IMG/VR virus record: IMGVR_UViG_3300037961_003947
Location: 1 to 44,081 of that record
From: a virus
Length of the DNA: 44,081 nt
Reading direction: 5' to 3' (one strand)
Shown: in pieces, positions 1 through 44,081 of the stretch
Layout: every line of letters begins with the position of its first letter
How positions within the stretch are numbered: the stretch's first letter is position 1
Translations under genes and position numbers: made by a program
Notes under the pieces: model-generated
The model's input: only the letters and a program-made list of their open reading frames with translations
Told to the model about the DNA's origin: nothing
Database searches by the model: none

Positions 1-2775
1 TGTACCACTTCTAACTGCAAAATCTTCATCAACATCTAGAGTGCCATTGAAGTTTACGTTATCATTAACAGTCAGTGTACCTTGAATAGTTGTGTTACCA
101 GTTGCACCAATAACAGTGAACTTCTCAGTATCACCACTATTGAGTTTACCAACAGCAAATCTTTCGTTAGATCCAGTAGCACCAACATACAGGGATTTCA
201 TAATACCTGCACCACCATGTGCTTTCAAGGTGGAGAAGTTATGAGATGCATAGGAAGGAGATGCCTGATAAGTGTCACCGAAACGACCTCTGTATCTGAC
301 TCTCAACCAGTTCAATCTAGATTCAGTCTCTGTCGCACTATCCTTAATCTCAAGAGGACCGTTAACGTGTAACGTACCATCGATCAGAGCAGAACCTGCA
401 ACGTATGCACCACCATCAACTCTTAATGAACCATAGTCATTAGATTGAATCTCCCATTCACCAGTGCTACTGTTCTTAGCAGCAGTGATATCGTTTGTGC
501 TTTCAGAGTGAATGTTGCCAGCGATATTAACATCACTGTTAGCATCTACAACACCAGTTACGGTGAGGATACCGCCGATCTCAGCGTTACCTGTTGTAGT
601 ATGGAATGTAGTTTTAGTTGTACCAGAACCATTCTTAAGTTCAAGAGTCTTAGAAGCACCTTGGAATACAATATTATCATCAAATCTACTTGTAGAATTA
701 GCACGGAAAGTGCCATCAACATCCAGAAGACCGCCGATATTGACTGCACCAGTAATACCAGCACCACCAGCAACTACCAAGTCACCAGTTGTGTTGGAAG
801 AGGATGCAGTTCCAGTCGTTAACTTAAGGTTACCAGCAGTAATACCAGAAGCAGTACCAGAAAAGACTTCGGAAGTATTTGTAGCAGCATGAAGGAAAGT
901 AAAACCACCTTCATGACCAGCCAGATCAGTATAGTTAGTGTCCCAACCATAGAAACCTAAGCGTGCTTGAGAATCATAATATCTAAACTCAACACCACGA
1001 TCTTTGTTGTCATCAGATGAAGGAGCAGTATCACCACCCAGAGTCATGATAACATCATCAACTTGTAAAGTTGTGCTGTTTACAGTTGTTGTTACACCAT
1101 CAACTTGGAGGTCACCCCAGACACGAACCAGACCAGTTACTGCACGGTCATCGCCAGGATCAAGATTAAGTGTTCCTGTTGAACCAATGTAATCTCCTTG
1201 GAATCTTGCGTTTTCTACATGAACCTTGCCAGTTCCAGCAGATGCATCAATGTCAACAACATCTTCTGCAGTGATTGTTACTGTACTTGTGCCATCCCCA
1301 GCATTTGTAGAGATAATACTAAGGTTTCTAGCATTTGCACTGTCCTGAGTTAACTGGAAGGTAAGGTTACCATCCCCAGTTTTATCCAGTGTCTGAGCAA
1401 CAGCGCCATCAAGAGTGATGTCAGGATCAGAGAAGTACGAGCGTACATTGATATCAACTTCGCCAGCTCCGCCGTCCCCTGTATTATTAGCGCCAAACAG
1501 TAAATTACCGCTCGTGTTATTAACTTTAAGATAGTTAAGACGATTGAATCCTCTGTATCCAGTGGTTGCAGTAAGTTCTTGATCAAGTTCAAAGTGCTCA
1601 ACAGCACTACCATCAGCAAATGAAACACGGTTATTTTGTAATTGTGTGTTATCTACGCCTAATGCAGCAATGGTGACGTGCCCGTTGCTGTCAACATCGA
1701 AATCTTCCTGTGCAAAGGAAGCCAGTCCCTTCTGTTCCGTTGCTTCAGCCGCGAGGTAACGCCATGATCCAGTATCACCACTGGAATGAGTAGGAGCACC
1801 AGCACCAGCACTAATGTCCGCAATTGCTTGGTATACTTTTGATGCATTCTGAATGATTGCATATCTAGAGTAAGCAGTCCCTGCATCATAGTTAGGATAC
1901 TTACTACCCTCAGTGGCGGTAGCGATAGGTACATTTGTTGCACTGGTTAATCTACCATAAGCGTCAACTGTAAATTTCGTAGCGTTTACAGTCTGAGTGC
2001 CATAGGGTTCACTGTTAGATCCAGCAGCAGATACTGATGTGAGTGATTCAGTATTATAGTTACCTGCTGTAACGGCAGTTGTAATTAAATCAATGGTGGG
2101 GTTGCCAGAAACACCATCACCATTGTTAATAGCAATTCTTGTTGCAGTTCCCGTAATAGTACGGGTTGCCATTGTATTTGTAGCAGTTCTGGAAATTATT
2201 CCACTAGTAGTTAAACCTGCAAGTGCAATTAGATCAAGATCATATGGTTGAGCAGATTGACCTTCTACCGTACCATTAAGACCATAGTCAGCAAGAGTTG
2301 TTGGAATAGATCCATTAGTTACTCTACCCTTTGCGTCTACAGTAACCTTTGTATAAGTTCCAGAACTACTATCTGTATTATCGTGGTGAGGTAAACTAGA
2401 AAGTAAATCTAAAGTTGCCGCAATATTAATATTCTGAGAACCATCAAAAATCTCAGAACCAGAAAGATCACCACTTAATTGAATTTGACGAGAACTAGAA
2501 AGTCTAGTTGATGTTGAAGCGTTACCAATTAAAGTTGCAGTGATTGTACCTGCGGAAAAATTACCATCAGTATCTCTTTGAACAAGAGTATTTGCCGTAT
2601 TTGAAGTGGATTCAATCGGACGTTCGTATCTAAGTGTATTCCACGCAGTAACACCATCACCGATCTTGAAACGACCTGTATCAAGTTCGATCCCAAGTTC
2701 ACCTTGAGCGAGGATTGGATTAGCGTTCGCCCACTCTTGAGCACCACCGCGTCTTAATTGAATTCTATTTGCCAT
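1..2775 (-). CDS. Tail fibre protein with Mtd-like N-terminus, partial (at least 925 aa)
   Basis: The minus-strand frame is open from the ATG at 2775 to the left edge (925 codons), so the C-terminus is missing. Residues 1-50 (MANRIQLRRGGAQEWANAN, GELGIELDTGRFKIGDGVTAW) match the N-terminal domain of phage major-tropism-determinant and hyaluronidase-type fibres. Fibre repeats follow: LIGNASTSTRL with LSGDLSGSEIFDG (about 90-125), and VTVDAKGRVTNG and FTVDAYGRLTSA. Later come conserved cyanophage fibre wording (LQVDDVIMTLGG, DNKDRGVEFRYYD; about 565-595) and repeated short strands such as LLDVDGTFRANS and TLTVNDNVNFNGTLDVD, typical of a trimeric beta-stranded shaft. It probably forms a host-recognition fibre; the receptor-binding tip would lie outside the window. 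It has its own promoter behind a terminator. Confidence 0.85.
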   Translation of the reverse strand, partial: MANRIQLRRGGAQEWANANPILAQGELGIELDTGRFKIGDGVTAWNTLRYERPIESTSNTANTLVQRDTDGNFSAGTITATLIGNASTSTRLSSSRQIQLSGDLSGSEIFDGSQNINIAATLDLLSSLPHHDNTDSSSGTYTKVTVDAKGRVTNGSIPTTLADYGLNGTVEGQSAQPYDLDLIALAGLTTSGIISRTATNTMATRTITGTATRIAINNGDGVSGNPTIDLITTAVTAGNYNTESLTSVSAAGSNSEPYGTQTVNATKFTVDAYGRLTSATNVPIATATEGSKYPNYDAGTAYSRYAIIQNASKVYQAIADISAGAGAPTHSSGDTGSWRYLAAEATEQKGLASFAQEDFDVDSNGHVTIAALGVDNTQLQNNRVSFADGSAVEHFELDQELTATTGYRGFNRLNYLKVNNTSGNLLFGANNTGDGGAGEVDINVRSYFSDPDITLDGAVAQTLDKTGDGNLTFQLTQDSANARNLSIISTNAGDGTSTVTITAEDVVDIDASAGTGKVHVENARFQGDYIGSTGTLNLDPGDDRAVTGLVRVWGDLQVDGVTTTVNSTTLQVDDVIMTLGGDTAPSSDDNKDRGVEFRYYDSQARLGFYGWDTNYTDLAGHEGGFTFLHAATNTSEVFSGTASGITAGNLKLTTGTASSSNTTGDLVVAGGAGITGAVNIGGLLDVDGTFRANSTSRFDDNIVFQGASKTLELKNGSGTTKTTFHTTTGNAEIGGILTVTGVVDANSDVNIAGNIHSESTNDITAAKNSSTGEWEIQSNDYGSLRVDGGAYVAGSALIDGTLHVNGPLEIKDSATETESRLNWLRVRYRGRFGDTYQASPSYASHNFSTLKAHGGAGIMKSLYVGATGSNERFAVGKLNSGDTEKFTVIGATGNTTIQGTLTVNDNVNFNGTLDVDEDFAVRSGT

Positions 2776-2811
2776 TGTTTACGACAACTCTAAGAGATTA
2801 TGCTTCTGAGT

Positions 2812-2819
2812 TATTTATG
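2812..2819 (-). promoter_or_regulatory. T4-type late promoter motif upstream of the tail fibre gene
   Basis: The minus strand reads CATAAATA, ending 36 bases before the fibre ATG and starting 5 bases after the terminator T-run. The arrangement makes the fibre gene an independently transcribed late unit. Confidence 0.65.
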
Positions 2820-2824
2820 CCATT

Positions 2825-2846
2825 AAAAAAGGGGGCATTGCCCCCT
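2825..2846 (-). terminator. Intrinsic terminator ending the gp8-DUF4815 unit
   Basis: On the minus strand a perfect 6-bp stem, GGGGGC/GCCCCC, with a three-base AAT loop is followed by six T. It lies directly after the stop of the 74-aa gene and before the fibre promoter. This is the only convincing intrinsic terminator in the window. Confidence 0.9.
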
Positions 2847-2850
2847 AGTA

Positions 2851-3075
2851 TTATTCTGCTGTTTCTACTTCATCAACCACCTCTTCTTCTGGTGGTGCTG
2901 ACATTGTTTCTGGATTATAATATTCAAGTGCTTCAATAGCACCCTGAAGTTTCAGTGCAGTAACTTCATTTTCTTTGATCCTTGCTGCCAATTGCTTATT
3001 TTCTTCAACCAACACATTAAAACGCTCTTTGAATTGTCGGAGCATTTCAGGTTGAGCAACTTGTTCAATCGTCAT
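2851..3075 (-). CDS. Small acidic coiled-coil protein (74 aa)
   Basis: Residues about 10-52 (MLRQFKERFNVLVEENKQL, then RIKENEVTALKLQGAIEAL) form a clear coiled-coil helix. The C-terminal 20 residues are Pro/Glu-rich and acidic (APPEEEVVDEVETAE), probably disordered. No family is recognised. It starts 5 bases after the previous stop without an obvious ribosome-binding site, suggesting reinitiation. It is the last gene of the gp8-DUF4815 unit; a strong terminator begins 4 bases after its stop. A structural or chaperone role beside the fibre gene is possible but unproven. Confidence 0.65.
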   Translation of the reverse strand: MTIEQVAQPEMLRQFKERFNVLVEENKQLAARIKENEVTALKLQGAIEALEYYNPETMSAPPEEEVVDEVETAE

Positions 3076-3080
3076 AATGT

Positions 3081-3320
3081 TTACTTTGCTTTTTGGACTA
3101 ACGTTAGTAAGAGTGACTTGATATCACTCATTTCAGATTTTAGATCAGAAACCTCTTTTTGTAAAGCTTTCTTTTCTGCATCTTCTTTTTGCCTCTTATT
3201 GTAAGATGCCATATATTTATCATATTCATCTTGGTTGCCCTTGATGATAGCATTAGAAGAAGGATCTCTATAGAGACCCTCCTTTCCTTCTACTGGAATT
3301 AAGTTATCAAAATCGTTCAT
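3081..3320 (-). CDS. Small coiled-coil protein (79 aa), probable virion-associated
   Basis: The N-terminal half (NDFDNLIPVEGKEGLYRDPS, then AIIKGNQDEYDKYMAS) resembles small proteins that I recall encoded after DUF4815 genes in cyanomyoviruses. The C-terminal half (about 40-79, KKALQKEVSDLKSEMSDIKS) is a strongly charged coiled coil ending in LLTLVQKAK. The start overlaps the DUF4815 stop as TAATG, so the two are coupled, and the product probably assembles with or assists that protein. Trimerisation or attachment of fibres through the coiled coil is inference. No catalytic motif is visible. Confidence 0.7.
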   Translation of the reverse strand: MNDFDNLIPVEGKEGLYRDPSSNAIIKGNQDEYDKYMASYNKRQKEDAEKKALQKEVSDLKSEMSDIKSLLLTLVQKAK

Positions 3321-6300
3321 TAGGTTGCAAGTGCGATAGCGCGAAGGTCAGCAATTAGTGGAACTCTTGCTTGACTGGAGGATCTCATAACAATTTTAAT
3401 TTGGAATGCGTTAAAGTTCAAACCACTCACTTCGTAATAATAATCCTTCCAGAGAACTTCTTCACTAGGAGAGTCGTCATATTGAAGTGCTTTATCAAAT
3501 TGAGTCCATCCGATAGAATCAATATCTTCAGCAGTTCCAGTGTCAAATGCTCTGTAGTAGATTCTAACATCTGCTTCAGGGGGACGAGACATCTGGAAAT
3601 CAATTCTTAAAGATCTGGATTCTCTAATCAAACGAGCAAGTCGTGTAATATATACACAATCATTTTGATCACCAATTGGAAGTGTAGAAACATCCTGACT
3701 ACGATCAATTTCTCCTTGTTGTCCATATGGAGAAGAACCGCCTGGCCATTGATTGATTCTATTTGAGGTAGTAATCAAAGAACATCTATCAAGATCAACT
3801 ACAGGAGAAAGAGACTCTTTTGTTGTTGATAAATCAATCAACATTGTAAGCGACTTTTCACCATCAAGTTTTGCATTTTCATTAACTTCCGAGCAAATCA
3901 TCCTAGGATTGGGGAAGAAGTTCTGATCATTCAGTGTGATATTTCTATATGTTCCATCATTAACAAACGATGCTTGGTCACGAGGAGAAGATCCACCCTC
4001 ACCACCACCGTCACCAACAGAAGTTGCACTAGTAGTATTAATTCTAGCAGTGACATCTGTCTCAGGCATATTCATAACAGAAACTGTTGGAGTCAGAGTT
4101 TCAAATTGAACATTCTGTGAAGCAAATACTCTGTTACCACCTGCGCGAATACCATTATTTGCTACACCTTGCATCTGGAGCATATAAGTATCCATCCAAG
4201 GACATTCAAGACTTGTATGAGTCTTATTAATGTCAATCAGAGGAATGCCATCGAGATTATAACACTCAACAACAGCACCAGAAGCATGAGTTACGTCGGC
4301 AGTACTATTTGCACCTCTACCAGAGGTAGCAACAGTAATGGTCTTACCGTCACTAGAAATAGCGGAGTATTTAATAATTTCATCATCAATTTTTACATAT
4401 CCAGGATTAGCATTACTAATTGCAGCACCATTAACAACTGTGTGGAATGTGATTGCACTGTCTACAGTAATAGATGTTGCAGCAGCTGCTAATGCACTAG
4501 TAAGTGTTGTTGGGGAAATTTCAGAAGCAACACCTTCAATCTTAACATTATTAGTTCTGTTGTGCATACCATGATTTCTATGGTAGATGAGAATTTCTTT
4601 CTCATCATTTGCATATGTGGGAGCACTTGGTAAATAACCTCCGAAAGAATCTCCACTTTCTGTAGAAGATGTTACTGTACCAGTCCAACCACCACCTTCA
4701 TTTAAAGTTTCATTATCGGTAAATGCACCAGTAATGTAATGGAGAACAAGGTTATTGGAACCATTCCAAGTCTTAACAATACCAACTGATGCGGAAGTTG
4801 CACCAGTAACAATATCACCAACTTCTAAAGTTCCAGATACATTACCCACAACCATAGTTGCAATTGCTTCAGAGGATCTAACTCTAAAGGTAGTAGATGT
4901 GCCCTGTAACCAATTACCAGTGACATCATTAACCGTGACAGTATCAATTGCGGAAGCAGATGATGTAGAAGAAACTACGGTTGCTTCAGCATTAGAAGTT
5001 TCTTGCAGTAAACGAGCACCAATACTGTAAGTGTACTGTGATGCTGCGAGACCAACACTCAATACAAGTTTTGGTTTGATTGTTTGAACTGGATTATCAA
5101 TCAAATTGTGAATACCATTATTACCTCTACCTTGAGGTGCGTTATTTAATGCGACCGTTCCTTGAGTCTGGGTAAAGCTCGCACGATAAACAGTAAACTT
5201 CAAATCTTCATATTGATCAGCAGTCCAGGTAGATGCGTTCTGTGATTTAAACAGAACACCAGCATAAGGTTGTTCGGAGATTGTTCTCGTTCCAGAAACG
5301 TCAACATCACCCATTCTAGAAATCCAAATCTCATACTCGTTCGAGTCGGACAGAAGAACAAAACAATATTCAACAGATGATTTAATGTAAACTGGTGCTT
5401 TAAATGTAAACCTAGTGGCAACAGCAGCAGTTTCAGAAATTTCTACCTGATCAGGAGTGATAGTGGTATCCGAGAAAGGAAGAATGGTTTTAGTGGGATA
5501 ACCATTTTCCATAGTTCTAATCTGCATAGAGATTGGAATATTAGTATCCTTTGTTTTGAAGAATACATCAACAGCACTAATAAAGACACCTCCCTCTTCT
5601 TCCACAATAAAGGATTGTGCAAGAGGGTCATACCAACCAATCTGTCTAGTTTCAGTTCTAGTAGTTTGAACAACCCTATCTTCCGAAACAGTATCTCTAA
5701 CAATTTCAGCATTACGAACTGCAAGAACATTTTCTTGTACAGTTTGAAGAGTACCAGTCGCAGAATAAGTAGTATCTGCAGAAGAATCTACTGCTCCAGC
5801 AGTTTTCTCATTTGTTTCTGATGTTGTAAATCTAAAGGTTCTAGTTCCTGTTGCCCAACGAGGATTTGCATCATTCTTGGGTGAAGGAACAAAGAATGCA
5901 CCTTGAATATTACCAACATTATCAGTGAGAAGACGACGATCTTTAACAACCGCCCTTGCTCCAGAAGTTTGTCCAACTAAGATCTCACCAACCTGCATGT
6001 TACCAAAGAAGTCTGGAGAGACTGTCTCGGAGATTGCAGTAATATCATGATTCAGATATTCGGTTTGAGAAGAATATGATTCGGGAAGTGTTTCTGTTCC
6101 CTTTCCATATGGATTAGTTTTATAACCATCATCAGGTGCAATTACTTTTAATTGACAATTAGAACTCTGTCCAATGACAGTTTCTCCGACAACGAAGGGA
6201 GTTTCGTTTGTTCGGGAGTCAGTTGTAGAATTTTTGATCAACTCAATAACCTTGGGCGTAATGTAAGTAGTTACATTAATACCATCAAAGAATGCATACA

Positions 6301-9300
6301 TTCTGGTGCGTGGTTTTAGACGATCTACATTGAAACCAATGTTACGAGATCTAATCCAAGGAATTGCACTTCTAGAGAGAACAGTATCACCTAAAGATCT
6401 ACGCTCAATCTTAGGAACAACTCTTGTACGAACACCTTGACGAGCTTGATTGTTAACAACTCTGAAAGTACGACGTTCGTGTAGATAGAATAAACCTTGA
6501 CGACGCTGACCATGCCCAAGAGCACCTAACTGACGACCAACACCAAAAGTACCAGATGAAGATCTTGTTTGAGAAGAGGAAGTTAATGTTTCACCCGTCC
6601 AATTGGTTTGCCATGAACCCCACTGAATGGGAGCAAAACCATTTTGATCAACCTGAAGATCTCTAGAAACGGAAGAGAAGTCACCCTCAATATTTTCAAC
6701 ACGAGCAGGGAGTCTTTCGATATCGATCCAATCGTCAGATGCAGGTGTTAAATCAATACGACCAATGAAAGTAAACACATTGAATGGGTTAACATTCTCT
6801 GATCTGGACGCATAGGGTTGAGTAATGATTGCCTTATTTTCATAAGGTAACATAATAACATTACCGTCAGTTTTGACCACATTAGTAGAATCAGACTGAT
6901 TAAATTGCAAAGCAACATTAGTTGTATAATGCTGAGGACGCAATTGACCTTCTCTAAAGTCAAGAGAACACTTATAATCAGGACTGAAGACATCACCAGT
7001 TGTGTGATCTGTAAAGTCATCAACAACATAACCATTTTTCAGACGATCAAAACCATTTTCGTCATAAGTTTTGGTATTTTCTGCTTGAGATTCAAGTAAA
7101 GACAGTGAAGTATAGTATTCAACATGAGTAAGTCTTTGCTCAAGATCTCCAATGTCTTTCATCGTATAACGACGAATGACCTCAGTGGTGATCGTAACAT
7201 CTCTTTCTGGATCAAAAACGTATGGTTTGTATTCAATGGATGCTAAAAGCATTGCATTATCAATCTTTGGAGGTGGAATAAGATAATATCCAGATACACC
7301 TTTACTTACAACAAGATTGCCATCATGGGATAGATACAGTTTATCGATTCTAGGAAGATACCAAGAATAATCTGCTCTAAAGGAAGAATCGACTTCCATA
7401 ATATCAAAGATAGTTGATGCACCAGAACCACTAGTTGCATCAAAGACTCTAGACACAAAGTCGAAAGTTGTACAATTTACAAAGAAGGGAGCACTAACTG
7501 TTCCAGAACCATTTCTCAGTTCTTTTACAGCAGGACGGAAATCAATCTGATCTCTAATATACTTAATAGAACCATCTACCTTGTAGTTGGGAATCTCTTT
7601 GTAACTAACTCCACTATAAGATTGTGCAGCGAAATAATCTCCAGATGCTTCATGGGAGAAGTAATCAAAAATTACAAGAAGTCTCCTTGTGGGAGCAACT
7701 GTAGAAGGAAGACGAACAAGTTTAGAAACATCATAGAAGTTCATCCTTTGTCCTGCTTCAAGTTCAAACTGATCAGTAATAACTTTACTACCTGCAAAGA
7801 TAGAATCTTCACCATCATCAATGATACCTGCAATTGCATCACCAGAACTGTTTTCGCCATCAATAGTTTCACCTGTGACGAAGGGGATTTCATTCAGAGC
7901 AACATAATACAGTTTTAAATCAGCATTAGAGAATGAAATTACCCGACCTCTAGCACCTGAAGTTTTACCAATAATTAATGTACTTGCAGCGAAGAAGACT
8001 GATTCGGTAAGAACAACATATGGAGAAGATGCATCATTATCATCATATGATTCATAGATTGCATGTACATCATAAACATCATTGACACCAAAAGAAATAT
8101 CCAAATCTTGAACTCTAGTGCCATAAAGAGCACTGTAAGTAAGACCTGTTGGTTGAATGGTTACATCTTCTGTAGTTTTGAAGACTTTAAGTGCCTGCAT
8201 TTTAGATGCAGTTTTAATCTTCTTGGAAACATTATTTTTAGAAATTAATGCAGTTAATGTAACTGTTGCAACGGCACCAAGACCACTAATAGAGAATGAC
8301 TGATTATCAGAACCAAACGAAGTAACTAAATTACCTGCATCTACTTCAGCATCAATATCTACATTTTGTCCATTTGCATATGTACTCGATCCACCATTAT
8401 TGATAATGGTTAGGATATAATGATCTCCAGATAAAGCGGCAAATGATTCCGATTCAGGAACGGTGAATGTGATTGAACCTGTAGTTACAGTTTTTGATGC
8501 AAAGTTTCTGAATACAAAGAATGATTCATCATCCAGAGATTTCATTACATCTTCAGGAAGGTCAAACGAAAGTTCTCCGTTTTGATAATCTTTCTGGAAA
8601 ATAAAGGGACGTAATCTAACAAATTCGCCATATTCACCAGCAGTTACTGTGCCTACCTTCAGTGAATTATCAAGTCTAGCAATTTGATCAGTATAATTAA
8701 AGATTGTGTCACCATCTAAAATGCCAGTTCTCTTATTAGTTGGATCTGTAGCAATGTTTGTTGGATCAACTCTCTTAACACGAATAGTGTTATTACCTTC
8801 AAAATCTGAAAGTGTTGGGGTAATTACATCACCAGGTCTCAAATCCTTTTCAAATCTTGTACGGAAACCAGTAACGATTTCACGACCAACACTAGCAACA
8901 TCAACGGTTGCACTATTACCATGAATAGATGCAACATTTAAGGTACAACTATTGCCATGTAAAGTTGCAACATCGAAGGTCAAGGCAGCACCACCGCCAC
9001 CGCCAAGTTGAGCATCAGCGATAGTGAAAGTATCATCAACAGAATATCCACTACCATCATCAGTAATAGTAACTGTTGCTGCACCATTACCAGCAACTAC
9101 GACGCTAAAGGTAGCACCACTTCCTCCACTAGGAGAAACCGAATAATCAGAAGCACCGATGGTATATGTGCCAGCAGTTCTACTTGAATCTGCTGCACCA
9201 ATCGTATCAATAGTAGCAATACCAGTAGCATTAGCATTAGTAATAGTTACAGTATTACCTACTGCAAAACCAGTACCATCATTGTTAACCGCTACTGTTT

Positions 9301-11425
9301 GAACAGCACCTGCAGCATCGACAGTAATATCAACTGTCAAACTACTACCAGAACCATTATTAGTGGTTGCAATACCCGTACCTGCAGCATAACCTGTACC
9401 TGCAGTAGTAATCGCAGTGAAGGTATTTACACCAGTAGCATTAGCATTAGGAATAGTTAAAGTCTCATTGATTTCATAACCACTACCAGGAGCATTAACT
9501 GTTACAGCAGTTACAATACCGTTTGTAGCAGTAATATCAAGTGTTGCACCATTACCGTTACCACCAGTAGGAGTAAGACCCGTTGCAGAGGCATAACCAG
9601 TGCCACCAACAAGAGTATCAACTGATAAGATATCTCCAGTTAATTCATCTGTTTTGACAGAAGATGATTCGATAGGACGAGAGTCATTAAGAATCCAATT
9701 ACAACCAAAGCGAATGTTATTGCTACCATCTTTACCGAAAGAAGATCTAACATCAGCAAGTCGATAAGAATGTGCTGCATCTAATGTGCCAGAATCTCTA
9801 CCATTAATTTGAAGTTTTTCACCATTAGTGAATTTACCATCCACATGCTCCAAATAAATGTAGTGACTATTATTACCAGTATCTGCAATATATCCAGAAG
9901 CACCTGATGTTGCTCCAACAATCTTAGTGCCCGAAACATAAGTAATAGGATCTGTGATGTTCAAAACGGTAAACATCTGTACATCAAAAAGGTACAGATC
10001 ATAAACACCACCTGTAACTGTTGGAGATGTTCCGAAGGGTGATGTTGCTGCTAAAGCAGTGCTAGACTTTTGAAGTTGAATAACTCTACATCTTCCGATG
10101 CGGTTAGCACCAGATTTAGGAGTAGTAGTAGCATTTGCCGACCAATCATCATAAAGATCCAGAATTTGATATGCATCGGTAACACCGTCGCCAGAGACCT
10201 CTGGCCAACCATGCACATCATATACCTTTACAAAATTACCCAGATTAAAATTGATAATACCATTATTACGAGTATCGAACTCTCTGGGTTTATCTACGTC
10301 AACATATTGAGGAGAAATAAATTCAGTTCTATAACCTCTAATATATGCTTTACCAGGACTGACTTCAATTGCTAGTTTTTCATCACTGGCAAGATTGCCA
10401 TCAGATGATGTGGCACCTTTAATATAAACACCATTATTGAAACCATCATCAAGATGCTCACGCGCTTTTACATCAAAAGTATCGATTACATAATCACCAG
10501 ACTCTTCGTATGTTCTACGAGCCATTGATTTCTCAAGCTCGCTATACTCAGTTCTTTCAACAAAGTTTTCAATTCTACTGTTATTGATTCTAAGCAGTTC
10601 AATAAAGTCTTTGTCTGCTTCATCACTAATTAATTTTTTAACGAACTGAGTTTGAATTTTAAATCTATGAGCACCAGGGGCAGAATAGTTAGAAGTTCCT
10701 GCAGCGTTATCATTCAGAGACTCATCGTCTTCAGGAGTTACAATTGATTCGAGAATATCTAAACCAACTCTATAAGAAGGATTGCTTCCATACTGATCCA
10801 GAATGATATAACTTGAGGGGACATTTACAAAATGTCCTCTAATATAATATACACCTTCACTAATATATGCTGTAGAACCTACAGCAGTAGCATTAACAGG
10901 GAGAAGTTGAGCAAAAGGAGTTCCAATTTCAATCAGAGTTGAACCAAATGTAATTTCTTTATCAGTGATTAACTGCTCATTGATTTGAAATGTCTTTAAT
11001 CCTGTTCCAGATGTGGTATCACCAGAATCAATATATTTTACATATAATGTGATGTAACCCTTGTCAGACTCAGACGCAGAAATACTATAAAGAACCTTTG
11101 CCTTAACACCTGTGGTAAGACCTTCAATAATTGTTCCCGTTAATTGAGTTCTATATGTCTCAACATCACTACCCAAGAAAGATTCTTGTAAAAGAACTGC
11201 TTGAACATCCAAGTCATAACCTACCTGACCTGGGATGACCATTGCACCATCTTTAAACAGATGTGTACCAACAGACTCTACCTGATTTTGCAGAATACTC
11301 TGCATAGTGCTGAGTTCTCTTGCCTGAATTGGGAATCCAGGGCGAAACAGCACTCGATAAAAATTCTTATCCTTATCGAAGTCGTCGTAATAAGGGGTGA
11401 CGTTGAGATTAGTATTTTGTGCCAT
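3320..11425 (-). CDS. DUF4815 virion protein, 2701 aa (baseplate/fibre)
   Basis: The N-terminus (YYDDFDKDKNFYRVLFRPGF, then PIQARELSTMQSILQNQVE) is the hallmark of the DUF4815 family of large cyanophage structural proteins. VSPGKAYIRGYRTEF (about 355) and HVEYYTSLSLLESQAEN (about 1430) belong to the same family. An inserted glycine-rich block (about 596-852) holds five GSGY modules and a 54-nt segment shared with the giant gene. Many GE-x-I-x-G-x-TSGA modules follow (VGEILVGQTSGARAVV). The last ~120 residues (DFQMSRPPEADVRIYYRAFD onward) form the conserved-looking C-terminal domain. There is no membrane segment. The gene occupies the place of T4 genes 9/10 after gp8, so a rim or fibre-attachment role is inferred. 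Both ends overlap neighbours as TAATG. Confidence 0.85.
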   Translation of the reverse strand: MAQNTNLNVTPYYDDFDKDKNFYRVLFRPGFPIQARELSTMQSILQNQVESVGTHLFKDGAMVIPGQVGYDLDVQAVLLQESFLGSDVETYRTQLTGTIIEGLTTGVKAKVLYSISASESDKGYITLYVKYIDSGDTTSGTGLKTFQINEQLITDKEITFGSTLIEIGTPFAQLLPVNATAVGSTAYISEGVYYIRGHFVNVPSSYIILDQYGSNPSYRVGLDILESIVTPEDDESLNDNAAGTSNYSAPGAHRFKIQTQFVKKLISDEADKDFIELLRINNSRIENFVERTEYSELEKSMARRTYEESGDYVIDTFDVKAREHLDDGFNNGVYIKGATSSDGNLASDEKLAIEVSPGKAYIRGYRTEFISPQYVDVDKPREFDTRNNGIINFNLGNFVKVYDVHGWPEVSGDGVTDAYQILDLYDDWSANATTTPKSGANRIGRCRVIQLQKSSTALAATSPFGTSPTVTGGVYDLYLFDVQMFTVLNITDPITYVSGTKIVGATSGASGYIADTGNNSHYIYLEHVDGKFTNGEKLQINGRDSGTLDAAHSYRLADVRSSFGKDGSNNIRFGCNWILNDSRPIESSSVKTDELTGDILSVDTLVGGTGYASATGLTPTGGNGNGATLDITATNGIVTAVTVNAPGSGYEINETLTIPNANATGVNTFTAITTAGTGYAAGTGIATTNNGSGSSLTVDITVDAAGAVQTVAVNNDGTGFAVGNTVTITNANATGIATIDTIGAADSSRTAGTYTIGASDYSVSPSGGSGATFSVVVAGNGAATVTITDDGSGYSVDDTFTIADAQLGGGGGAALTFDVATLHGNSCTLNVASIHGNSATVDVASVGREIVTGFRTRFEKDLRPGDVITPTLSDFEGNNTIRVKRVDPTNIATDPTNKRTGILDGDTIFNYTDQIARLDNSLKVGTVTAGEYGEFVRLRPFIFQKDYQNGELSFDLPEDVMKSLDDESFFVFRNFASKTVTTGSITFTVPESESFAALSGDHYILTIINNGGSSTYANGQNVDIDAEVDAGNLVTSFGSDNQSFSISGLGAVATVTLTALISKNNVSKKIKTASKMQALKVFKTTEDVTIQPTGLTYSALYGTRVQDLDISFGVNDVYDVHAIYESYDDNDASSPYVVLTESVFFAASTLIIGKTSGARGRVISFSNADLKLYYVALNEIPFVTGETIDGENSSGDAIAGIIDDGEDSIFAGSKVITDQFELEAGQRMNFYDVSKLVRLPSTVAPTRRLLVIFDYFSHEASGDYFAAQSYSGVSYKEIPNYKVDGSIKYIRDQIDFRPAVKELRNGSGTVSAPFFVNCTTFDFVSRVFDATSGSGASTIFDIMEVDSSFRADYSWYLPRIDKLYLSHDGNLVVSKGVSGYYLIPPPKIDNAMLLASIEYKPYVFDPERDVTITTEVIRRYTMKDIGDLEQRLTHVEYYTSLSLLESQAENTKTYDENGFDRLKNGYVVDDFTDHTTGDVFSPDYKCSLDFREGQLRPQHYTTNVALQFNQSDSTNVVKTDGNVIMLPYENKAIITQPYASRSENVNPFNVFTFIGRIDLTPASDDWIDIERLPARVENIEGDFSSVSRDLQVDQNGFAPIQWGSWQTNWTGETLTSSSQTRSSSGTFGVGRQLGALGHGQRRQGLFYLHERRTFRVVNNQARQGVRTRVVPKIERRSLGDTVLSRSAIPWIRSRNIGFNVDRLKPRTRMYAFFDGINVTTYITPKVIELIKNSTTDSRTNETPFVVGETVIGQSSNCQLKVIAPDDGYKTNPYGKGTETLPESYSSQTEYLNHDITAISETVSPDFFGNMQVGEILVGQTSGARAVVKDRRLLTDNVGNIQGAFFVPSPKNDANPRWATGTRTFRFTTSETNEKTAGAVDSSADTTYSATGTLQTVQENVLAVRNAEIVRDTVSEDRVVQTTRTETRQIGWYDPLAQSFIVEEEGGVFISAVDVFFKTKDTNIPISMQIRTMENGYPTKTILPFSDTTITPDQVEISETAAVATRFTFKAPVYIKSSVEYCFVLLSDSNEYEIWISRMGDVDVSGTRTISEQPYAGVLFKSQNASTWTADQYEDLKFTVYRASFTQTQGTVALNNAPQGRGNNGIHNLIDNPVQTIKPKLVLSVGLAASQYTYSIGARLLQETSNAEATVVSSTSSASAIDTVTVNDVTGNWLQGTSTTFRVRSSEAIATMVVGNVSGTLEVGDIVTGATSASVGIVKTWNGSNNLVLHYITGAFTDNETLNEGGGWTGTVTSSTESGDSFGGYLPSAPTYANDEKEILIYHRNHGMHNRTNNVKIEGVASEISPTTLTSALAAAATSITVDSAITFHTVVNGAAISNANPGYVKIDDEIIKYSAISSDGKTITVATSGRGANSTADVTHASGAVVECYNLDGIPLIDINKTHTSLECPWMDTYMLQMQGVANNGIRAGGNRVFASQNVQFETLTPTVSVMNMPETDVTARINTTSATSVGDGGGEGGSSPRDQASFVNDGTYRNITLNDQNFFPNPRMICSEVNENAKLDGEKSLTMLIDLSTTKESLSPVVDLDRCSLITTSNRINQWPGGSSPYGQQGEIDRSQDVSTLPIGDQNDCVYITRLARLIRESRSLRIDFQMSRPPEADVRIYYRAFDTGTAEDIDSIGWTQFDKALQYDDSPSEEVLWKDYYYEVSGLNFNAFQIKIVMRSSSQARVPLIADLRAIALAT
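8895..8966. repeat. Two tandem 36-nt (12-aa) repeats in the DUF4815 gene
   Basis: Units 8895-8930 and 8931-8966 match at about 26 of 36 positions and begin with the same seven bases; a third partial unit follows. They encode SIHGNSATVDVA and TLHGNSCTLNVA. Confidence 0.6.
9065..9118. repeat. 54-nt near-identical repeat, copy in the DUF4815 gene
   Basis: This segment differs from 30248-30301 in the giant gene by a single base. It encodes part of the module GATFSVVVAGNGAATVTI. Flanking similarity continues at protein level on both sides (SSRTAGTYTIG upstream in the protein, LGGGGGA downstream) but is weaker at DNA level. Confidence 0.9.
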
Positions 11426-12957
11426 TAGAACTCGATTACGATTTTGATGTCTTCTACCTGGTCGTTTGCACGACTGATTGCTCTTCTATTATCTATATAA
11501 ACAACCTGACCGCTGTTTGGTTCAATTTCTGATTTTGCATAACCACTAGTGAATCTCATACCAAGATCATATTCAGTGTTATTAATAGTTCTAGAAGAAG
11601 AGTTTGGAACTGTGGGAAAATTGACATCTGGTTGACCAGATGCACCCGATGTTGCTCCATTAATTACATTAGAACCATCAAATTCATTTTGTGTACCAGT
11701 AACTTCTGGGAAAATACCGTCAACTGAGTTTTGATAATATTTCAATACTTTAGTTGTGGCATTCCATGAAATTACTCTTGCACGAGCAGTAACGTTCGTG
11801 CCACCAACAGTTCTTGTTTGTGTAATAATTTCATCAGGAACATAATTACCTTGGAATGTTGGTGAAAAAATGACTGCTTTTGTAGCAGAAACTGTAAGAT
11901 CTGCTAAAAGTTCAGATGTACCATATTTTAGGGGATTTGTTACCAATCCAATACGACGATAATCGTTATCGATAGGGAAATCACCAGCACCCTCATTATA
12001 AGAGAGTTTTGCATTGATCATTACTCTGAAACTACCCAGTTCGATTCCAGAATCAAATCCATGACCATCAGGAGGAGGAATGATAACATCAACCTCTCCA
12101 CTGGTTCCAGTTCCAATACCTGTGATAGAACCAATACTAATTTGACCAAATGTATATCCTGTACCACCAGAGGTTACTGTAGCGGAAGTAATTTTACCAC
12201 CGTCAACAACGATGGAAACACGACCACCAGTACCATCACCATTAATGGCAACATTATCATATGTGCCATTATTATAACCAGAACCAGCAGCGTTAATGAC
12301 AACAGTATCAATTTCACCATAGACAGCATTTGTCTTTACAGCAGTATTTGTAAAGACGGGCATGTAATCATTAGAGAAAAACTTCAAGACCGACGCAACA
12401 GGAATCGTATACATATACTTCCAACGATAACCATCACCAGTTGTGATAATAGAAGTTGAAGTACCAGTAGGTTCAACAGTAGAAGGCTTGCCGTTTGGAT
12501 CAGAAGGAGAAGTACCATTATAAATGCACTTATAGACCTGATATTGTGAATTCACAACAAAAAAGTCTGCATCATATAACTTGGTAGCACCAGAAGCAGC
12601 AGTTTTAGAAGGAGAATAGTCATGACGATACATGTCATAGGTAAAACCTAATCCACCAGTGGTTTCTTCTGGAGAAACCCAGTCAATACGACGAACAACC
12701 TGAACGGTGTCCGCAGCAAGAACTCTCTTCAAAGAGATCATATCATCATATGAACTGGAAAACTCTGAAAATGAATCCACTGCTTGAGGTGGAGAATTTT
12801 CGTTATCCCAAGACTGAGGTCTTCCAATAAAGACGTAAAGTCTGTCTCTATTAGATCCTGCCGCAGAATCACTCTGGGTTGCGTCAGGACCCTCAAGTGC
12901 TTTAATGAATTTTCTCGCAGAAAAAATTCTAAATTGATCAGTTAATAGGGCTGCCAT
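11425..12957 (-). CDS. gp8: Baseplate wedge protein gp8
   Basis: The N-terminal and C-terminal parts follow T4 gp8 closely: FRIFSARKFIKAL, then LYVFIGRPQSWDNENSPP (about 40-58), RRIDWVSPEE, YDADFFVVNSQYQVYKCIYN, GDGYRWKYMYTIP, and the terminal VVYIDNRRAISRANDQVED, which corresponds to T4's MIYMENRPPIIMAMDQTEE. gp8 is a wedge protein bound to gp7 and gp10 in T4. This one has 510 residues against 334 in T4. The extra length includes GSGY repeats at about 206-300 (GSGYNNGTYDNVAING, GTGYTFGQISIG) and a TSGASG module near 435. A late promoter precedes it, and its stop overlaps the next start as TAATG, coupling it to the DUF4815 gene. Confidence 0.9.
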   Translation of the reverse strand: MAALLTDQFRIFSARKFIKALEGPDATQSDSAAGSNRDRLYVFIGRPQSWDNENSPPQAVDSFSEFSSSYDDMISLKRVLAADTVQVVRRIDWVSPEETTGGLGFTYDMYRHDYSPSKTAASGATKLYDADFFVVNSQYQVYKCIYNGTSPSDPNGKPSTVEPTGTSTSIITTGDGYRWKYMYTIPVASVLKFFSNDYMPVFTNTAVKTNAVYGEIDTVVINAAGSGYNNGTYDNVAINGDGTGGRVSIVVDGGKITSATVTSGGTGYTFGQISIGSITGIGTGTSGEVDVIIPPPDGHGFDSGIELGSFRVMINAKLSYNEGAGDFPIDNDYRRIGLVTNPLKYGTSELLADLTVSATKAVIFSPTFQGNYVPDEIITQTRTVGGTNVTARARVISWNATTKVLKYYQNSVDGIFPEVTGTQNEFDGSNVINGATSGASGQPDVNFPTVPNSSSRTINNTEYDLGMRFTSGYAKSEIEPNSGQVVYIDNRRAISRANDQVEDIKIVIEF

Positions 12958-12984
12958 TTCCTAGGGTACTATTGTCCTCTTGTT

Positions 12985-12992
12985 TATTTATG
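12985..12992 (-). promoter_or_regulatory. T4-type late promoter motif upstream of gp8
   Basis: The minus strand reads CATAAATA in the 36-base gap between the 1375-aa gene and gp8, ending 27 bases before the gp8 ATG. It differs from the T4 late consensus only in the first base, as does the motif before the tail fibre gene. Confidence 0.6.
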
Positions 12993-12993
12993 A

Positions 12994-15900
12994 TCATTTC
13001 GATCGAGCAGTTGCAAGATAGTCAATGCTCTTGATTCTATATGACGCTCCGCCATTTCCATTCAGTTTTTCTCCGCCCAAAATAGCATACGCTACAACAC
13101 CAGATCCAGTGCTATCTCCACCAGCATTAGTGAATGTAAGTTCGGGATGCAAATCATAAGTATTATCTACCGACTGAACATATCCATATCCACCATTAGT
13201 GATAGTGATAGATTCAACCTGGTCACCTGCTGTTGTCATATTAACAGTTCCTGTTGCTCGAATGTCTGCAATATTCTCAAATGCAACTGTAGGTGTTCCT
13301 GAATAGTTTGTTCCAGCGTCTTGAATATAAACATCCACAACTGTACTATTCTCAGAGAATGTGTAAAAATATCCTGCTTCTCCTTTTGCAACATTACCAG
13401 TATTAAACCGAACAACATCCTTAACTTGAAGAATTTTAGTGGTAGAATCCCAAGAAACAACTGTTGCTCGCACACCAGAAATATCACCAGTCACAACTTC
13501 ATTAACACTAAAGTTTTGACCATTTCCATCCAAAGCATCTAACTGAATATTTAATGTTGATACATGGTCCGTACCTTCACTAAGTCCGCCTGCAGTTGCA
13601 ATATTTGCATATTTAAACGGAACACTAGCATCTTTAACACTATCACCAACCGCTAATAGTGTTGTGTTAGTTCCACCCTGTGTTGCTTCAATACCATAAA
13701 GAGAGTTGTAAATACCACCATCAAGATTAATTTGGTTATTATAATCTGTTCCAGTATTTACCAAATCTGCAATACCATCACCCGCACCATCATTTTCATC
13801 ATTATCTTCAAATGCTCTATCTTGAAGAGTTGCAATGGGCACAGTTAATGTTGTGATCGTAGATCCAGACTCAACTAATACAACATGTGGATCATCTGTT
13901 GCACCACTACTGTTTGAAACTCCCGCATCAAATTGAACTGTAGCATCTTCTGTAGAAGGGATACCACCATCAATAAATGCCAACTCATCAATTTCAAATG
14001 TTAATAATAATTCCCTTGTAGTTGGATTCCAATCATAAACTTTAGCAACTTTATTATTAGCACTTTCAACTCTACGGATAACTCTATCACCGACATTAAA
14101 CTTATATGTTGAGATTCCATCAGAATCATTTTGACCATCATCTAAAATCACTCGTTGGTCATAATTAAAATTGACTCCACGAGTCAATCCACCAAATTTA
14201 CCATCAGTTTTTGAGGTATATGAAATTGTTTCATATCCTAAGATAAACTCACCAGAACCAGGGAAAGATCCTGTATTTTTTACATAAATTTCAGTATCTG
14301 CTGCTCCAACATCATAAGTCAATCCAGTTAAATAAATGTTGGACGCATTATTTGCCTGACGAGCTCTAGTTTTACGTTTAAGATTTACTAATCTTTGGAA
14401 AACTACATTTGGAGGAGAAGTATACCCCTTTCCAGGTTCAGTAACAGTAATTCCTGTAATCTGACCTTGATCAATAGTAGCAACTGCTTTTGCACCAATA
14501 CCCCCACCACCAGTTAATAAAACAAATGGAGGTTCTTGATAAAACTCACCAGCATTTGCGATAGAAACAGAAGTAACTTTTCCTGTTAAATCGACCTTTG
14601 CCGATCCTTGAGCATCTTGTCCGCCGCCACCTTCAAAGATAACAGTTGGAGCACTAGCATAATTTCTACCTTGATTCAATAAAGTCAATCCAGTAACAGT
14701 TTGAACTGTTGGAGTTACAGTTGCACCAGATCCTTCACCACCTAAAATTTTTGCTTGTGCTGGTCCATAATAATTATCACCATTTTTTGTCATCCTAATA
14801 TAAGAAACCGTTCCATCATCAGTAAGAACTACTTCTCCAGCAGCACCATCAGGAAAATCTTGAGTAATTTCGGGAGGAGTATCACCTTCAAAAATAGGTG
14901 TTCCATAAAATTTACGTCCAATGACATATGGATAAACAGGATTTCCACTGCCATCTTCTGTCATAAAATATGCATATGTTCCATTTGGATAGTCTGGTGT
15001 TACAGCAAACTTTCCATTGAACTCGTCGAGTGTACCAACACTAGAGTCATAGATATAATCTTGAACCAAATCTCCAAGAAGATATCCACTCTGAACTGTT
15101 CTCAAACCAAGACCACTAGTTTGATATGCAAAAACATATAAAGTAGTTGGTGCTGTTACTGGTACAGTAATTTGTATTCTCCTTTGCGATGCCGAATTAA
15201 ACCCAGCAATATATGCAGCATAGGTTACTGTAGAACCATCTAGTGTATAAGTAACTCCCAAATCGTACAGAAAGGAAGTGGTTCCAATACTACTAGAAGG
15301 ATGCCATCCACCATCAGTTTCTGAGAAAAGTAAATATTCTCCGTCATTTGATGAATGATCCTGATTAAAGATAAATGTCTTTCCTCTACCTAAAGATAAG
15401 AAATTGGGTCTAGAACCATCAAAAAGGAACTCACCATTAGAAACGGTTACTGCATAAGTTGTTGTAGTTACAGAATTTACAGCAGGTCTTGTACCAGGAA
15501 GTTCTGCTGTGCTTCTTAAACGATGCGAGGAAACTTCTCTAGCAGCATCTCCACTAGAGTTATATCCATAAGGACCATAAATTGGATATCCGTCATAGGA
15601 CATACCAATAATTTTGGAGTGTCCATCAGTATGACGACTGTAATCTAAGGTTGCTCCAGATCCAAAATAATTTTCAACGTAGTAGTTATTAGTTAAAGTC
15701 TCAGCACTAGTATCTGTACTGATAATCATATATCCTTCGTCACCATCCTGACCAGCCATATTTGGATGATTCAGACAATAGTAATAGATCCTACTACTTT
15801 CATCAGCATTCATCATGAATATGGGCATATATTCACTTTCGTAATCTGCCGCTGGTGCTGATGATGATCCAGTGCTTGTGTAGTAAAGAGTGCCAGGAGT

Positions 15901-17121
15901 GTCGTTATGAGTACCGTCAGCAGTTGTACTGAATCTAATCGGATGATTATTATTAGTAGAATCAGATTGATTAAATTTAATCAGATAATTTCTCTTTACT
16001 GTAATATTCTCTGGAGAAAAATAAAATGTTCCTGGTACAAAATTGCCAAATTTTGCAGCATCAGTACCAAAATCAATATAGTATGCATTAAAAACTACTG
16101 GATCTTCCGAAATAGTAAAAGTAAATCCAGTAGATCCTAAACACCTATCATTTTCAGAAAAAGTAGATCCTGTAGATAGATTTCTCAGATATACTCTAGT
16201 TACAACATTCTCTCCATTTCTTACAACTTTAGAAATTTCACCCGTAGCATTACCACCAATTTCATCAATAGTTCTACCAATGGCAATTGTTCCTAAAGTC
16301 TCGTCAACATTTTCAACATCTAAAACTACATTACCATTTTCAACTTTTACATTCCAAGTAAATTGTTTAAATTTACCCCATTGAAACACACTATTTTCAA
16401 GTTTGAATTCATCTAGGGTCTTACTTGTATGATAATACTGAACATTACTATCAGTAACAGTATCATATGAAGTATTATTTTTTACATAATCATATTTTAC
16501 AGAATCAATAGCAAAATTGGTGGGTGCATTTCCTGTTGTACCCCACTCTGGAGTGTGCAAAAGACCACCGTTTGCCAAAATACCAATAACTTTATTATTT
16601 TGCTCTGCTCTAGTTCCAGGATTAGGAGCATCTTTTCCGCCACGGTAGATAAATGTCTGATTTAAATTTCTATCTACAAGAGGTCCACCACCAGGTGCCG
16701 CTTCTGCTTGCGTCCATACAGGTTTAGGATGATTATCTGATTGTATCGTAAGTCTATCCGTGGTTCCAGCAAAAGAACCTGCCGTGGGAGAATTTGGATG
16801 ATTTTGCCAAATTCTGTTGATATCAAAAGAACTTACTACGGTAGGAGTTTCTTGTTCTGGAAAAAATTGTAAACGTAATGGATCATATCCACGACCTCTT
16901 TCAAGAACACGGACATGGATAATCTGACCCGAATCGGCATCGACAATAGGATACAATAAAGCTTCCTGTTCTGGAGTTCCACAACCAGTAACAGTCAATC
17001 TAGGTGGATCTGCAGGATCATATCCTGTTCCACCATCTACTACTTTTATAGCACGAACACCAAAAGTCTCATCAAAGATTGGTTTGATGACGGCACCTGA
17101 CCCAGGAACTTGTCTAGTCAT
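12994..17121 (-). CDS. Virion structural protein with cupredoxin and interrupted YHYH domains (1375 aa)
   Basis: The protein begins with two GSGY-type repeats (GTGYDPADPPRLTV, GRGYDP; residues 30-85). A cupredoxin-like domain follows at about 364-466, with ligands H394 (NNNHPIRFS), C449, H452 and M455 (YYYCLNHPNM), again in amicyanin spacing. A YHYH-like domain starts at about 503 (DGYPIYGPYGY) and resumes at about 671-741 (LDEFNGKFAVTPDYPNG, NPVYPYVIG), split by a second cupredoxin-like fold (about 548-664) that lacks the Cys/His/Met ligands. Four or more GSGY repeats (about 774-914) and beta modules (TEIYVKNTGSFPGSGEFILG) follow, with more GSGY units near the C-terminus. The start is 5 bases after the 406-aa gene stop, so the pair is one operon. 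Baseplate or fibre location is inferred from context. No ribosome-binding site is obvious. Confidence 0.75.
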   Translation of the reverse strand: MTRQVPGSGAVIKPIFDETFGVRAIKVVDGGTGYDPADPPRLTVTGCGTPEQEALLYPIVDADSGQIIHVRVLERGRGYDPLRLQFFPEQETPTVVSSFDINRIWQNHPNSPTAGSFAGTTDRLTIQSDNHPKPVWTQAEAAPGGGPLVDRNLNQTFIYRGGKDAPNPGTRAEQNNKVIGILANGGLLHTPEWGTTGNAPTNFAIDSVKYDYVKNNTSYDTVTDSNVQYYHTSKTLDEFKLENSVFQWGKFKQFTWNVKVENGNVVLDVENVDETLGTIAIGRTIDEIGGNATGEISKVVRNGENVVTRVYLRNLSTGSTFSENDRCLGSTGFTFTISEDPVVFNAYYIDFGTDAAKFGNFVPGTFYFSPENITVKRNYLIKFNQSDSTNNNHPIRFSTTADGTHNDTPGTLYYTSTGSSSAPAADYESEYMPIFMMNADESSRIYYYCLNHPNMAGQDGDEGYMIISTDTSAETLTNNYYVENYFGSGATLDYSRHTDGHSKIIGMSYDGYPIYGPYGYNSSGDAAREVSSHRLRSTAELPGTRPAVNSVTTTTYAVTVSNGEFLFDGSRPNFLSLGRGKTFIFNQDHSSNDGEYLLFSETDGGWHPSSSIGTTSFLYDLGVTYTLDGSTVTYAAYIAGFNSASQRRIQITVPVTAPTTLYVFAYQTSGLGLRTVQSGYLLGDLVQDYIYDSSVGTLDEFNGKFAVTPDYPNGTYAYFMTEDGSGNPVYPYVIGRKFYGTPIFEGDTPPEITQDFPDGAAGEVVLTDDGTVSYIRMTKNGDNYYGPAQAKILGGEGSGATVTPTVQTVTGLTLLNQGRNYASAPTVIFEGGGGQDAQGSAKVDLTGKVTSVSIANAGEFYQEPPFVLLTGGGGIGAKAVATIDQGQITGITVTEPGKGYTSPPNVVFQRLVNLKRKTRARQANNASNIYLTGLTYDVGAADTEIYVKNTGSFPGSGEFILGYETISYTSKTDGKFGGLTRGVNFNYDQRVILDDGQNDSDGISTYKFNVGDRVIRRVESANNKVAKVYDWNPTTRELLLTFEIDELAFIDGGIPSTEDATVQFDAGVSNSSGATDDPHVVLVESGSTITTLTVPIATLQDRAFEDNDENDGAGDGIADLVNTGTDYNNQINLDGGIYNSLYGIEATQGGTNTTLLAVGDSVKDASVPFKYANIATAGGLSEGTDHVSTLNIQLDALDGNGQNFSVNEVVTGDISGVRATVVSWDSTTKILQVKDVVRFNTGNVAKGEAGYFYTFSENSTVVDVYIQDAGTNYSGTPTVAFENIADIRATGTVNMTTAGDQVESITITNGGYGYVQSVDNTYDLHPELTFTNAGGDSTGSGVVAYAILGGEKLNGNGGASYRIKSIDYLATARSK

Positions 17122-17126
17122 TTATA

Positions 17127-18347
17127 TCAGTTTAATACGTTGATGGTTCCATTCATTAATCCATGAATGGTGCATTGATAATAAAGAGTATTTGGAGCAT
17201 CCATTGGAACTGTCCAATATAGAACACTGGTTCCACTACCAGTTTGTCCAGCAGTATATGCAGTTCCAGAAAGACCTGCGGTACTTTGAATTCTAAATGG
17301 GTGTGCATTAGCATTGACACTATTGTCAAATGCATATGTCATACCGCGCATAACATATAATGTGGGATCAGAAGTTGGAGAAGAAAAACCAGGACCATTG
17401 AATGTATACGAGGAAGAACCATCCGCACCAAGTTCCCACCAAGTCATTGGACTGCGAGTAACTACCCAATCTGTACCACTCCAGTACAAGGAATCGCCCT
17501 GAGTAATGCCAGTTACATCAGTATCAGTCAGTGCGGTGAATGTCGTAGTTAAAGTACCATCAAAATTAATTGTGAGAGTATCACCACTAACTGCAGTAGC
17601 AATATTAGTGCCTCCAGCAATTGTCAAAGTATCAGTAGCACTATTTGCTGTTGTATTTCCAGTATCACCAGCAACAGTGGCAAATATATTTTGCTGACCT
17701 GCACCTGCGGCATCATCTGCGGGAACAAAGTTAGTTCCATTCCACTTCAAAACTTGATTATTAGCGGGTGCATTAGTGGTGATATCAACATCAGAAAGAT
17801 CATCAATACTGGAATATTCTGTGAGAAGTTTTGCTCTGGTATCACCAACACCACCAGCAGTAATATTAATATTTACATACGGATTATCATCACCATCTAC
17901 AGTGTAAAAATATCCAGGATATGTTGCAGCAGCAGGAGCATTTCCAACATTACTATATTCATTTTTGTAAGAAATTGTAGAACCAATATCTACATTTCCA
18001 GTTGCGCCATCAAAGGTAGCAGTTTGAGATCCTGCAATAATACGAACATCCCCAGTTCCGTTTGGAACAATACCGATATTTCCATTAGAGGAGGAAACAA
18101 TATTGTTTCCAGCAACATCCAATGCAGAAGTCAATGCATTATAATTGGCAGCAACAAAACTACTGCCATTATATTTCAACACCTGCCCTGTAGCTGGATT
18201 TGAAAGTGATATAGTAAGATTAGTGTTATTGCCTAGGGCAGTATACAATTCATCAAAATTATCATTAATTTTATCACCACCACTTCTCAGTGTATCACCT
18301 GTATTATCATTAGCAGAAGTACCAATGTTTAGGGATTGTTTAGCCAT
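17127..18347 (-). CDS. Baseplate/short-fibre protein: gp9/gp10-like N-terminus with C-terminal cupredoxin domain (406 aa)
   Basis: Residues about 6-41 (NIGTSANDNTGDTLR, then KINDNFDELYTALG) match the N-terminal signature shared by T4 gp9 and gp10, the segment of those proteins that anchors to the wedge. The middle contains two fibre-type repeats (GQVLKYNGSSFVAAN and NQVLKWNGTNFVPAD). Residues about 308-402 form a cupredoxin-like domain with a full type 1 copper ligand set: H349, C392, H395, M398 (YYQCTIHGLM). The C-x2-H-x2-M spacing is that of amicyanin. No signal peptide is present. The gene sits directly after the gp7-like gene and before the 1375-aa gene, with its own late promoter. Attachment to the giant protein by the N-terminus is inferred from the T4 arrangement; actual copper binding is unproven. 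Confidence 0.75.
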   Translation of the reverse strand: MAKQSLNIGTSANDNTGDTLRSGGDKINDNFDELYTALGNNTNLTISLSNPATGQVLKYNGSSFVAANYNALTSALDVAGNNIVSSSNGNIGIVPNGTGDVRIIAGSQTATFDGATGNVDIGSTISYKNEYSNVGNAPAAATYPGYFYTVDGDDNPYVNINITAGGVGDTRAKLLTEYSSIDDLSDVDITTNAPANNQVLKWNGTNFVPADDAAGAGQQNIFATVAGDTGNTTANSATDTLTIAGGTNIATAVSGDTLTINFDGTLTTTFTALTDTDVTGITQGDSLYWSGTDWVVTRSPMTWWELGADGSSSYTFNGPGFSSPTSDPTLYVMRGMTYAFDNSVNANAHPFRIQSTAGLSGTAYTAGQTGSGTSVLYWTVPMDAPNTLYYQCTIHGLMNGTINVLN

Positions 18348-18367
18348 TACTCGCTACATTTTTTAGT

Positions 18368-18375
18368 TATTTATA
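18368..18375 (-). promoter_or_regulatory. T4-type late promoter upstream of the 406-aa gene
   Basis: The minus strand reads TATAAATA, an exact T4 late consensus, ending 20 bases before the ATG of the 406-aa gene. The stop codon (TAA) of the giant gene lies inside the motif. Confidence 0.75.
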
Positions 18376-21300
18376 GGATCTCTGGATCAATTACTTCTTC
18401 GCCATATTGACTGAGGTCTGGTGCAGTCCAATCATCAGGAACTGTAGTTGCAACACTTACTCCAGGATTCTCATATGAAGAACCTGCGTTTGTTACTGTT
18501 ACACCAGCAACGCCTACAAGTGCCTTAACTTGTCCATCAAATCCAGAGATAGAATCAAGTCTCACAGTGGGTCTAGAAGTATATCCAGATCCACCAGAAG
18601 TAACTTGAACCTTTTCAATTGAACCAGTGGTTAGATTGGCAGTCGCGTTTGCATTTTGTCCGAAGACAGATCCAAGATAATCAAATGTGATTAACGAATT
18701 TGAAGATTCAATAACCGCAACCTCACGATCACTAACTTCACCCTCAATATCAATGAAGTCGCCTGCTTCGATTGGAGGAACAACTTCATCAGAATCAACG
18801 TCTGCCTCAGAACCAACATAAGAGAATGCTACAAATGTAGATCCAAATCTAGGAACTTCCGAGAAGATAATTCTAGAACCAACAATTTCAAAACCAACTC
18901 CAGGTTCTTGAAGAACACCATTGATAGAAACAATAATGTTATTTTCTGGCAGAATTGTAGAAGACTGGATGCCATCTGTCAGAGTGAGTGAATAGAATAC
19001 ATCATTACGCTTGAGGTTAAATGACTGGCGTAAAGAATCGAACTCGAACGAAATATCATCGAGTTGTCTCAACTTACCAAGATAGAATCCTGTGAAAGAT
19101 GCTCCAAGTTCGGGTGCTTCTGTGAATTGAATATTATCCGAGAATGCTGTAAAAGCATTTGTACTACCAGGAGGTTGAAGAACACCGTTGATGAAGATCA
19201 GCATATGACCTGCAGGATCAGGAAGATACTGAGTTCCATTATCAGTAGTAAGTTTAAATGTGGTTTGTGTTCCATCAAACCCTTTAAAGAATCTCTTAAC
19301 TCTTGCTTTGAGTTCCTTTCTTTCAATAATTGCAGATCTATAATCATCAGGACCTCTGAGACCATCTCTGCCAGTAAATGCACCTTTAATATCAGTAAGA
19401 TATAATCTCCTATTTAAAGAAGTTGACTGAATGTCCTGAACGAGAGCAGATCCTGCACCAGCAATTGTTGTCTTAGAACTAGAAGTCGCTCTTCCAGCTA
19501 AAACCTCTCCACTAGCACCATAATCACCAACAACATCATTTGAGGCAATTGTACCTTCAACGGGTACATAGTAAATGTAATTATTATTGGAATCGTACTC
19601 ACTAATAATTCCGTATACATCAGTATCCTGACCACCATTAACAATACGATACAATCTATTACCAACAGTGAATTGATTAAGACTGGAGTCCACGGTGACA
19701 GTCAATCTTACATGACCAGTAGAAGCAATTCTGTCGCCTACGGAAATATCAAGTCCTGCATACTTAGTAACTTCTAGATATTCTCTGGAAGACTCAGGAT
19801 ATACGACACTAGTGCTTTCAAACGATCCAATCAGACTTGCGGTATCAACTGTAAGTCTACCGCCAGTGTTATCTGTTACGGATGCATTATTTTGCGTATA
19901 GGAAACTGGTTCAGCAGTCTCAGTGCTTGTATATCCAAGGAAAGGAATGTCTGCTGAGAAAGATCCCTTCACATCAATTACGTGTAATCTATTTTCAAGA
20001 GCACTAAGAGTAGCAGTTGTAGTATTAGCGCCGCCAACAATAACATCAGAAATCGCCCAAGTTCCACCAGTTACTTCAACATCAAGATACTTATAATTTG
20101 CATCTTCATAGAATCCATAAACAACACCCGTTACATTAGAATCACCTTGCTTAGAAACAGTTTCATTCATGGTATATGGTCCATCAGTGATGTCACCATC
20201 AATTCTAAATCTCTTATAAACCTTAACGACTTTCGCCTCGTTTAATGTGAGTCTTTGAACTTCTGCAGATGCGTCAGATGTAGCAGAATAAATGTAGTCT
20301 GATTGAACCAGTTCTCCAGAAATACCAACGGGGATATCACGATCGCCATAAACTTTAGTTGGAACAGAAATAGCATTATTTTCAGTGATAGTTGTGTAAT
20401 GCTCACTATCGCTCAATTGATTATCAATGATATTCAAACTAGATCTAATTACAGTCATAGCTGTATCAGAATTATAATTTGATGCTACTGCAGAATCATA
20501 GAACTTACTAAATGTAGCGGATGTAGAAGGACTTACTAAAGTATCTGAGAGTGCTCTCTTAGAGAAATCTCTAAGACGCTCAATAGCAAAGGTTTTAATA
20601 TTATATTCACCATTAGTAAAGAATTGTGTGCCAAGAACAGATGTATAAGTTCCTAATGGTTGAGTGGTTAATTTAGCACCCCACACATAGAGACCGTTAT
20701 TTGCTATTCCAGTATGATCTAAAGCACCAACGCTATTGAGAATACTCAGTCTTGTATTAAGTGCTGTGAATCCAAATCCGAAGGTCACTGTCATATAGAT
20801 TCTAAACCATCCACTACCAATGGGAACCATTCCATGATCACTAACGTTAATACCATTAGTAGCAAATACATTGCCAGTCGTACCATCCGTCAAATTAGAA
20901 CTAAATTGAGCGTTTTCAGCACCACTACCTAAACTAACGGTGAATCTAACTCTATCATATTCACCTTTTTTGACAAACATAGAAGATGTAAATCTCTGTT
21001 CTGATTGAGTAGAACCAGTGTCAAATGTATCGTTTGTACTATCAAATTTAATGCTAGTAGAATCAAAGGTGTCAAAAGATGTTAATGTGTAAGCTCTCGT
21101 AATAAAGTGCTCTCCAGCAGATGCGGTAGTATCAACCTTTTCAGCAGTTTGTGTATTGTCAGGAGACAATGCATTATTAGCAGTAACACTACTTAAAGTT
21201 GCTGTCCAGTTTTGATCAAACTGCTCGGGTAAAGTCCAAAGATTAGTGTTATCTACAGATTGACCAATCAGAGAAGTTAGTCCTTGAGCATATTCAAGAG

Positions 21301-24300
21301 TTTTTACATTACTATAATTGTTATAGTATTCATGAGATCCACTAACGCCACCTGTTGCAACAGTTGCTGTTGCGCCAGAAGGTGCTGTTAAATTAGCACC
21401 TGCAGCAAATATAGTTCCAGAAAGACTTCCAATCACCATAACAGATTTGGAGGTGTATAGAACTTTCGCTGTAGTACCACCACTAGTTACAGTTTCACCA
21501 ACGACAAATGTTCCACTAAATGCACTGAATGTTAAAGTGTATGCTGTTTGTGTGTCAACTGTGTTAGATGTGAGATAGTCATATTCAATATTACCGATAA
21601 TGTCATCAATAAATCCATCATAAACCCATGCTCCAGAACCAAATTGTTCGTTAACAAGAGATGCAATTTCTTGCTTGTAGTAATTTTTGTTGTAAACAAG
21701 ATTTTTAACTACACTCTTTGCCTCAGTATCACCTGGGAATAAAGTTGCCAATCCAAAATCAACCAAATCTCTAAATCTGTACCAAACTTCATCAATGTCC
21801 GAAGGGGACTCTGAATCTTGATATGCTGCTATGTTTGTATGTGCTGCTGCATATTGATTTCCAGTAACACTGGAACCATTGTCTCTCAGCAGATTCTTAA
21901 TTGCCTTTTCACCGAGAACTTTAATTTCCTCATGTGCGTGGAAGAATGCATACAATTCATTATTAATTGAAGTAATTTCTTTATTGAAATCTAAGAATTT
22001 CTCCATTTGTGCAATAGAACTGTTATTTCCGCCTGTTTGAAGATCGGAAATTGCAGCAATAATGAAGTCTTCAATATATGTTCTATAAGTTGCCTTTGTA
22101 TAAGTGTGTGAGGAGAATGTGCCGTTAGCAATGGTGTATTGAAGTTCCGTTCCAAGTAATCCAAGACTATTTGCAGAAGAGCGACCTGTGATCTCTTCAG
22201 AAATATACTCTCTATTAAAGTAGAGACGATCTCCTCCAATATTAAAATCATTATTAGTAGGAGCAATAATATCATTAATAGTTGTAATCAGATTGTCAAT
22301 TGCGGTTTTGACATTAGCACAACCACCAGCATCGTTAGTAATACCCCAATCACCAGTAATAATATTATCGGTATTATCATACGTCAAATCGCCAGTGATT
22401 GCTTCTTTTAAATAAACACCAAGTCTGTCGTGAGCGAAAACAGATTGCCAGACTTGAAGTCTGATATGCTGAAGTTCATTTTTGTTATCAACATAGAACT
22501 TAGCAGCTCTAACTGTATTCTTATTGCCACCAAATTCAATATCTTTAGCAATAGCATCAACAATCAATGCCATATCCGTTTTACATCTGAGCGTGCCAGC
22601 TCCAGTGCCATCACCATTTCTGGGCATGTCGTTAGACAAATCAGGATAGCGTTGAATCATATCAAACGCTGCTTTATCAACAATTACTGAATTATTTGAA
22701 CGGATTAAGTTTGCTGCATCACGGAATCTATATTGAGAATCTGCATCAATTTTATTAGAATACAGAGTATCAGTTGCAGCATTATGATATGAAGAAGTAA
22801 ATCCAACTTCATTAAATGCATCAACCGTTCCACCCTGATATTCTCTTGCAGGTTCAACCTTAGTGATGGTTGCAAGGTGATCTACAGGAGTGCCAAGGTT
22901 TGCTTGCTCTAAAGTATCTGTAAGGATATCCAACAGGTTGCTGATGGTGGAATAAACATCAGCACAATCACCCGTGGTATAATTCAGAACCTTAACAGCA
23001 TTTGCAGTAGCACTGACAAATGTATGAGCATAACGCTGACCAACAGGAGAAGCACCGACATTTACAGTAATAGTAGTGCTGGTTCTTGCCTTAACTGCAA
23101 GAACTTTATCATATGCAGTTGTATTACCCTTATCTGGATAAGCAATTTCTCGATCATTGTTATCATCTGCACAAGTAAATGTGATGGAATCACGCTCTAA
23201 TGCAACCAAAGAAGATGTTGTAAGAGAATTTGTTCCAATAGTCAGAACAAGATCACCTGTTGCCGCATCATATGTTGCTCCAGTTGGAGTAAATGTGGTG
23301 TATGTATTATTATTAGAGTCAGTTAAGGTCGAATCAGTGAACTGAGTCAAACCATGATTACCCTGAACAGTCCAGAGAACATTGTTGATGATATATTGAA
23401 GAATCTCTTTGACCTTATCATATGCCCAAACAGTTTCTGTAACTTCAGTGTCAACATGACTGATAGTGATAGGATTCGCAGTTCTATCGACATAGAGAGC
23501 AGAAGCATCCCAAATATGACTATTAGAACCATTACGCATATCTTCAGCAATAGCATCTAAGATATCACGAACATCATCCTCACAATTTACGTTACCGCCA
23601 GGAATAACCAAAGATGAATATTGCTGGGTTAACAGATATACTGCTTCTTTAGCAATAAAGTCTTTGTTAGCAACAATCAGATTCGCAGCATCATAATATC
23701 TGTGTGTCTTACCAGCAAATCCAGTGACAGGGGCAGTTTGATTGTTTGTATTATAAGTTGCAAGAATTGCATCATTGTTAAATTCTTCACCATCGGTCAG
23801 TGACTCACCACCAGACCAATCTTCGGTATAAGTTTGACCATAAGCACCATCAAAGTGCAGAAGCAGTTTGGTATTTGCATCACCTTGGAACATACCCGTG
23901 GGAGCGGTGAAGTTCGCTGTATAACGACCGCTATTGGAAATTCTAAATTCATCAATGTAACCAGGGAAATCAGCAGAAGCATCAAATGCAGCACCGATTC
24001 TGACTGGTTTAGTAGAACCATAGTTACCACTATCAGAGAAATCACTACCTTCTTGAGTCCCGTTAAGGAACATTTTAGTAGTTGTAGAAGTTCTAGAGAC
24101 TGCTACATGATACCAAGTATCAGCGACTAAGTTAGTAGCACCAGTAATAACAACACTACCATTTACATAATACTTGAGGTTTGCACCGTCAAGATACAGA
24201 TATGCAGAAACTTCTGTACCAGTAGTTCTCATATCAAAGATTGCTTTACTTCCAGAAGCAATTGAATTGGGTTTAATCCAACATTCAATAGTATATGCAT

Positions 24301-27300
24301 TAGTTCCAAATCCAAACTCAGTGGAAGTAGCAATGCTCGCATATTCATCAACAGGAACTGCACCAACATTTACAGTAATTGTTGTAGAAGTTGTAGCAGT
24401 AATAGCAAGTGCCGAACTAGATGCTGGGTCAGTAGAACGAGGATATGCTTTATTGGATGTATTATTATCTTGAGCACAAGTAAATACAACACCATTATCG
24501 GCAATTGTTACTGTGTTGCTAGTAGTAAGAGAATGTGTTCCAATATTAAGAACCATGAGACCCGAGAATGGGTCATATGTGGTTCCAGCAGCAGCGGTAA
24601 ACGATCCTGTAGCGCCACCGCCAGCAGTAATTGCATTAGTAACACCACTTACAAACGTATGTGCTGAAGTTCCAGGTGAAAGTGCCAGACAACCAGAACC
24701 ATACCTTTCATTGTAAGTATTAATTGTAGCATTGGTAAATGTTACAGAATGATAGTCCTCACCAGTAGACTTACATCTACCAATCTTACCAAGATAGATG
24801 GTCTGAGTTGCCTGACTATATCCAACAACTTCTGCCTTTGTGTCCAAAGTCCTAATTACATGACCATCGTTTAAGAAACCAGATCCCTGTCTATCAGTAA
24901 AGGTTAGTTTTCTAACCTTGATATCTTCATTTGCTGCAAATTCTGATGTATTAGTTCCATAAGAAATTGTATAATTTCTAATAAATTCATTATTATCAAA
25001 GTCGCCAGTTTGCTGATCGTAAACGATAATATTGTTACTGATAGATTCGCTCGAAGGGAATTGTGCATCAAAAGCAGTAGCATTATCAGTAAAGTCAACA
25101 ATACTTACTTGAGACTTAGAAATATCGTCAATAACTTTATTTGGATAAGTGACAGAAGTCAATCTGTTGAATAATAATCCAAAGAAAGAAGAACCAGAAG
25201 AAATATTAACTTGAGGAATAAACTCTTGAGTTACAGGATCTTGATATGCACTCGTGGAAGTTATACGAGCAACAACACCAGAAGAAGCACCAATAATAAC
25301 ATCATCAAGTTGAATATCGAATAATCCTGGTGTGGACTGATATGTACCTGTGGTTTTACTAAGAGTCAAACTGTTAGTAATCTCAATTGCAGTAGAATAT
25401 ACAGGAGAATTTTCTTGGTGGGAAATTGCTGCTGTTCCAGACTGAGCTCGAGATACTGTTAATGTTGTAGATTGTGATCCATTAGTAACTCCTGTAACAG
25501 TTATAATTTCGGATCTAATTTGATAATTCTCACCTACTTCAAAAGTATTCGCAGGAACGGGAGTTGGAGTTTCGGATGTAGTAGCAATTACCTCTATAGA
25601 AGTAGTTGCAGAACCAATACCATAACGGAGTTCCGCAATAGGTGTTTCTTGACCAGTTTCTAAGTTAATGGTTTCAATTCTTGCAGTATTACCCTCCAAG
25701 TTTGTAACTTGTTCGTTAAAGATAAACAATCCATTATTAACAACATCAGTGATAGTCTGTAAGGTTCCAGAAAATCCTGTGGCACTAACTTGACATTGCT
25801 CACCTGCAATGAAATTACCTTCAGTAACAAATCCACTAATATCGTCACCAGCAACAGTGGTTACAGTGAAACGCGCACTAGATGTAATACCAACGAGAGT
25901 ATTTCCTGCTGTTGGGAAAATACCACTAGTAAATGTGAATCCTAACGTCTTTGTACTAATTTGAGAAATTTGTGCATTGACATATTTGACACTAGCAGGA
26001 GGTTGTGGTGGTTCTGCAAATACAATAGAATCACCTTGAACTTCAAAGGAGGTGTTTGGAGTTTGAGCAACACCATTAAGAACAATCATCAATTGATTAG
26101 CATTAGCGATTACATTTTCGCTGTTAACTGTAAGAGGGAATTGAGTCTTAACACCATCAAACTGATTTGAAATGTCATCCAATCTTTGAACAACTGAAGT
26201 CAAAATATTCTCAGAAGAGGTAAGTCTCTTTTGACGGAATAAAACTTCAGTATTATTAAATTCGGAATAAATCGGTTCTGCTAAAGCAAAACTCTGAATA
26301 TTTGGAACTGTTGCTTCTCTAGCAAGTTCTACAGATTTTGTAAGTTGGAAATCAATCTCTTTATTTGCAGTATATCCATATTCTTCTAAATTGAGTTCAC
26401 CAAATACTTTGAAGGATGCTGGGTGTACATTCTTGATAAGAATATCTTTCCAATCATCAATGGAAACGGAAGATTTAACTGCGTATGAGAAATCTTGATA
26501 GTAATAAGAGTCTTGAATTTTCTGAACAATTTCAGAAGGTTTACCAATGTCATCAATAAATTGACCTGTAGTTTTTGTAATAGAACCAATTTCTAAGACA
26601 CCTTTAGCGATATTTAAATCACTAATTACACCAGAAGATTTAGAGATAGCACCCGAAACACTTTGCCCTTCAGCAAAATCTCCAGTGTAGTCAACAATCT
26701 TAAGAATTCTAGGACCAACTTGCCAACCTTCATTGGTAGAAACAAATCCAGTAGCAGTTGCATTTTCTAAAGAGTCACCTTGATATACAAGTTCACCCTC
26801 TAAGAATGTAGATGTAATTACATTCGCTTCTGCAGTAGCACCAAAAGATTCGGTCAATACTTGTTGTCTACCTGTACCAGCATTGACAAACGAAAGACCA
26901 TCACCAAGTTCAGCATTTGCTGCGGTGATTGCAAGTTTCATTTGGTCATTTTCCAAAGAATTTGCAGATCCAGTAATAGCATAATAAGTTGTGGATCCAT
27001 TTAATCTACCAGTTGCACCAGCAGCAAGGGGGTACTCAATTCCTTGACCAGTATCAACAACATTTAATGTAATCTCAGATCCATTTGCAATTCCATGAGG
27101 GAAGGCAAACTGAAGAAGACCTAAATCAAGGTTAACAACATAGTTGAAAGAAGATCTCAGAGATACCGTAGGTTCGGAAGAATATCCAGCACCAGGATCT
27201 TTAATTACAATCTGATCAATTCTACCGTTTCTAATTGACGCTTCTGCAGTAGCACCACTTCCACCACCACCTGTGATAATAACAGCTGGTGCCTGAGAAT

Positions 27301-30300
27301 AACCAGAACCAGGATCTGTGACAGTAATACTATCAAGAATACTAGTAGAAGTTAATTGAGCATTGATTGGGAATGTAATTTCAGGACGAAGTGTGTAATC
27401 ATGAGTATAATCATAACCAAAATTGTTATTCTTAAGTTTCTTGATTTTACCAACATTGGTTCCTTGAGCAAAAACAGATGCTCCAGTGCCAAATGCAGGG
27501 ATAATAACGTCAACATCAGCACCAGAACCAGTAAGACCAGATCCGAGAATACCTGGAACTGCATCAATATCAATAGATGCAGTTGTATATCCTTTACCAG
27601 GAGAAGTAATAGTTACAGATTGAATTTGACCAGGAATAGTAGTACCTTCATCATCCGTACCATCTGCAACTAGAATCGTAACAAAACCACCTTCACCATC
27701 GCCAGCAATCGGTACAGAATTATACACACCTACCGCATATTCTGTACCAGGATCATTGATTTCAACTCTTTCAATTTTTCTGGATGATTGAATACCAGTA
27801 ACAACAGGTAATTTAGAATAGAATCCACCAGAGTTGATCAATCTGATATCACCAATTGCACCAACTGCTTTTTCAGAACTCGTAGTATAAGAAGTTCTAG
27901 TAATATTGGCATTTCCTTCAGGTTCATTAGCCAATTCAAATTTAAATACAGTTGCACCTTGAGTAATAGTAGCACCAGCAACTGATGTAATACTGAAGGT
28001 TCCCATATAGGGAGAATCTACGATATCAAGATAACTATTTGAATCAATTGGAGAATCATCTCCAGTTCTAGATGGATCGAAGTAATAAGAGATATTAGTT
28101 ACAATATCTCTATCAACTTTTAGTTTTACCGTTGGGTTTGGTTGACCAGCACCAGTAACACCAGGAGTTCCAACTCTTTCAATAGAGTTGAATGAATATT
28201 CAAGTTTAAAGAGATTATCCTTCGAGAATGATAGGTTTGAACCAACCATTGAGGAGTGAGAAACATCAAATAAGTACTGGTGTCCATAGTACATTTTAAG
28301 TACAGGAGATTTAGCAAAGATACTTACATTTGCTGCTGTGGTTGCTGGATCTGTCTGAGCAACGGCATTTAACTTATAAGTAAATTCTCTATTACTTACA
28401 ACCCGATCAACAACAAAAGAACCGTCATATTCATCATATGCAACCGAATTGAGTTGTTGAGTTGGATTACCATCAACCAAAATATTATCACCAACAGAGA
28501 GATAATGTCTATCTCCAGTAATAATGTATACTTCATCTGTATTAGCAACTGCTGTTACCTGAAGAACTTTATCAAGTGTTGCGATGAGAGTAATCTTAGT
28601 TACACCAGTTAAATTAGTAATTTGTGCAGTAGTTTTTGCACTATTAAAACTAATATCACTAGATGTAATATCAACAACAGAACCAGGAATAAAGGAAGAA
28701 GAACCAGAAATCTCTACAATTTTAACACTATAGTGATCTGTATCAAATGGTTTGAATGTTGCAAAACTATCTAAATTTCCGCCACCACCAGTGGCATCAG
28801 TTCTATTCAAATTATAGTCGTCTAAATCAAAGTTAAATGTTCCAGGAGTAGTATTGACAACATCCTTAAATTCATAATCAGAAATCACATTAATATCATT
28901 AGGAACTGGACCTTCAATACCATAGGTGCTCTGTTCACTAAATTGAGATGTAGAAAGTACACCTGTGTTTAAATCATTTGACCACAGATTGTTGTTGACC
29001 GCAAGATATACTTTTTTGTTTGTTCTATCAACTCTTAATACATATCCACTATTTACAAATTGACCAGACGTGTTGTTCAATGTAAGTTTTGAACCAACAG
29101 TAATATTAAAGTCTTGATTAATTGTCAGTTCTTGCACATTGTCAATTTTTGTTGTAGAAGTCGTCTTCATGTAATAACGATTCTTGACAACTGCAGTCAG
29201 TTTAAGTTTTTGAGATCCAGGAGAAGGAACAGTTGCAGTTCTAGAACTCCATTCATCTACACTATATGCTAAAGTTTCTGTACCTTGAGTCAGTGAAGAT
29301 GTGGCATCTTCAAAATCAAGACCTTGAAGACCTACACCACCGAGAGTAAATCCAACATTGCTTACAGTTAATGTTGATCCTGTAACAGGAGTAACTGCGG
29401 TTCTTACAAATCCAATTTGAGTATTGGTTTGCAATCCTTTATCACCAAGTCGTTCAGAATCAGAATCTTTATCAGACTTCAATCCCCAACCAACATAATC
29501 AATATAATCATATCTCTTCAGATTGGTAGTGAACCAAGCATCATCAGTCCAATCATATGCGAGAGCAAAAGTATCTGTAGGAGGCAATGCATCAGCATCA
29601 GAAGGAACTGTTGGAGTTACTGCACGATTTCTCAGACGCAGATTATCAATATATCCTTCTAATTGTTCATTGGAACGGAATTGACCTGTAGTAGCAGATT
29701 TACCAGGAATGTTACCAATATAAAGATCTTTATTACTCAGTGACGTATTAGCAATAGTACCAGTAATAACTGAAATACCATTCACATATACAGTGAATAC
29801 ATTACCATCTTTTTTAACACCAATAAATTGCCAAGAATTATTAGCAAACATTGTGGTGGATACAGACTGGAAAGGACTGCTAGCAGAATTAATTGTTGTT
29901 GAATTATTTGTAACTACTAACTCCAATTTGCCATTTGCATGGTCATAGTATAACCAAAGTCCACCAGTAGCGTCTGTCGCATCACCAATGTTTAATAATG
30001 TATACTCAGTTTGACTATTAGATCTAAAATTAGATCCATCTTTGTACAGCATATACTCAATGGTCCAATTATCATTGAGTTTTGTTCCTAAGGACGCTGC
30101 TGGAACCTTGATAGCGCCATTTACCCAATCTCCGACAGAAGATACTGTAGCGGCATCAAATGTCAGAGAAGCGCCGCCACCGCCGCCTAGGCGTGCATCA
30201 GTAATAGTAAATGTTTCGTCTACAGCATAACCAGAACCAGGATTAACAATAGTAACTGTTGCTGCACCATTAGCAGCAACTACGACGCTAAAGGTAGCAC

Positions 30301-33300
30301 CTGTACCAGAAGCATCTGTACTAAAGTCACCAGTACCAATAGTATATGTTCCTGCAGTTCTAGAAGAATCAGCAGCACTGACTGTATCAATTGTTAAGAG
30401 GCGACCTGCCGTGGCATCCTTACCAAGAATTTTTGCATAACCACCCTCATACTTGACAGAATCACTACCTGTTGCACTAAGAGTGGATAGAGTATAATGA
30501 CCAGTTTTATCAGTAGCATCAGAAGCAAACTCACAAAGCAATTCATTTCTATTCCACTGAGTTTGACCAAATACGTATGGATCTCCAGAGTTATCTACCG
30601 TAATTGCGTGAACAGTAATACCTTCGATGCGATTCTTATCAAAATTATTATTAGTATGTTTTTTCAGTTTACCATCATATCCAATTTTTACACTATCAAC
30701 AAGTTTTTGATTAGTGGTACTATCAGTTCTAGTAAATGCAATATTTAAATCTCCGAAAATATCAATTGTACTTCTAGTGGCAAGTTCAATATTGCTACCA
30801 GATGGAGTGAGATATCTATAATTCCAGAGTAAATCACCACTTGCATCTAATTTACCAACCCAGAAACTATCTTTAGTTGCATTATTGGTCTTAAGAGCCA
30901 AAGTAGCAGTGATATAAAATTCATCGAATTCATCAACTGCTAAACTGGTATTTCTAAAGGAATAAACAGTATTATTAATCTCCTTAATCCATTCAATAGA
31001 GATTGCAGATGTTCCTACGATTGCTTTACCAAAGGCAACTTTAGAATCCGCTGCACCATCAGTAGCAGCAGTTTCCATAATAAAATAAACTGCATCATTA
31101 AGTACAATCAAATCTGTAACTTTCTCAGACCCTGAAGCAGATGCAATCTTTCTCTTAGCAGCAAAATCACCAGTGGAATCAATAGATGCAATAAATGCGT
31201 CTTGGGGATTTGCAGAGTTTGTATTTGTGTAACCACCAATAATATAACGAGTATCGGAATATTTTTTGAGTGTGGTGACATAATCAGCTCTGGTAGAACC
31301 AGAGATACCAGAGTATTCTTTCTGGAAACTAAGTGTTGCACTAAGACCATCGGTGCTTTGTACATACTTTGCAAGAATAATATCAGGATTGTATGCAGCA
31401 TTAACTTGAATATTTGGTCTGGTTTGTCCAACCAACCAAATATTGTCTCCACTAACATCTAATTTTGTAAATTCTGTATAGGTTTGTCCTACGGTGCTTT
31501 CAAGAGTTTTCTCCCACTCCTTAACACCAAGTTCAGAGAATTTTGAAACAAATGCAACTTCATTGTTAGTAGCATCTACAGTTTTTCCACAGAAGAAAAC
31601 TTCTTTGTTATCATTAACAAAAACATCATTAATTTTTACATATTCCTCATGCTCAACTAAAGAAACATAGTAATTTGCTTTTTTGAAGATTTGTGGATGG
31701 GATAAAATAACACGAGGATTTTTAGTATATCCAGATCCAGCATTTACGATGTTAACAGTATCAATAGATCCAACTGTTGTTGTAACTGCCTGAAGTTCTG
31801 CAGATTCACCGTCACCATCAATAATAATTGTGGGAGGAATTTCAGAATCATATCCAGACCCAGTTTGAGTAATTATAATTTCTTCAACACCTTTAAGTTG
31901 TCTGACGACGAAACTCTTATTTGTTTCATCCATTACAGGTGTATAATCAACATATACAGAATCACTTACAATCAAATTGTGAGGAGTCGATGTTGTTAAT
32001 ACGCCATAGAATTTATCTTCAACTGATTCAAACGTATATGCACTAACGGTCTCACCTTTGATTCTAGAGACCCTTGCAGATACACCACTTCCATCAGTAT
32101 CGGAATTGTCGAAGGTAAGGATGTCATTAACCTGGTAACTCTTACCAGCATCTTCAATGATGAATCCTGTTACGGATGCATCTTCAAATTTAGTAGTTGT
32201 TTCAACTTCAATATCAACTTTAGAATCAAATCTAACTTTGGGGAAATAATCAAATAATTGTAATGGAGATTCCTCAAGAATTTGATCAGGATCATCAGTT
32301 TCATCCTGACTGATAACACCATCTCTATTTTCATCTTCTACATCAAATAATAAAATGTCTCCGCTTTCTGTAGTAAGAGAATTTGTTGATACATTTGGTG
32401 CTCTTTCAACATCAATATCAACATTTTCGTAGGGGTCACGATATCTAATAACACCTGTGGGAATATTTTGCTGAATTGCATCTTTATTCAAATTCCAAGA
32501 ATCTACAATGGAATTAAAACTAGGTCCAATTACATAAGGGAATACTGGATTACCATTTTCCGTTGTATCGATAGTAATAAAATAGCAATATCTTCCATCA
32601 GGAAAATCTGGTGTTTTACAGAAACGACCATTATATTGATCCAAATCGCCCAGACCAAAAGAATATTCATAATCTTCAACAAAATTACCAGCAGGTTCAT
32701 CACTCAACGATGGTCCAGCAGATCTAACTGGATTTGGATTGCTAACCGAATCTTCAACAAGATTAGTTTTTAATCTATAAGAAGTATTCAGTCTAACAAT
32801 ATTTGAAGACTGATTCGTTGGATCAACATATCCATAAGGACCATAAATTGGATTACCATCAAATGCCCATCCAATGATTGGAGAGTGTTCTAATTGAGTT
32901 TCTTGCTCTAAAATAGATCCAGTAAGACTTTCAAATAAATTATCACCAAGAATATATCTCAATCTCTGTGGATTGGACAAATGAGCGTATTCACCACCAT
33001 ATTGATTATTATATCCAGCAAACACTGCTCCTTTTGCAGAATCAAATGTTGTGGTTTCTTGAAGGTTATAAGTCCACTTAAAGATATTTGGAGTAAATGT
33101 AGCGCCAGAACCAACAGAAGTCAAATTAATAACTGTAGTTCCCTGAACGTAATTAATACCTCTATTGATAATTTCAATACCAGTTACTCTTCCAGCATTT
33201 TCACCATCAGTGTCAATAGTTGCACGAGCAACTGCACCAAAACCATCACCCTGAATAGTAACCTCAGGAGCAGTCGTATATCCACTACCTGCTGAGATGA

Positions 33301-36300
33301 TAGCAATAGAAATAATTCTACCATTACTTACAATCGCTTGAGCAACTGCTCCAGAACCAGAACTAAGAGTGACAGTTGGATTGGAAGTATAAGATTCACC
33401 ACCATTGGTGATAGCAATAGATTTAACAGGTCCTCTAACAGAAGCAGTTGCTGTAGCACCAGATCCACCACCACCGACAATAGTAATTGTTGGTTGAGAT
33501 GTATATCCTGTACCGTTTGTATTCATAAGAATACTAGATACAACCCCTCTAGTAACAACAGCAGTTGCAGCAGCACCAGATCCGCCACCGCCAACAATTG
33601 AAACAAGAGGAGAAGACGTATAACCACTACCACCATCATTAACAATGATTTCAGTAATAGAACCATTAACAGTTACTGTACCAGCAGCACCTGTACCACC
33701 CCCACCAGAAATAGTAATATTTGGAGGAGATGCTGAATCATATCCAGATCCTGCATTATCAATATTGATTGATGTTACTGGACCAAAAGTTTTTGTAATG
33801 CTGGACTTATAAGACCAAATAGATGTTCCATTAATCCAAGTTCCAATAGCACCAGGAGAAATATTGTTTTTAACCGAAATAGTTTGAGATGCTAATGGGA
33901 ATCTATTAAGTTTACGCTGGTTTCCAGGTAAAAGAGCAGATCCAGGGAAAGGACCAATATTATAGTTTGGAATACCAGTAGATGCCACATAGACATAATT
34001 ATCATTGAAAAAGGTATTCTGAATATTCGTGGTATATGGACCAATAGAATTTAAAACTGCAGTATTATCAGACTTACCTTTATTGAGGTCAACAGAGACA
34101 AGAATATTACCTTGAGGAACTACTTCTGCAGGTTGTGCAAGTTGATATTGGAAAACAGTATCACTATCTCTAGATGTTACCAAGAAGGTTCCATTGAAAA
34201 GAATTGGATTTGCACCGTAAACTGTTACCTGGTCTCCAACCAAAAGACCATGATTATTTTCACAAGTAACTGTAGCAAATCGATTATCAACACCACCAAA
34301 AGCGATATTATCAACTTCAATTAATTTTTTGACATTATACAACCAAGTTTTTAATTGAGGTTTGGTAGATGTACCGCCAAGTTTAGATACTGACAATTTA
34401 TCGCCAGAAAGATAATAAGATCCAGTATCAGTTAAGGTTGTCTGTTGTGCATCAACAATACCTACAATATTAAGAACAACTTCTTGAGCAGTGCCTTTAT
34501 TTACATAAACAACCAAATTAGAAGTTACTTCAGTAGCAGAATCCCAATCTTCAACAATATTATTGACAGAGCGTGTACATTCAATAAACTGGTTTAAAGA
34601 TTTCTCTTTATACTGAATTACTTCTGAGTTACCAATAACAAATTCACCGTTTCTCTCTGGCCAACCAATCGTAGAGTCTACAGTGATAATACTGTCAGTT
34701 GCATTCAAAGGTTCTGCAAGTTTTGTTTTATATGGAACTACAAAACTTCCTTGAATAGTTTCTTCGGAAAGAACTAATTCGTAAAGTTCAACGTTAGAAG
34801 TTTTAATAGAAATAAAGTTTTCAATTAAAGCACTTGCTGCCTGAATATTAGGATCTGCAATACTAGACTCTTGAGTAAGGAGACCATCTTTGATATTAGT
34901 TGGATCACCACTAACTAAGGTTGCACGAAGAATAGTATCAATAGACCAAGTTGCTGCAGATGGTTTTGTAATCTGATCTTTTGGATAAGAAACTGTTACT
35001 TGTTCACCATACAGAAGTTTAAACAAGTATGCAACACTAAAAGAAGTACCTTTAGTAGAATAAAAATCTTTTACCGATTTAATTGCATTTCGTACATCAA
35101 TTTTTTTATAATCAAGTTCAGGAACATCTGGTAAAAACTGTTCTGTGTATTTGTCGAGAAGTCTCTTAACAAATAAAGCATCTAAACATTTTACTTCTGC
35201 ATTCTCCATTGCTGCAGATGCAGTTGTATTATTAGAAAATACTGCGTTTCCACTTTCAGTATATCTTACAATACCACTAGACGCTCTAGCACACCCTTCA
35301 AATTTGGCCTTAGTAAATCCACTTCCTTTTTTAGAAACAGAAAATCCTGTAATTTCATTTAAACCAATTTCAACAGATGCTCTGGCTTCTGGAGGATTTT
35401 GAATAATGATTGATGGTGGATTAGCTGAAGAATATCCACTACCAAAATTAGTGATGTTAATATCAGTAATTCTTCCATTAAAGACTGAAGCAGTTGCTGT
35501 AGCTCCAGTGCCACCGTCTTCTCTATTATCAACAATATAGACAGATGGGACATCATCATATCCAGAACCACCATTAAGTAATTCAACAGATACAATTCTA
35601 CCATCACCATCTACAAGAGTTTCTAATACCTGAGCACCTACGGGATCAACAACAGCAATTCTAGGTACACTAGTATATCCCTGACCAGCATTAATAATAT
35701 TGATAGAAGTAACTTTACCATCAGTAAGAACTGCTTGCAAAACTGCTTTTACAGGATTATTTCCAGTTGGTTCGTCAATATAAATGCTTGGAACCGTTGT
35801 ATATCCAGATCCACCATCTGTTACAGGAATAGTTCCACTAACACTACCATTAGAAAGTGTCACACTTCCTAATTTTGCACCACCTGGTTGTTTAAACGAA
35901 ACCCTAGGAGTAAAAGTATATCCGCTGCCCGAATTTTCAATTTCAATACTAGAAACTGAACCATTTGTAACAATTGCCTTTAATTTGGCATTTTTAGAAT
36001 CAGACGTTGTAGAAGACTGAACAACTACCTCTGGGGGGTTGGTATCACTATACCCCCTTCCGCCGTCAAGTAAAACAGAATTTTTAACACCATTTACAAG
36101 TGCTGTGGCTGCTGCACCAGATCCTGTATCAACACCTGTAATAGTAACTTTAGGAGGATATTTGTACTCATACCCAGAACCTGTAGAATTGATACTAATA
36201 GAATCTAATTCACCAGAATTACTAATACGAGCATAACCAACAGCACCAGAACCAAAATCTGGAATGGGTGCTTCAATAGAATACAGAGATAAAATTCTAC

Positions 36301-37138
36301 CATTTAATGGTGCTTCATTAAAGATGAATAGATTTTTATCGATAAAATAATCTTGCTTAGGTACTAAAAGATTATTATCGTAAACTGCTAAAATATATTC
36401 ATCTGCAATTGGTTCATAATCTACACCATTTCTACGAATCTTAAAAATTGTTTCTCCATCGCCAAAATCTGCAGAAATGCTATCAATAGGAACAATTGTA
36501 TTTTCAATAAATCCACTAAGAAAATTGATATAAGTATCAACATTATCATCACCAGCAACTCTTGCTCTAGGTGCTGTGGTGAAAACAATATTGTCATCAT
36601 CAACAGTATAGTCTACACCAGGAATTAAGATTTCTCCATAGAGACTAACAATTAAATGTTGTGCTGTTGGAGGACTAACTGGCGACGATTGAGATGTAAG
36701 GGGGAATGATCTAGTTGTTCCGTTGTATGAATCGATTAATTGAGCTAGACCAGTCCACTTAAGTTTTACCTGATCGTAAGATATACCAGGACTTAATGCA
36801 ATGTTAGGAGCAGACGTAGTTTTCTCATAGTAAATTACTTCGTCACCAATTAAAATAGATCCATTAGTATCAAGAAAACTATCTACACTTTCAACAACAA
36901 TAGTATTACTTTCACTTGTGATTGGTTCTACAATCTTAGTTGCACCGTCTAAAATATCTACATCAAGTTTATCAATATCAAGATATTGTAGGAAATTATT
37001 AATAATGTTCTGACCAAGACCAGTTTTTTCTTGAGATCTATAGTAATACTCAAGAAACTTATTAAACAGTGGATATTCTGTCTTTAAAAACTCAGGAGAC
37101 TGAGAACTAATAGACTGGGAGACCTTATTAATATTCAT
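18371..37138 (-). CDS. gp7: Giant baseplate wedge protein, gp7-like core with massive insertions (6255 aa)
   Basis: This single frame occupies 43% of the window. Three stretches resemble the C-terminal half of T4 gp7 as I recall it: the helical N-terminus (about 12-60, EYPLFNKFLEYYYRSQ), DFYSTKG followed by YLFKLLYGEQVTV (about 691-720), and SYAVKSSVSIDDWKD with NVHPASFKVFGEL (VHP at 3571-3573). Between and after them lie GSGY repeats (about 297-600, 1119-1346, 3113-3327 and near the C-terminus), a YHYH-like domain (1415-1545), a propeller-like region (1820-2205), LamG-like domains (2337-2510 and about 4130-4413), helical repeats (4480-4597, 4807-4960) and a carbohydrate-binding-like region (5300-5490). 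Four NGV-type beta modules lie at about 140-197, 3660-3715, 5953-6017 and 6033-6103. It sits where T4 has gene 7. T4 gp7 is 1032 aa. The insertions probably project from the baseplate rim, perhaps for receptor contact. Confidence 0.8.
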   Translation of the reverse strand: MNINKVSQSISSQSPEFLKTEYPLFNKFLEYYYRSQEKTGLGQNIINNFLQYLDIDKLDVDILDGATKIVEPITSESNTIVVESVDSFLDTNGSILIGDEVIYYEKTTSAPNIALSPGISYDQVKLKWTGLAQLIDSYNGTTRSFPLTSQSSPVSPPTAQHLIVSLYGEILIPGVDYTVDDDNIVFTTAPRARVAGDDNVDTYINFLSGFIENTIVPIDSISADFGDGETIFKIRRNGVDYEPIADEYILAVYDNNLLVPKQDYFIDKNLFIFNEAPLNGRILSLYSIEAPIPDFGSGAVGYARISNSGELDSISINSTGSGYEYKYPPKVTITGVDTGSGAAATALVNGVKNSVLLDGGRGYSDTNPPEVVVQSSTTSDSKNAKLKAIVTNGSVSSIEIENSGSGYTFTPRVSFKQPGGAKLGSVTLSNGSVSGTIPVTDGGSGYTTVPSIYIDEPTGNNPVKAVLQAVLTDGKVTSINIINAGQGYTSVPRIAVVDPVGAQVLETLVDGDGRIVSVELLNGGSGYDDVPSVYIVDNREDGGTGATATASVFNGRITDINITNFGSGYSSANPPSIIIQNPPEARASVEIGLNEITGFSVSKKGSGFTKAKFEGCARASSGIVRYTESGNAVFSNNTTASAAMENAEVKCLDALFVKRLLDKYTEQFLPDVPELDYKKIDVRNAIKSVKDFYSTKGTSFSVAYLFKLLYGEQVTVSYPKDQITKPSAATWSIDTILRATLVSGDPTNIKDGLLTQESSIADPNIQAASALIENFISIKTSNVELYELVLSEETIQGSFVVPYKTKLAEPLNATDSIITVDSTIGWPERNGEFVIGNSEVIQYKEKSLNQFIECTRSVNNIVEDWDSATEVTSNLVVYVNKGTAQEVVLNIVGIVDAQQTTLTDTGSYYLSGDKLSVSKLGGTSTKPQLKTWLYNVKKLIEVDNIAFGGVDNRFATVTCENNHGLLVGDQVTVYGANPILFNGTFLVTSRDSDTVFQYQLAQPAEVVPQGNILVSVDLNKGKSDNTAVLNSIGPYTTNIQNTFFNDNYVYVASTGIPNYNIGPFPGSALLPGNQRKLNRFPLASQTISVKNNISPGAIGTWINGTSIWSYKSSITKTFGPVTSINIDNAGSGYDSASPPNITISGGGGTGAAGTVTVNGSITEIIVNDGGSGYTSSPLVSIVGGGGSGAAATAVVTRGVVSSILMNTNGTGYTSQPTITIVGGGGSGATATASVRGPVKSIAITNGGESYTSNPTVTLSSGSGAVAQAIVSNGRIISIAIISAGSGYTTAPEVTIQGDGFGAVARATIDTDGENAGRVTGIEIINRGINYVQGTTVINLTSVGSGATFTPNIFKWTYNLQETTTFDSAKGAVFAGYNNQYGGEYAHLSNPQRLRYILGDNLFESLTGSILEQETQLEHSPIIGWAFDGNPIYGPYGYVDPTNQSSNIVRLNTSYRLKTNLVEDSVSNPNPVRSAGPSLSDEPAGNFVEDYEYSFGLGDLDQYNGRFCKTPDFPDGRYCYFITIDTTENGNPVFPYVIGPSFNSIVDSWNLNKDAIQQNIPTGVIRYRDPYENVDIDVERAPNVSTNSLTTESGDILLFDVEDENRDGVISQDETDDPDQILEESPLQLFDYFPKVRFDSKVDIEVETTTKFEDASVTGFIIEDAGKSYQVNDILTFDNSDTDGSGVSARVSRIKGETVSAYTFESVEDKFYGVLTTSTPHNLIVSDSVYVDYTPVMDETNKSFVVRQLKGVEEIIITQTGSGYDSEIPPTIIIDGDGESAELQAVTTTVGSIDTVNIVNAGSGYTKNPRVILSHPQIFKKANYYVSLVEHEEYVKINDVFVNDNKEVFFCGKTVDATNNEVAFVSKFSELGVKEWEKTLESTVGQTYTEFTKLDVSGDNIWLVGQTRPNIQVNAAYNPDIILAKYVQSTDGLSATLSFQKEYSGISGSTRADYVTTLKKYSDTRYIIGGYTNTNSANPQDAFIASIDSTGDFAAKRKIASASGSEKVTDLIVLNDAVYFIMETAATDGAADSKVAFGKAIVGTSAISIEWIKEINNTVYSFRNTSLAVDEFDEFYITATLALKTNNATKDSFWVGKLDASGDLLWNYRYLTPSGSNIELATRSTIDIFGDLNIAFTRTDSTTNQKLVDSVKIGYDGKLKKHTNNNFDKNRIEGITVHAITVDNSGDPYVFGQTQWNRNELLCEFASDATDKTGHYTLSTLSATGSDSVKYEGGYAKILGKDATAGRLLTIDTVSAADSSRTAGTYTIGTGDFSTDASGTGATFSVVVAANGAATVTIVNPGSGYAVDETFTITDARLGGGGGASLTFDAATVSSVGDWVNGAIKVPAASLGTKLNDNWTIEYMLYKDGSNFRSNSQTEYTLLNIGDATDATGGLWLYYDHANGKLELVVTNNSTTINSASSPFQSVSTTMFANNSWQFIGVKKDGNVFTVYVNGISVITGTIANTSLSNKDLYIGNIPGKSATTGQFRSNEQLEGYIDNLRLRNRAVTPTVPSDADALPPTDTFALAYDWTDDAWFTTNLKRYDYIDYVGWGLKSDKDSDSERLGDKGLQTNTQIGFVRTAVTPVTGSTLTVSNVGFTLGGVGLQGLDFEDATSSLTQGTETLAYSVDEWSSRTATVPSPGSQKLKLTAVVKNRYYMKTTSTTKIDNVQELTINQDFNITVGSKLTLNNTSGQFVNSGYVLRVDRTNKKVYLAVNNNLWSNDLNTGVLSTSQFSEQSTYGIEGPVPNDINVISDYEFKDVVNTTPGTFNFDLDDYNLNRTDATGGGGNLDSFATFKPFDTDHYSVKIVEISGSSSFIPGSVVDITSSDISFNSAKTTAQITNLTGVTKITLIATLDKVLQVTAVANTDEVYIITGDRHYLSVGDNILVDGNPTQQLNSVAYDEYDGSFVVDRVVSNREFTYKLNAVAQTDPATTAANVSIFAKSPVLKMYYGHQYLFDVSHSSMVGSNLSFSKDNLFKLEYSFNSIERVGTPGVTGAGQPNPTVKLKVDRDIVTNISYYFDPSRTGDDSPIDSNSYLDIVDSPYMGTFSITSVAGATITQGATVFKFELANEPEGNANITRTSYTTSSEKAVGAIGDIRLINSGGFYSKLPVVTGIQSSRKIERVEINDPGTEYAVGVYNSVPIAGDGEGGFVTILVADGTDDEGTTIPGQIQSVTITSPGKGYTTASIDIDAVPGILGSGLTGSGADVDVIIPAFGTGASVFAQGTNVGKIKKLKNNNFGYDYTHDYTLRPEITFPINAQLTSTSILDSITVTDPGSGYSQAPAVIITGGGGSGATAEASIRNGRIDQIVIKDPGAGYSSEPTVSLRSSFNYVVNLDLGLLQFAFPHGIANGSEITLNVVDTGQGIEYPLAAGATGRLNGSTTYYAITGSANSLENDQMKLAITAANAELGDGLSFVNAGTGRQQVLTESFGATAEANVITSTFLEGELVYQGDSLENATATGFVSTNEGWQVGPRILKIVDYTGDFAEGQSVSGAISKSSGVISDLNIAKGVLEIGSITKTTGQFIDDIGKPSEIVQKIQDSYYYQDFSYAVKSSVSIDDWKDILIKNVHPASFKVFGELNLEEYGYTANKEIDFQLTKSVELAREATVPNIQSFALAEPIYSEFNNTEVLFRQKRLTSSENILTSVVQRLDDISNQFDGVKTQFPLTVNSENVIANANQLMIVLNGVAQTPNTSFEVQGDSIVFAEPPQPPASVKYVNAQISQISTKTLGFTFTSGIFPTAGNTLVGITSSARFTVTTVAGDDISGFVTEGNFIAGEQCQVSATGFSGTLQTITDVVNNGLFIFNEQVTNLEGNTARIETINLETGQETPIAELRYGIGSATTSIEVIATTSETPTPVPANTFEVGENYQIRSEIITVTGVTNGSQSTTLTVSRAQSGTAAISHQENSPVYSTAIEITNSLTLSKTTGTYQSTPGLFDIQLDDVIIGASSGVVARITSTSAYQDPVTQEFIPQVNISSGSSFFGLLFNRLTSVTYPNKVIDDISKSQVSIVDFTDNATAFDAQFPSSESISNNIIVYDQQTGDFDNNEFIRNYTISYGTNTSEFAANEDIKVRKLTFTDRQGSGFLNDGHVIRTLDTKAEVVGYSQATQTIYLGKIGRCKSTGEDYHSVTFTNATINTYNERYGSGCLALSPGTSAHTFVSGVTNAITAGGGATGSFTAAAGTTYDPFSGLMVLNIGTHSLTTSNTVTIADNGVVFTCAQDNNTSNKAYPRSTDPASSSALAITATTSTTITVNVGAVPVDEYASIATSTEFGFGTNAYTIECWIKPNSIASGSKAIFDMRTTGTEVSAYLYLDGANLKYYVNGSVVITGATNLVADTWYHVAVSRTSTTTKMFLNGTQEGSDFSDSGNYGSTKPVRIGAAFDASADFPGYIDEFRISNSGRYTANFTAPTGMFQGDANTKLLLHFDGAYGQTYTEDWSGGESLTDGEEFNNDAILATYNTNNQTAPVTGFAGKTHRYYDAANLIVANKDFIAKEAVYLLTQQYSSLVIPGGNVNCEDDVRDILDAIAEDMRNGSNSHIWDASALYVDRTANPITISHVDTEVTETVWAYDKVKEILQYIINNVLWTVQGNHGLTQFTDSTLTDSNNNTYTTFTPTGATYDAATGDLVLTIGTNSLTTSSLVALERDSITFTCADDNNDREIAYPDKGNTTAYDKVLAVKARTSTTITVNVGASPVGQRYAHTFVSATANAVKVLNYTTGDCADVYSTISNLLDILTDTLEQANLGTPVDHLATITKVEPAREYQGGTVDAFNEVGFTSSYHNAATDTLYSNKIDADSQYRFRDAANLIRSNNSVIVDKAAFDMIQRYPDLSNDMPRNGDGTGAGTLRCKTDMALIVDAIAKDIEFGGNKNTVRAAKFYVDNKNELQHIRLQVWQSVFAHDRLGVYLKEAITGDLTYDNTDNIITGDWGITNDAGGCANVKTAIDNLITTINDIIAPTNNDFNIGGDRLYFNREYISEEITGRSSANSLGLLGTELQYTIANGTFSSHTYTKATYRTYIEDFIIAAISDLQTGGNNSSIAQMEKFLDFNKEITSINNELYAFFHAHEEIKVLGEKAIKNLLRDNGSSVTGNQYAAAHTNIAAYQDSESPSDIDEVWYRFRDLVDFGLATLFPGDTEAKSVVKNLVYNKNYYKQEIASLVNEQFGSGAWVYDGFIDDIIGNIEYDYLTSNTVDTQTAYTLTFSAFSGTFVVGETVTSGGTTAKVLYTSKSVMVIGSLSGTIFAAGANLTAPSGATATVATGGVSGSHEYYNNYSNVKTLEYAQGLTSLIGQSVDNTNLWTLPEQFDQNWTATLSSVTANNALSPDNTQTAEKVDTTASAGEHFITRAYTLTSFDTFDSTSIKFDSTNDTFDTGSTQSEQRFTSSMFVKKGEYDRVRFTVSLGSGAENAQFSSNLTDGTTGNVFATNGINVSDHGMVPIGSGWFRIYMTVTFGFGFTALNTRLSILNSVGALDHTGIANNGLYVWGAKLTTQPLGTYTSVLGTQFFTNGEYNIKTFAIERLRDFSKRALSDTLVSPSTSATFSKFYDSAVASNYNSDTAMTVIRSSLNIIDNQLSDSEHYTTITENNAISVPTKVYGDRDIPVGISGELVQSDYIYSATSDASAEVQRLTLNEAKVVKVYKRFRIDGDITDGPYTMNETVSKQGDSNVTGVVYGFYEDANYKYLDVEVTGGTWAISDVIVGGANTTTATLSALENRLHVIDVKGSFSADIPFLGYTSTETAEPVSYTQNNASVTDNTGGRLTVDTASLIGSFESTSVVYPESSREYLEVTKYAGLDISVGDRIASTGHVRLTVTVDSSLNQFTVGNRLYRIVNGGQDTDVYGIISEYDSNNNYIYYVPVEGTIASNDVVGDYGASGEVLAGRATSSSKTTIAGAGSALVQDIQSTSLNRRLYLTDIKGAFTGRDGLRGPDDYRSAIIERKELKARVKRFFKGFDGTQTTFKLTTDNGTQYLPDPAGHMLIFINGVLQPPGSTNAFTAFSDNIQFTEAPELGASFTGFYLGKLRQLDDISFEFDSLRQSFNLKRNDVFYSLTLTDGIQSSTILPENNIIVSINGVLQEPGVGFEIVGSRIIFSEVPRFGSTFVAFSYVGSEADVDSDEVVPPIEAGDFIDIEGEVSDREVAVIESSNSLITFDYLGSVFGQNANATANLTTGSIEKVQVTSGGSGYTSRPTVRLDSISGFDGQVKALVGVAGVTVTNAGSSYENPGVSVATTVPDDWTAPDLSQYGEEVIDPEIL
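23890..24770 (-). other. LamG-like domain split by a fibre module, in the giant protein
   Basis: The concanavalin-like/LamG core runs from GSGCLALSPGTSA to AYTIECWIKPN and VADTWYHVAVSRT, then PGYIDEFRIS. Between GTSA and EYASI lies about 100 residues of an unrelated module (HTFVSG ... HSLTTSN ... TITVNVGAVP, about 24340-24670). A related module recurs at about 22990-23300. LamG domains commonly bind glycans. Confidence 0.65.
30248..30301. repeat. 54-nt near-identical repeat, copy in the giant gene
   Basis: This segment matches 9065-9118 in the DUF4815 gene at 53 of 54 positions and in the same reading frame. It encodes part of the shared module GATFSVVVAANGAATVTI. Confidence 0.9.
32510..32890 (-). 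other. YHYH-like domain in the giant protein
   Basis: Residues about 1415-1545 contain SPIIGWAFDGNPIYGPYGY, then EYSFGLGDLDQYNGRFCKTP and NPVFPYVIGPSF. This is the order and wording of the YHYH domain family as found in marine phage proteins. The YHYH tetrapeptide that names the family is not present. A second, interrupted copy lies in the 1375-aa protein. Confidence 0.7.
33100..33790 (-). repeat. GSGY repeat cluster 2 in the giant protein
   Basis: Five or six tandem copies lie at residues about 1119-1346, with the regular form GSGYTSSPLVSIVGGGGSGA. They are more similar to each other than those of cluster 1, suggesting more recent tandem duplication. They immediately precede the YHYH-like domain. 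Confidence 0.85.
35340..36260 (-). repeat. GSGY repeat cluster 1 in the giant protein
   Basis: About eight tandem copies of a 35-45 residue beta module lie between residues about 297 and 600. Each has a GSGY/GRGY/GQGY turn, a proline a few residues on, a short strand ending in a glycine, then a small-residue stretch (for example GSGYTTVPSIYIDE, GQGYTSVPRIAVVD, GSGYDDVPSVYIVD). They fall between the first and second gp7-like anchors and so account for most of the extra length there. Confidence 0.85.
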
Positions 37139-37144
37139 CTAACT

Positions 37145-39172
37145 TTAGAAGCAACTAGAATCGTTGAGTGAACCAGCATTTGAAATCGGTGGGATCTCAA
37201 TTGTCGCAGGAGTAACGGCGTAATCCGTTGGCGTCAAACTATTTAGAGGGATTGTTGGAGGTGGTGTTGTGCCAATTGGGGCAACTGTAATCGATGGAAC
37301 AGCAATATTAATAACTGTACCAGGAGTAGTTGCTGGAATAGTAGAATTGTTAGCAGGAATAAACATTACTGGGATTTGAATACCCGTAGAAAGCAATGTT
37401 GGTTCTAAGACATCACCAATTCCTGTACCAGTGTCGGTAATAGTAACAGAACCTGAAGGGAGAGGACCTCCTGCACCGATAACATTAACAGGACCAAAAC
37501 AGACTTGACCATTGCTATAATTTACTGTACCTGCTTGATCATTGGTGTAAATTTTACGAATACCAGTATTGTAATAGGTTCTAAGATTTCCATATCCATC
37601 ATCTTCAAATTGCTGATCAACACCAGGTCTATCAGCAGTTCTAAAGGTTCCAGAAGAAACTACTGGTTCTTTCTTACAAGTGCCATCACCATCATCTTGA
37701 CTAGGACCACTGTTGTATAACTCAGATCCTGTTGCAATACAATAAGTATTAGTTTGATTTGTATCTGGTTCAATATACTTCAAAAGACTTATTTGAAGCG
37801 ACGTATCTGTAACAGACTTGTTTGACAATCCAATTGCCTTCTCTAACTGAGATGCTCGGAATGTAGAGTTGAAATTATTAATTTGTGTTTGAATTGCCCA
37901 ATCATTTACAGCATTGTCAATATCCGATTTAATCTCAGATGCATTAGATCCCGCTCCAGTATCATAAAGAGCAAAAATCTTAACATTGATATAGATGTTA
38001 TCAGGATCTACAATAACTGGATCAATTGATGCCATGGCATAGGGTCTCAAATCAGCAGCAATTTGCTTTTTGGTAGCATCATTTAGATTTGATCCAGTCC
38101 TTGTTTTGATAACAATAAAAACTTTTCCATAGACAGGTGGATTTAATGCATCTCCACCATACGCAACTACTGATTGTGCATTGGGATAAATTTTTCTTGT
38201 AATAATTGCATAATCTTGAGAAGTTACTGCTCTATATTGTGCTGAATAATATCTTGGAGCATTATACTTGATAGATTCTACACTCTCTGCAGCAATACCC
38301 TGTTGAGATTTTTGTTTTACAGTTAATTTAACAGTTGACGATGAATAAGCTCTATCATTATTATCCGTAATCTTACCAATAAAACTAAACTTACTTACCT
38401 GATTACCATCTGTTCCAGATGTAACCAAATATTCAAGATCAATAACCTCCCCATCTTTTACTGCTCGCCCAACGCTATCGTCACCAAATCGAATCTCATA
38501 CCTCATATCTTCCGTCTCAGACAAGAAATATGAACGAGTTGTAGGTGTTACTGTAGCAACTGTTTCTGCACGACTATAGAGGTCAAATTGAGTAGAAGAC
38601 TCATTAGGTCTTACTTTTACAACCAATGTCGAAATGTCAGCATCTTCAGAAGGAATTTTGTAAGTTTGCTTTGCAAACGTATTAACAACATACGAAAATG
38701 TAACTAAAGCTCCTTCACGAATAGTTACATTATTAAATTCTCCAATACCAGTGGTTTGATCTACACTAACGGTAATATCATCCAATATATTCCAAATATA
38801 AGCGCCACCAGATGCTACAGATCCCTTCTTTAAGGTTAAAGAAGAGGGGTAAAATCCATCTACCTGCTCAGTAGTTACGGTAAGATTTACACAACCCTTA
38901 GATGCTGTAATGGATCTAGGGGTATAATTCAATAGTTTAGCAATATTGACTACATTATCTCTTACTGTTGCCGAAGGCAAAAATGCCTCATTCATTGCCA
39001 TGTTTGCATTGAATGAGGTGTAGTAACTATTGTACGCCAATAAGTCAATCAAGTATGACAGGGAAGACCCATCAAAATCATAATCACTAAACTCCGAACG
39101 AGTCCTTAGATATGACTTAATAGAAGATTTAATATCCTCAAAATCTAATGCTGTTAAGTTATTTGGTTGCAT
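37145..39172 (-). CDS. gp6: Baseplate wedge protein gp6
   Basis: This is the gp6/baseplate-J-like protein that forms the ring joining wedges around the hub. The N-terminus (LTALDFEDIKSSIKSYLR, then YDFDGSSLSYLIDLLAYNSYY and NMAMNEAFLPSATVRDNVV, all within residues 8-80) is the characteristic gp6 helical region, and beta-rich domains follow. Its 675 residues are close to T4 gp6 (about 660). Residues after about 560 form a proline/threonine/isoleucine-rich tail with PATTPGTV and IGTTPPPTIPLN and a terminal SSCF, probably flexible. The start overlaps the gp25 stop, and the giant gene begins 6 bases after this stop, preserving the T4 6-7 order. Confidence 0.93.
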   Translation of the reverse strand: MQPNNLTALDFEDIKSSIKSYLRTRSEFSDYDFDGSSLSYLIDLLAYNSYYTSFNANMAMNEAFLPSATVRDNVVNIAKLLNYTPRSITASKGCVNLTVTTEQVDGFYPSSLTLKKGSVASGGAYIWNILDDITVSVDQTTGIGEFNNVTIREGALVTFSYVVNTFAKQTYKIPSEDADISTLVVKVRPNESSTQFDLYSRAETVATVTPTTRSYFLSETEDMRYEIRFGDDSVGRAVKDGEVIDLEYLVTSGTDGNQVSKFSFIGKITDNNDRAYSSSTVKLTVKQKSQQGIAAESVESIKYNAPRYYSAQYRAVTSQDYAIITRKIYPNAQSVVAYGGDALNPPVYGKVFIVIKTRTGSNLNDATKKQIAADLRPYAMASIDPVIVDPDNIYINVKIFALYDTGAGSNASEIKSDIDNAVNDWAIQTQINNFNSTFRASQLEKAIGLSNKSVTDTSLQISLLKYIEPDTNQTNTYCIATGSELYNSGPSQDDGDGTCKKEPVVSSGTFRTADRPGVDQQFEDDGYGNLRTYYNTGIRKIYTNDQAGTVNYSNGQVCFGPVNVIGAGGPLPSGSVTITDTGTGIGDVLEPTLLSTGIQIPVMFIPANNSTIPATTPGTVINIAVPSITVAPIGTTPPPTIPLNSLTPTDYAVTPATIEIPPISNAGSLNDSSCF

Positions 39173-39591
39173 TACTCGGGTCTCTGTAAAACAAATTCTA
39201 TTGTTTCAACAATGGGTAAACCAACTACTTGATATTCAATGGATACATTTAACTTATTACTTTCTTCAATTGGAGTAACTTCTACATTTGTAAGACTTAC
39301 TCTCGGTTCATATTGATTGATAGTTTGTTTAATTTCATCAGTAAGTGTATCTACAGTAAAAGCATCTAATGGTTCAAACAAAAGATCTGTTACTGATGAT
39401 CCAACTAAAGGTTGAAACGGTTTTTCTCCAGGTGCAGTCAAAATTAAATTTTTTACTGCTTGCTTTATGGAGTTTTCATTACTTACGACAGAGAGATCGT
39501 CCGTAAATGGATTTTTAGCAAAATTAATCGCAAAGTCCTTAAAACTTTTCGATTTTTTAAAATTGTTACCTCCAATCGGTTTTAAAGACAT
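39172..39591 (-). CDS. gp25: Baseplate wedge protein gp25
   Basis: This is the sheath-initiator/wedge protein of contractile tails (GPW/gp25 family), which joins gp6 and gp53 in the inner baseplate and templates the first sheath ring. At 139 residues it is close to T4 gp25 (132). Visible family hallmarks are TAPGEKPFQPLVGSSVTDLLF (about 52-72) and the conserved EPR motif in NQYEPRVSL (EPR at 95-97), followed by strands typical of the fold. A late promoter motif lies upstream, and an AG-rich sequence touches the ATG. The stop overlaps the gp6 start as TAATG, so gp25 and gp6 are probably translated together. Assignment is secure. Confidence 0.95.
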   Translation of the reverse strand: MSLKPIGGNNFKKSKSFKDFAINFAKNPFTDDLSVVSNENSIKQAVKNLILTAPGEKPFQPLVGSSVTDLLFEPLDAFTVDTLTDEIKQTINQYEPRVSLTNVEVTPIEESNKLNVSIEYQVVGLPIVETIEFVLQRPE

Positions 39592-39617
39592 CTCCCTGAC
39601 ATTACTTCACACAAATA

Positions 39618-39625
39618 TATTTATC
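39618..39625 (-). promoter_or_regulatory. T4-type late promoter motif upstream of gp25
   Basis: The minus strand reads GATAAATA, one base from the T4 late consensus TATAAATA, and ends 26 bases before the gp25 ATG. It overlaps the stop codon of the 48-aa gene. In T4 such motifs are read by host polymerase with gp55 and gp33; use of that machinery here is inference from family. Confidence 0.55.
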
Positions 39626-39767
39626 GCCCTTGTCCACGATAACGCTTTTTAGCATTATTTCGACTAGTTGATGAATATTTTGTGTGTTGTCCAGACCCCT
39701 GACGAGTTTTCTTGGGAGTCGATTCAATCATATTGCCGCCAGTAAGCGACTTTTTCATTTTTGCCAT
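39621..39767 (-). CDS. Small highly basic protein (48 aa)
   Basis: This short ORF fills the gap between the PAAR-like gene and gp25. It begins with ATG 2 bases after the PAAR-like stop and runs 48 codons to TAA. The product starts MAKMKKSLTGGNMIES and ends KKRYRGQGR. It has about a dozen Lys/Arg and one or two acidic residues, is Ser/Gly/Asn-rich, and has no hydrophobic core, so it is probably disordered and could bind nucleic acid or an acidic protein surface. Tight packing on both sides supports it as a real gene. The last codons overlap the late promoter-like motif serving gp25. Function unknown. Confidence 0.6.
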   Translation of the reverse strand: MAKMKKSLTGGNMIESTPKKTRQGSGQHTKYSSTSRNNAKKRYRGQGR

Positions 39768-39769
39768 AA

Positions 39770-40330
39770 TTAACCTTTAATAGTTCCGATAAAAACGTCT
39801 TTACTAGATCCTGCCACTGTAGAAGTGCATGGGAATTCTAAACTCAAATCTCCAAAAGGATCTCCAAATCGACCAGCACGCTTCCCTAAAATAAAGACTG
39901 TCTTACATGTAGCAAACAGTTTACGAGGATGTCCTGTAGGCGCTTCACGCCCTGCTACAGCACCCTTGGTCAACCACCAAGCATTGTTGGGTATTGAACC
40001 TGGGGGACACCCTTTGGGGATACCAGTATAATTTACTGCGTGCATGGTCAGAGTGGGATGTGGAATTAATAGATCTTGATCCAAAATAGGAGACAATTGA
40101 TTAATTCTAACAGTCCGCACAGTTTCCACCGTTGGTGTTTGGGGTGTTGGTAACCAAGATGTGGTTCCATTCATTAAGGTAACAGTTTTGGGTTTAGTCT
40201 TAACATCTGTATTTGCTGGGATTGTGCATTTCGGCATAATCGAACCACCCAATCCTGGATGGTGTGTTGAACCAGATCCAGTTCCATGCCCACTACAGGA
40301 ACCCATGAATAATGCTGCTGCGAATGACAT
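39770..40330 (-). CDS. PAAR-like spike-tip protein candidate (186 aa)
   Basis: The C-terminal third reads like a PAAR repeat: AGRFGDPFGD (about 150-160) followed by CTSTVAGSSKDVFIG near the end, matching the family pattern of a glycine/aspartate turn and a 'GS-x-x-VFI-x-G' strand. Histidines and cysteines spread through the chain (HGTGSGSTHH, CTIP, CPPG, CKTVF) could supply the metal site of a PAAR tip. PAAR proteins cap the central spike of contractile injection systems; T4 gp5.4 does this. Its place just upstream of gp25/gp6 mirrors T4 gene 5.4 upstream of gene 6. The N-terminal ~50 residues are Gly/Ser/His-rich and unassigned. Family assignment is by pattern only and a different beta-helical structural protein is possible. 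Confidence 0.5.
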   Translation of the reverse strand: MSFAAALFMGSCSGHGTGSGSTHHPGLGGSIMPKCTIPANTDVKTKPKTVTLMNGTTSWLPTPQTPTVETVRTVRINQLSPILDQDLLIPHPTLTMHAVNYTGIPKGCPPGSIPNNAWWLTKGAVAGREAPTGHPRKLFATCKTVFILGKRAGRFGDPFGDLSLEFPCTSTVAGSSKDVFIGTIKG

Positions 40331-40334
40331 AAGT

Positions 40335-43292
40335 TTAATCTGCGAAAGGATTTCCGAATGCCTGTGCTGCTAAACCAACGGTTCTGGCACTTTTACTAAA
40401 ATCGTGCCAGATAGTAATTATACCACTTGCTTCCCATGGTTGGCAACCAGGACCTTGTATTACTTGTCCCATTGTATACACATTTGTTGTTCGGGTGGTA
40501 TTTCCATCATCACCTGTAACCTCACCAGTATCAGTGTCTTGTGTGACTGTTGGTTGATTACAAACAAAATGTGATGTACCAATATCAACAGGTGTACAAC
40601 TTAATGTAACTGAAATAGTCTCCTTTTGTTTAGAATCGGGACGATATTGGCGCATAACGTATTTAGTGAATTCTGTCGCCTCTGGTAAATTACTAAAACT
40701 ACCAATATTGGTTTCTACTTTTGTTGCGGGGAAAGTAGTTGTTTCAGGATACTCTTCTTGAGTAATGGCATCAATATGATCCAAAACAGTATTTTGTGCC
40801 CTTTCTTTATCATCTATGATTACCTGTTTGAAATCTGCAGGGAGGTCAGATCTCTCTAAGTAAGTCACATCATATTCTGGAACCATAGTCTCTTTCAGTG
40901 GATCTGTTTGATCTTTAGTATAAACGCGCTGACTACGTGTATAAATCACATCTTCTTCGGGATCCGTCTTAATATCCATAGGCGGATTCGATGATACCGC
41001 AGTCATATCTTCATTTACGGCATTATAAACATCTTCAATTTGTTGCAAATCCTCAGCAGATGCTTTAAATTCGCCCTCAGGAAGAGCTTTTAGAATATCT
41101 TGAAATTCATCAATAGTTTCACCTCGATATCCCTCATTTTTAGTAACATCTTCTATTCTCTCAATGAGATTGTTAATTACTAAATTAGGTCTATTTACCG
41201 CATCATATCCCTTTCCAGGTTTAATAATTTCTACAGAAGATAATGTCCCTCCTGTAAAATCCCCTTTAATAATTGCTTGTTCATTATTACCACCTGCATC
41301 ATCTGAAATTGGTTCAATATCAACACCTTGATCCTTTGTAACTACTTCAAACTTGAGTGATTCCGTAGTGAGTTCGATTAAAAACTCTGGATTACCATCA
41401 TCTGTGCTTGTATTTCGCAATCCCGTACCACTATCACTAGGACATGTGATATCCATGTCTGGTGGTCCGTCTAATTTATCCAAATTAGATCCACCATGAG
41501 TAACTTCAAGAACTTGAATCCGTGCCGATCCGCCAGAAATTGTGACTATATCACCAATTGTATATCCAGTTCCAGGATTATTTACTGTTATAGAGTAAAT
41601 TTCATTATCAATTACCGACTGTACATCATTTCCATCAACATCGATCAATCCCTGTATATTAGTTGCATTAAAATCAACCGTTAATCCGCTTCCTGTACCA
41701 CCACTAGTTGCAACATTTGTACCAGGATCATACCCAGACAACTCATCATTTACATTTAAGTCCGTTAAACTCTGATTTGAGAAACTATAAACGCCAGAAT
41801 CAATGTTTACGTCAGTAATTCCGCCTTTTTCGTCCAGAGAAATGAACGCAAGAGGAGCTGAAACACTATTAAAGATGTCTGGAGCTTCTTTATTGACATC
41901 TCCCGTGACATATTGGAGCGATTTATCCAAAAATTCGTACATTCCTACTAAAATTGCACGATCTGGGATGCCATATCCCGCTACAGCAGTGATAACATGG
42001 TTTCTACTAGAGGTATATTGCGTATCTTTGGTAAAATTACTACCATTTCCGTCAAGATACGCTACATGATACGGAAATTCACCAATTTCAGTGTGAAAAG
42101 TGCGGTTAATCCTGTGTCCATTAAGAGTATCACCCACTCTCATGATGTCTTGAGGGTCACCACCAGCGAGAACTGACACAGGACCCACCGCAGAAACCTT
42201 CAAATTGATTGTAAAAGTAACTAAAGAGTTGTCTGCTAGACGAAGTTGCGTGGATAACGGGAATACTTGACCCACTGAGAACCCTGTTCCATTACTTAAA
42301 ACCTCCGTCAAGGTCCATCTAGTGCCATTATAGACAGTTGTTGCACCAGAATCGTCATATATTGCTTCAATTCTGAATTTGACTCTTAAATCAATCGCAT
42401 TTACACCGTCATTGATATCAAAAATTTCAAAATCAGTAAATCCTGCATCACCATCATTGACATTAGACCAAGGATTTTGAGCAGATGTATAAGCAATACC
42501 TGATTCTGCAGCTGCATCCCATGCATCAGCATAGGTTGCACCATCAAAACTAACTTCAAAGTCTATAGCACCATTAGGTAGTTGACTTGAAAATTGATCA
42601 TAACTAAATGCAACTTTAAATGACTCAGTATCAACCGCAAATAATGTTGGATGTGGACAATCTTTATCACCTGTTAGATCTTCATTTGCACTATATGTTA
42701 ATATAGTTTTAGCAGGACTACAAGTAAAGTTTGTACAGGGGATACATCTTACCCCGTCTTCGGTCGTTGAAGATGAAGTACCAGGACTATAACCAGGTTC
42801 TCCAGGTGTGCCTGTACCAGGTGTACCGACAGTAGTGGTTCCTCGGCGGGTTTCTAACCAATATGCTGCTTTTCCAATATGCCCTGCTTCATCAGACGTA
42901 TCATACAGATAAGAAAACCAAGTATCCGAATACTGAAAGTCAAACGATAACTCATTAGGAACATAGTCTAATGCTATGATACTTTCAGTAAAGTTATCTC
43001 TAGAAAAGGTAAGTGTACAAGGATCAGTTTTTGTTACCATCCCACAAATAGCAGGCGGCGCTCCTAACGAAGGGTCATATTGAGTTAGAACAGAATCATA
43101 CATGACAGCATCAGAATCCCTGTCAGGAAGATTGTACCTACCATCAGTCCTAATGACAGACTGTGGATACTCCTCGTATTCAAACGTTACTGCGCCCTGC
43201 TCGCCCACCACGGGAACATTAGGGTAACAACTATTCGGATCGCAATCTGGATCTGAACCATCTAATATTTCAGGATCGTACTTACACCCCAT
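40335..43292 (-). CDS. Probable virion structural (baseplate/fibre) protein, 985 aa
   Basis: This large acidic protein lacks a signal peptide and membrane segments. The N-terminus is cysteine-rich (CKYDP then CDPNSC, residues 3-21), and a CIPCTNFTC motif lies near residues 182-192. The middle (about 200-480) looks beta-rich. Two GSGY-type repeats, GTGYTIGDIVTISGG near 570 and GKGYDAVNRPNLVINN near 690, are the module found in the neighbouring baseplate genes. A helical acidic stretch follows (about 700-850), then a C-terminal domain with cysteines and a tryptophan-rich end. It lies just upstream of the PAAR-like, gp25 and gp6 genes, and the PAAR-like start is 5 bases beyond its stop, so a baseplate role fits. 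I could not assign it to a T4 gene product. A GGGAG ribosome-binding site precedes the ATG. Confidence 0.7.
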   Translation of the reverse strand: MGCKYDPEILDGSDPDCDPNSCYPNVPVVGEQGAVTFEYEEYPQSVIRTDGRYNLPDRDSDAVMYDSVLTQYDPSLGAPPAICGMVTKTDPCTLTFSRDNFTESIIALDYVPNELSFDFQYSDTWFSYLYDTSDEAGHIGKAAYWLETRRGTTTVGTPGTGTPGEPGYSPGTSSSTTEDGVRCIPCTNFTCSPAKTILTYSANEDLTGDKDCPHPTLFAVDTESFKVAFSYDQFSSQLPNGAIDFEVSFDGATYADAWDAAAESGIAYTSAQNPWSNVNDGDAGFTDFEIFDINDGVNAIDLRVKFRIEAIYDDSGATTVYNGTRWTLTEVLSNGTGFSVGQVFPLSTQLRLADNSLVTFTINLKVSAVGPVSVLAGGDPQDIMRVGDTLNGHRINRTFHTEIGEFPYHVAYLDGNGSNFTKDTQYTSSRNHVITAVAGYGIPDRAILVGMYEFLDKSLQYVTGDVNKEAPDIFNSVSAPLAFISLDEKGGITDVNIDSGVYSFSNQSLTDLNVNDELSGYDPGTNVATSGGTGSGLTVDFNATNIQGLIDVDGNDVQSVIDNEIYSITVNNPGTGYTIGDIVTISGGSARIQVLEVTHGGSNLDKLDGPPDMDITCPSDSGTGLRNTSTDDGNPEFLIELTTESLKFEVVTKDQGVDIEPISDDAGGNNEQAIIKGDFTGGTLSSVEIIKPGKGYDAVNRPNLVINNLIERIEDVTKNEGYRGETIDEFQDILKALPEGEFKASAEDLQQIEDVYNAVNEDMTAVSSNPPMDIKTDPEEDVIYTRSQRVYTKDQTDPLKETMVPEYDVTYLERSDLPADFKQVIIDDKERAQNTVLDHIDAITQEEYPETTTFPATKVETNIGSFSNLPEATEFTKYVMRQYRPDSKQKETISVTLSCTPVDIGTSHFVCNQPTVTQDTDTGEVTGDDGNTTRTTNVYTMGQVIQGPGCQPWEASGIITIWHDFSKSARTVGLAAQAFGNPFAD

Positions 43293-43518
43293 TTTCTAAC
43301 TCCCTGATCCTCCTATAGATTTCATCAAAATTCTCTTTCAAGTTCAGATAGTCCTCATATCCCTCTGGTTTGTAAAAAGTCTTTGCTGGCGTGGGTAACT
43401 CGGAAACATACTTTTCCACCTCTTGTAGGCGCTTCCCGAGTGCTAAGAGACACTCATTGATGTTCTTTAGAGATTCGCAAATTTGTTCTGCACTTACCTC
43501 AACTAATTCTTCACTCAT
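43282..43518 (-). CDS. Small coiled-coil protein (78 aa), unknown function
   Basis: This is an acidic, mostly helical protein of 78 residues. Residues about 10-40 (ICESLKNINECLLALGKRLQ) and about 58-76 (LKENFDEIYRRIRELE) show heptad-like spacing of hydrophobics, separated by a proline/aromatic linker around TPAKTFYKPEGY. I do not recognise a family. The ATG overlaps the end of the AbrB-like gene, and its own end overlaps the start of the 985-aa structural gene by 11 bases, so it is translationally coupled to that gene. A minor virion component or an assembly chaperone for its neighbour are both possible; the sequence decides neither. Confidence 0.6.
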   Translation of the reverse strand: MSEELVEVSAEQICESLKNINECLLALGKRLQEVEKYVSELPTPAKTFYKPEGYEDYLNLKENFDEIYRRIRELENGV

Positions 43519-43675
43519 CCTCTGCTTTCCTTAATGTAAATGTACTATCTTCAATATCATAATCGAGTTCTGTCCCAATATCCCATCCCAGTTCTTCACA
43601 TACCTCGTAAGGAATCGTGAGGATTAAATCACCGAAATCATCTTCTTCCAGTCTGGTTGTGAATCTATGGGACAT
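43511..43675 (-). CDS. AbrB/MazE-like small DNA-binding-fold protein (54 aa)
   Basis: The protein has the pattern of a swapped-hairpin AbrB/SpoVT/MazE domain: a short N-terminal strand, then LILTIPYEVCEELGWDIGTE (about residues 17-36), then acidic strands ending in FTLRKAEDE. Such domains dimerise and often bind operator DNA, either as antitoxins or as transition-state regulators. No toxin partner is adjacent, so a regulatory or architectural role is inferred. I start at the ATG at 43675, 4 bases after the upstream stop. The longer alternative begins with TTG at 43735 and would overlap the upstream gene by 56 bases with residues unlike the domain. The stop overlaps the next start by 8 bases, suggesting coupled translation. 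Confidence 0.6.
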   Translation of the reverse strand: MSHRFTTRLEEDDFGDLILTIPYEVCEELGWDIGTELDYDIEDSTFTLRKAEDE

Positions 43676-43679
43676 ATCT

Positions 43680-43898
43680 CTATAGGCGGTTTCTAACTTG
43701 GGGGTTGTCTGTGGGATTATCGTTCTTCCACTCAACCCATAGTGTATATAGATCTTCTAATACTTGAGAGGCATACGATGATGCGTAATAGTCTGCACAC
43801 GCATACATCCGAGGGTCTAGAAACGACTCTTTGAATATTAATTGCTCCAATGCCCATACACGTGTGTCCTGTCTCTCTATGCGGGTCTTGGAGTCCAT
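43680..43898 (-). CDS. Small conserved-looking protein of unknown function (72 aa)
   Basis: This 72-residue soluble protein is rich in acidic, aromatic and tyrosine residues and looks mostly helical. It has no signal peptide or membrane segment, and I do not recognise its family. The start is an ATG with a clear Shine-Dalgarno sequence (TGAGGT) 7 bases upstream, the best ribosome-binding site in the window. It is the first gene of the minus-strand run seen here, and the AbrB-like gene follows 4 bases after its stop. Being small and next to a regulator-like gene, it may be a non-virion accessory gene, but that is inference only. Confidence 0.6.
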   Translation of the reverse strand: MDSKTRIERQDTRVWALEQLIFKESFLDPRMYACADYYASSYASQVLEDLYTLWVEWKNDNPTDNPQVRNRL

Positions 43899-43902
43899 TT
43901 TT

Positions 43903-44079
43903 TTACCTCAGAAAATTTTTTGAAACCTGTGGAAAACTTTTACGAAATAATATATCGATCGCTCTGGGGAACCTTTGTAGGTTAGGGTAGTGGCCGTTTT
44001 TTATATTTAAGGGGGCCAATTTTACTGCCCCGATAACATTTAACAACTGTCCGCTAAGTGTTACATAGTGCCTCCGATT
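43903..44079 (-). other. Open frame to right edge (possible 3' end of an upstream gene)
   Basis: A minus-strand frame is open from the right edge for 58 codons and ends at TAA (43903-43905), inside the ribosome-binding region of the next gene. No start is visible within the window. The predicted residues (for example GAVKLAPLNIKNGHYP) match no family I recognise, and the codons (AGG, CTA, CCC, ATA) look less typical than those of the structural genes. It may be the tail of an upstream gene or chance openness in a 180-base leader. The same stretch holds an imperfect GGGGC/GCCCC inverted repeat near 44010-44030 without a T-run. I see nothing else firm here. Confidence 0.25.
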
Positions 44080-44081
44080 AC

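Follow-up and report, generated by a model that had tools for sequence, protein, structure and literature searches.

A predicted type 1 copper site in the cupredoxin-like domain of a gp9-like baseplate protein of marine cyanophages

The metals described so far in phage tails are mainly iron, found in fibers and spike tips, and zinc. Cupredoxins are an old subject, the carriage of petE by cyanophages is already known (PMC2984593), and so is iron in phage tails, where metal-coordinating residues occur as HxH motifs in T4 gp37 and Alteromonas phage R22Y (PMC11705849). In those motifs paired histidines hold iron in a fiber trimer, whereas the phage domain described here has a predicted mixed His2-Cys-Met site in a single domain. 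Amicyanin (TIGR02657; PDB 1AAC and others) has the same C-x2-H-x2-M loop and upstream His as the phage domain, with ligands His53, Cys92, His95, and Met98 (PMC12723479), but it works as a free protein that carries electrons for methylamine dehydrogenase, while the phage domain forms the C-terminal part of a putative virion protein. The C-terminal type 1 domain of the three-domain nitrite reductase TsNirK (6HBE) is, similarly, a cupredoxin fused to a trimeric protein, and its ligands, H390, C428, H431, and M434, have a loop spacing equal to that of the phage domain (PMC6400189); it operates within the electron path of the enzyme, however, whereas the phage protein has no known catalytic copper partner. 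Plastocyanin, including the cyanophage petE product, also is a cupredoxin with His, Cys, His, and Met, but petE is a metabolic gene, while the phage domain belongs to a baseplate protein. Finally, T4 gp9, the tail fiber connector, and gp10 resemble the phage protein in their N-terminal region, and the phage gene adjoins that of a gp8-like protein, but the sequence match ends after the N-terminal region and a cupredoxin occupies the C-terminal place.

The window, by which we mean the whole stretch of DNA analyzed, is a virus record of 44,081 bases with genes that match T4-like cyanophage families of baseplate proteins. An open reading frame on its minus strand (positions 17127 to 18347) encodes a gp9-like protein of 406 amino acids, which is covered entirely by phrog_677, the "baseplate wedge tail fiber protein connector" family (E=5.8e-195). 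Residues 3 to 89 (18081 to 18341, minus strand) match PF07880 (E=2.5e-11) and the T4 gp10 and gp9 chains in the PDB, and this N-terminal match together with the family-level match identifies the protein as gp9/gp10-like, which bears out the N-terminal anchor proposed in the initial annotation. The closest named relatives, at no more than 85% identity, belong to myophages of Synechococcus and Prochlorococcus, among them S-CAM22 and P-SSM7, and tblastn searches of named phages matched the protein in 354 phage records. On the same strand, positions 18371 to 37138 hold a single 6255-aa open reading frame for a giant structural protein of the baseplate type that contains many GSGYT-type repeats. 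Mass spectrometry of purified virions of cyanophage S-SZBM1 detected the ortholog S-SZBM1_206, of which 9 peptides covered 24.9% (PMC9146016). This ortholog carries an intact ligand site; its presence in the particle applies to S-SZBM1, and the 406-aa protein is a putative virion protein. By analogy with T4 gp9, the C-terminal domain would lie at the fiber attachment point.

The C-terminal domain comprises residues 299 to 406 (17130 to 17453, minus strand). Translation of the frame gave the four residues named in the initial annotation, namely, H349 (codon at 17301 to 17303), C392 (17172 to 17174), H395 (17163 to 17165), and M398 (17154 to 17156), which are the candidate first His, Cys, second His, and axial Met ligands; C392 is the only Cys of the protein, and the amicyanin spacing was likewise confirmed. 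With the 406-aa sequence alone, a Pfam search gave no cupredoxin match and left the C-terminal 108 residues without assignment, and the amicyanin model TIGR02657 returned E=0.18 and 12.2 bits, below its cutoff of 110.2. Thus, the domain is amicyanin-like in its ligand loop but is not an amicyanin. The relationship emerged from a profile built from 14 divergent phage copies and run with hmmsearch against the sequences of solved structures in the PDB, which recovered dozens of blue copper chains, including copper nitrite reductases, plastocyanins, amicyanins, rusticyanin, and auracyanin. The best E-value was 1.9e-5 (6hbe), followed by 2.1e-5 for 2plt and 7e-5 for amicyanin, with which the alignment extended over 80 positions. 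PF00127 in turn matched 4 of the 14 divergent members (best E-value, 1.3e-4). Against plastocyanin, the phage His was aligned with the His that we take to be the first copper ligand, and in the alignment to residues 414 to 440 of 6HBE the phage C392, H395, and M398 fell on C428, H431, and M434, which are crystallographic type 1 copper ligands (PMC6400189).

An AlphaFold2 model of the domain (alignment of 56 rows; pLDDT, 96.6; pTM, 0.88) was almost all beta and was predicted to be a Greek-key beta-sandwich. When the model was searched against the PDB with Foldseek, copper nitrite reductase, rusticyanin, and amicyanin were on top with a probability of 1.00. By profile and by predicted fold, the C-terminal domain is therefore related to blue copper proteins, as expected of the cupredoxin superfamily, and it has two His, a Cys, and an axial Met (Gln in some copies) at the aligned ligand positions. 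Several observations were counted against reading it as a copper site. The sequence of the window alone scored below the family thresholds, TM-scores to solved cupredoxins were only about 0.45 to 0.57, the residue after H349 is Pro in contrast to Asn54 of amicyanin, and type 1 proteins usually work in exported compartments, while virion proteins fold in the cytosol.

Conservation was assessed first among 57 distinct close relatives, collected with search peptides that held none of the four ligand residues, and all four were invariant in every one. In the alignment of the 14 divergent copies only seven columns were invariant (G, H, P, Y, C, H, and M), and four of the seven are the ligands, for which simple arithmetic gives a chance of about 1e-5. 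Iteration over all loci enlarged the collection to 377 distinct copies; since some of the search patterns contained ligand residues, these wider counts carry an ascertainment bias, and the unbiased evidence consists of the 57 relatives and the tblastn matches in named phages. The complete set was present in 326 of the 377 copies (321 HCHM and 5 HCHQ), with His, Cys, and His in 326 of 326 among the copies reaching the loop. In five copies (L102, L107, L114, L130, and L138) Gln replaces the axial Met, which is reminiscent of stellacyanin-type sites, and one TsNirK type 1 site has Gln as its axial ligand (PMC6400189). Two of the remaining 51 copies were cut by contig or open reading frame ends, 48 were without the C-H-M loop, and one kept the first His alone. 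The 48 loop-less copies also had lost the first His, which was replaced by Glu, Gln, Asn, Asp, or Lys, so that, with one exception, loss of the site was all or none. Almost every degraded copy represents the second cupredoxin-like domain in the neighboring 1375-aa protein. A site that is either intact or wholly gone is the pattern expected of a metal site. The codons for the ligand His, Cys, and His alternate between synonyms across the copies, which indicates that the residues themselves are under selection, and the equivalent of C392 is the sole Cys in 39 of 47 gp9-like proteins. Homologs that freely lose the Cys, His, or Met, which the initial annotation had named as grounds for abandoning its proposal, were not found at the site of the 406-aa protein. 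A chance motif was ruled out by the invariance of the ligands across 57 and then 326 copies.

The initial annotation had placed this ligand set in a single baseplate protein. The complete set stood up to profile comparison, fold prediction, conservation, and the all-or-none pattern of loss. It is not specific to the 406-aa protein, as the module recurs in marine phage tail proteins. The domain was encoded in 332 phage records by tblastn, every one of which bears the name of Synechococcus or Prochlorococcus or is called a cyanophage or marine virus, and further copies were found in tail fiber and spike proteins of cyanophages, with four in P-SSM2. Structure matches in BFVD included virion proteins with lectin or peptidase parts; "beta-sandwich proteins" of giant viruses (Pithovirus and Marseillevirus) also were among them. 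The sequences compared thus describe a conserved module that is spread widely among the tail proteins of marine phages, is no peculiarity of one window, and probably binds copper. Outside phages, 9 of 198 Bacteroidota genomes contained the module with its ligands kept, and several of these proteins had N termini resembling export signals. The Bacteroidota loci L214 to L221 encode cellular proteins, several with lipoprotein- or secretion-like N termini, and some look fasciclin-like by eye. An origin from a host gene was not supported, as the eight matches in the collection of bacterial and archaeal genomes were gp9-like or other phage-tail-like open reading frames. These eight loci (L175 to L182), filed under names such as Nonlabens xiamenensis and Euryarchaeota TMED129, encode cyanophage-like gp9 or phage-tail-like proteins and, because the module sits in such frames, probably are viral contigs in those assemblies. 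Derivation from phage petE was not supported either, since the module profile does not recover a small petE product in P-SSM2.

Among the long open frames of the window, C-x2-H-x2-M occurred twice, in the 406-aa protein and in the adjoining 1375-aa frame (12994 to 17121, minus strand), which encodes a baseplate wedge protein in the gp10-like position with a YHYH domain (phrog_708 and PF14240). The latter match lies in a second cupredoxin-like domain of the locus, at residues about 360 to 470 (approximately 15712 to 16044, minus strand), with a complete site of H393, C449, H452, and M455. All 60 aligned sequences kept the four residues of this site, which the initial annotation had missed. By profile, the domain is more weakly linked to the gp9 domain (E=2.6e-6 for the gp9-module profile against the P-SSM7 ortholog of the 1375-aa protein), and hhalign gave only 10.5% probability, yet superposed the ligands. 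In two relatives of the 1375-aa protein, L004 (4698 to 5045) and L012 (8868 to 9215), there is an extra copy of the domain with a complete site. The 1375-aa protein also has a degenerate cupredoxin-like domain at approximately residues 550 to 675 (15097 to 15474, minus strand), identified from the copy survey and the model, from which all ligands are gone. A model of residues 341 to 750 had a low mean pLDDT of 57.9 and was used for the ligand-less domain alone, where local values were mostly 61 to 93 and the domain was modeled as folded. Thus, the cupredoxin fold appears to form without the ligands, and where these are retained they must serve some purpose, either stability or chemistry. The ligand-less domain directly precedes the best YHYH match (residues 678 to 723). 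The Pfam match to YHYH comes in two stretches, and the domain has the look of an insertion into it; a zinc site has been predicted in YHYH itself in an analysis of jumbo phages (PMC7824862).

Taken together, we consider it likely that the domain binds copper, as predicted from its sequence and its modeled fold. Our preferred explanation, to which we assign a probability of about 0.65, is that the gp9-like connector holds a single copper ion in its terminal cupredoxin domain, where H349, C392, H395, and M398 form an amicyanin-type type 1 site, and that the metal mainly rigidifies the fiber-facing end. The apoprotein would be made in the host cytosol and would acquire its copper either in that compartment or in seawater once the cell has lysed. 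The metal would then tie the end of the H349 strand to the C-terminal loop and so keep the fiber-facing end of the connector rigid; the occupancy and identity of the metal, the route of its loading, and its structural role are all inferred here. Redox activity may be an extra. As the main function it is unlikely, although the site is complete and of the amicyanin type, as in electron transfer, the adjoining baseplate protein has a second complete site, and the ligands seem dispensable for folding, judging from the ligand-less copy. According to this explanation, reduction or oxidation of the copper at the host surface would alter the domain and help to trigger rearrangement of the baseplate or report a suitable host, but a partner protein, an electron path, and a redox phenotype are all without a known example. 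The same doubt applies to the broadest version, in which T4-like cyanophage virions would be blue copper particles, with some tens of type 1 ions per baseplate (gp9 and its neighbor at T4-like copy numbers), and the redox state would play a part when the phage meets its host, so that the injection machine would respond to redox or to copper.

It is quite unlikely that the domain is metal free, holds zinc, or has its Cys in a disulfide, the residues being kept for folding or packing. A disulfide network is reported in another phage tail (PMC10811340), but none of these roles would demand that two His and a Met be retained alongside the Cys, and they do not agree with the all-or-none loss of the site, with the alignment of the residues to proven copper ligands in solved relatives, or with the Met-to-Gln exchange, which is known in real type 1 sites (PMC6400189). 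The poorest candidate is that a host metal uptake or surface receptor recognizes the copper or the metallated domain, as proposed for fiber iron in the published Trojan Horse hypothesis on iron-binding HxH motifs of marine phage fibers (PMC11705849); the copies in cyanophage tail fiber and spike proteins would fit such a lure, but it is very improbable, as a buried type 1 site grips copper tightly and exposes little and T4 gp9 is a connector and not a receptor-binding tip.

Within the open literature searched, we found no cupredoxin or blue copper domain in phage tails, including a conserved type 1 site in baseplate proteins, and priority for such a domain is not certain. If copper does bind through the four ligands, it should be present in purified virions in stoichiometric amounts, and the domain in isolation should look blue. 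A module that carries no copper-binding annotation for the 406-aa protein in the family libraries searched would then also have a name. Judged from their sequences, marine cyanophages of this kind probably carry protein-bound copper, and type 1 copper in the baseplates of T4-like cyanophages would add a new metal to the virions of very numerous ocean particles.

Follow-up and report, generated by a model that had tools for sequence, protein, structure and literature searches.

The window is the virus record IMGVR_UViG_3300037961_003947 (44,081 bases), which derives from an uncultivated virus and contains the baseplate and tail gene cluster of a T4-like cyanophage (Kyanoviridae). Its closest isolates are Synechococcus phage S-CAM22 and Prochlorococcus phage P-SSM7. 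S-CAM22 has the same gene order as the window and is 83%–86% identical to it in DNA at both sites described here. Two large genes, both encoded on the minus strand, are concerned. The DUF4815/VrlC baseplate gene (positions 3320–11425; 2701 aa) belongs to phrog_358, and its match to PF16075 (E = 1.8e-64, 218 bits) passes the cut-off of 30. The giant baseplate/virion structural gene (18371–37138; 6255 aa) is placed between the gp6 and gp9 homologues, and its start region matches phrog_701/19630. Each gene carries one copy of a common module (module A), located at 8960–9211 in the DUF4815 gene (83–84 residues) and at 30143–30391 in the giant gene (83 residues), again on the minus strand. An earlier sequence-only reading had described a common module of ~75 residues. 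The sharing was confirmed, but the module is slightly longer than this estimate. In the DUF4815 gene, two GSGY-type modules (type B; 9221–9595, minus strand) immediately precede module A, so that the three form a B-B-A array; there are other phages in which this site is empty. A further repeat, at 15562–15622 in the gp7-like gene and at 32828–32888 in the giant gene, shows 79% identity over 61 nt (D17).

Within module A, a tract of 54 nt at 9065–9118 in the DUF4815 gene and at 30248–30301 in the giant gene (both minus strand) is identical at 53 of 54 positions, exactly at the coordinates and with the one-base difference noticed before. The tract is enclosed by a 155-nt ungapped repeat of 79% identity (D8), which lies inside the common module. 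The one unmatched base distinguishes GGT from GCT. The same residue is encoded by 17 of the 18 tract codons in both genes, and none of these 17 shows a synonymous difference. In contrast, 31 of the 46 same-residue codons in the module outside the tract differ in their DNA (Fisher P = 8e-7). The near-identity therefore extends to third codon positions, as had been claimed. The flanks were also correctly described as more diverged, with the module DNA on the two sides of the tract being 60%–68% identical (58/96 and 69/102). Given the 73% identity of the two modules overall, the length of the longest identical run was significant by permutation (P = 0.0014), as were a mismatch-tolerant fragment score (P = 1e-4) and codon shuffling (P = 0.0003) for the same module pair. 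The two related loci thus show the pattern by which ectopic gene conversion is recognized, with a common tract whose similarity, also at silent sites, greatly exceeds that of the adjoining DNA.

The direction of the transfer was read from relatives, for which orthologous loci were gathered for both the DUF4815 and the giant-gene site. The nearest relative of the DUF4815 gene (L008) is 91.4% identical to the window over 3,622 nt and differs from it at 12 sites of the tract. The window has the base of its own giant gene at all 12 of these sites, compared with only 7 of the 15 differing sites in the module outside the tract (P = 0.003). The most diverged stretch between the window and L008 over 3.6 kb holds the tract, with four other regions being nearly as diverged. 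On the giant-gene side, the relative L088 shares 98.67% identity with the window across 6,092 nt, and its tract matches that of the window giant gene at 53 of 54 positions, with a single codon changed (GTT for GTC). The window DUF4815 tract is matched at 52/54 positions by the giant gene of L088 and at 46/54 by that of S-CAM22, and the DUF4815 copy of S-CAM22 itself matches it at 39/54. The giant-gene version of the tract is thus the inherited one in that gene, where it is ancestral and kept in L088 and S-CAM22. The change was one-way, as the recipient was converted to the donor version and the donor remained unchanged. The DUF4815 gene as donor is ruled out by L088, L008, and S-CAM22.

The event is also recent. 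The GTC codon is common to the two copies of the window and absent from L088 and the other giant-gene relatives examined. Since only the window's two copies have this codon among those examined, the transfer must have happened recently and from a very close donor. Among 50,697 phage records searched, none but the giant gene of S-CAM22 (85%) matched the tract over its full length. The recipient sites that changed relative to L008 are confined to tract positions 12–46, and the copied piece therefore measured ~35 to 54 nt. This refines the sequence-only reading: the converted piece need be only 35 nt long, and the 54 nt represent the outer identical block.

These observations are most probably explained by a recent, one-way, short-tract gene conversion, in which 35–54 nt of the giant gene, either the phage's own or that of a near-identical sibling, were copied into the DUF4815/VrlC module. 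This supports the earlier proposal of a recent recombination or gene conversion between structural genes ~21 kb apart, to which the relatives add the polarity from the giant gene to the DUF4815 gene. A piece of the module in the giant gene would have overwritten its counterpart in the related module. A substrate for such conversion exists because both genes carry the same promiscuous, self-contained, 83-residue all-beta domain, which marine phages acquire, drop, and exchange between sites in numerous virion proteins. When L008 is taken as a stand-in for the ancestor, the blocks identical to the giant gene at the tract are just ~8–12 nt long. As only such short blocks were shared before the event, we infer that strand invasion or template switching is the likely route, with pairing at these blocks during phage replication. 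The GGT/GCT mismatch with the donor requires a retained recipient base, two separate patches, or a later mutation.

Judged by the tract sequence, the donor may equally well have been the phage's own giant gene or the one carried by a near-identical coinfecting sibling. The same exchange could also have taken place between genomes, with a coinfecting phage supplying the tract from its giant gene to the DUF4815 gene, but we consider this rather unlikely. Exchange between genomes does occur at some point, as seen from a cross-gene tract shared by different contigs (L020 and L254, described below). However, the window tract fits the window's own giant gene better than any other known giant gene, including the GTC codon that has no counterpart in L088 (98.7% identity), and a donor from another genome could only be a near-identical sibling. 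The main technical doubt concerns a local assembly artefact in a repeated domain, but it is improbable that the tract arose in this way, by joining reads of both module copies and placing a giant-gene patch in the DUF4815 gene. Such an error would be consistent with the window being the record of an uncultivated virus and with the recipient tract being found in no second record or assembly. Nevertheless, the two copies differ at about one quarter of their bases, and short-read assemblers separate copies of this kind; the tract also departs from the donor at an internal base, and a comparable tract is present in the isolate S-CAM22.

The presence of the module in both genes, and its lack in many relatives, would also agree with a recent duplication of the whole module between the genes, followed by divergence of the flanks. 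This is contradicted by the module tree, where the two modules of the window fall into different, well-supported groups. In addition, both sites are filled with long-diverged copies in S-CAM22, G002, and G003, and the low identity of the window modules outside the tract is at odds with a recent copy, which makes this explanation very improbable. Even less credible is a constraint at the nucleotide level (RNA structure, codon choice, or a binding site) that would keep the 54 nt the same in the two genes. The encoded residues are indeed conserved in all copies, but relatives at either site freely use different synonymous codons within the tract. The sequence-only reading had reasoned that the same sequence present at both places in many unrelated phages would indicate selection of this kind. 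When this was looked for, the exact 24-nt core of the tract had no match in 2.9 million viral contigs, and together with the free synonymous variation this led us to reject nucleotide-level conservation.

The module that underlies the conversion is a discrete insert with sharp ends. Of 67 distinct relatives, 58 lack it at the giant-gene site and have their flanks joined by a short linker alone, and the tree of the giant-gene flanks requires at least three changes in module presence. The DUF4815 site was compared in 65 relatives: 36 have no module there, 20 carry module A, and nine a module of another type. In L106, the flanks are 64%–68% identical to the window and the module 82%, with the same local junction as in L093. 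The same sharp ends, from [IV]DT[IV]..AD.SRTAGTYTI to GGGGAALTFDVAT[VI], were found in 83 distinct copies with unrelated flanks. At least 10 contexts were recognized. Besides the DUF4815 protein (phrog_358) and the giant protein of the baseplate, the carriers include a YadA-like protein (phrog_697), the tail sheath (phrog_23, Phage_sheath_1), a head protein (phrog_613), a nozzle protein (PF25675), a tail-fibre-like protein, and a major-tail-like protein. The nozzle protein (L023 and L032) shows that the module occurs in phages unlike T4 as well. Five copies in tandem, each of ~75–80 residues and well diverged from one another, occupy the giant-gene site of L059 (L273). Median dN/dS values of 0.04–0.31 indicate purifying selection, and thus the module is kept as a protein.

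Two module copies were also found on contig JFNU01000169.1 of the Prochlorococcus single cell scB245a_520K10 (L277; also L279, L281, and L282), within a surface-type repeat protein that is at least 2,499 aa long. This contig appears to be host DNA, because the neighbouring stretch has cellular polysaccharide-synthesis genes. Module matches were obtained in only two of the 151 Prochlorococcus genomes searched. Another copy is located on PAZU01000056.1 (L278), assigned to a Euryarchaeota MAG. Its carrier is a tail-fibre-like protein (phrog_693), so this contig is probably a virus that was binned in the MAG.

Tracts between module copies are not confined to the window. The two copies in the isolate S-CAM22 share a ~55-nt tract with few mismatches at another position of the module (P = 0.005 by codon permutation). 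A weaker tract, with a run of 22 sites, was seen in the G002 pair (P = 0.24), and codon permutation revealed no tract in the two-copy pairs of G003, G008, P-SSM7, S-TIM4, and G012. Clear tracts are therefore present in two of the eight two-copy genomes, namely the window and S-CAM22, with P values calculated per pair and uncorrected for how many pairs were compared. The tested pairs leave out L264, which is a DUF4815-type gene, and L036, L260, and L270, which are of this type by their flank. Between different contigs, 59 identical nt are shared by the module of a tail-sheath gene (L020, 3001–3234) and that of a DUF4815-like gene (L254); many of these 59 sites differ in L252, a sibling of L254. 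In the module tree, the copies mostly group by site, with eight changes compared with a mean of 49 after shuffling. Since the copies mostly cluster in this way, conversion is patchy and does not homogenize them. Concerted evolution of all copies was rejected on the basis of the same clustering and the few two-copy genomes with tracts.

AlphaFold2, run with 55 diverse copies, modelled the module with confidence as a small all-beta domain (pLDDT 90). Foldseek searches of the PDB with two models returned no match at E ≤ 0.001, and a sequence search of the PDB with the module gave nothing convincing. Structural re-alignment of the pLDDT-90 model reached a best Z of 2.7, and an earlier, weaker model reached Z 4.1 with a Bacillus S-layer domain; both values are too low to mean much. 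In BFVD, for which the first model alone served as query, most matches were to virion proteins of cyanophages or uncultured phages. In Pfam, no family, the Ig-like families included, scored above its own cut-off in any of 18 module members. The predicted fold is possibly unrecorded.

The module turns up sporadically in a range of unrelated virion proteins, as promiscuous phage Ig-like domains do. Promiscuous Ig-like domains of phage virion proteins were reportedly described by Fraser et al. in 2006. The likeness of the module to these domains lies in its distribution. According to PMC9230969 and PMC6949934, Ig-like domains are common additions to the sheath and further virion proteins of phages, where they are believed to make weak contact with host-surface sugars or to stabilize the particle. 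By analogy, the module probably provides accessory surface contact or particle stabilization. Like the Ig-like domains, it is small, beta, sporadic, and found in unrelated virion proteins (sheath, baseplate, and head). Unlike them, neither its sequence nor its model significantly matched an Ig family, its phage copies are only marine in the data examined, and it exchanges short tracts between genes. The BACON repeats of crAss-like phages, as described in PMC6949934, are likewise beta domains of the virion; they have spread through horizontal transfer and through tandem duplication, the latter comparable to the five copies in L059. They are, however, a different domain, and in comparison with that account, tract exchange between different genes is a feature of the module.

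Recently emerged and ongoing domain mosaicism has been reported in phage proteins, where functionally different virion proteins share domains (PMC10684548). The module is similarly common to functionally different virion proteins, but whereas that mosaicism concerns domains and takes place between phages, the unit here is a patch of 35–54 nt in two genes of one lineage. Intragenic mosaicism has also been described in the tail fibre genes of T4-related phages (PMC2993671). Both cases involve mosaic recombination inside virion genes of a T4-related phage; there, alleles of one gene are mosaic, whereas here different genes 21 kb apart exchange through a common module. In the open-licence literature, we found no description of the module or of short-tract conversion between its copies in different virion genes. 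We tentatively suggest, as a reading that falls somewhat short of probable, that the module represents a hitherto undescribed family of promiscuous virion domains, 83 residues long and possibly of unrecorded fold, which moves as a translated cassette among the structural genes of several types of marine tailed phages (contractile-tailed and nozzle-bearing), occasionally enters a host surface protein, and exchanges short DNA tracts between copies in non-homologous genes.

Mosaicism of phage virions is usually described in terms of genes or domains that phages exchange. Here, a patch of a few dozen nucleotides passed between two virion genes of one lineage, and this exchange is polarized by close relatives and accompanied by a comparable tract in an isolate. 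The analysis also brings out an unannotated domain that is common to baseplate, sheath, head, and nozzle proteins and was found once in a Prochlorococcus surface-type protein. Short-homology ectopic recombination in T4-like cyanophages becomes directly testable. If copies of the suggested module family do exchange short tracts across non-homologous genes, sequence variants of the module patch would spread between different parts of one particle.
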